A stretch of DNA of 32,497 nt from positions 1 through 32,497 of the forward strand of contig JAMPCN010000031.1 of the NCBI GenBank assembly GCA_023666125.1, in the 5' to 3' direction. The first letter of the stretch is position 1. Every line of letters begins with the position of its first letter. Made by a program: the position numbers and the translations under genes. Shown in pieces: positions 1 through 32,497 of the stretch. Source of the DNA: Bacillus sp. (in: firmicutes) (GTDB taxonomy: Bacteria; Bacillota; Clostridia; Lachnospirales; Lachnospiraceae). Below the pieces are notes generated by a model. That model was not told where the DNA came from. It made no database searches and was given only the letters and a program-made list of their open reading frames with translations.

Positions 1-64
1 TTAAAGCTTTGGCAAATTCCTTTGCGACGCTGGGCTTTTCCGCAATAAACAAACTCTTTCCCAT
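1..64 (-). CDS. topB: DNA topoisomerase III-like protein, N-terminal fragment
   Basis: Only the first 21 codons lie in the window, running off its left edge. They read MGKSLFIAEKPSVAKEF and onward; the IAEKPSVA string is the characteristic start of the Toprim domain of type IA topoisomerases of the TopB class, where the glutamate takes part in metal binding and catalysis. These enzymes relax or decatenate DNA through a single-strand break. An AGAGG ribosome site lies four bases before the ATG. The gene follows the upstream ATPase gene by only 7 bases, so the two are probably co-transcribed. The chromosomal topB and the copies carried by conjugative elements cannot be told apart from so short a piece. 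Confidence 0.75.
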   Translation of the reverse strand, partial: MGKSLFIAEKPSVAKEFAKAL

Positions 65-71
65 AATACCT

Positions 72-1448
72 CTAAATATCCGATACCTGCACCAATTTCA
101 GGTTCTTTTTTATTTTCGCTTCCAAATCCAGTTTTTCATCAAACCGGGAAGCGGTATATAAATAAATATAATCTACGCTGATTTTCGCTTTGTCCGCGCA
201 GGACAATACCCACTCATAATCCTCATAGGTCATCATCGGCTTTTCCCAGTTACATAAGGCAACTAACGTCCTGCCCTCCGCGTCCTGGGCTATGACGTCA
301 ATCGTTCCCTCTTTGCCTACCCACTCCCCGCTGTTTTCATAGCGAATCGGCAGTTTGCCGCGCTCGTTTAATTTTTCCAGATACTGCCGGCACACCTTTT
401 TAAAGCAGGCGGAAACATATCTTCTGAATGTAGGATAGATATAGGTATTGTAATATTCCCCTACAGACATTGTCTGCAGCGCGCTCATATACGGATAGAT
501 ATAGGTAAAATAAAAATCCACAAAAGGATGGATAATCCGATATATTCCTTTCTGGGCATTTTCCTTGCCCGCCGTATCATAAGAAAATACTTTTTCCACC
601 AGTTCCAATTCCATTAAATTCTTTAAATAAACGCTGATTTTAGCGCGTGAAAATTCCGTATGAAGATAGATATCGTTTAACTTATGGTTTCCTGCCGCAA
701 TCGTTGCCAAAATTGTATGGTAAACGCTTGTTTCCCGAAGCTGCTCCGCAACCATGCGCTCTCCTTCTTCAAATAAAAGGCTGTCGGGATTTAAAATATG
801 CCTGCAAATATTCTGCTGGATGGTCAGTTTATCATCAAACTGATTCCATAATCCCGGAATTCCCCCTAATATGGCATAAGCCTCCACGCATTCCTCAATT
901 CTGAAATTGGGAAAACGATGTACAATATCACCGAAAGATAATTCCCGCAGCTTGAGCAGGCCGGACAGTTCATAGGACGCTTCTCCGATTTTGGTAATCA
1001 TGCTGTTCTCAATCCATCCAATAGACGAGCTGCACAGCAAAACGGTCACACCGTCTCTTTCCTCCTGCTCATGGATAAAAGAAACCATCTCCCGCATAAA
1101 AGCCGTGCTGGCTTTGACAATATTCTGAAATTCGTCGATAATGATGACTTTTTTGCCGCTGCCGTTCTTGCAGATGGACGTTAAAATATCATAAAAATTC
1201 GGGAAATTGCCCGCGATATCCGGGTCTGTGGCTCCGTCCGCCTTTAACTGCATTCCCCACTGGTACATCTGCTCGCGCTCCGAGCAGGACCTTGCCAGAT
1301 AATAATAGCTTGGCCTGTCCTTGGCAAACTCTTTTACAAGCGCAGTCTTACCGATATGTTTTTGGCCGTATATGACAAGAATCTGGCTTCCTTCTCTGTC
1401 ATAATACTGATTCAAATATTGTAATTCTGACATTCTGCCTGGTAACAT
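72..1448 (-). CDS. Archaeal-type AAA ATPase with DUF234-like C-terminal domain
   Basis: Encodes 458 aa from the ATG at 1448, chosen because GGAGG lies six bases upstream; an in-frame start further out would overlap the preceding gene. The N-terminal half is a P-loop ATPase: Walker A GQKHIGKT, Walker B VIIIDEFQ and a sensor-like CSSS. A winged-helix stretch follows (around residues 265-300, with FSRAKISVYLKNL). The C-terminal part resembles DUF234, a PD-(D/E)XK-like fold, with the GEWVGKEGTIDVIAQD string; the usual lysine after the acidic strand is not obvious (ALCNWEK), so nuclease activity is uncertain. The family is widespread, is usually listed only as ATP-binding protein, and has no settled role. 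It is 19 bases downstream of the GGDEF-EAL gene and 7 bases before topB. Confidence 0.85.
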   Translation of the reverse strand: MLPGRMSELQYLNQYYDREGSQILVIYGQKHIGKTALVKEFAKDRPSYYYLARSCSEREQMYQWGMQLKADGATDPDIAGNFPNFYDILTSICKNGSGKKVIIIDEFQNIVKASTAFMREMVSFIHEQEERDGVTVLLCSSSIGWIENSMITKIGEASYELSGLLKLRELSFGDIVHRFPNFRIEECVEAYAILGGIPGLWNQFDDKLTIQQNICRHILNPDSLLFEEGERMVAEQLRETSVYHTILATIAAGNHKLNDIYLHTEFSRAKISVYLKNLMELELVEKVFSYDTAGKENAQKGIYRIIHPFVDFYFTYIYPYMSALQTMSVGEYYNTYIYPTFRRYVSACFKKVCRQYLEKLNERGKLPIRYENSGEWVGKEGTIDVIAQDAEGRTLVALCNWEKPMMTYEDYEWVLSCADKAKISVDYIYLYTASRFDEKLDLEAKIKKNLKLVQVSDI

Positions 1449-1467
1449 AGATTTCCTCCCACATAAG

Positions 1468-3201
1468 TTATGCGAGCGCTTTCTCAATGAGTGCTTCAAT
1501 TTCCTCCGGCGGCATCGGCTTTCCTAAATAATAGCCCTGTATATTATCGCAGTCGATTCCCATAAGATAGTCATACTGCTCCTGCGTTTCCACACCCTCC
1601 GCAATCGTTTCAAAGCCCAATTTTTTCACCATATAGATGATGGATTCCGTAATGATTCTGGTATTTTCATCCGTTACTACCGTATCGATAAAGGATTTGT
1701 CAATCTTTAGGGTATCAATCGGCAGTCCTTTTAAGTAGGAAAGCGACGAATATCCTGTGCCAAAATCATCTAACGATATCTTAATGCCGTAATTTCGTAA
1801 AATAATTAATTTCTCTATAATCTCCTTAAAATCATCGATTAGAATCGTCTCAGTAATCTCCAATTCTATCTCTTCCGGCGCCACGTTATATTTTTTCAGA
1901 ATTTCCATGACTCTGTCAACAAAATCCGGCTGCTTATACTGAATGGCGGAAACATTTAAGGATATTAACAGCGGATAGTGGTATTTCTTTTTCCATCCGG
2001 CATAAATGCGGACGCTCTCTTCCATCACCCATGTGCCAATCGGAACAATAGTTCCGTTTTTCTCCGCAATCGGTATGAAAACATCCGGATGAATCGTCTT
2101 GCCATTGTCGTCTTTCCAGCGGATAAGCGCCTCCACGCCCCGAAGCGTTCTGTCAGACGTATGGTACTGCGGCTGGAAATACATCATAAAGTTCTGTTCA
2201 AAAATCGCCTCTTTTAATTTGTTTTCAATCGTTACATTCTGTAAAAAGTCCTCCAGAATCGAACCGTCAAAGTTTTGGATTTTGCCTTTTCCCGTTGACT
2301 TCGCCTTAAACATAACAATTTCCGCGCAGTTGATTAACTCTAACGCAGTGGACGCCGCCTCGGGATATTCAGCAACGCCGATACTGACCGTCAGGGAAAT
2401 TTCCTGGCCGTTACTCAATTTTAAAGGCTTTTTTAATCCGTCCGATATCTTCCCATAGATTTTGCCTACGTTTCTGTCGCCGCACGGGTCATAGATGCCA
2501 ATGCAGTATAAATCGCTGCCAAAATGAGAAACCATAACGTTCTCCTCTGCAAAATTCGACAAAAACTGTCCGAACAACTGGACTATTTCATCTCCAATGA
2601 TAATGCCGAGACCGTCGTTCAATTTTCTGAAATCATCCAAGTCGATAAACATCACGGACACCGACTTATTCTCTTCTTTTGCCCGATGCACATAATCGCC
2701 AAGGAGACGCACGAAATAATTTCTGTTATATAAGCCTGTCAAAAGGTCATAATATGACATATATGTCAGTTGGTCGTTCTGCGAATTAAACTTGGTGACG
2801 TCTTTAAAACGGATAATCTTATCCGTAGGATGCCCTTCCTCATCATAGATGATGTTCGTCTCCACTTCGACCCACATTCTGCTTTCTTTGACTTTGACGT
2901 CAATCGCCATCGTTTTCATGCCTCTTTTTTCCAAAAAAAGCACTTCCCGTAACGGTACGGTATATTTTTCCTCCACCCAGTCATAGAAGCTCGAAAACTG
3001 TTCTATATCCGTCATTTCAAAATCAAAGAAGTAATTCCAGTTGGCGATAGTCTGTATCTTATCTTCTTTATAATTATAATACAGAAACGCACTGCTGGAA
3101 GTATCGCATATCAACCGCAGCATCTTTGCATCCTGCATCAGTTGTTTGTTTCTCTCGCTTAATAATTTTATCTGCGCCTTGAGTTCCTCAGCTATATCCA
3201 T
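1468..3201 (-). CDS. GGDEF-EAL protein, probable cyclic-di-GMP phosphodiesterase
   Basis: 577 aa, apparently cytosolic: no signal peptide or membrane segment is visible. A short N-terminal coiled coil is followed by a PAS-like sensor region (about 30-140), a GGDEF domain (about 150-310) and an EAL domain (about 325-570). The GGDEF site reads FGSDLY instead of GGDEF, so cyclase activity is unlikely, although such domains can still bind GTP. The EAL domain keeps its catalytic strings: EALIRW, EITETIL, DDFGTGYSS, KIDKSFI and AEGVET. It should therefore hydrolyse cyclic-di-GMP, possibly tuned by the degenerate domain. GGGGTGA precedes the ATG. It lies 54 bases after asd in a run of minus-strand genes. 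Confidence 0.92.
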   Translation of the reverse strand: MDIAEELKAQIKLLSERNKQLMQDAKMLRLICDTSSSAFLYYNYKEDKIQTIANWNYFFDFEMTDIEQFSSFYDWVEEKYTVPLREVLFLEKRGMKTMAIDVKVKESRMWVEVETNIIYDEEGHPTDKIIRFKDVTKFNSQNDQLTYMSYYDLLTGLYNRNYFVRLLGDYVHRAKEENKSVSVMFIDLDDFRKLNDGLGIIIGDEIVQLFGQFLSNFAEENVMVSHFGSDLYCIGIYDPCGDRNVGKIYGKISDGLKKPLKLSNGQEISLTVSIGVAEYPEAASTALELINCAEIVMFKAKSTGKGKIQNFDGSILEDFLQNVTIENKLKEAIFEQNFMMYFQPQYHTSDRTLRGVEALIRWKDDNGKTIHPDVFIPIAEKNGTIVPIGTWVMEESVRIYAGWKKKYHYPLLISLNVSAIQYKQPDFVDRVMEILKKYNVAPEEIELEITETILIDDFKEIIEKLIILRNYGIKISLDDFGTGYSSLSYLKGLPIDTLKIDKSFIDTVVTDENTRIITESIIYMVKKLGFETIAEGVETQEQYDYLMGIDCDNIQGYYLGKPMPPEEIEALIEKALA

Positions 3202-3255
3202 TTTATGTTCACCCCACCCATAACTGCCGCTTATTCTCTGTCGGCAAATTCTTTC

Positions 3256-4341
3256 TTATTTCTTTGTAATGTATCCTTTTGCCTTCAAAGTTTCCGCGCA
3301 CAGGATGGCTCCGCCTGCCGCGCCGCGCACCGTATTATGAGAAAGCCCGACAAATTTCCAATCGTACACGCTGTCCGGTCTGATACGTCCTATACTGATG
3401 CCCATGCCGTTTTCAAAATCGACGTCCAGCTTCACCTGCGGACGGTTATCGTCTTCCATGTACTGCATAAACTGTTTCGGCGCGCTGGGCAGACCTAATT
3501 CCTGCGGCAGCCCCTTAAACTGTACCAGTTTTTCAATTAATTCCTCTTTTGTCACTTTCTTTTTAAATTTAACAAAAACAGCCGCCGTATGTCCGTTTAA
3601 TACCGGCACACGGATACACTGGCAGGTAATAACCGGCTCCGTGGCGGGAACAATCTCCCCGTTTTGTACTTTTCCCCAGATTCTAAGCGGTTCTTTTTCA
3701 CTCTTTTCTTCTTCGCCGCCGATATAGGGAATGACATTTTCCACCATCTCCGGCCAATCCTTAAAGGTCTTTCCCGCGCCGGAAATTGCCTGATATGTAG
3801 TCGCTACCACTTCATATGGCTCAAATTCTTTCCATGCCGTCAAAACAGGCGCATAGCTCTGGATGGAACAGTTGGGTTTTACCGCAATAAAGCCTCTTTT
3901 TGTACCAAGTCTTTCTCTCTGCGCGGCAATTACTTCAAAATGCTCCGGATTGATTTCCGGTATCACCATCGGCACATCCGGCGTCCATCTGTGCGCGCTG
4001 TTATTGGAAACAACGGGCGTCTCCGTTTTGGCGTACGCCTCTTCTATTTTCTTAATCTCGTCCTTTGTCATATCGACCGCCGAAAAAACAAAATCCACTT
4101 CGGCAGCCACTTTTTCCACCTCATTGACATTTAACACGACCAGTTTTTTGACCGCTTCCGGCATCGGCGTTGTCATTTTCCATCTGCCGCCTACCGCCTC
4201 CTCATAGGTTTTACCTGCCGAACGCGAGCTTGCCGCAATCGTCGTTACCTCAAACCAGGGATGATTTTCCAGCAGTGCGATAAACCGCTGTCCTACCATT
4301 CCCGTTCCGCCTAAAATTCCTACTTTTAATCTTTCGCCCAT
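3256..4341 (-). CDS. asd: Aspartate-semialdehyde dehydrogenase
   Basis: 361 aa. The enzyme reduces aspartyl phosphate to aspartate semialdehyde with NADPH, the branch point towards lysine and cell-wall diaminopimelate, methionine and threonine. Visible signatures are the nucleotide-binding GGTGMVGQRF near the N-terminus, the catalytic-cysteine string KPNCSIQS, and HNTVRGAAGG near the C-terminus. The length and the KPNCS context fit the archaeal/fungal-type ASADH branch rather than the E. coli type. The ATG at 4341 is preferred because the protein then begins directly before the Rossmann strand and starts four bases after the argH stop; longer in-frame starts would run inside argH. Co-transcription with argH is likely. 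Confidence 0.95.
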   Translation of the reverse strand: MGERLKVGILGGTGMVGQRFIALLENHPWFEVTTIAASSRSAGKTYEEAVGGRWKMTTPMPEAVKKLVVLNVNEVEKVAAEVDFVFSAVDMTKDEIKKIEEAYAKTETPVVSNNSAHRWTPDVPMVIPEINPEHFEVIAAQRERLGTKRGFIAVKPNCSIQSYAPVLTAWKEFEPYEVVATTYQAISGAGKTFKDWPEMVENVIPYIGGEEEKSEKEPLRIWGKVQNGEIVPATEPVITCQCIRVPVLNGHTAAVFVKFKKKVTKEELIEKLVQFKGLPQELGLPSAPKQFMQYMEDDNRPQVKLDVDFENGMGISIGRIRPDSVYDWKFVGLSHNTVRGAAGGAILCAETLKAKGYITKK

Positions 4342-4345
4342 TCTC

Positions 4346-5749
4346 TCATTTCTCCTCATTTTCACTTGCCTTATCAGCGGCAAGGTATTCTTTTTCTATT
4401 TGGATTACTTTTACCATCGCATCTTTCCCCGGTGCGCCTACCGTCAGCCTTTTTTCCACACATGCCTGTAAGCTGATTTTCTCATAGACGTCCGCTTCAA
4501 AAACCGGACTGATGTTTTTTAACTCCTCTATTGTCAAATCGTCAATACTGCAGTTTTTCTCAATGCAGTATAGAACCAATCTGCCGATAATGCCATGCGC
4601 ATCCCTAAAAGGAACGCCTTTTCCGACAAGATAATCCGCCGCGTCCGTCGCGTTGGTAAATCCCGCCGTCGCGCTTTTTTCCATGACAGCGCGGTTAAAT
4701 GTTATCGTTTTTATCATGCCGTCAAATAAGGCAAGGCATCCCTTGACCGTATCGATGGCGTCGAAAGTCAGTTCCTTATCTTCCTGCATATCTTTATTAT
4801 AAGCAAGCGGTATGCCTTTCATCATGGTTAAAATCGACATTAACGCGCCGTATACCCTGCCTGTCTTTCCCCGGATTAACTCCGCGATATCAGGATTTTT
4901 TTTCTGCGGCATAATGCTGCTGCCCGTCGCATAGGAATCGTCAATCTCCACAAATCTGTATTCATTGGAATTCCAGATAATGATTTCCTCGCAAAATCTG
5001 CTTAAGTGCATCATGATAATGGAAAGCGCGGACAGAAATTCTATCACATAATCCCTGTCGGCAACGGAATCCATGCTGTTTAATGTAGGTCCCTCAAAGC
5101 CAAGCAGATTCGCGCTGTAATATCTGTCCAGCGGATAGGTCGTACCCGCCAGCGCACCGGCGCCAAGCGGACAATAATTCATTCTTTCATAAATATCTTT
5201 CAATCGCTGCCTGTCTCTTTTAAACATCTCAAAATATGCGCCGATATGGTGCGCAAGCGTCACCGGCTGCGCCTTCTGCAGATGCGTAAAACCCGGCATA
5301 TAGGTCTCTATGTTTTCCTCCATCAGATGCAGCAATGTAGATAATAATTTCTTTAATAAATCATCTATGGCAAGCGCTTCGGTTCTGACATACAGCCTCA
5401 TATCCAGCGCAACCTGGTCATTACGGCTTCTTCCGGTGTGCAGCTTTTTCCCCGCCTCGCCGATACGCTTTGTCAGATTCGCCTCCACAAAGCTGTGAAT
5501 ATCTTCATATTCCTCCGTAATCTGTAAAACGCCTTTTTCCACATCTTCCCGAATGCCCGTCAGCCCTTTTACGATTTCGTCCTTTTCTTCCTTTGTCAAA
5601 ATCCCCTGTTTCGCCAGCATAACAACATGCGCGATACTGCCCTCAATATCCTGCGCAAACAGCTTCTTATCAAAAGTAATAGAAGCGTTAAAATTATATA
5701 CAAGCTTGTCTGTTTCTTCCGTAAAACGTCCGCCCCAAAGCTGTGCCAT
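4346..5749 (-). CDS. argH: Argininosuccinate lyase
   Basis: 467 aa, the usual length. It cleaves argininosuccinate to arginine and fumarate, the last step of arginine synthesis, and acts as a cytosolic homotetramer in the fumarase/aspartase superfamily. Signatures include the start MAQLWGGRF, the TGRSRNDQ segment, THLQKAQP and the superfamily signature GSSIMPQKKNP with the catalytic serine loop. GAGGATGGGAAC supplies the ribosome site before the ATG. It is the first gene of a minus-strand unit with asd four bases downstream and has its own promoter and a structured leader of about 120 bases. argG is not in the window. Confidence 0.97.
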   Translation of the reverse strand: MAQLWGGRFTEETDKLVYNFNASITFDKKLFAQDIEGSIAHVVMLAKQGILTKEEKDEIVKGLTGIREDVEKGVLQITEEYEDIHSFVEANLTKRIGEAGKKLHTGRSRNDQVALDMRLYVRTEALAIDDLLKKLLSTLLHLMEENIETYMPGFTHLQKAQPVTLAHHIGAYFEMFKRDRQRLKDIYERMNYCPLGAGALAGTTYPLDRYYSANLLGFEGPTLNSMDSVADRDYVIEFLSALSIIMMHLSRFCEEIIIWNSNEYRFVEIDDSYATGSSIMPQKKNPDIAELIRGKTGRVYGALMSILTMMKGIPLAYNKDMQEDKELTFDAIDTVKGCLALFDGMIKTITFNRAVMEKSATAGFTNATDAADYLVGKGVPFRDAHGIIGRLVLYCIEKNCSIDDLTIEELKNISPVFEADVYEKISLQACVEKRLTVGAPGKDAMVKVIQIEKEYLAADKASENEEK

Positions 5750-5786
5750 GTTCCCATCCTCAATTCTTTATTCCCGCGAGCAATGA

Positions 5787-5861
5787 GTCAAGCGTTGCGA
5801 AGCAACATTTGACGAATACCGCGAGGGTCAAAGACCCTGCAGCTTGCTGCGGGGTCTTTGA
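5787..5861 (-). promoter_or_regulatory. Two strong hairpins in the argH leader
   Basis: Between the argH promoter and its start codon lie two stem-loops. The promoter-proximal one (5828-5861) pairs TCAAAGACCC with GGGTCTTTGA and GCAGC with GCTGC around a tiny loop. The second (5787-5813) pairs GTCAA with TTGAC and GTTGC with GCAAC around GAA. Neither is followed by a clear T-run on the minus strand, so simple intrinsic termination is not obvious. It may be a leader regulatory structure or a copy of a genome-wide palindromic repeat; the sequence alone does not decide. The remainder of this gene-free stretch (5906-6072) is AT-rich and holds the start region of the ABC ATPase gene. Confidence 0.45.
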
Positions 5862-5876
5862 TTAAATCTAAATTTG

Positions 5877-5905
5877 ATGATACCATAAAACCCCATATAT
5901 TTCAA
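5877..5905 (-). promoter_or_regulatory. Candidate argH promoter
   Basis: On the minus strand TTGAAA (5900-5905) and TATCAT (5877-5882) are separated by 17 bases, with a TG one base before the -10 hexamer (extended -10). This is a good sigma-A type match and would give a leader of about 120 bases before argH. Confidence 0.6.
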
Positions 5906-6072
5906 TCATTTGTTGCCAAAGCGCAACAGCGCCGGCGCAATATTCATAAAATAAATATATTTGTGCGCGAAAAATTTATTTTTCACACTTTGAAACACAA
6001 ATTTACAAATCTCGCATAAAATATCATATAAAAAGCGCAATCCCAGCGCACCCGGTTCAGGGAGTTCACAAA

Positions 6073-6209
6073 ATGCAGGCTATTTTATCTTTAGAAAACA
6101 TTTCCTATTCTTATCATAATCTGAAAGGGGAGACTCCGGCGCTGTCAAACGTCAGTTTTCAGGTAGCGGAGGGGGAATTTCTCGCCATTGTGGGGCCTAG
6201 CGGATGCGG
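6073..6209 (+). pseudogene. ABC transporter ATPase, 5' part, interrupted by the mobile element
   Basis: The first 45 codons of an ABC-type ATPase of the SsuB/TauB/nitrate class: start MQAILSLENISYSYH, A-loop tyrosine region and the first half of the P-loop, GPSGCG. The reading frame then enters the mobile element and stops at 6315, so only an inactive 80-residue chimera could be made. GGGAG lies eight bases before the ATG. Removing 6210-25479 joins this part in frame to the right-hand part (25478-26113): 771 bases, 256 codons plus stop, the usual size of the family, with Walker A restored as GPSGCGKST. The gene is therefore split by insertion rather than decayed, and is potentially recoverable by excision. 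Confidence 0.92.
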
Positions 6210-7938
6210 CAATGCGATGGTAAAATTTTGGCAACTTTTTCTCCAACTGTCTGTTATTTTTCTCCAACAGACACACCAAAAGAGCCCGGTGCTTATCATG
6301 CACCGGGCTCCTTAGATATATATGCGCCAATTCACCATCCCAAACAATTTTTTCAATAATTTCCCTTAAAAACTCCCGCTTATCTACTATGCTCCACGTT
6401 GAAAATAATTCCCGAAAATCAGAAATCTGCTCTATCATTTTCTGTATAGTCGTTTCCATTTCCGTTTTACCAAGGCTATCGTCAGCCGCCTCTTTAATTC
6501 TTCTTTCAAGTTCTTCACATTCTGCATCCAAGCTGCCGATTTCTTCATTAATATAGTCGATAGACGCATTTCCAGCCTCTATCCTTTTCATCGAGTTAAT
6601 TAAATTTTTTATTTGCTCTTTTTTCTTACCCCTCTCCTGTATAAGCAGTTGCTTCTCGGACATAATTTCATCATCCGACATCAATATCTGCTTTTTTAAA
6701 TCTTCCAATAACGGAATCACCCCCTCGTCCGGTTTTGCAATTTTCATTATCTCGTTACATACTGCATCATCCAAAGTATTACCATGCACATTTACATTCT
6801 GGCAGTCCGCTCCATGAGTATATTCTTTATGCAGGCATATATATGCAAAAGTCCGTTCGCCCTTTTCATTGACTCTGGACGCCGGATAATTTTTGGGACG
6901 CATCAAATGTCCGCAAGTGCATTGCAAAACGCCTGAAAAAAGTGCAACATTGTTTCTGGCTCTCCGGAAATTTTCACCTTTATCCCTGTTATCAGCAAGC
7001 ATTTTCTGTATACGGACAAAATCCTGTCCACTTACAATCCCCTTATGTCTTCCTTTGGCAATAATCCACATTTCATGTGAGGCTGCCTGATTTTTATATA
7101 AGCTGGACGACGTTTTAGCATATCCGATAAGACCCGTTTCGCCGTCCAGTTCCTCTATATCAATGCAGACTTGGCAACCCAGTTCATAAAAATAATTGTA
7201 TGCGTCTTCGTCCGCTTTACAATAAACCGGATTAGTTAAAATGTCCCGGATGCCCATAATAGCAAAATCTTTGCCGTTTCTTGTTTTTATTTTATTAGTC
7301 AAAAGATATGTCATAACCTTTGTCAGCGAATGATTCTCTAAAAAATATGTAAAGATAAAACGCGCAAGTTTAATTTCTTCCGGATTTTGTGTGAGGCAGT
7401 AAAAGGTCTTCTTTTTCGCAGTATTCGTTTCCTTTTCCATTTTCTGAGACTCAAATCCAAGAGGCGTATTCCCGCCAAGCCAGCGACCGCTTCTTGCTAA
7501 CATCACCATGTTATCACGAACGCGCTCTGCAATCTGCTCTCGCTCCATCTGTGCCAATACTCCCGAAAAATACAGCATCGCCTTTCCTATCGGAGTTGTC
7601 GTATCAAACTTTTCTTTAATACTAATGAAAGAAGTTTTTCTATGCTCCAGTTTCTCCATCAGAGTCGCTAAATCCGCAAGATTTCTTCCTAAACGGTCAA
7701 GTTTATAGCACACAAGGCAGTCAAAGTGTCTGGTTTGGATGTCATCCATCATCTGTTGAAATTGCGGGCGCTTTGTATTTTTTCCTGAAAAGCCCTCATC
7801 TTCGTACTCGATAATTTCAGCATCCTTACCGCCTTCTACGAAAGACGCTATGTATTCTCTGCACATAACAATCTGGTTTTCAACGCTTTCGCCTTTTCCG
7901 GTCCATTTTGATTTTCGACTGTAAATTGCAATTAACAT
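6145..7938 (-). CDS. Large serine recombinase (integrase of the element)
   Basis: 597 codons. It integrates and excises the element through serine-linked double-strand breaks. The resolvase domain (about 1-150) has the catalytic serine in YSRKS near the N-terminus and the YKLDRLGRN helix; the recombinase domain (about 160-280) includes NTPLGF and ILTNPVYCKA; a zinc ribbon follows (CTCG, then paired cysteines around 350-385), and then a coiled coil (about 430-500). GGGGGTGAAAAT precedes the ATG and the relaxase gene ends 16 bases upstream. Oddly, the frame has no stop inside the element: the last 21 codons are host DNA of the interrupted ATPase, read antisense. A terminator-like hairpin lies inside the coding region at 6282-6310, and an 8-bp AT tract at 6316-6323 precedes it, so the natural C-terminus may have been shorter. 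Confidence 0.93.
   Translation of the reverse strand: MLIAIYSRKSKWTGKGESVENQIVMCREYIASFVEGGKDAEIIEYEDEGFSGKNTKRPQFQQMMDDIQTRHFDCLVCYKLDRLGRNLADLATLMEKLEHRKTSFISIKEKFDTTTPIGKAMLYFSGVLAQMEREQIAERVRDNMVMLARSGRWLGGNTPLGFESQKMEKETNTAKKKTFYCLTQNPEEIKLARFIFTYFLENHSLTKVMTYLLTNKIKTRNGKDFAIMGIRDILTNPVYCKADEDAYNYFYELGCQVCIDIEELDGETGLIGYAKTSSSLYKNQAASHEMWIIAKGRHKGIVSGQDFVRIQKMLADNRDKGENFRRARNNVALFSGVLQCTCGHLMRPKNYPASRVNEKGERTFAYICLHKEYTHGADCQNVNVHGNTLDDAVCNEIMKIAKPDEGVIPLLEDLKKQILMSDDEIMSEKQLLIQERGKKKEQIKNLINSMKRIEAGNASIDYINEEIGSLDAECEELERRIKEAADDSLGKTEMETTIQKMIEQISDFRELFSTWSIVDKREFLREIIEKIVWDGELAHIYLRSPVHDKHRALLVCLLEKNNRQLEKKLPKFYHRIAASARPHNGEKFPLRYLKTDV
6208..6209. other. Left attachment site (attL) core GG
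   Basis: Left junction of host and element. The host side reads GGATGC then GG, the element side CAATGCGATGG. The GG pair is the only short identity with the right junction that keeps the host reading frame, and serine recombinases exchange strands at a 2-bp core. Exact core assignment is inferred from ORF restoration. Confidence 0.75.
6282..6310 (-). terminator. Perfect 11-bp hairpin near the recombinase 3' end
   Basis: GAGCCCGGTGC and GCACCGGGCTC pair perfectly around a 7-base loop; on the minus strand TTTT then follows. This has the form of an intrinsic terminator, but it lies within the open frame of the recombinase, upstream of any in-frame stop codon. Confidence 0.6.
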
Positions 7939-7954
7939 ATTTTCACCCCCATTT

Positions 7955-8404
7955 TTATCTATACATTTGTTCTATTTCGTTTATTTTTTTATTTAGTTCT
8001 ATATAATCCGCAACTCCCTCTGAAAACATTTTGCCATCAACAAAGCTGACAGTGTTGATAGCATAGTGGATATGCGTATGAGTGGTATCCGTATGAACAC
8101 CATAGAATACTTGATAAGATTTCCCGTATATCCCACCAATTTCCCATGCTATTTTGCCAACTACATCTAGTGAAATATATGGGTCTTCAAAACTAACAAT
8201 CAGATGCCGCACTTGTCTTCGTCCTTCTTCCGCTTTGTTCCAATATTTTTTTATGTATTCAAATTCGTTAAAAACAGTTTCTATACTACTTAAACTTATC
8301 CCATAACCAGAACAAATCTCTGCCGGTACTGCGATATAATAAAGCAAGTTCATTGTATCGCGTTTTAATATATAACTTTCATTTACGAATTTTACTTCTG
8401 CCAT
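7955..8404 (-). CDS. Minimal MobA/MobP-type relaxase
   Basis: 149 aa. It resembles the catalytic N-terminal domain of MOBP-class relaxases, which nick the transfer origin and stay attached through a tyrosine. The metal-binding motif is HTDTTHTHIHYAIN (about residues 104-117), the usual HxDxxHxHxHxxxN; a candidate active tyrosine is in LLYYIAVP (about 20-27). Family members usually have 300-500 aa with a helicase or primase tail; here everything after the catalytic domain is missing, and the protein ends cleanly at a TAA 16 bases before the recombinase. The start overlaps the end of the upstream gene by 13 bases, suggesting translational coupling. It may be a functional single-domain relaxase or a trimmed remnant. 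Confidence 0.8.
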   Translation of the reverse strand: MAEVKFVNESYILKRDTMNLLYYIAVPAEICSGYGISLSSIETVFNEFEYIKKYWNKAEEGRRQVRHLIVSFEDPYISLDVVGKIAWEIGGIYGKSYQVFYGVHTDTTHTHIHYAINTVSFVDGKMFSEGVADYIELNKKINEIEQMYR

Positions 8405-8661
8405 AGTTTCTCCATGCTCCCCTCTAGTGCATCAAAATCTATTTCCGGATTTTTCAGTTGTAATTTTTGAATTTCGGTAAAAATATCGCAGATTACAAAT
8501 GGACAAATTCCTGCCTCTATATTATCCTTGTTATCTACATTATAAAAATCAATTTTTCTGCGAATGAATTGGCTTAATGTTAATCCGTTTTCTGTTGCTT
8601 TTTGTTCTAATAATTTCTTTTCTTCATTTGTAATTCTTATTGTAATCATTGATTCTTTCAT
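8392..8661 (-). CDS. MobC-like relaxosome accessory protein (ribbon-helix-helix)
   Basis: 89 aa. The N-terminus MITIRITNEEKKLLEQKA, then GLTLSQFIRRKI, is a typical ribbon-helix-helix DNA-binding fold as in mobilization accessory proteins that bind next to the nick site and recruit the relaxase. The rest is short and acidic. GGAGAACATC precedes the ATG. It overlaps the relaxase start by 13 bases, which supports a relaxosome role, and may also repress its own promoter through the palindrome just upstream. Confidence 0.75.
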   Translation of the reverse strand: MKESMITIRITNEEKKLLEQKATENGLTLSQFIRRKIDFYNVDNKDNIEAGICPFVICDIFTEIQKLQLKNPEIDFDALEGSMEKLWQK

Positions 8662-8717
8662 GATGTTCTCCTTTAATTGTGTAAATTTTTTAAATTCATC
8701 AACTGTTTTTCAACTTC

Positions 8718-8735
8718 TTAAATTTGCAAATTTAA
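8718..8735. promoter_or_regulatory. 18-bp perfect palindrome upstream of the mobilization genes
   Basis: TTAAATTTGCAAATTTAA reads identically on both strands. It lies about 57 bases before the ribbon-helix-helix gene, in the short gap (8662-8793) that also holds GTAAC/GTTAC arms near 8758-8795. It could be the operator of the mobilization operon or part of the transfer origin; the nick site was not identified. Confidence 0.45.
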
Positions 8736-8793
8736 TTTATATAATAATTTTTAGCAAGGTAACGCGTTTGTATTACGTTTCCTTATGTTTCTG

Positions 8794-8985
8794 TTACTTC
8801 AATATTTTTTTAATATTTTTTTTAATTTCTTCTACAATTTCAATTTTCTCCTCCTTTGATAAATCCGCTTTCTTCAAAATTTTTCCGATATTCTGTGCGT
8901 AATAAAAATTTACAGACTGCTGAATATCCGCTTTTGCTTGCGTTATTTCGCCCTCAATTTTGCACTTGACATTATATTTCCGCAT
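8794..8985 (-). CDS. Small charged protein, unknown
   Basis: 63 aa, not recognised. It begins MRKYNVKCKIEGEIT and ends in a lysine/glutamate-rich amphipathic helix (KEEKIEIVEEIKKNIKKILK). There is no membrane segment. A strong ribosome site, GGAGG, sits five bases before the ATG, which supports a real gene. It is the first minus-strand gene before the ribbon-helix-helix and relaxase genes and is divergent from the 625-aa gene, so it may belong to the mobilization operon. Confidence 0.6.
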   Translation of the reverse strand: MRKYNVKCKIEGEITQAKADIQQSVNFYYAQNIGKILKKADLSKEEKIEIVEEIKKNIKKILK

Positions 8986-9095
8986 TGTAACCTCCGCTCA
9001 CACGTCATATAATTTTATGCGCGTATTTTTTCTTCTTTTCCGGAAGTTGCAAATGTGTTAAATTTTTAATTTTTAAATTTTTATCTGTGCAATAT

Positions 9096-9124
9096 TTGAC
9101 ATCGCCCAAAGAATTTTCTATAAT
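9096..9124 (+). promoter_or_regulatory. Consensus promoter of the 625-aa gene
   Basis: TTGACA (9096-9101) and TATAAT (9119-9124) with a 17-base spacer: both hexamers and the spacing are exactly consensus. Downstream, GAACAC occurs twice (9141-9146 and 9159-9164) between the -10 box and the ribosome site AGGAGG, a possible repressor site that could silence this otherwise strong promoter. Confidence 0.85.
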
Positions 9125-9182
9125 ATTTTTAAAATTTCTGGAACACTATACATTTTTAGAACACACATAGGAGGAGAAACTC

Positions 9183-11060
9183 ATGAGCGATAAATTATAC
9201 CGAATAACATTTGACAATTATTTGAATGAATCACTTAGCCAACGCAAAGCATCACCCTATAAAAATAATTTGAATATAACTGCCAGCGAGAAACTCTGGC
9301 AGCATCTTCAAAATGCACCCGCACAATATAGTGGGTTTATAGAGTTCATTACCCCTTATTTATATCCTCCAAATAATTTCTTTGCACTACAAAACAATCT
9401 CATCATGACACAAGCGGGAACCATAATATTTTCCAATGCAGCAGATTTTTTTGGTTATATGAAAAAATATTCTGATGAATCTTCTAATGTACTAGATTTT
9501 TATATAGATTTTACTGACCCTTATTTTCAAAAATTATACAAACTGTACTATTCCTATCTCAAATGTTATGCAAACATTCCCAGTCCGTATAATCGTTATA
9601 TGGCTTATATTTACAAAACATTAAAGCACAACAATGATTTATACCCAATTTTCACGAACCCTCATACTTATTTTCATATGCTAAACAAAGAATTAGCTTA
9701 TACAAACCCCTATGATAAAAGTACAGTCCTTGGTGAAGATATAATAAGCATGGTGTTAAGTTATGGTATTTCTGCTAACAAATTAATTCCTTTGCTTAGA
9801 ATTATCCCTAAACTTCTTGATAACTCCGCTTTTCATACGTCTGCGCCTTGTTGCAGCAGCAATTACTCATTCAACTTCTCTCACAAAGAAAATATTTTTC
9901 ATGCCTATTTTATTGATGATAAAATAAAATATGAAAAATGCCAAAATGAATATATGTACGCGCCTATCATATCTACAGTTGGCTCAGAGCATTTCACAGA
10001 AATATCTCCTATGCAAAGCTGGATTGATATATTATATGCAATTACAGGCGGCATAAAGAAAAATATGGACAACTTTTCTATGATATGCGCTCTTATCATG
10101 ACGAATTACTATAAAAATATTTATTATACTCTTCCCAGTAAAAACTGCTCCCCGCTTTCGCTATATATTATATATGCCCCGGAAAAACAGGCTTCCTTGC
10201 TCCGTCACTATCTTCAACGCCTAATTCCCTCCGCTTATGAAAAATCAGACTATCAGCTTAAAGATATAACAAAAGTAAAAAACATTTTAAATTTGATAAA
10301 GCAGAATTATATATATCCATTCTACATACCAGTAAAACCATCTGAATCCAAAAAATCAGAATCACAGATAGAAACAATTAAAAAAATAATGCAACGGAAA
10401 GAAATTCATATAAAAGACAATTATGGTCTTAACCATACTTTAATAAACCATCTTCCTATTATCTGCTTCGTAGACAATCCGAAACAGTTAAGCTATTTGC
10501 AGGCTAATTTTAAAACTAAAATATTCTCATTTATGCCGCATAACGCTTCTATAAATGCAGAATATAGCCGCAAAGATTGTCAATCATTGATTGATTTTCT
10601 CAGTATCTATGGGTTAAAAATGCTTTTTGACATAAACCATCAGCAAAATCGTCCAAATGAACCTATAGCAACGGAAAGCGTGACACAATGCTTTATTAAG
10701 GACTGCCTAAAACCAGAATCTAACCATGCTTGTTATGCTGATTATTTGTATGAAGTCTATTCAAATTATTATCAACTTTTTTATACTGGTTCTCCACTTT
10801 CAAAAATCTGCTTTACAAAAGAACTGCGAAAATTATTACCATATGAATATGAATATAAAAAACCCCGTCACTCCCGTTCCGATAATAGATATGCTTTTAT
10901 TGGAATTAACATTGATATTGACAAGGCTCAAAAAGCTGCTGAACATGCCGCTAATATACGAAAAAACATTTCGGAGAAAAGCGTCTCTGATTATTTAATG
11001 AATGTCCGGAAGAGTGTTAATGAAATTCTTCAAACATTGCACAATAATCTTCCTAAATAA
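9183..11060 (+). CDS. Orphan 625-aa protein, unknown
   Basis: Not recognised. It is the only long plus-strand gene in the left half of the element, with a consensus promoter and AGGAGG eight bases before the ATG. The protein is rich in Tyr, Asn, Lys and Ile, with no signal peptide and no clear membrane segment. Around residues 290-370 the order of helices and strands (a helical ALIMTNYYKNIYY part, then LSLYIIYAPEKQASLLRHYLQRL) is faintly like the helicase part of P4-type primases, but the Walker A lysine signature is absent, so this is only a weak guess. Its place between the mobilization and recombination genes would suit a replication or transfer protein. Codon use is more AT-rich than in the genes that follow. 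Confidence 0.8.
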   Translation: MSDKLYRITFDNYLNESLSQRKASPYKNNLNITASEKLWQHLQNAPAQYSGFIEFITPYLYPPNNFFALQNNLIMTQAGTIIFSNAADFFGYMKKYSDESSNVLDFYIDFTDPYFQKLYKLYYSYLKCYANIPSPYNRYMAYIYKTLKHNNDLYPIFTNPHTYFHMLNKELAYTNPYDKSTVLGEDIISMVLSYGISANKLIPLLRIIPKLLDNSAFHTSAPCCSSNYSFNFSHKENIFHAYFIDDKIKYEKCQNEYMYAPIISTVGSEHFTEISPMQSWIDILYAITGGIKKNMDNFSMICALIMTNYYKNIYYTLPSKNCSPLSLYIIYAPEKQASLLRHYLQRLIPSAYEKSDYQLKDITKVKNILNLIKQNYIYPFYIPVKPSESKKSESQIETIKKIMQRKEIHIKDNYGLNHTLINHLPIICFVDNPKQLSYLQANFKTKIFSFMPHNASINAEYSRKDCQSLIDFLSIYGLKMLFDINHQQNRPNEPIATESVTQCFIKDCLKPESNHACYADYLYEVYSNYYQLFYTGSPLSKICFTKELRKLLPYEYEYKKPRHSRSDNRYAFIGINIDIDKAQKAAEHAANIRKNISEKSVSDYLMNVRKSVNEILQTLHNNLPK

Positions 11061-11080
11061 AAATGTAAATCATTTTATAT

Positions 11081-11107
11081 GAGGGAACATAGCTTTTCTG
11101 TTCCCTC
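11081..11107 (+). terminator. Hairpin after the 625-aa gene
   Basis: GAGGGAACA pairs with TGTTCCCTC (nine pairs, nine-base loop) 20 bases after the stop codon. The sequence after the stem is only moderately T-rich, so this is a weak terminator; it also lies just past the end of the convergent minus-strand operon and could serve both. Confidence 0.5.
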
Positions 11108-11121
11108 ACTCTATCTTCTAG

Positions 11122-11202
11122 CTAATCTTTACCTTTCTCATTCAACGCCGCAATTACAACTGTCAAAACACCTACCACTATCGCCTTTACTATCTGCTCC
11201 AT
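11122..11202 (-). CDS. 26-aa hydrophobic peptide
   Basis: Short ORF: MEQIVKAIVVGVLTVVIAAL followed by NEKGKD and a TAG stop. It is one predicted membrane helix with a charged tail. The ATG is preceded by AAAGGCGG at seven bases and lies 22 bases after the DUF5688 stop, as the last cistron of that operon. Size and shape resemble small membrane peptides and holin- or toxin-like peptides of mobile elements, but no family is recognised. Confidence 0.5.
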   Translation of the reverse strand: MEQIVKAIVVGVLTVVIAALNEKGKD

Positions 11203-11224
11203 TCAAACACCGCCTTTCCCTTAA

Positions 11225-12157
11225 TCATGCGCATATCTTCACTTCATCCGTCTGCCCGTCGTAATAATAGCAGTGGTCGGAAAGCTGCTCCTCTGCCCTG
11301 ACCTGCGCTGCATTGACTTCCTCTACCATATTGTCAAAAACCGCTTTATCTGATGGGTTAGTTACAGGAACAAAGATTGTTTCATGGACGGATGATGGCA
11401 GGATAAAGAAACTTTGTCCTTTTGCAAACTCCCGCACCAGTTTTTTATGCAGGATTCCGGCTGCCCCATATGCTTTTCCTTGATTGGTAAGCACATACAT
11501 TTCCGCCTGCGCTGTATTTTCTTCCGTTTTCTCCCTCCCGCACCCGGCTTTATCATCTGCATTTTCTTCTGTATGCAGCATATCCCGGATGAGGCTTTGC
11601 ATGTCCTGAAAATGATAGCCGTCTTTTGCAAGGTTCCTCATCGCCTGTTTATGTAACTGCTTTTCATCTATGCCGTACTGCTTTAGTAAGTGTCTGCTTA
11701 CTTTTACATTCCCGCTGCTTTCTTTTGTTATTTCCATCCGTATGGCATATATGATTGATAAATCAAGCATGGGCGTAAATATGAGGTCTTTTAGCAGTTC
11801 TCCGTTTTTCTGTGTGGATAGTAAAACAGGGTAAACTTTGTCTTTGACGGTATTCCAGTCCATTACGCTTTCCGCAAATTTTAGAATGCTTCCTGTGGCT
11901 TCATATTTTTCCCGCTCCCGGCAGACTGCATTTACGCATTCCTGCATTGCCAGGCTCCCTTTGCAGTAAAACTCATATAAGCTGTCTAAACTGATAACGG
12001 GCGTCACATTCTTTTCCGCGTCCTCCATAGTAATCTGCACACCGTCATAGGAACAGCCATTGTTTTTCTTTACCGTGTAAATCCCTGTCTGCGCTTTTTT
12101 TCCGTAATGCTCCTGTAACTTTTTTGTAAGTTCTTTTTTAAATTTCTCATAGTCCAT
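11225..12157 (-). CDS. DUF5688 family protein
   Basis: 310 aa. The overall pattern matches proteins annotated as DUF5688 in Lachnospiraceae: N-terminal MDYEKFKKELTKKL, a central GSILKFAESVMDW, VYPVLLSTQKN, and the C-terminal ILHKKLVREFAKGQSFFILPSS region. It has no catalytic motif I can name and no membrane segment; function is unknown. An acidic linker (around 205-225) separates two folded parts. It is 20 bases downstream of the Rad52-type gene and is the last large gene of a four-gene minus-strand operon; such proteins commonly travel on mobile elements of gut Clostridia. Confidence 0.75.
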   Translation of the reverse strand: MDYEKFKKELTKKLQEHYGKKAQTGIYTVKKNNGCSYDGVQITMEDAEKNVTPVISLDSLYEFYCKGSLAMQECVNAVCREREKYEATGSILKFAESVMDWNTVKDKVYPVLLSTQKNGELLKDLIFTPMLDLSIIYAIRMEITKESSGNVKVSRHLLKQYGIDEKQLHKQAMRNLAKDGYHFQDMQSLIRDMLHTEENADDKAGCGREKTEENTAQAEMYVLTNQGKAYGAAGILHKKLVREFAKGQSFFILPSSVHETIFVPVTNPSDKAVFDNMVEEVNAAQVRAEEQLSDHCYYYDGQTDEVKICA

Positions 12158-12177
12158 AAATGTTTCTCCTTTGCTTT

Positions 12178-12903
12178 TTATGCCGCTTTTGTTTTTGTCT
12201 TTGACAGCGCCGCCATGACTTTGTTATACAGTTCCCTGCTCATGGTTTCCGGCTTTTGTATTTTATATCTGTCCTGCACGTCCTCTATCGCTACGCCGGT
12301 TCTCTCCAGTTCCGCTTTTAGGGAATTTAGCTGTTTTTCAGAAAGCCTCTTTTCAGACGCTTCCGGCTCTTTCTCTTTTCCCGCCGCCTCTTTTTCCCGA
12401 TACTCATAAACAGGTTTATTTTTTTCATTGATGATGATTAATCCTATGATATCCCTGTCATTGCCATATTCGATGGAACGGATGGAAAAATGGCTGTTGC
12501 AGACATAACGCTCCCCCTGCCTGCGGATATCCGCTTTAGATGCGGGAATCCAGATAAAGGGAGCCGTATACAGCTCCCTCCCTATCCCCCAGTTAAAACA
12601 CGCCCGCTTAAAGGAATCCGAGGCAAGGGATTTTTCTTTCTCCGCCATGCCTGCCACCCCTACATCCTGTTTGGCAATCCATGCGCCGGACTGTTTATCA
12701 TAAACCGACACTGTGCAGTAAAGGCTTCCGTTTATGCTCTGATGGCTTCTCTGCCATCCGAACGCGCCGAATGTTTCATCCAGAATCTTCTGGTCTACCC
12801 TTGCATCCTTATAGAGCAAAAGGCTTACTCCGTTTTCGTTCACTGACGCAGCGCGGCATTCAATTTCATCCGCCCGAAGCAGGCGTACAATGTTATTCTC
12901 CAT
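12178..12903 (-). CDS. Rad52/Rad22-type single-strand annealing protein
   Basis: 241 aa. The first 130 residues resemble the Rad52/Rad22 annealing domain of phage and mobile-element recombinases: DETFGAFGWQRSHQ, a YCTVSVYD strand, DVGVAG and the signature SDSFKRACFNWGIGRELY. These proteins coat single-stranded DNA and anneal complementary strands. A charged linker (about 165-195) leads to a C-terminal helical segment starting RLSEKQLNSLKAELERTG, common in mobile-element annealing proteins. The exonuclease partner is encoded 19 bases upstream, so the pair should work like the Red beta/exo system, possibly in element circularisation, repair or gene exchange. Confidence 0.85.
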   Translation of the reverse strand: MENNIVRLLRADEIECRAASVNENGVSLLLYKDARVDQKILDETFGAFGWQRSHQSINGSLYCTVSVYDKQSGAWIAKQDVGVAGMAEKEKSLASDSFKRACFNWGIGRELYTAPFIWIPASKADIRRQGERYVCNSHFSIRSIEYGNDRDIIGLIIINEKNKPVYEYREKEAAGKEKEPEASEKRLSEKQLNSLKAELERTGVAIEDVQDRYKIQKPETMSRELYNKVMAALSKTKTKAA

Positions 12904-12922
12904 ATGTTTTCCCTCTCTTTTC

Positions 12923-13855
12923 TTATGCCGCTTTTATCTGGAAACGGCGGACGGTGGAAACTTTTGCATAGTTTTTATAGATTTCCGGTTCTTCCTGCCT
13001 GATTCTTTTTACATCCAGCCTTGTGTTTTCCACATTGCTCCATGAGACTTTGTATTTATCGTTTACGGCATATTCATTGTCTTTCATATACAGCTTTACT
13101 TCCTGTTCTATCTGTTTCTGTTCCTGTTCTAAGGCGGCTATCTCTTTTAGGATTTGTTCTCTCCTTATTAGCTTCTGGTCAAACCCTGTAAGCATGATAG
13201 GACTGGATTTTTTAGCCGTATGGAAATACTCTTCCAACAGCGCGTCACAAGCCTTGGAGCCGTCCGGCGCAGGCATAACGCCTTTTTCCACATGCTCCGT
13301 CCAGAAATATTTTTCCGTTTCGATTAACTGCGTTATCAGCGCGTCATCCCATTCCAGCCTACGGTAGACAAATTCCCTGCCGAGTATGACTGCCGCTATA
13401 TACCATGCGCGCCTGCCTGTCACTGCCATATAGTGATAGCACTGCATGATATAATGGAGCGGTATTTCCCCGTCTTTCCATTTATCCGCGCTATAGGCGC
13501 CCACGGTCTTGCATTCCAATCCCGCGTCCTCTCCTATGATGAGGCGGTCTACGTCCGCTATCATAAAGGGATTTTCAATGCTTCTGTACATGTAATTGGA
13601 GCGGCGCGCCTTTAATCCGGACGCTTCCATGAAACGCGCCGCCACATAGTCCTCCAAATCATGCCCCTGTCTTATGGCTTCATTATCTTCTTTCTCTTTT
13701 ATTTCATCACAGGTCTTATCGCGGTAAACATTCATCGGGCTGCTGTATGGGTTCAGTCCGCAGACGGCTCCTGCGTCGGAACCGCCGAGTCCTGTCTTTC
13801 TTAGATGCAGCCATTCCAGCCTGTCCAGATTTCCAACCGGGATTTTTGTATACAT
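12923..13855 (-). CDS. YqaJ-family (lambda exonuclease-like) recombination nuclease
   Basis: 310 aa. It degrades one strand of double-stranded DNA ends to supply single strands to the annealing protein. The YqaJ domain covers about residues 10-200: WLHLRKTGLGGSDAGAVCG, RQGHDLEDYVAARF, IADVDRLI (catalytic Asp), LECKTV (the E-x-K of the PD-(D/E)XK site) and HYIMQCYHYM with the following Gln. The catalytic set looks complete. The C-terminus carries a coiled coil (EQILKEIAALEQEQKQIEQE). It follows the DUF932 gene by 50 bases. Confidence 0.9.
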   Translation of the reverse strand: MYTKIPVGNLDRLEWLHLRKTGLGGSDAGAVCGLNPYSSPMNVYRDKTCDEIKEKEDNEAIRQGHDLEDYVAARFMEASGLKARRSNYMYRSIENPFMIADVDRLIIGEDAGLECKTVGAYSADKWKDGEIPLHYIMQCYHYMAVTGRRAWYIAAVILGREFVYRRLEWDDALITQLIETEKYFWTEHVEKGVMPAPDGSKACDALLEEYFHTAKKSSPIMLTGFDQKLIRREQILKEIAALEQEQKQIEQEVKLYMKDNEYAVNDKYKVSWSNVENTRLDVKRIRQEEPEIYKNYAKVSTVRRFQIKAA

Positions 13856-13905
13856 ATGGTTTCCTCCTCGTTTCTATTGTCTGATATCATTGACTCATTT
13901 AGTCA

Positions 13906-14838
13906 TTACGCTGTCTTTACAAGCTGGTATGCCCTGTCAATCAAAGGGTTGCCGTCCATCGTGCGGATAAACAGGTTTTCGTTATAGTTTGGCGTCCTCC
14001 GTAAGGGTCTTGCGTGGGTTGCAAAATCCGACACGGCGTTGATAAGTCGGTAAGCGTTGTTCCCGACTTCCTGCAAATCCGGCGCATCATAATACCGTCT
14101 TTTCATGTCTTCACGCAGTTTCAAGATATTTTTCTCCTGTATGGCGGTTGCGTCTTTTTCTACGGGAAGCAGCTGTTCAATATACTCTTTTATCTGCCCG
14201 TCCGATATTTTCTGCCCGCGCAGGCGTTCAATCTCTTTTCCGAGGCTGTCCATATATTCCTCCGCCATAAACAGCGTCTCCTCCGCTTCCTGTATCTTAT
14301 CCATGATGTTTCCCGTATGTATCATAGACCATGAGCGTTTTGCCGTGTGCAGGGCAAGGTTGAGCGTATTGTTGCACACCACCCTTACCGGCGTAAGCGC
14401 CGCTTTGACTGCTCCGCTCCCGTCATGCATATTGGAAAAGACCAGATACGGGGAAATCCGCTCCCCTGAAATGATGTATTCCCTCGGAAGCCTTGCAAGG
14501 AGCCATACGCGCCTGCCCTCCTGCAAGGAACCCGCCGTTTCATAGCGCACGCCGCTTCCAAGCAGGGCGTCCGTAAAAGCGAACGCTTCCCTGTTCTGGA
14601 TAATCTTATAACGCCCGCTCACAACGCCGAGCGTCTTTCTGTCGCTGCCGCGGATGTTGGCTTTATATCCCGGAATCATGCTGCCGTCATCCGTATAGAT
14701 GGGTTCCTGCGCTACCTGCCAGTCCAGTCCTGCCATCTGTAAGGCTTCTGCGGAAGAAAGCGCTTCCTCCACCTTTGTTCCTAAACCGTGCCACGGTTTT
14801 TCCCTTGTGTAAAACATTGTTTCTACGTTTGCCGCCAT
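13906..14838 (-). CDS. DUF932 phage/plasmid-like protein
   Basis: 310 aa with the landmarks of DUF932: MFYTREKPWHGLGTKV at the start, LGVVSGRYKIIQNREAF, and VRVVCNNTLNLAL in the centre, with a helical C-terminal half ending in RAYQLVKTA. The family is frequent on phages and conjugative plasmids next to recombination genes, and its molecular function is not known. AGGAG precedes the ATG at eight to nine bases. It is the first gene of the recombination operon; the region upstream to the terminator at 14983 holds its promoter, which I could not place with certainty. Confidence 0.85.
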   Translation of the reverse strand: MAANVETMFYTREKPWHGLGTKVEEALSSAEALQMAGLDWQVAQEPIYTDDGSMIPGYKANIRGSDRKTLGVVSGRYKIIQNREAFAFTDALLGSGVRYETAGSLQEGRRVWLLARLPREYIISGERISPYLVFSNMHDGSGAVKAALTPVRVVCNNTLNLALHTAKRSWSMIHTGNIMDKIQEAEETLFMAEEYMDSLGKEIERLRGQKISDGQIKEYIEQLLPVEKDATAIQEKNILKLREDMKRRYYDAPDLQEVGNNAYRLINAVSDFATHARPLRRTPNYNENLFIRTMDGNPLIDRAYQLVKTA

Positions 14839-14982
14839 AATTTTCTCTCCTTTTCTTTTTCTTATTTCGCGTTTCCTGCCGCATTTTTATTCCGCTCTAG
14901 CACCGCGATATTCTATCCTCTGCTCCTCCTTTCCCTAAATATTTATGCTGCGGCTCTAAAAATGCTTTTTAGAAACAAAATA

Positions 14983-15009
14983 AGGGAGAACCCGAAAAGG
15001 ATTCTCCCT
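14983..15009 (-). terminator. Intrinsic terminator after the small-ORF pair
   Basis: AGGGAGAA and TTCTCCCT pair around an 11-base loop. On the minus strand the stem is followed by a T-rich run (TATTTTGTTT). It lies 24 bases after the stop codon at 15033 and separates this unit from the DUF932 operon. Confidence 0.65.
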
Positions 15010-15032
15010 CAACTATCTGTTTACTGTTTCAA

Positions 15033-15254
15033 TCATAAAGTATGATACCACTCGTCAAGCATCTGACGCCGTTTACTCAATTCTCTATTGAGTAACTCTT
15101 CCAAGGCTTTTTCCTCAGCTTTAAATTGTTTTTCTAATTCTCTGTGCTGCTTTATACATTCTCTGTCAGTCTTACGTTTCCATCTCCTGTAATCGCTCTG
15201 CATACACATTCTAAAAATTGATGCACTTATTGTTGTTCCTATAATAGTTCCCAT
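15033..15254 (-). CDS. Small protein with hydrophobic start and coiled coil, unknown
   Basis: 73 aa, not recognised. A short hydrophobic N-terminus (MGTIIGTTISASIF) is followed by a long charged helix rich in Lys, Glu and Arg (about 24-65, with EKQFKAEEKALEELLNREL). GAGG lies six bases before the ATG. It follows the 66-aa gene by 34 bases and shares its promoter. Confidence 0.6.
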   Translation of the reverse strand: MGTIIGTTISASIFRMCMQSDYRRWKRKTDRECIKQHRELEKQFKAEEKALEELLNRELSKRRQMLDEWYHTL

Positions 15255-15288
15255 AAATTACCTCACTTTCTTCGTACTTATTGTACGA

Positions 15289-15489
15289 CTAAAAATTTTT
15301 AGTTTCCGTTTTTACAACATTGTCAATCATTAAACAGGCTTTTTCGATGACTGCTTCAAAAGGACAAAGCACTGTAACCGATATCATTTTATCCTGTGCC
15401 GCTGTCTTTTCCATATCATACATGACATCACACAGTCCTCTTAACAGCATTTTTACTTCTTCCAGTTCATCTATACTCTTTAACTCCAT
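15289..15489 (-). CDS. Small helical protein, unknown
   Basis: 66 aa, not recognised. An all-helical acidic protein (MELKSIDELEEVKMLLRGLC at the start), probably a small cytosolic protein. GGGAGGAAGAT precedes the ATG. It is the first gene behind a promoter that carries the dyad shared by four transcription units of this element, so it is part of the same regulon as the TerB operon and the GTPase. Confidence 0.6.
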   Translation of the reverse strand: MELKSIDELEEVKMLLRGLCDVMYDMEKTAAQDKMISVTVLCPFEAVIEKACLMIDNVVKTETKNF

Positions 15490-15536
15490 ATCTTCCTCCC
15501 TTCGCTTACATTAGAAAATTTATATAGTACAGATTT

Positions 15537-15569
15537 ATTCTACAATCCGGCTATGACATCTTTTGTCAT
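15537..15569 (-). promoter_or_regulatory. Shared-dyad promoter 1 (small-ORF pair)
   Basis: On the minus strand ATGACAAAAGATGTCAT (15553-15569) is an inverted repeat with a five-base spacer. The -10-like TAGAAT (15537-15542) begins 27 bases after the start of the dyad, with TG directly before it. No good -35 hexamer is seen at normal spacing, so the dyad sits where an activator or repressor would act. This is the most diverged of the four copies. Confidence 0.6.
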
Positions 15570-15600
15570 TATGATAACTTTTTCTGCATTCACGCAAAAA

Positions 15601-15629
15601 TCCGCAGATGGATTTCTCTCATCTGCGGA
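15601..15629. terminator. Bidirectional terminator after the WYL regulator
   Basis: TCCGCAGATG and CATCTGCGGA form a perfect 10-bp stem with a nine-base loop, 19 bases past the WYL stop codon. A-run before and T-rich run after the stem give terminator form on both strands. Confidence 0.8.
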
Positions 15630-15647
15630 AATGCTTTTTCTTTTCTC

Positions 15648-16661
15648 TTATTCATATTTTTTCACCATTTGCAGCAAGGTTTCTTTCATTTCTGTACGAA
15701 AAGACTCCGGTTTTAACACTTCTACCATCTCTCCCTGACTAAGCAGCCACATTAAAATTCCTTTTCCGTATACTTCTGCTTCAATAATGCTGCTGTCGTT
15801 GGTTGTGTTGATTATCTTTGCCGTGGGAAGTCTGTCCAAAATGGCTTCCACGCTTTTACCGCTATACCGGAATTGCAGTCTGACAAGTTCTCCGGCATAC
15901 ATAAACTGGATGCGCTTACGAAATTCCCCCTCTTCAAAACGGTTTGCATAAGGAATCTGAAATTTTTCACCCAATTCTTTATATGACTTTATCCTGTCAA
16001 TCCTAAATACAGTCGGATAATCATACTGCCGGACATATTCCCCCTGCTCATTCTTCTCTACTATGTAGGCATTCAAGTAAAAATAGTATTCGGAAAATAA
16101 AAGCGCCACCGGCTGTATACAGCGTTTTACCGGGTTTCCCGAATCCACCTGCCTGTAATAGATAATCTCTAAAAGATTACATTGCTTGATTTCACTTCCA
16201 AGCTCCCATAGTTTATCTTTAATATGCGACTTATGATGCAGTTCCACATAATGGTATCTTTCATTGGCAATCAATTCTGCCGCTATCTTCATGCTCCCTT
16301 TGGGCGCACAGCCAAGCAGTAGCTTGTCCAAAATTGTCATAATTTCTTTTTTGGTAAATGCACGGCTCTCTAAGAGGATTTTACTGACTGCCAGAATTTC
16401 GCTGTTATCCATGAACGCGCTTTCGCTGCCTGTCATAACAAATCCTTTTTTATTCCTGTCATATGTAACCGTTCTGGTATCTGCGGCATCCGTTACGCTG
16501 CGCTCCGCCAGAAATACACGGATGTCGTCAATATCACGCTGAATGGAGCGTTCATCCACACCATGCTTTTTGGCTTCTTCGGATTTGTTTATTGTTTTTC
16601 CCTCACATAAGCGCACATAGATATCCAGAGTACGGATGTTTTTGGATGGTTTGGGGTTCAT
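15648..16661 (-). CDS. WYL-domain transcriptional regulator
   Basis: 337 aa. The N-terminal winged helix (about 8-60, with EAKKHGVDERSIQRDIDDI) is followed by a WYL domain (about 145-225, with CNLLEIIYYRQ and an AYIVEKN strand) and a C-terminal extension (WCX-like, about 240-330). WYL proteins sense ligands such as nucleic acids or nucleotides, and several repress antiviral operons (CapW, BrxR). AAAGGAG lies before the ATG and TATAAT-like sequence is found just upstream, so it has its own promoter although it lies downstream of the TerB operon. It is a candidate controller of the four shared-dyad promoters; that link is inference. Confidence 0.9.
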   Translation of the reverse strand: MNPKPSKNIRTLDIYVRLCEGKTINKSEEAKKHGVDERSIQRDIDDIRVFLAERSVTDAADTRTVTYDRNKKGFVMTGSESAFMDNSEILAVSKILLESRAFTKKEIMTILDKLLLGCAPKGSMKIAAELIANERYHYVELHHKSHIKDKLWELGSEIKQCNLLEIIYYRQVDSGNPVKRCIQPVALLFSEYYFYLNAYIVEKNEQGEYVRQYDYPTVFRIDRIKSYKELGEKFQIPYANRFEEGEFRKRIQFMYAGELVRLQFRYSGKSVEAILDRLPTAKIINTTNDSSIIEAEVYGKGILMWLLSQGEMVEVLKPESFRTEMKETLLQMVKKYE

Positions 16662-16738
16662 GAAAGGCTCCTTTATATTATATATAATTTCAAATTCTGC
16701 AAATATCCTAAACTATCTTTGCTATCCTTTCATCATCA

Positions 16739-17767
16739 TTATGCCGCCAAATTATCCAATACCTCTTTAGAATCAGCTATAGACTTATCAATTTCACGCG
16801 TATTGATTTTATTCATTTCTTCATCATTTTCTGCTTTTTCTACCAAATTTACTTTACACATTCTATAAAGAAGTCCAACCAATAATACGGAGTTTTGTGT
16901 TGCCAGCTTTTCCTTTTCAGAAAATTCGTTCCAATCCGTTTTATGAAGTTTTTCCACAGCATTAGAAACATATGAAAAACTGTCTAAATACTTATCATAT
17001 GCTTTTTGTATAGCATTGTTATATTTTACTGCTGTACTTTGTAATTCTTCCAGATAACTACAGGATTTATTGATAGTTTCTTCCGCTCTTTTCATCTGGC
17101 TCCATGCTTCATCCGCCTTATTGGATAAGCTTTTCCCGGTTGCATTAAAAATAACGCCGCCAACAAGCAATCCTACGCCTAATGTTGCCGCGCCCAGCAT
17201 AGATGTTCCTAGTGCAATTCCGCCACCGCCTGCGGAAATCGCACCACCGCCTAATGCCGCAAGTGTTGCATTTGTAGCCGCTGCACCACTAAGAGTTCCA
17301 ATCGCAGTTCCGGTTGAAGCAGTTCCAAGTGTCATAACCGCTGCGTATGTTGCTCCTGCTGCCGCAATGCCGCCAGCAGTGCCAGACGCCGCTCCCCCCA
17401 TACCTCCTAATAAAACTCCTGCTCCAACAGAAACCTTTTTTAATTCTTCTTTATCATATTTAGGTAAAGTTACTCCATTGCGCTCATATTCTTTAAATTG
17501 AGGACGGTTTTGTATTTTGTCAATCACATCTGAAAATTCTTCAAATCCTTTTAAGATAGTAAGTTCCAACTCTCCTAATTTATCCATCTCCGCATTAGCC
17601 GCATTGCTGCATTCTTCAAATTTTGCTATGTTTCGCTTATGCCGGTTGTCGGCAGCTTTCTGTGTATCATTTGCTTCTTTCATTTTAACGGCTCCTGAAA
17701 TTCCGCTCCCTATGCCTGTAGCCCCGGCTATTGCGCCTCCTATTCCTAATATTAATGGTAATGGCAT
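16739..17767 (-). CDS. Glycine-zipper membrane protein, candidate pore former
   Basis: 342 aa, not assigned to a family. It starts with a Gly/Ala-rich hydrophobic helix (MPLPLILGIGGAIAGATGIG), continues with a charged helical part (30-105), and then has a long Gly/Ala/Thr-rich hydrophobic region (about 113-210) with many GxxxG-like steps. The C-terminal 130 residues are a helical, coiled-coil-like domain. This layout suits a protein that inserts into the membrane, as in helical pore-forming toxins or effectors. GGAGGGATAAAAAC precedes the ATG. It is the last gene of the TerB operon, four bases after the cysteine-cluster gene. The pore function is inferred from composition only. Confidence 0.65.
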   Translation of the reverse strand: MPLPLILGIGGAIAGATGIGSGISGAVKMKEANDTQKAADNRHKRNIAKFEECSNAANAEMDKLGELELTILKGFEEFSDVIDKIQNRPQFKEYERNGVTLPKYDKEELKKVSVGAGVLLGGMGGAASGTAGGIAAAGATYAAVMTLGTASTGTAIGTLSGAAATNATLAALGGGAISAGGGGIALGTSMLGAATLGVGLLVGGVIFNATGKSLSNKADEAWSQMKRAEETINKSCSYLEELQSTAVKYNNAIQKAYDKYLDSFSYVSNAVEKLHKTDWNEFSEKEKLATQNSVLLVGLLYRMCKVNLVEKAENDEEMNKINTREIDKSIADSKEVLDNLAA

Positions 17768-17771
17768 GTTT

Positions 17772-18023
17772 TTATCCCTCCAATTTCTTTAGTTTTTGAC
17801 ATTCTTTTTCATTTAAGTGATAATAGTCCTCTAAATTCATTATTTGACTAAAAAATACTTCATAACACTCATCAACTCTGCATAATAGCGGTCGTTCAGT
17901 ATATATGGAACAAAGATTTCCCGACAAGTATTTGCAAATTCCATCCCCCCTGTCTAACTCTTTATAAAGGCTTGACTTATCAAGATTTCTACAACAGCAT
18001 CCACAGCAATCACAATGAAACAT
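17772..18023 (-). CDS. YkgJ-type cysteine-cluster protein
   Basis: 83 aa. The pattern HCDCCGCCCRNL, then GICKYLSGNLCSIYTERPLLCR, matches the YkgJ/UPF0153 zinc- or iron-sulfur-binding family, whose members are often tied to modification or redox functions but are poorly known. This is a short member consisting of little beyond the metal cluster. It is two bases after the upstream gene and four bases before the glycine-zipper gene, so tightly co-translated; a metal-dependent partner or maturation factor for its neighbours is possible. Confidence 0.75.
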   Translation of the reverse strand: MFHCDCCGCCCRNLDKSSLYKELDRGDGICKYLSGNLCSIYTERPLLCRVDECYEVFFSQIMNLEDYYHLNEKECQKLKKLEG

Positions 18024-18025
18024 CC

Positions 18026-19351
18026 TTATTCAAACACCAGCGTTGCATTTTTATTTGACATATGTGCTTCAAAATCCCCCTCCCACGGTTTTTTCCACCC
18101 GAGCCTGTCAAATGTATCCAATAACATTTGGTTTAATTCCTCTTGTGTTTTTGCTGTTGTAAATTCCTTTATTAACTGATTATATTGCTCTGTTTCTTTT
18201 TTAAATGTCTCAATATCAATTAATTCCAGTTCATGCAGATAGACTAATAAGGCTTCATTAATACGCTTAAAGGCTTCAATCTGTTTCTGCAAGGCATTAG
18301 TCAACCCAATTCTGATACAAACTTCTTTTAATACAAGCGTCACGAATCTAAACCAAGCGATTAAATTCAAACGCATAAAGAATGCAAGGAAATTTCCACC
18401 GGAACGGACTGAACGGACTCCCGCATCAATTCCATTTATGACACACAGAGTTCCATTGCCAAACAGCAGCATGACTCTCAAACTCTCATGCTTCTGTATC
18501 GGTATACATTCTTCTAAAGGCATACCATATTGATAATAGCGTCTAAGCGACCATATCAAACGAATAGATAAATCTGTGATAATAACCGGCACTGCTGTTG
18601 CCATACCAAACCTGAAATCATATCCCTCTTGAAAGGCGCGTATGGCAATCGTTGCAAGGTCTTGTCTGTCTTTCCCTACTTGGAATTTTCCAAACTTACA
18701 GAATTGAAAAAGTTCATAAAATGGTATTACTACACCGCTTCCTCTTCCTGCGTTTCCTCTGCTTCCGGAACTTCCTGCAATATCTGACATAATATGCCCG
18801 AACCAGTTTGCAATGCCACAGAATAACTTAGCAATGAAATTTCCGCCCTGTAATTCAAAGGTATCACTATTTATAGTAACTAATTGTCCATTTGCTATAA
18901 AAGATGATGTAGATGTAAACTGGTTCAATACGGAAAAAAATAAACCAACAATATCCGGAGCGTGTGATAATGACATCATGTGATGATTTTTAGTAGACAT
19001 CGTAAAAAGATTTCCGACATCTGCCGTATGTCTTTGGTCATAATTTACTTTAAAATTTTTTTCTAAAAATCCAATCGCACTGCCTACATTCCCCTCTTGT
19101 CCTGCTCTTGGGTTCCATCCATTTAATTTGGCAAACCCTTTTACCGCATTATCCACCTGCGCATCTGTCCAGTTTACTAATTTGCTTTCTCCCGGCGCGC
19201 CTACCAGAAATATTTCTATCATCCCGCCAATGGCTCCACAGGCAACTGCGGTCAGATAGTCATATTTATCACACTTATCTTTATCTTTCAGCAATTTCCT
19301 GTTTTCTGCGGAGTTTTCTATAATCGGGTATTGCGTTTCAAGCATGTCCAC
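18026..19351 (-). CDS. Large membrane-associated protein of the TerB operon, unknown
   Basis: 441 aa, not recognised. GTG at 19351 or ATG at 19345 could start it. Hydrophobic stretches occur near residues 33-50 (AVACGAIGGMIEIFLVG), 135-145, and 325-350 (FLAFFMRLNLIAWFRFVTLV), interspersed with amphipathic helices; the C-terminal 90 residues are charged and helical. Glycine/serine-rich loops (SDIAGSSGSRGNAGRGSG near 195-212) separate the parts. Placed between the TerB-like and cysteine-cluster genes with minimal gaps, it probably acts with both at the membrane. No enzyme motif is visible. Confidence 0.65.
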   Translation of the reverse strand: MDMLETQYPIIENSAENRKLLKDKDKCDKYDYLTAVACGAIGGMIEIFLVGAPGESKLVNWTDAQVDNAVKGFAKLNGWNPRAGQEGNVGSAIGFLEKNFKVNYDQRHTADVGNLFTMSTKNHHMMSLSHAPDIVGLFFSVLNQFTSTSSFIANGQLVTINSDTFELQGGNFIAKLFCGIANWFGHIMSDIAGSSGSRGNAGRGSGVVIPFYELFQFCKFGKFQVGKDRQDLATIAIRAFQEGYDFRFGMATAVPVIITDLSIRLIWSLRRYYQYGMPLEECIPIQKHESLRVMLLFGNGTLCVINGIDAGVRSVRSGGNFLAFFMRLNLIAWFRFVTLVLKEVCIRIGLTNALQKQIEAFKRINEALLVYLHELELIDIETFKKETEQYNQLIKEFTTAKTQEELNQMLLDTFDRLGWKKPWEGDFEAHMSNKNATLVFE

Positions 19352-19384
19352 TATACATTATCCTCACTTCTTCATCATTATCTG

Positions 19385-19789
19385 TCACTCACATACAGCC
19401 GCACGCAGTTCTTTACAAACCGCAAGATAAATTTCTAACAAACTGTTATATTGGCTTAACACATCCTCTTTTACATTCATTTTTTTCACAAGCATCTTCA
19501 TAAAATCTTTTTCTTTCTCATCATATACTCCATCAGCCTTTATTAGTCCTAATACTTCCAAAACAATAATTTTTTTCTCTACCTCGTCAGCCTGTGCGTT
19601 TAATGAATGCACTACTTCATCCAGCTTTTCTACATTTTCGGGAATATGCTCTGCAATATTCATTTCATGACAGTAAGCATAAATCATATCCTTTTCTTCT
19701 TCTGCAAAAATTTCATTTGCTAAAGCAGCATGAACACATACCTTTAAAAATAACTCCTTATTAGATTCCTGCAATAAATTCAAAAACAT
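19385..19789 (-). CDS. TerB-like acidic helical protein
   Basis: 134 aa, all-helical and acidic. It has the two repeated signatures of TerB-type domains: hydrophobic helix, then acidic loop, as in ALANEIFAEEEKDMIYAYC (about 24-42) and GLIKADGVYDEKEKDFMKML (about 86-105). Such domains bind divalent metals and are often membrane-linked parts of stress or conflict systems. Lead gene of a four-gene operon; the next gene starts 33 bases after its stop. GGAGGATTACAA precedes the ATG, and a shared-dyad promoter lies about 50 bases upstream. Confidence 0.7.
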   Translation of the reverse strand: MFLNLLQESNKELFLKVCVHAALANEIFAEEEKDMIYAYCHEMNIAEHIPENVEKLDEVVHSLNAQADEVEKKIIVLEVLGLIKADGVYDEKEKDFMKMLVKKMNVKEDVLSQYNSLLEIYLAVCKELRAAVCE

Positions 19790-19836
19790 TTGTAATCCTC
19801 CTTTTCTTTTGTTGTAACATACCTATGATTTACTTC

Positions 19837-19869
19837 ATCATACACCCAGATATTGACATAATCTGTCAT
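19837..19869 (-). promoter_or_regulatory. Shared-dyad promoter 2 (TerB operon)
   Basis: Minus strand: ATGACAGATTATGTCAA (19853-19869), then TATGAT (19837-19842) 21 bases after the ATGACA arm, preceded directly by TG. The bases just upstream (TTTTGAGA) match those at the GTPase and 320-aa gene promoters. The rest of the gap, 19870-20010, shows no gene or signal I can support. Confidence 0.7.
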
Positions 19870-20010
19870 TCTCAAAATTTCTTTCATATCCTTATCAATA
19901 CCGCAGTTCCCCTTTCTTCTCCTTTCCCTGATGCTTCCTTTTGGATATTTTGAAAAACATCTTTCAATGCTTTTTATTCATATCCTATTTCATTTCATTA
20001 TACGATATGC

Positions 20011-20040
20011 TACATCTTATTGCAACAAAAATTAGATGTA
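20011..20040 (+). promoter_or_regulatory. Inverted repeat upstream of the XRE gene
   Basis: TACATCT (20011-20017) and AGATGTA (20034-20040) form a dyad with a 16-base centre, about 90 bases before the XRE start. A related half-site (TTAGATATAT) lies near 20058. It is a plausible operator for this regulator. Confidence 0.4.
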
Positions 20041-20129
20041 TCAAATATCATTTCAGCATTTATTAGATATATAAAATCTCAAACTTTCTTATATAATATT
20101 CTATAATCTTATAGTAAGGTGGTGAAGCT

Positions 20130-20447
20130 ATGCTCGAAGATGATTTTGTTGAAAGAATTATTTCTTTACGAACTAAGAAAAATGTCTCTGCACGGGAAAT
20201 GAGTCTTGCTCTCGGTCAGAATGGCAGCTATATCAACCGCATAGAAAATAAACTGACGCTTCCCTCTCTACAGGCTTTCTTTTATATTTGCGAGTATTTT
20301 CAGATTTCTCCAAAGGAATTTTTTGATGAAGATAATCCAAATCCCATTAAAATAAATGAAATTGTGGAAGAATTAAAAAAAATGGATGATTTTCAATTAG
20401 ATACTATTCAAGCAGTTATTAATGGGCTGAATCATAGAGCCAAATAA
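20130..20447 (+). CDS. XRE-family transcriptional regulator
   Basis: 105 aa. A single helix-turn-helix domain of the Cro/CI type (about 5-65): IISLRTKKNVSAREMSLALG, then GSYINRIENKLTLPSLQAFF, followed by YFQISPKEFFDE. The short C-terminus (ELKKMDDFQLDTIQAVINGL) is the common tail of small Clostridia regulators of this type. AAGGTGGTG precedes the ATG and a TATAAT-like box is found about 30 bases further up. It is the only plus-strand gene within the cargo and is divergent from the TerB operon, so it might control that region or its own transcription. Confidence 0.9.
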   Translation: MLEDDFVERIISLRTKKNVSAREMSLALGQNGSYINRIENKLTLPSLQAFFYICEYFQISPKEFFDEDNPNPIKINEIVEELKKMDDFQLDTIQAVINGLNHRAK

Positions 20448-20470
20448 GTTTAAAATACTTATTTGGCTCT
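20436..20470. terminator. 14-bp stem at the XRE stop codon
   Basis: AGAGCCAAATAAGT pairs perfectly with ACTTATTTGGCTCT around a seven-base loop; the XRE stop codon is inside the stem. It sits between two convergent genes and may end transcription from both sides, though a T-run is lacking. Confidence 0.6.
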
Positions 20471-20520
20471 AAAGTTGTCACAAAGACATCTGCAACATTA
20501 CAGACGCCTTTCATATCATT

Positions 20521-20805
20521 TTATGAAACTTTTAACAAATTCACTTCCCGGAGCAATTCCACACAATCCAGAAAACCTTGCTTATAGGTCATTGCTCCAT
20601 AAAAGGCGCCGCTTTCGATATGACTGTTAATCAGTCTAAATACCATCTTATACTGCCTTTCTGATAGATTTAACTGATTTAACAGCTCTGTCTGCTTCTG
20701 TATTTTATCTTGTATGCTGATATATTCTTTATTTTGCAATACAGCATCATCCATTCCCTCATTAACAGAATATCCGGCAATGACATCAAATACTTTTTTT
20801 CTCAT
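20521..20805 (-). CDS. Small helical protein, possibly DUF6809-like
   Basis: 94 aa from the ATG at 20805, chosen because AAAGG lies seven bases upstream. Helical: VFDVIAGYSVNEGMDDAVL, then KEYISIQDKIQKQTELLNQL, and a C-terminal AMTYKQGFLDCVELLREV. The pattern resembles short Lachnospiraceae proteins of the DUF6809 kind, but I am not sure of the family. A broken copy of its first 20 residues occurs at 24927-24984, so the gene was duplicated within the element. It lies just past the GTPase terminator. Confidence 0.6.
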   Translation of the reverse strand: MRKKVFDVIAGYSVNEGMDDAVLQNKEYISIQDKIQKQTELLNQLNLSERQYKMVFRLINSHIESGAFYGAMTYKQGFLDCVELLREVNLLKVS

Positions 20806-20845
20806 CACATATCCTTTCCCATTCACTAATTCATGTTTAACCTAA

Positions 20846-20888
20846 AAAGAATGGCTTAACTGATTATTTTTCAGCAAAACCATTCTTT
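20846..20888 (-). terminator. Terminator after the repeat GTPase
   Basis: AAAGAATGG pairs with CCATTCTTT across a 25-base loop; on the minus strand the stem runs into TTTTTAGG. It starts 18 bases after the GTPase stop codon. Confidence 0.55.
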
Positions 20889-20905
20889 CCCCGTAGGACT
20901 CTATA

Positions 20906-22624
20906 TTAGAAAATATGATTAAATATCCCTCTGATGCCCCCTACGAATGCACCAATCACACTGCCTACTACCATTCCCGGTGCGCCTAAGATAAAAAAAC
21001 CTGCCGCGCCTCCCTGATTTATCCCGTCTGCTATATAATCAGCCATGCTGACAAGGCTCTCCTTTACGCCCTCATTATAATCCATATCGTCATCATTGTG
21101 CCTATACTGCTCTGAATCTGTATTCATTCCTCCAAAAACTGCCGCCCGCTTTTCTGCCGGAAGAGCGTTGAGGATATAATACAGAAGTTTTGACAGGTTA
21201 TAAGGATGTACCACATCTCCGGAATCTTCCTCATATCCGGCGCAGTAATAAATCGGCGTAATATCCATTCCGGTATCTTCTTTGATACGCTCTTTGATAG
21301 AGACCACTTTTTCCTCTAAAAACTTTGTAAGCATCTCATCCGGCTCATTTTTTTCATAATCCCAATGCCTGCCTGTTTTCATGGCAATATCTGCCTGATT
21401 CAGCGCAATCAGGATACGACCTGTCTCATCTTTTAATTCCGGAATAATTACCTCATTCAACATCTGATAGGATGTTCCTAAATCCCTTGTGGAACTGTCC
21501 AGAATAACCAATACCAAATCAATCAGGGCATTTCCATCCTTATCTTGTTCTCTAAGCAGTTCGGTAATCACTTCTTTGTGAGGTTCGTCAATCTCCGTAC
21601 CATCTCCCAGTCCCGGTGTATCCCACAAAATCAGGTTCCCGATTCTGTAGCGTTCAATATCCCTCGTCTCCGGGTCTGCCTTGCTTCCCACTTTGGCAAT
21701 TTCCACATATTCATCTTCTCTGTTACAGGAAAACAAAGCATTAATAGTTGAACTTTTTCCACATCCGGTCGCCCCCACTAACATAATATTTGTTTCCGTA
21801 TTACAAAGTTTCCTAAGCCGTAGCAGCATTTCCTGTTTCTTATCCTCTGCTACATCACTTTTTAAAATTTCCGCTTCTAATGCCTCACAGATGTTATCCA
21901 TGCTTTCTCTCGTAAAAATTTCCCTTTTTTCTACACTTAATAATCTTGATAATATTGTAGGCATAATGTTACAAAGTTTCCTAAGCGATATTAGCATAGT
22001 CTGCTTCGTCTCCTCTGCCACAGCACTTTTTAAAATTTCCGCTTCCAATGCCTTACAGATGTTATCCATGTTCTCTTTTCTTTCTCTTATAGAAACATCC
22101 TCTTCCTCTTTCTCTTTTGTAACTATAATATTACAAAGTTTCCTAAGCCGCACCAACATAGTCTGCTTCGTCTCCTCTGCCTCAGCACTTTTTAAAATTT
22201 CCGCTTCCAATGCCTCACAGATGTTATCCATGCTTTCTCTTATAAAAATCTCCTCTTCCTTTTTTCCTACACCAAATAATGTTGAATCCATCATAGTACA
22301 AAGTTCTCTAAGCTGTTCCAGCATAGTCTGCTTCGTCTCCTCTGCCTCAGCACTTCTTAAAATTCTCGTTTCCAATGCCTTATGGAGGTTATATATTCTT
22401 TCTCCTATAGAAATATCCCCTTCCCATTTTTTTCTACTAAGAAATGTTATGTCCATATTATTACAAAGTTTCTTAATCCGTTCCAACATATTCTGCTTTG
22501 TCTCCTCTGCCGCATCACTTCTTAAAATTTCCGCTTTCAATGCCTCACAGATGTTATCCATGCTCTCTCTTAAAAAAGTTTTCCTTTTTTCCACACTGTA
22601 TAATCTTGAGAATATTCTAGTCAT
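20906..22624 (-). CDS. IRG/YeeP-like GTPase with five N-terminal repeats and glycine-zipper tail
   Basis: 572 aa. Residues 1-276 are five tandem repeats of about 55 aa, each with an ICEALEAEILKS-type helix, an AEETKQTML helix and an LRKLCN end. The GTPase domain follows: G1 GATGCGKSS (284-292), G3 DTPGLGD (335-341), G4 NQAD (409-412), related to the GIMAP/IRG/YeeP (YfjP) group. An acidic linker (about 500-517) leads to a hydrophobic Gly-rich tail (536-565, GGAAGFFILGAPGMVVGSVIG) that could sit in or on a membrane. GGAGAGG precedes the ATG. It shares its promoter dyad with the TerB operon, and the glycine-zipper protein of that operon has a similar kind of membrane region. A dynamin-like membrane-acting role is inference. 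Confidence 0.88.
   Translation of the reverse strand: MTRIFSRLYSVEKRKTFLRESMDNICEALKAEILRSDAAEETKQNMLERIKKLCNNMDITFLSRKKWEGDISIGERIYNLHKALETRILRSAEAEETKQTMLEQLRELCTMMDSTLFGVGKKEEEIFIRESMDNICEALEAEILKSAEAEETKQTMLVRLRKLCNIIVTKEKEEEDVSIRERKENMDNICKALEAEILKSAVAEETKQTMLISLRKLCNIMPTILSRLLSVEKREIFTRESMDNICEALEAEILKSDVAEDKKQEMLLRLRKLCNTETNIMLVGATGCGKSSTINALFSCNREDEYVEIAKVGSKADPETRDIERYRIGNLILWDTPGLGDGTEIDEPHKEVITELLREQDKDGNALIDLVLVILDSSTRDLGTSYQMLNEVIIPELKDETGRILIALNQADIAMKTGRHWDYEKNEPDEMLTKFLEEKVVSIKERIKEDTGMDITPIYYCAGYEEDSGDVVHPYNLSKLLYYILNALPAEKRAAVFGGMNTDSEQYRHNDDDMDYNEGVKESLVSMADYIADGINQGGAAGFFILGAPGMVVGSVIGAFVGGIRGIFNHIF
21797..22624 (-). repeat. Five tandem ~165-bp coding repeats
   Basis: The N-terminal half of the GTPase gene consists of five units, at residues about 1-56, 57-111, 112-166, 167-220 and 221-276. 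Long stretches are nearly identical at DNA level, for example the segment coding MDNICEALEAEILKS in units 1, 3, 4 and 5. Unit 2 is the most diverged. High identity implies recent duplication and possible copy-number change. Confidence 0.88.
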
Positions 22625-22655
22625 AATGTTTCCTCTCCCTTTCTGTACGTTTTTT

Positions 22656-22712
22656 CTAATTTTGTTTTCTGTAATAAGCTGCTATAAGTCTTTTATTCAA
22701 TTTCCATTTCAT
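22656..22712 (-). CDS. 18-aa leader peptide candidate
   Basis: Short ORF MKWKLNKRLIAAYYRKQN with stop, 31 bases before the GTPase start and inside its presumed leader. The ATG has a near-perfect AAGGAGG site five bases upstream, better than that of the GTPase. It is very basic. It may be a leader peptide, or the ribosome site may be fortuitous. Confidence 0.35.
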   Translation of the reverse strand: MKWKLNKRLIAAYYRKQN

Positions 22713-22765
22713 TCTTCCCTCCTTTTTCTTCTACAGCCTGCTTCCTGTCCATATTTTCTATGACA

Positions 22766-22798
22766 AGTATACAGCCTGTGCGTGACATATTTTGTCAT
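22766..22798 (-). promoter_or_regulatory. Shared-dyad promoter 3 (repeat GTPase)
   Basis: Minus strand: ATGACAAAATATGTCAC (22782-22798), then TATACT (22766-22771) 21 bases after the ATGACA arm, preceded by TG. Upstream TTTTGAGG matches the other copies. The transcript would have a leader of about 135 bases. Confidence 0.7.
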
Positions 22799-22826
22799 CC
22801 TCAAAATATATTTTATCGGACGCAAA

Positions 22827-22856
22827 AAATCCCGGAGTAGATTCTCTCCGGGATTT
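22827..22856 (-). terminator. Strong terminator after the 320-aa gene
   Basis: AAATCCCGGAG and CTCCGGGATTT form a perfect 11-bp stem, eight-base loop; on the minus strand the stem ends in a T-run of six. It is ten bases past the stop codon. A closely similar hairpin follows the Rpn gene (23956-23981). Confidence 0.85.
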
Positions 22857-22865
22857 GTATTACTA

Positions 22866-23828
22866 TCATTTATAAAGCCTGTCCAGTTCTTTTACGCTAT
22901 ACTTATGCAGCAGCGTATAAAAATCCATGTTTCCTTTCCGCACATCCCGAATCAGTTTAAGTACCTGCTGGTCATCCGGCAGTTCTTCATCCGGACAGAA
23001 AGAATAATTGAGAACTTCATCTCCACATCCGAAGCCGTCCGTATAATCAAACCAATCACGCTCACTGTTATATGTGTCCAGAGATATCCAATTCTCAATC
23101 CGCTCTCTTTGCTCCGGTCTCTCCCAGTCACAGGAGATTACCCCATAATAAGGCATGTCAAAAAAGTCATCCACTCTAACAATATCTCCCTTTTTAAACG
23201 GCAGCGGAACAAATATTTTATATATACGGTCGTCCGACAAGCCAAACTCCAAATCCTCATCACACTGCCCCCTGCTAATAGAGGAACCGACTGATACCAT
23301 CTGCATATTAGTATCGAAAATATAGTAATCACTGTCATGACATTTATTTTCCATCTGAATACGTTCTATCCTCCCGTATGTCTCTACATCTTTCAAATCT
23401 TCGTCATCCAGATAATGCTTCTTTTCATACTCCAAAAATGCGTATGCCTTTTCATAACTGGCAAAATAGGCGCTATCCCCATGGTCATATCCTTTTTCGT
23501 AAAAAGATGCCTCAAATATAACATTTTCCGTGCAGTTTCTATCTTCCAGAATTTTATTCCATGTCCATATTGTTTTCCGCACAACTTCACGAAATGAAAT
23601 ATTTGTCTCGTAGTGTGGATATGCCGGTGGGGAAAAATTCACACTCTCGTCACCGAACTCATTTTCCTGATAATGGTCTAAAAGATACTGTAATGCCTCC
23701 ATTTTCTCATCCACTGTTCTTTTCATACTGTTGCTGATTAATACCGCCCATTCTGCCGGCGTAAACTGCGTGTCTTTGTTGTACTCCCGGATATCCGGTG
23801 AGTCTATGAATTTTAAAAAATCGTACAT
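22866..23828 (-). CDS. Orphan 320-aa acidic protein, unknown
   Basis: Not recognised as a named family. The protein is acidic and rich in Asp, Glu, Tyr and Phe; the N-terminal third is helical (FTPAEWAVLISNSMKRTVDE), the centre looks like beta strands (YGRIERIQMENKCHDSDYYI, then YKIFVPLPFKKGDIVRVDDF), the last consisting of a KGDIV turn like small barrels. No membrane segment, signal peptide or catalytic motif is evident. It is a single-gene unit with its own shared-dyad promoter and strong terminator, so it belongs to the common regulon and might be an effector, sensor or immunity-like partner; that is a guess. Confidence 0.75.
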   Translation of the reverse strand: MYDFLKFIDSPDIREYNKDTQFTPAEWAVLISNSMKRTVDEKMEALQYLLDHYQENEFGDESVNFSPPAYPHYETNISFREVVRKTIWTWNKILEDRNCTENVIFEASFYEKGYDHGDSAYFASYEKAYAFLEYEKKHYLDDEDLKDVETYGRIERIQMENKCHDSDYYIFDTNMQMVSVGSSISRGQCDEDLEFGLSDDRIYKIFVPLPFKKGDIVRVDDFFDMPYYGVISCDWERPEQRERIENWISLDTYNSERDWFDYTDGFGCGDEVLNYSFCPDEELPDDQQVLKLIRDVRKGNMDFYTLLHKYSVKELDRLYK

Positions 23829-23874
23829 AAGTTTCCCTTTCCTTTCATTGCATAATACCTATTGTCCTTTATTT

Positions 23875-23907
23875 ACAATACACTATGGCATTGACATATA
23901 ATGTCAT
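23875..23907 (-). promoter_or_regulatory. Shared-dyad promoter 4 (320-aa gene)
   Basis: Minus strand: ATGACATTATATGTCAA (23891-23907), then TATTGT (23875-23880) 21 bases after the ATGACA arm, preceded by TG. Upstream TTTCGAGA matches promoters 2 and 3 closely. The gene starts about 40 bases downstream. Confidence 0.7.
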
Positions 23908-23955
23908 TCTCGAAATTTTTTATATTCTCTTACTGCTTTCCTTTTAGGCACAAAA

Positions 23956-23981
23956 AATCCCGAAGTGGGTTCTCCGGGATT
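23956..23981 (-). terminator. Terminator after the Rpn-type gene
   Basis: AATCCCGAAG and CTCCGGGATT pair with one G-U on a six-base loop; on the minus strand a run of six T follows. It lies about 60 bases after the stop codon and is a relative of the hairpin at 22827-22856, with similar flanking sequence on both sides. Confidence 0.75.
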
Positions 23982-24044
23982 CGCATTACTATCATTTTTA
24001 TTATATATTATTGTCTGCATCTAACATATACTGTGCGGCTGCTT

Positions 24045-24866
24045 CTACCTTTTCCCTAACCTCAGGAAATATTCCTGTGCCATCTGCATGGAAATACTCA
24101 ATTTATTTTGCAGTCTTTCCAAAATATCGTTTTCAGAAAGTCCAAATTCAAAACCACTTTCAATAATCTCTTCTGCCCTGCCCTCTATTTTGCCTTTTTC
24201 CATATTTTCTTGGTCGCGCATTAATAGTGTCATATATTCATGCCTCCATTCCCTGTTTTTCCTTGCCTCTTTTACCGCTTCTTCTAATCTCTGCACGAAA
24301 TCATCTTCTGGCTCTTTCCCGGCTACATAATCAAGAAATGCCTTTAATTCCTTACTGACATCATCCTGACTGCCGTCGGCATTTAAGAATATCTTCACTG
24401 CCTCGTCTTTTAAAGTAATACTGGTATCTTCCTTACAGATATTCTCAAAAGTATAAATATGCTTTCCCTTACCGAAAATATCAAAATGACAGATAAAAAT
24501 TACATAGCTTGGTTTCAGTTTCTTATAGGACTGCCCTTTATCTATCATCTGCAAGTCTATCATACTCTGGTAATAACGGCTTCTTTTCGGCAGTTCCTTT
24601 GTATCTGCAACCTGCATTTCAATATCATAGACCGTGCCTTTACCATCCCTCACATATACATCCAGTCTGACGCTTTTAGCGTCTGCATCAGGTCTTATTG
24701 CTTTCTGCGCTTCCGGGTATTCTACATGGTCTATTTCCAAATCCGGCAGGATTCTTTGCAATAGTTCCTTACATAGTTCTGCATCCTGCATGACTTTTCC
24801 GAACATAAAATCATTGGAAATTCTTAATGATTCCCATACTGTACTAAATTCTTTCTCATTTTCCAT
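24045..24866 (-). CDS. Rpn-family PD-(D/E)XK nuclease/transposase-like protein
   Basis: 273 aa. It matches the Rpn/PDDEXK_2 family, small DNases that promote RecA-independent recombination and in some cases act in phage defence. Landmarks: FSTVWESLRISNDFMFGKVM at the start, RLDVYVRD and IEMQ (the acidic Asp and E-x-Q metal site), and YYQSMIDLQMIDKG, then SYVIFICHFDIF. The C-terminal third (after about 200) is a charged helix with REWRHEYMTLLMRDQEN, typical of the family. It has its own sigma-A-like promoter, without the shared dyad. The frame ends in LRLGKR; another frame stays open for about 20 codons past this, so a small frameshift at the 3' end is possible. Confidence 0.88.
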   Translation of the reverse strand: MENEKEFSTVWESLRISNDFMFGKVMQDAELCKELLQRILPDLEIDHVEYPEAQKAIRPDADAKSVRLDVYVRDGKGTVYDIEMQVADTKELPKRSRYYQSMIDLQMIDKGQSYKKLKPSYVIFICHFDIFGKGKHIYTFENICKEDTSITLKDEAVKIFLNADGSQDDVSKELKAFLDYVAGKEPEDDFVQRLEEAVKEARKNREWRHEYMTLLMRDQENMEKGKIEGRAEEIIESGFEFGLSENDILERLQNKLSISMQMAQEYFLRLGKR

Positions 24867-24891
24867 CTTGCGTTTTCCTCTCTTTAATTAT

Positions 24892-24920
24892 ATTATACAA
24901 ATCCTTTTTTTAAAATACAA
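24892..24920 (-). promoter_or_regulatory. Promoter of the Rpn-type gene
   Basis: Minus strand: TTGTAT (24915-24920), 17-base spacer, TATAAT (24892-24897) with TG directly upstream. The start codon follows about 26 bases later, behind AGAGAGG. Confidence 0.65.
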
Positions 24921-24926
24921 TAATAT

Positions 24927-24984
24927 TTTGTCCAGTCCCTCATTGACAGAATATTCTGTCATAACATCAAATATGTTTTTCCAT
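24927..24984 (-). pseudogene. Broken partial copy of the 20521-20805 gene
   Basis: Behind a good ribosome site (AAAGGAGTG) an ATG opens a frame that stops after five codons. In another frame the DNA reads NIFDVMTEYSVNEGLDK, closely like VFDVIAGYSVNEGMDD of the gene at 20521-20805. It looks like a decayed 5' copy with a one-base frameshift; the rest of the gene is missing. Confidence 0.6.
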
Positions 24985-24997
24985 CCTTTTCACTCCT

Positions 24998-25414
24998 TTA
25001 CTCTTTTTCATCCTTTAGTTGCTCAAATATTGCCATTGGCAGCCTGCTTTTGCCTTCTTCGTATTTTTTATAAGTATCTAAAGAAACCCCCAGAAAGTCG
25101 GCAAACTGTTTTTGCGTCATACTACGTTTTGTTCTCGCCTCATACAGAAAAACTCCTACGTCGGCAATATCAAGAAACTTATGATACTCATTACAGAAAT
25201 AATATTTGTCCTTTCCGAAATAATCCGCAATTTTTATTAATGTATTCACCTGCATGGACTTTTCCGGATAATCAGGATTGGTATAATCAAATAATAAGTC
25301 TCTGCTCACCCCCAGTTCTTTTGCCGCTTGCAAAAAGGATATTCTATTTTCTAAAAATGTATAGCGCAGTCGATTGCTTATTTTCTTCATATCTAAATCA
25401 TTTGCTAGAAACAT
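24998..25414 (-). CDS. XRE-type regulator at the right end of the element
   Basis: About 130-138 aa. Two helix-turn-helix-like segments are visible: ISFLQAAKELGVSRDLLFDY in the first half and RSMTQKQFADFLGVSLDTYK in the second, the latter a classic Cro/CI helix pair. The start is uncertain: ATG at 25414 or 25390, or a TTG at 25465 that has GGTG upstream, only 13 bases from the element end. The first open codons reach the attachment site itself. It is read away from the end towards the cargo; after circularisation it would lie directly downstream of the recombinase gene on the same strand, so it could regulate excision. Confidence 0.75.
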   Translation of the reverse strand: MFLANDLDMKKISNRLRYTFLENRISFLQAAKELGVSRDLLFDYTNPDYPEKSMQVNTLIKIADYFGKDKYYFCNEYHKFLDIADVGVFLYEARTKRSMTQKQFADFLGVSLDTYKKYEEGKSRLPMAIFEQLKDEKE

Positions 25415-25477
25415 ACCTTTAAAAACTTTTACATGAATGACAAACCAGCCATTGGAAGTTTCCAATATATCACCATT

Positions 25478-25479
25478 GG
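25478..25479. other. Right attachment site (attR) core GG
   Basis: Right junction: element side ATATCACCATT, core GG, host side TAAATCGACGC. Joined to the left end, the empty circle would read CCATT-GG-CAATGCGATGG, with CATTG/CAATG arms around the core, a fit for a serine-recombinase attP. Confidence 0.75.
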
Positions 25480-26113
25480 TAAATCGACGCTTTTATCCAT
25501 TATTGCCGGTCTGTTAGAGGCAGAAAGCGGTGTTCTTTCTTTTCACGCGGCTTCTTCCATCGGCTATATGTTACAGCACGACCATTTGTTTGAATGGCGG
25601 ACAATTTATCAGAATGTGATACTGGGACTGGAACTGAATAAAACGATGACAAAAGAAAATACGGACTATGTGCTTCATCTTTTAAAGGAATACGGACTAT
25701 ATGCTTTTAAGGACAAAAAGCCGTCCGAACTTTCCGGCGGTATGCGCCAACGTGCCGCCCTTATCCGCACCATGGCGGTAAAACCCGATATTCTTCTACT
25801 GGATGAACCGTTCAGCGCCTTGGATTTTCAGACAAGAATGACCGTATCCGCCGATATTGGCAATATTATCAGAAGCACCGGCAAAACGGCAATTTTAATC
25901 ACGCACGACTTATCGGAAGCGATTACGCTTGCCGACAGAGTCATTGTTCTTTCGGGGCGTCCGGCCGGCGTGAAATATGAACTGCCCATCCACTTCGATA
26001 TAGCGCGCACCTCTGCCTTGTCCATACGCAGCACGGACGCTTATCAAACATATTTTAATCTTTTATGGAAGGAGTTATCCGATGATTCTTCAGACAAAGA
26101 AACAATCACTTGA
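25478..26113 (+). pseudogene. ABC transporter ATPase, 3' part, cut off by the mobile element
   Basis: The remaining 211 codons of the split ATPase: end of Walker A (GKST), Q-loop GYMLQHDHLFEW, signature LSGGMRQR, Walker B ILLLDEPFSALD and switch histidine LITHD. The family is that of nitrate/sulfonate/taurine/pyrimidine-precursor importers. An ATG inside the element (25433) is in frame but has no ribosome site and would give QYITIGKST, lacking the first P-loop glycine. The part has also lost its promoter. The intact permease gene overlaps its end by 32 bases, so polar loss of the whole transporter is expected while the element is present. Confidence 0.92.
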
Positions 26114-26900
26114 ACTTACCAATCAACAGGCCTATATATTGGCGCATAAAAAACATCATCATATGGTTGCCTTTTGGCGTCTGCTGATTCTTTTTCTTTT
26201 TCTAATTTTCTGGGAATTTTCCACGCGTGCCGGCTACATTGATATTTTCTTTTTCAGTTCCCCGAGCGCGATTGTCAAATATTTAAAGCAAATGATTTTG
26301 GACGCCTCTTTTTTCCGGCATACGGGCATTACATTGTTGGAAACTATTGTCAGCTTTTTACTTGTCACCGCATTCAGTCTTTTAGCCGCAATGATACTCT
26401 GGTATCAGCACAGCCTGTCCGAAATTCTGGAACCGTATCTGGTCGTATTAAACTCCCTTCCCAAATCCGCTCTGGCGCCGCTATTAATCGTCTGGCTCGG
26501 CACAGGCGCAAAAACCATCATTGTCGCCGGGATTTCCGTCGCCGTTTTTGGTTCCGTTATTAATTTGTATACGGGATTTTGCCAGGCGAATAAGGATATG
26601 TTAAAGCTTATCTATACATTAGGCGGAAACCGCAAAGACGCCATGTACAAAGTCATCCTTCCCAGTTCCATTCCGCTTATTATCAGCAATATGAAAGTCA
26701 ATATCGGCCTTTGCCTGGTCGGCGTCATCATCGGGGAATTTCTGGCGGCAAGACGGGGGCTTGGGTATTTGATTATTTATGGGTCGCAGGTGTTCCAGCT
26801 CAACATGGTCATCACGTCCATCTTCATTTTATGCGCGATTGCCATAGGGCTTTATCAGATTATCCAGAGCATGGAACACCGGTATAAGAAAAAGAGGTGA
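26082..26900 (+). CDS. ABC transporter permease (SsuC/TauC-like)
   Basis: 272 aa, BPD_transp_1-type permease with about six membrane helices, beginning at LLILFLFLIFWEF (residues about 33-45). The cytoplasmic coupling loop that touches the ATPase is LGGNRKDAMYKVILPSSIPLI (the EAA loop, around 185-205 in shape AxxxG-like). AAGGAG lies seven bases before the ATG, which overlaps the ATPase gene by 32 bases, so translation is coupled. No substrate-binding protein gene is adjacent, so the substrate (sulfonate, taurine or a thiamine precursor are usual for the family) cannot be stated. Its natural promoter lies beyond the inserted element. Confidence 0.9.
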   Translation: MILQTKKQSLELTNQQAYILAHKKHHHMVAFWRLLILFLFLIFWEFSTRAGYIDIFFFSSPSAIVKYLKQMILDASFFRHTGITLLETIVSFLLVTAFSLLAAMILWYQHSLSEILEPYLVVLNSLPKSALAPLLIVWLGTGAKTIIVAGISVAVFGSVINLYTGFCQANKDMLKLIYTLGGNRKDAMYKVILPSSIPLIISNMKVNIGLCLVGVIIGEFLAARRGLGYLIIYGSQVFQLNMVITSIFILCAIAIGLYQIIQSMEHRYKKKR

Positions 26901-26913
26901 AAAACCACCTCTT
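26892..26913. terminator. Convergent terminator between permease and nrdG
   Basis: AAGAGGTG pairs with CACCTCTT on a six-base loop. The stop codons of both convergent genes lie in the stem. There is an A/T-rich loop but only a weak T-run. Confidence 0.5.
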
Positions 26914-27433
26914 AGTCCTGCCAATATACAATTTCTTCGGCCTGCCCGGTTTTTTTCACATCAATGATTCTCTGATTGGTGGAACCGCGAAAACGCAGGC
27001 TGATATCTTTTAAATCCTCCACAAATTCTCCGTCCACAATGACGTCCAGATAAGAAATAAATTCTTTCGTTGCCTCCCATTTTACGCAGAAATTCTCGAT
27101 AATATCCTTATCATATAAATATCCCGTATAGCACCAGATTGTCTTTTCCGGATATTTTTTCTTAACTTCCCGTAACAGCGGCAAAAGTCCCTCCTGATTG
27201 ACGTACTCCATCGGCTCCCCGCCAAGGAGGGTCAATCCCGCGATATAGGATGGCGCCATCATATCCACGATACGGCGGATATCTTCTTCTCCAAATGGCT
27301 TCCCATATTGAAAATCCCATGTCATCTCGTTAAAACATCCTTTACAGTGATGCGTACAACCGCTGACAAACAGAGCGACCCGCACCCCCGGTCCATCCGC
27401 GATATCATACCCCTTAATTTCCGAATAATACAT
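26912..27433 (-). CDS. nrdG: Anaerobic ribonucleotide reductase activating protein
   Basis: 173 aa, a radical-SAM enzyme that makes the glycyl radical on NrdD using S-adenosylmethionine and a 4Fe-4S cluster. The cluster motif is CTHHCKGC (CxxxCxxC), preceded by GPGVRVALFVSGC; GGEPM follows (SAM contact), and CYTGY lies further on. The ATG at 27433 has GAGGGG upstream and gives the family length; the longer in-frame extension is shadow from the nrdD gap. It follows nrdD by 88 bases, with a tandem repeat between. Confidence 0.95.
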   Translation of the reverse strand: MYYSEIKGYDIADGPGVRVALFVSGCTHHCKGCFNEMTWDFQYGKPFGEEDIRRIVDMMAPSYIAGLTLLGGEPMEYVNQEGLLPLLREVKKKYPEKTIWCYTGYLYDKDIIENFCVKWEATKEFISYLDVIVDGEFVEDLKDISLRFRGSTNQRIIDVKKTGQAEEIVYWQD

Positions 27434-27478
27434 ATAACCCCTCACATCCCGCGAGAATTGCCCCGCAATTCTTGCAGC

Positions 27479-27520
27479 GTTAACCGCAGGTTTACGCTTG
27501 TTAACCGCAGGTTTACGCTT
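27479..27520. repeat. Tandem 21-bp repeat, two copies
   Basis: GTTAACCGCAGGTTTACGCTT occurs twice in exact tandem between nrdD and nrdG. Each unit contains imperfect GGTTAAC/GTAAACC arms, so a small RNA structure that tunes nrdG expression or RNA stability is possible. Confidence 0.9.
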
Positions 27521-27521
27521 T

Positions 27522-29684
27522 TTATAGATGAAGAACCCTTTCCTTAATCTCCTGCGTGCGTCCCTGATTCCAGAACTGTGTGCCGATATAGCCACAGGTA
27601 CGCCTTGCCACATTCATTTTATCCTGTTCCCTGTTGCCACAGTTTGGACACTCCCATATCAGTTTGCCATCGTCATCCGTCACAATCCTGATTTCCCCGT
27701 GATAATCACAAACCTGGCAGTAATCGCTCTTCGTATTTAACTCCGCGTACATAATATTGTCATAAATATGCTTCATCACGGCAAGCACCGCATCCAGATT
27801 ATTCTCCATATTCGGCACTTCCACATAACTGATGGCGCCGCCCGGAGACAATTCCTGAAACTGCGACTCAAACGACAGTTTATCAAAAGCGTTCATTGCT
27901 TCCGTCACATGCACGTGGTAGCTGTTTGTAATATAATTTCTATCGGTAACGTCCGGGATAACGCCGAAACGCTTCTGCAAACATTTAGCGAACTTATACG
28001 TCGTAGATTCCAAAGGCGTTCCATACAGACTGAAATCAATATTCGTCTCTTTTCTCCACTTCTGGCAGGCGTCGTTTAAATGACGCATAATCTCTAAAGC
28101 AAACGGCGTTGCCTCCGGGTCTGTGTGCGATTTTCCCGTCATATAGCGGACGCATTCGCAAAGCCCCGCATAACCTAATGAAATCGTTGAATATCCATTA
28201 TAGAGCAGCTTGTCTATCGGCTCACCTTTTTTAAGTCTTGCCAGCGCGCCGTACTGCCACAAAATCGGCGCCACATCGGACGGTGTTCCCTTTAATCTTT
28301 CATGCCTGCACATCAGCGCACGCCTGCATAACTGTAATCTCTCATCAAATATCTTCCAGAATTTATCCATATCTTTTCCGGAAGAACAGGCCACATCCAC
28401 CAGGTTTATCGTTACAACGCCCTGATTAAATCTGCCGTAAAACTTGGGATTGCCGTCCTCGTCATGATATACGGTCAAAAACGAGCGGCAGCCCATACAG
28501 GTATAGCAGTTTCCGTCTTTTAGCTTTTTCATGATTTTCTCGGAAATATAATCCGGAACCATTCTTCTTGCCGTACACTGTGCGGCAAGCTTTGTCAGAT
28601 ACCAGTATTTGCTGTCCTCATGGATATTATCTTCTTCCAGCACATAAATAAGCTTCGGAAAAGCCGGTGTGATATAGACGCCTTTTTCATTTTTTACGCC
28701 GCGGATACGCTGATTAAGCATCTCCTCTATCACCATCGCAAGGTCGTCTCTCGTCTGTCCCTCCGGCACTTCATCGATATACATGAACACGGTCACAAAC
28801 GGAGCCTGTCCGTTGGTCGTCATCAGGGTAATCACCTGATATTGTATCATCTGCACGCCGCGGTTAATCTCTTCTTTGACGCGCATTTCCGCAATTTCAT
28901 TAATCTGTTCATCGGAAAGGGAAATGTTCATCCGTTCCATTTCCTTTCTGACTTCCTTACGCAGTTTTTCGCGGCTTACCTGTACAAAAGGAGCCAAATG
29001 GGCCAGTGAAATGCTCTGTCCGCCATATTGTGAACTCGCTATCTGCGCAATACACTGCGTCGCGACATTACATGCAGTGGAAAAGCTTTTCGGCGTATCA
29101 ATCATCGTCTCGCTGATAACCGTGCCGTTTTGCAGCATATCCTCCAGATTTACCAGACAGCAGTTGTGCATATGCTGCGCAAAATAATCCGCGTCATGAA
29201 AATGAATAATTCCCTGTTCATGGGCATCTACAATATCCGACGGCAATAAAAATCTCTTGGTAATATCCTTGCTGACTTCTCCTGCCATATAATCGCGCTG
29301 TACACTGTTTACGGTTGGATTTTTATTGGAATTTTCCTGTTTTACCTCTTCATTATTGCATTCAAGAAGTGTTAGAATCTGCTCGTCCGTAGAATTGGAT
29401 TTACGCACCAGCGCACGTTTATAGCGGTACGTAATATAATTTCTTGCCATTGTATAGGCATTATACTTCATCAACTGATTCTCCACCATATCCTGAATTT
29501 CCTCGACGCTGGGAGAATGCTTCATTTCCTCGCAATGGTCTGCAACTACTTCCGCAATGGAATCAATTTCCTCATCTGTAAGTTTGTCTCTATCCTTTAC
29601 GCTGTCATTTGCTTTTTTGATAGCAGCAACAATCTTTTCCAAATCAAAAGCTACTTCCGCACCGCTTCTTTTAATAATCTTCAT
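27522..29684 (-). CDS. nrdD: Anaerobic (class III) ribonucleoside-triphosphate reductase
   Basis: 720 aa. It reduces ribonucleoside triphosphates to deoxy forms under anoxic conditions with a glycyl radical made by NrdG. An N-terminal ATP-cone (residues about 3-92, MKIIKRSGAEVAFDLEKI) gives allosteric control by dATP/ATP. The barrel includes HDADYFAQHMHNCCLVNL and the YTCMGCRSFL cysteines; near the C-terminus two zinc-binding pairs (CQVC and CPNC, about 662-682) precede the glycyl-radical loop RRTCGYIG, radical Gly about residue 698. Promoter with a NrdR-box-like palindrome lies directly upstream; nrdG is downstream. Confidence 0.97.
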   Translation of the reverse strand: MKIIKRSGAEVAFDLEKIVAAIKKANDSVKDRDKLTDEEIDSIAEVVADHCEEMKHSPSVEEIQDMVENQLMKYNAYTMARNYITYRYKRALVRKSNSTDEQILTLLECNNEEVKQENSNKNPTVNSVQRDYMAGEVSKDITKRFLLPSDIVDAHEQGIIHFHDADYFAQHMHNCCLVNLEDMLQNGTVISETMIDTPKSFSTACNVATQCIAQIASSQYGGQSISLAHLAPFVQVSREKLRKEVRKEMERMNISLSDEQINEIAEMRVKEEINRGVQMIQYQVITLMTTNGQAPFVTVFMYIDEVPEGQTRDDLAMVIEEMLNQRIRGVKNEKGVYITPAFPKLIYVLEEDNIHEDSKYWYLTKLAAQCTARRMVPDYISEKIMKKLKDGNCYTCMGCRSFLTVYHDEDGNPKFYGRFNQGVVTINLVDVACSSGKDMDKFWKIFDERLQLCRRALMCRHERLKGTPSDVAPILWQYGALARLKKGEPIDKLLYNGYSTISLGYAGLCECVRYMTGKSHTDPEATPFALEIMRHLNDACQKWRKETNIDFSLYGTPLESTTYKFAKCLQKRFGVIPDVTDRNYITNSYHVHVTEAMNAFDKLSFESQFQELSPGGAISYVEVPNMENNLDAVLAVMKHIYDNIMYAELNTKSDYCQVCDYHGEIRIVTDDDGKLIWECPNCGNREQDKMNVARRTCGYIGTQFWNQGRTQEIKERVLHL

Positions 29685-29729
29685 ACCTGACCCCCGACAT
29701 TGCCCTTATTTGTGGCTTTATTTTTTCGT

Positions 29730-29766
29730 ATACAATATATTGTATCATGTCATTTCTTTCTGTCAA
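29730..29766 (-). promoter_or_regulatory. nrdD promoter with NrdR-box-like palindrome
   Basis: Minus strand: TTGACA (29761-29766), 16-base spacer, TACAAT (29739-29744). A perfect 16-bp palindrome, ATACAATATATTGTAT (29730-29745), covers the -10 box. It resembles NrdR boxes, the operator of the nucleotide-sensing repressor of ribonucleotide reductase genes. Only one clear box is seen, whereas NrdR sites usually come in pairs. Confidence 0.7.
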
Positions 29767-29805
29767 GGTCTTGTATGATAATATTTCATAATATTTCATA
29801 TTATT

Positions 29806-30165
29806 TTATAATTTGCCCTTTTTATAACCGACGGCAATATGCGGATAATGCTCCTCCAGATACGCCAAAACCGTTCTGGCATTCGCTTCCCGTTCAAAGC
29901 GCAGCTTCTTTTGTTCCTCATTATCAAAACATAATACCAGATAAAATTCCTTTAGCAAAAACTCGCCAACCTCCCCGCTCTCTTCCCGCAGATATGCCAT
30001 TTTTATTTTTTCATAGGAAATGTATTTGACATTGATAAAATACCGATAAAAAAAATGCCTGCTGCCCAGCCTGCTCTCACCGGCCCTAAGCGCCCCGCTA
30101 AATTCTCCTTTCAGGATATTTTTATCCGGCGTATTTTCATTTTTTAACAGACAGATAAATTTCAT
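29806..30165 (-). CDS. Small cytosolic protein, unknown
   Basis: 119 aa from the ATG at 30165, preceded by AAAGGAAC. It begins MKFICLLKNENTPDKNILKG and shows a strand-rich start followed by helices (KLRFEREANARTVLAYLEEH). No membrane or catalytic motif is seen and I do not recognise the family. It lies between tRNA-Thr and nrdD, all on the minus strand, and could share the tRNA promoter. Confidence 0.65.
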   Translation of the reverse strand: MKFICLLKNENTPDKNILKGEFSGALRAGESRLGSRHFFYRYFINVKYISYEKIKMAYLREESGEVGEFLLKEFYLVLCFDNEEQKKLRFEREANARTVLAYLEEHYPHIAVGYKKGKL

Positions 30166-30199
30166 ATAAAGTTCCTTTCCTAATTTGTGCATAAAAAAA

Positions 30200-30275
30200 G
30201 AGCTGGAAAAGGGACTCGAACCCTCGACCTACTGATTACGAATCAGTTGCGCTACCAACTGCGCTATTCCAGCTC
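30200..30275 (-). tRNA. tRNA-Thr (anticodon CGT)
   Basis: A 76-base cloverleaf on the minus strand: acceptor arms GAGCTGG and CCAGCTC, D-arm with AGTTGGTAGC, anticodon stem ACTGA/TCAGT with loop TTCGTAA (anticodon CGT, reading ACG), T-arm GAGGGTTCGAGTCCCTT. The 3' CCA is not encoded; a run of T follows directly and can end transcription. Confidence 0.95.
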
Positions 30276-30340
30276 AATACTAAACACAAATGTTATTATA
30301 ATAGGTAATTGCATTTTTTGCAAGAACGAATTACATTTTT

Positions 30341-31156
30341 TTAATGGGAATCTAAATGCACATCCAGTTGATTGTAGGGAATTACGATATCTGCCGTATC
30401 GAGCGCATATTTTATGTTTTCCGTCATCCTCCATTTTGTCTCCCAGAAGTCCTCGGATGCCGTATAAAAACGGACGTTTAACATAACCGCGCTGTCTCCC
30501 AGGCAGTCTACGAATACTCTTCTATCATGGTCTTTTAATACTTTATCATCATTTTCCAGCAGTTTCGTAATCACTTCCCTTGCCTGCCTGATATCCGCCT
30601 CATAGGAAATACCGACCGGAATATCAATCCGCCGGTTCGGCATGGCACTTACATTGGTCATACTGGAATTGGACAGCTCCCCGTTGGGAATCACAACCAC
30701 TCTGTTATCCGCAGTCGTCAGCTTGGTATAAAAAATCTGTATTTCGATAACGGTTCCTTCATTGCCCTTATCCGTAATAATATAATCTCCCACCTTAAAC
30801 GGCTTTAATAATAAAATCAAAACGCCGCCCGCAAAGTTAGAAAGACTTCCCTGTATGGCAAGGCCGATTGCCACGCCCGCGGAACCGAGCAGAGCCACAA
30901 CACTTGCCGCATCCAGACCAAAACCGGAGGCGATAAAAAAGATTAAAATGACATACAGGGCAATTTTAACAAAAGAGCTTAAAAACTGTATCGCTCCTAT
31001 ATCGGCATTACCGCGCTGCATGGATTTTTTCAGAATCCGTCCAACCAGTTTAATGAGCTGTGTACCTATAAAAAACGTCAGTAAGGCAACTAATACCCTG
31101 ATACCGAAGCCAATCGCTACCTCGGAGACAAAATCCGTCAAATTTGTTAATCCCAT
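30341..31156 (-). CDS. mscS: Small-conductance mechanosensitive channel (MscS family)
   Basis: 271 aa, about the size of E. coli MscS. It opens under membrane tension to release solutes. Three membrane helices occupy about residues 12-110; the third is the pore helix with GSAGVAIGLAIQGSLSNFAGG, followed by LLLKPFKVGDYI, the most conserved part of the family. The beta domain (VIPNGELSNSSMTN) and an alpha-beta C-terminal domain complete it. It follows glgB by 10 bases on the same strand. Confidence 0.95.
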   Translation of the reverse strand: MGLTNLTDFVSEVAIGFGIRVLVALLTFFIGTQLIKLVGRILKKSMQRGNADIGAIQFLSSFVKIALYVILIFFIASGFGLDAASVVALLGSAGVAIGLAIQGSLSNFAGGVLILLLKPFKVGDYIITDKGNEGTVIEIQIFYTKLTTADNRVVVIPNGELSNSSMTNVSAMPNRRIDIPVGISYEADIRQAREVITKLLENDDKVLKDHDRRVFVDCLGDSAVMLNVRFYTASEDFWETKWRMTENIKYALDTADIVIPYNQLDVHLDSH

Positions 31157-31166
31157 ACTTTACCTC

Positions 31167-32497
31167 TTATTCTTTTTCTTTGGCAATGACTTTTTTCAGT
31201 CTCTCCGCCGCCTCGTTTGCCGCCTTTGCCTTTTCTCTTGCTTCTTTGGCCGCTTTTTTCGCCGCTTCTTTCGCTTCCTTAGCTTCTAATGCGGTAATTC
31301 TGGCCGCTTCTTTCGCTTCCCGCCTCTCCTGCTCTTCTTTCGCCTTACGGATGGCTTCTGCTTTCGCTCTTTCTATTTCCGCTTTTTCTTCCGGCGTGTA
31401 TGGCGTATAGGAAAAAATGCTCATAGAAAGCGGTGCGCTCACCATTTCGATGGCATAGGGCTTTCCATCCCATTCCTTTTCTATTGTCCGTTTCTCTTTG
31501 TGGTTCACGGTTCCGCTGCCGCCATACGTCCTCGCGTCTGTATTAAGGATTTCCTTATACTTTCCCTCATAAGGAACGCCTACCGTAAACTCCTGTTTGG
31601 CGTTGGCGAAATTCGCAACGACAACCAATGTGTCTTCTACTTTTTCCGCCTTACGCAGATAAGAAAGCATACATGCCTGCGGCGTAATACAGTTAATCCA
31701 CTCAAATCCTTCCCAGGAATCATCTTTTTGATACATTGCGGGAAGCGTCGTATATAATTTATTCAAATCAGCCACCAGTTTATTTAACTTCTTATGCTCC
31801 GCATTTTCCAGAAGATGCCATTCCACGGCGCGTTCTTCATTCCACTCATCATATTCGCCAATGTCCTGCCCCATGAAAAGCAGTTTCTTACCGGGATGCG
31901 TCATCTGATAGGCATAGGTCAGGCGCAGATTGGCAAACTGCTCCTGCCGCTCTCCCGGCATCTTGCCAAGCATGGTCGCTTTTCCGTGAACGACTTCATC
32001 ATGGGAAAAGACAAGCACAAAATTCTCACTGTATGCATAAATCATGCTGAATGTCAGATTATTATGACAGCCGGAGCGGAAATACGGGTCGTTTTTGATA
32101 TAGCTCAAATAATCGTTCATAAAGCCCATGTTCCACTTTAAGTCAAATCCCAGGCCATCGTCTTCCAGACTGCCCGTAATCTTCGGCCATGCGGTGGATT
32201 CTTCCGCGATTAACAATACGTCTTCGTCTCTTTTTTTCACAATGGAATTTAAATGTTTTAAAAATTCCACCGCCTCTAAATTCTCATTGCCGCCGTACAT
32301 ATTGGCTACCCATTCCCCGCTATTTTTGCCATAATCCAGATACAGCATGGATGCCACCGCGTCCATACGGATGCCGTCCGCATGATACTGTTCAATCCAG
32401 TAGAGTGCGTTTGCAATCAGATAGTTTGTCACTTCCGGCCTTGCATAATTATAGATAAGCGTTCCCCAGTGCGGATGGCTTCCCCTGCGCGGATCCA
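31167..32497 (-). CDS. glgB: Glycogen branching enzyme, C-terminal part with charged tail
   Basis: 5'-truncated by the window edge; 443 codons are present. It forms alpha-1,6 branches in glycogen. Seen in order: HWGTLIYNYARPEV, DGIRMDAVASMLYLDY (nucleophile Asp), LLIAEEST (acid/base Glu), FSHDEVVHG (transition-state Asp), WHLLE, and the C-terminal beta domain. After the normal end (FSYTPYTPEE) there is an extra tail of about 70 residues made almost only of Ala, Lys, Glu and Arg, a long charged coiled coil not found in standard branching enzymes. MscS follows 10 bases later. Confidence 0.95.
   Translation of the reverse strand, partial: DPRRGSHPHWGTLIYNYARPEVTNYLIANALYWIEQYHADGIRMDAVASMLYLDYGKNSGEWVANMYGGNENLEAVEFLKHLNSIVKKRDEDVLLIAEESTAWPKITGSLEDDGLGFDLKWNMGFMNDYLSYIKNDPYFRSGCHNNLTFSMIYAYSENFVLVFSHDEVVHGKATMLGKMPGERQEQFANLRLTYAYQMTHPGKKLLFMGQDIGEYDEWNEERAVEWHLLENAEHKKLNKLVADLNKLYTTLPAMYQKDDSWEGFEWINCITPQACMLSYLRKAEKVEDTLVVVANFANAKQEFTVGVPYEGKYKEILNTDARTYGGSGTVNHKEKRTIEKEWDGKPYAIEMVSAPLSMSIFSYTPYTPEEKAEIERAKAEAIRKAKEEQERREAKEAARITALEAKEAKEAAKKAAKEAREKAKAANEAAERLKKVIAKEKE

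What the first reader, a model, noticed from the sequence alone, without database searches (positions are those of the whole stretch)
15537..23907. Four cargo promoters share one dyad at fixed distance from the -10 box
Seen: ATGACA-N5-TGTCA occurs at 15553, 19853, 22782 and 23891, each exactly 21 bases upstream of TAGAAT, TATGAT, TATACT or TATTGT with TG directly before it; three copies also share TTTTGAGA-like bases upstream. All face minus-strand cargo genes and none has a proper -35 box. Inferred: a single element-encoded regulator (WYL at 15648, or one of the two XRE proteins) turns on or off the small-ORF pair, the TerB operon, the repeat GTPase and the 320-aa gene together, making them one functional system.
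Basis: partly seen in the sequence, partly recalled or inferred. Interest (0 to 1): 0.78.

Follow-up and report, generated by a model that had tools for sequence, protein, structure and literature searches.

The report
One switch for swapped-in defence genes
Four neighbouring gene units on a bacterial mobile element carry the same short DNA switch at exactly the same place in their promoters, and related elements use it too, so it is probably the binding site of a nearby damage-sensing activator that turns on whatever phage-defence genes the element happens to carry.

Summary
TGACA-N5-TGTCA lies exactly 11 nt before a -10 hexamer (TGTC-N12-TANNNT) at four minus-strand promoters. The own genome (3.23 Mb held) has 11 such dyads; the only four with promoter spacing are these. 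The regulator is almost certainly the WYL protein (15648-16661). The core GACA-N5-TGTC-N12-TANNNT is present without mismatch in 20 of 27 WYL loci, 31 hits in 26 loci against 0.2 per shuffle, and directly before the WYL gene in 8 of 10 loci of 39-51% orthologs. It recurs in 7 of 15 held-out viral, plasmid and phage loci, reversed control 0. The XRE genes are in 2 and 0 of 26 relatives. The predicted WYL fold matches DriD best, an ssDNA-activated activator whose printed probe contains GACA-N5-TGTC and whose sites overlap the -35 at a fixed distance from the -10. PafBC promoters share TGTC-N12-TANNNT. The WYL repressors BrxR and CapW bind after or on the -10 instead. Best reading: a DriD-like WYL activator runs a mobile regulon of interchangeable, mostly defence-like cargo. 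Activation and ssDNA sensing are inferred. "One functional system" is not supported: the operator is conserved, the cargo is swapped.

The parts
15537..15568 (-). WYL-type promoter 1: dyad TGACA-N5-TGTCA 15554-15568, -10 TAGAAT 15537-15542; before the small-ORF pair
   Evidence: found twice in L078, the relative whose WYL protein is 95% identical
19837..19868 (-). WYL-type promoter 2: dyad 19854-19868, -10 TATGAT 19837-19842; before the TerB/BnzB-like operon, which may run on into the WYL gene
   Evidence: a 1-mismatch site also precedes the TerB operon of L085, none that of L078
22766..22797 (-). WYL-type promoter 3: dyad 22783-22797, -10 TATACT 22766-22771; before the repeat GTPase
   Evidence: GTPase family c2 is site-driven in 6 of 7 loci that have it, two pairs of them near-copies
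23875..23906 (-). WYL-type promoter 4: dyad 23892-23906, -10 TATTGT 23875-23880; before the 320-aa gene
   Evidence: family c5 is site-driven in 5 of 5 loci that have it, about 3 independent, one with a 1-mismatch site
15648..16661 (-). WYL regulator, 337 aa: N-terminal wHTH (by model), WYL and WCX domains; predicted DriD-like activator
   Evidence: Pfam WYL and WCX; fold closest to DriD; co-occurrence with the site
15289..15489 (-). 66-aa ORF behind promoter 1
   Evidence: no Pfam match; cluster c35 driven in 2 of 2 loci, one with a 1-mismatch site
15033..15254 (-). 73-aa ORF behind promoter 1
   Evidence: cluster c34 driven in 2 of 2 loci
19385..19789 (-). TerB-like protein, 134 aa, first gene behind promoter 2
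   Evidence: Pfam TerB E 1.1e-4, just under its cut-off; no PADLOC match
18026..19351 (-). BnzB-like protein, 441 aa (Bunzi defence system component)
   Evidence: PADLOC BnzB E 1.1e-130, profile positions 153-496 of 504; no BnzA among 17 window proteins scanned
17772..18023 (-). 83-aa cysteine-cluster protein of the same operon
   Evidence: weak Pfam CxxCxxCC E 0.023; the L085 member of its cluster c19 is 54% identical to a gene annotated YkgJ family in CP103805
16739..17767 (-). 342-aa protein, PADLOC candidate PDC-M09A
   Evidence: E 1.1e-33; 63% identical homologue in the gene set behind WYL in CP103805
20906..22624 (-). GTPase, 572 aa, LeoA-like PADLOC hit, with five N-terminal repeats of about 166 nt (21799-22624)
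   Evidence: MMR_HSR1 E 9.9e-11; LeoA E 6.7e-10; repeats
20521..20826 (-). 101-aa ORF that follows the GTPase
   Evidence: weak DUF6809; cluster c12 in 4 loci
22866..23828 (-). 320-aa protein of unknown family behind promoter 4
   Evidence: no Pfam, NCBIfam or PADLOC match; homologues in 4 other loci, each behind a site

Best explanation
The dyad is the operator of the element's WYL protein, and that protein is a transcription activator of the DriD type. A dimer binds GACA-N5-TGTC, whose two halves (about -37 to -34 and -28 to -25) flank the place where sigma region 4 would meet a -35 box. These promoters have a good -10 and an A/T-rich upstream tract but no -35 box, so RNA polymerase would need the WYL protein to dock, which is why the distance to the -10 is fixed to the base. 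The signal is probably single-stranded DNA (or another nucleic acid) made during phage attack or DNA damage and bound by the WYL domain. Any cargo gene that acquires this promoter joins the regulon; in many loci the WYL gene itself does, giving positive feedback. Shown by computation: the site, its spacing, its tie to the WYL gene, the lack of a -35, the DriD-like fold. Inferred: binding, activation, the ssDNA signal and the defence function.
For: (1) Spacing: in the window and 26 WYL loci TGACA-Nx-TGTCA occurs 27 times at x=5 and at most 2 times at any other x from 0 to 15; TANNNT follows at 11 nt in 28 of 52 oriented dyads, at most 7 at any other distance. (2) GACA-N5-TGTC-N12-TANNNT: 31 in 26 loci (474 kb) against mean 0.2, maximum 1, in 20 shuffles. 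(3) Co-occurrence among 116 genomes: motif in 10 of 10 genomes with a WYL orthologue of at least 62% identity (the own genome included) against 18 of 106 others (Fisher p 1.6e-7); 29 of the 51 motif hits lie on the WYL contig within 16 kb of the gene. (4) Site directly before the WYL gene in 8 of 10 loci of 39-51% orthologs, two of them near-copies. (5) Held-out loci: 7 of 15, reversed control 0 without mismatch, 1 with one. (6) Best folds DriD E 6.4e-14, PafBC 1.4e-10, then CapW 2.3e-8, BrxR 2.2e-7. (7) DriD: consensus ATACGAC-N7-GTCGTAT, probe with GACA-N5-TGTC, sites overlap a poor -35 at constant distance from the -10 (PMC12340889). PafBC: tTGTCRgtg-8nt-TannnT = TGTC-N12-TANNNT (PMC5656591). 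(8) Repressors BrxR and CapW bind just after or on the -10 (PMC9122601, PMC9122588). (9) -35 lacking.
Against: No expression, binding or start-site data exist here. 5 of 27 WYL loci have no site even with 1 mismatch: L083, L089, L093, L099, L103 (L083 is a 6.4-kb contig and the match of L103 covers only 65 residues). Of the 43 sites, 2 lie inside ORFs of 150 aa or more and 6 have no gene assigned downstream. Of the 15 held-out loci 8 have no full site: viral L178, L180, L181 and the Clostridioides and four Lactococcus plasmid loci; three of those four Lactococcus loci keep only TGTC-N13-TATAAT before WYL, by eye. 17 of the 51 hits have no WYL gene known nearby (only L053 of these was looked at). 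The DriD register is my own alignment: driD fits 7 of 8 core bases, didA ties at 5 of 8 with two other placements, and bapE did not come out in the top three. Sequence search finds PafBC, BrxR and CapW but not DriD in the PDB; the fold match to DriD has low TM-scores (0.34-0.37) and rmsd of 16-18 A for the whole chain. The depletion of -35 matches is partly forced by the dyad itself. In the window no site lies directly before the WYL gene.
Confidence: 0.8

Rival explanations
1. The WYL protein binds the dyad but is a repressor of the BrxR/CapW kind: it blocks RNA polymerase by covering the -35 region and is released during infection.
For: BrxR and CapW, WYL proteins tied to defence genes, are repressors. 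The dyad covers the -35 region, where a repressor could sit. The cargo is defence-like.
Against: BrxR's site lies just after the promoter and CapW's sites overlap the -10; here the site is upstream at an invariant distance, which repression does not need. The promoters lack a -35, so there would be little basal activity to repress. The predicted fold scores better against DriD and PafBC.
Confidence: 0.13
2. One of the two XRE proteins (20130-20447 or 24998-25465) is the regulator.
For: Both are HTH proteins in the same stretch.
Against: By tblastn they occur in 2 and 0 of the 26 related loci, while 21 of these 26 have the site. Loci of more distant WYL proteins have it too.
Confidence: 0.02
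3. The shared string is a promoter of an alternative sigma factor (TGTCA as -35-like box plus -10), and the WYL gene is only a neighbour.
For: Two conserved blocks at fixed spacing and no sigma-70 -35.
Against: The upstream block is an inverted repeat with a fixed inner spacer; the -10 is the ordinary TATAAT type; the site tracks WYL genes, including WYL genes of other subfamilies.
Confidence: 0.03
4. Chance, or copies of one duplicated promoter.
For: The two promoter-1 type sites in L078 look like a duplication.
Against: Own-genome count, shuffles and 32 sites left after removing similar ones.
Confidence: 0.005

Closest known systems
DriD of Caulobacter crescentus (WYL activator, ssDNA-responsive; PDB 8tp8, 8tpk, 9pfv, 9pfq)
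   Same: Fold (best hit); operator core GACA-N5-TGTC; operator overlaps the -35 at a fixed distance from the -10; poor -35.
   Different: DriD runs a DNA-damage set (didA, bapE, recJ, dnaG). Here the gene is on mobile DNA and its targets are interchangeable, mostly defence-like cargo. Outer bases differ (CGACA..TGTCG there, TGACA..TGTCA here). ssDNA binding untested here.
PafBC of mycobacteria (WYL heterodimer, sigma adaptation)
   Same: TGTC-N12-TANNNT, no -35 box needed, second-best fold.
   Different: PafBC is a heterodimer whose PafB half alone reads the promoter, and it does not bind DNA without polymerase. Here the site is a full palindrome.
SiwR of Mycobacterium smegmatis
   Same: WYL activator on a palindrome between -35 and -10; needs the -26 region.
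   Different: Different conserved bases (GGA at -26) and targets (DinB-like genes).
BrxR and CapW (WYL repressors of BREX and CBASS)
   Same: WYL regulator linked to phage defence genes; palindromic sites.
   Different: Repressors; sites after or on the -10; weaker fold match.
Bunzi defence system (BnzA, BnzB)
   Same: 18026-19351 matches BnzB at E 1.1e-130; a BnzA (E 5e-128) lies three genes after WYL on Lactococcus plasmid pLLI11B.
   Different: No BnzA among 17 window proteins scanned; the BnzB-like protein matches only from profile position 153 on, and a separate TerB gene precedes it.

Membership tests
DriD-type WYL activator | wHTH + WYL + WCX architecture, DriD-like fold | tested here: met
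   Pfam WYL and WCX above cut-off; DriD is the best PDB hit, E 6.4e-14. TM-scores are low (0.34-0.37), probably because the domains are set at different angles in the single-chain model.
DriD-type WYL activator | Operator core GACA-N5-TGTC | tested here: met
   against the probe printed in PMC12340889
DriD-type WYL activator | Same distance from operator to -10 | tested here: inconclusive
   Constant here (TGTC-N12-TANNNT). That DriD's distance is also 12 rests on my alignment: driD clear, didA tied, bapE by eye only. The paper says the distance is constant and that G-14 is conserved.
DriD-type WYL activator | Non-optimal -35 under the operator | tested here: met
DriD-type WYL activator | ssDNA binding and activation of transcription | not testable with these tools
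   R220 and YFY 193-195 are invariant and R223 nearly so in 28 sequences, which is compatible but no test
DriD-type WYL activator | Detectable sequence kinship with DriD | tested here: not met
   phmmer against PDB: nothing at E 1; profile finds PafBC E 1.6e-4, BrxR E 0.05, CapW E 0.85, not DriD. Hence 'works like', not 'is an orthologue of'.
BrxR/CapW WYL repressor | Operator overlapping or downstream of the -10 | tested here: not met
   All four sites end 11 nt upstream of the -10
PafBC | TGTC-N12-TANNNT promoter without -35 | tested here: met
PafBC | Heterodimer of two WYL subunits | tested here: inconclusive
   Only one WYL match in the window, two on other contigs of the genome; dimer partners cannot be tested
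Bunzi defence system | BnzB | tested here: met
Bunzi defence system | BnzA | tested here: not met
   None among 17 window proteins scanned against PADLOC

The most novel reading that the evidence does not exclude
WYL activators from Caulobacter, mycobacteria and gut Firmicutes read one promoter grammar (GACA-N5-TGTC or its right half, 12 nt before the -10). Mobile elements have turned it into a portable 'immune regulon': an element-borne, ssDNA-triggered activator that switches on any defence cassette bearing the operator, the reverse logic of the known WYL repressors of defence. A sibling grammar (GACA-N6-TGTC-N13-TANNNT) serves other WYL regulators of the same order.
Probability: 0.45. Interest if true: 0.82.

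Novelty: new variant of a known kind. Interest (0 to 1): 0.72.

Why it matters
How bacteria keep defence genes quiet and wake them in time is largely open; the WYL regulators of defence in the papers seen here (BrxR, CapW) are repressors. If this reading holds, mobile elements carry an activator-run regulon whose members can be recognised by one 32-bp promoter signature. That signature would let unknown cargo (for example the 320-aa protein, site-driven in all 5 loci that have it) be nominated as defence genes, and it makes a testable, one-base-precise prediction about WYL activators in general.

Tried and rejected
The pattern with TG before the -10 was too strict: 3 of 250 genomes of the family, the own one included; L017 and L018 from it were not followed up. 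A Fisher test for 'motif near WYL' is void by construction (genomes without WYL cannot score) and is not used; the 'anywhere' test is 14 of 20 against 14 of 96, p 1.7e-6 (an earlier table miscounted it as 13 of 20 and 15 of 96). phmmer of the single WYL protein against the PDB gave nothing. A structure of the 320-aa protein could not be had. Two XRE proteins, an alternative sigma factor and chance were considered and rejected (see rivals). MerR-like action (left arm as -35 at 21 nt) was considered; I judged 21 nt too long a spacer, and the right arm is as conserved as the left.

Counts and dropped rows: 43 oriented sites became 39 after keeping one orientation per palindrome and 32 after dropping near-copies. 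In that set the -10 positions T-12, A-11 and T-7 are fixed by the search; the spacing tests are not conditioned on one spacing. In one search a site with one mismatch counts only if the -10 matches TATAAT in 5 of 6. L087/L095 and L086/L101 are near-copies, and L078 is close to the window; they count separately in the per-locus tallies. L035/L036 share one site, as do L174-L176. ORFs were called by length and overlap only, operons by gaps only. Some of the 58 loci repeat genes already held (for example L132, L144, L151). Of 18 plasmid and 4 phage hits, 6 and 1 were fetched.

Papers: only search listings, passages and one section were read: PMC12340889 passages and section 11; PMC11804915, PMC6789036, PMC5656591, PMC10693628, PMC9122588, PMC9122601, PMC11206119 passages. 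That no paper joins WYL to Bunzi rests (0 papers) and the listings only; most subscription papers are not in that library.


Full report
What is there. Four minus-strand promoters in the window carry TGACA-N5-TGTCA followed after exactly 11 nt by a -10 hexamer (15537-15568, 19837-19868, 22766-22797, 23875-23906). They precede a small-ORF pair, a TerB/BnzB-like operon, a repeat GTPase and a 320-aa gene, with the first start codon 41-42 nt after the assumed start site in three cases and 136 nt in the GTPase case. The own genome has 11 such dyads in the 3.23 Mb held, and only these four have the promoter spacing. The fifth hit is the third dyad read backwards.

Who binds it. A protein search in 116 relatives found near-full-length orthologues of the WYL protein in 20 genomes: 10 at 62% identity or more (window genome included) and 10 at 39-51%. 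The same 116 genomes were searched for the site: 28 have it, 51 hits, reversed control 6. All 10 genomes of the first group have it, against 18 of the other 106 (p 1.6e-7). 29 of the 51 hits lie on the WYL contig within 16 kb of the gene, three of them second readings of a palindrome. Of the other 22, one (G251) lies about 5 kb from a more distant WYL gene that the protein search had missed, before a gene 43% identical to one that is site-driven in L101. Four more (L054, L067, L069, L077) lie beside a WYL gene of another subfamily; Pfam confirms the domain for L054 and L067, the L077 protein begins like that of L067, and of L069 only an N-terminal part is in the locus. L053 with a like site shows no WYL gene in its 3 kb. 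The remaining 16 hits were not followed up.

The site in WYL loci. In the window and 26 loci with up to 10-kb flanks, the inner spacer is 5 in 27 dyads and any other length from 0 to 15 in at most 2. TANNNT follows at 11 nt in 28 of 52 oriented dyads and at no other distance in more than 7. The shorter core GACA-N5-TGTC-N12-TANNNT occurs 31 times in the 26 loci against mean 0.2 and maximum 1 in 20 shuffles. 20 of 27 loci have at least one core site without mismatch, 22 with one mismatch allowed; L083, L089, L093, L099 and L103 have none. Of the 43 sites, 2 lie inside ORFs of 150 aa or more and 6 have no gene assigned downstream. In loci of the 39-51% orthologs the core lies directly before the WYL gene in 8 of 10, though the base outside GACA/TGTC changes. 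In a held-out set of 8 viral contigs, 6 plasmid stretches and 1 phage, 7 of 15 loci have it (5 distinct sites or site sets), reversed control 0 without mismatch and 1 with one mismatch. The Clostridioides plasmid and three of four Lactococcus plasmids keep only the right half, TGTC with N12 or N13 before TATACT or TATAAT, just before WYL (by eye).

What it drives. The 320-aa family c5 is behind a site in 5 of 5 loci that have it, the GTPase family c2 in 6 of 7, the TerB gene in 2 of 3, and the WYL gene is in a site-driven operon in 9 of 27 (operons judged by gaps only, so read-through is assumed, and near-copies are counted). Other genes behind sites differ from locus to locus: a HerA/DUF87-containing operon, dynamin-like proteins, a kinase with PIN and zinc-finger parts, a 464-aa family. 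In the window the TerB unit includes a BnzB-like protein (E 1.1e-130) and a PDC-M09A candidate. Related sets stand right behind WYL elsewhere: in a Clostridioides plasmid a 519-aa protein (PDC-M40B hit; 30% identical to the window's BnzB-like protein over 144 aa), a YkgJ-like protein and a 63% identical PDC-M09A; in [Eubacterium] eligens a BnzB-like protein (E 3.5e-21), then a dynamin; on a Lactococcus plasmid a BnzA (E 5e-128). The cargo is therefore defence-like by resemblance; no defence was shown.

How it probably works. The dyad spans about -38 to -24, so it covers the -35 region; a TTGACA-like box is lacking (28 of 32 sites have at most 2 of 6 matches, against about 49% of shuffled sites), and the sigma-70 scan lists none of the four promoters. 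Upstream lies an A/T-rich tract. Exact spacing, absent -35 and upstream A/T tract are what an activator that contacts RNA polymerase needs and a repressor does not. The predicted WYL structure (mean pLDDT 82.9, pTM 0.57) matches DriD best, then PafBC, then the repressors. DriD binds ATACGAC-N7-GTCGTAT, its printed probe contains GACA-N5-TGTC, its sites overlap poor -35 boxes at one distance from the -10, and it is switched on by ssDNA (PMC12340889). PafBC promoters read tTGTCRgtg-8nt-TannnT, that is TGTC-N12-TANNNT (PMC5656591), and PafBC too is switched on by ssDNA (PMC11804915). My alignment of the printed DriD promoters gives N12 with G at -14 for driD and, among three tied placements, didA; bapE fits only by eye. 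BrxR and CapW, the WYL repressors of defence, bind after or on the -10. I therefore read the system as a DriD-like activator with a regulon of interchangeable cargo.

What is shown and what is not. Shown by computation: site, spacing, tie to WYL, absence of -35, fold, variety of cargo. Inferred: binding by WYL (about 0.95), activation rather than repression (about 0.85), ssDNA as the signal (about 0.5), defence as the purpose (about 0.7).

A sibling pattern. In 58 loci around WYL-domain genes of the order, TGACA-N6-TGTCA occurs 9 times and TGACA-N5-TGTCA once; a TATAAT-like box follows GACA-N6-TGTC at 13 nt in 12 of 32 oriented dyads, at most 6 at any other distance. WYL regulators of this order thus seem to share TGACA half-sites, with spacing set by subfamily.

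Verdict. Observation confirmed, regulator assigned to WYL, 'on' more likely than 'off', 'one functional system' replaced by 'one regulon with swapped-in parts'. New variant of a known kind.

Noticed in passing
L104, L105, L113, L119, L121, L122, L135, L139, L141 (sites printed): Other WYL-family loci of the order have TGACA-N6-TGTCA, often with a TATAAT-like box 13 nt after TGTC: a sibling operator geometry of a different WYL subfamily.
   Followed up: partly
   Followed up: partly
window 20906-22624: The GTPase has five imperfect repeats of about 55 codons at its N-terminus; the relative L078 has a 400-aa version, so repeat number may vary.
   Followed up: no
window 11225-14838: Beside the small-ORF pair stand a DUF5688, a Rad52-like, a YqaJ recombinase and a DUF932 gene, with homologues in 7-10 of 27 loci: a recombination module, probably core genes of the element.
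   Followed up: no
window about 5750-25430: A large serine recombinase gene (6145-7938) and the cargo lie between argininosuccinate lyase (4346-5749) and ABC transporter genes (25433-26900); in L162 homologues of these two flanks are neighbours, as at an empty site.
   Followed up: partly
L182, L184, L185, L187: On plasmids of [Eubacterium] eligens and Lactococcus (pNP40 among them) WYL stands near zinc-ribbon genes and, in some, dynamin-like or Bunzi genes; these Lactococcus plasmids have TGTC-N13-TATAAT half-sites before WYL (by eye).
   Followed up: partly
L188: A Streptococcus suis phage record has a WYL gene (31% identity) with two core sites, one before a helicase gene annotated DnaB, one just after WYL.
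   Followed up: no
L078 11095 and 11753: The promoter-1 stretch is present twice in this relative, two sites about 660 nt apart.
   Followed up: no
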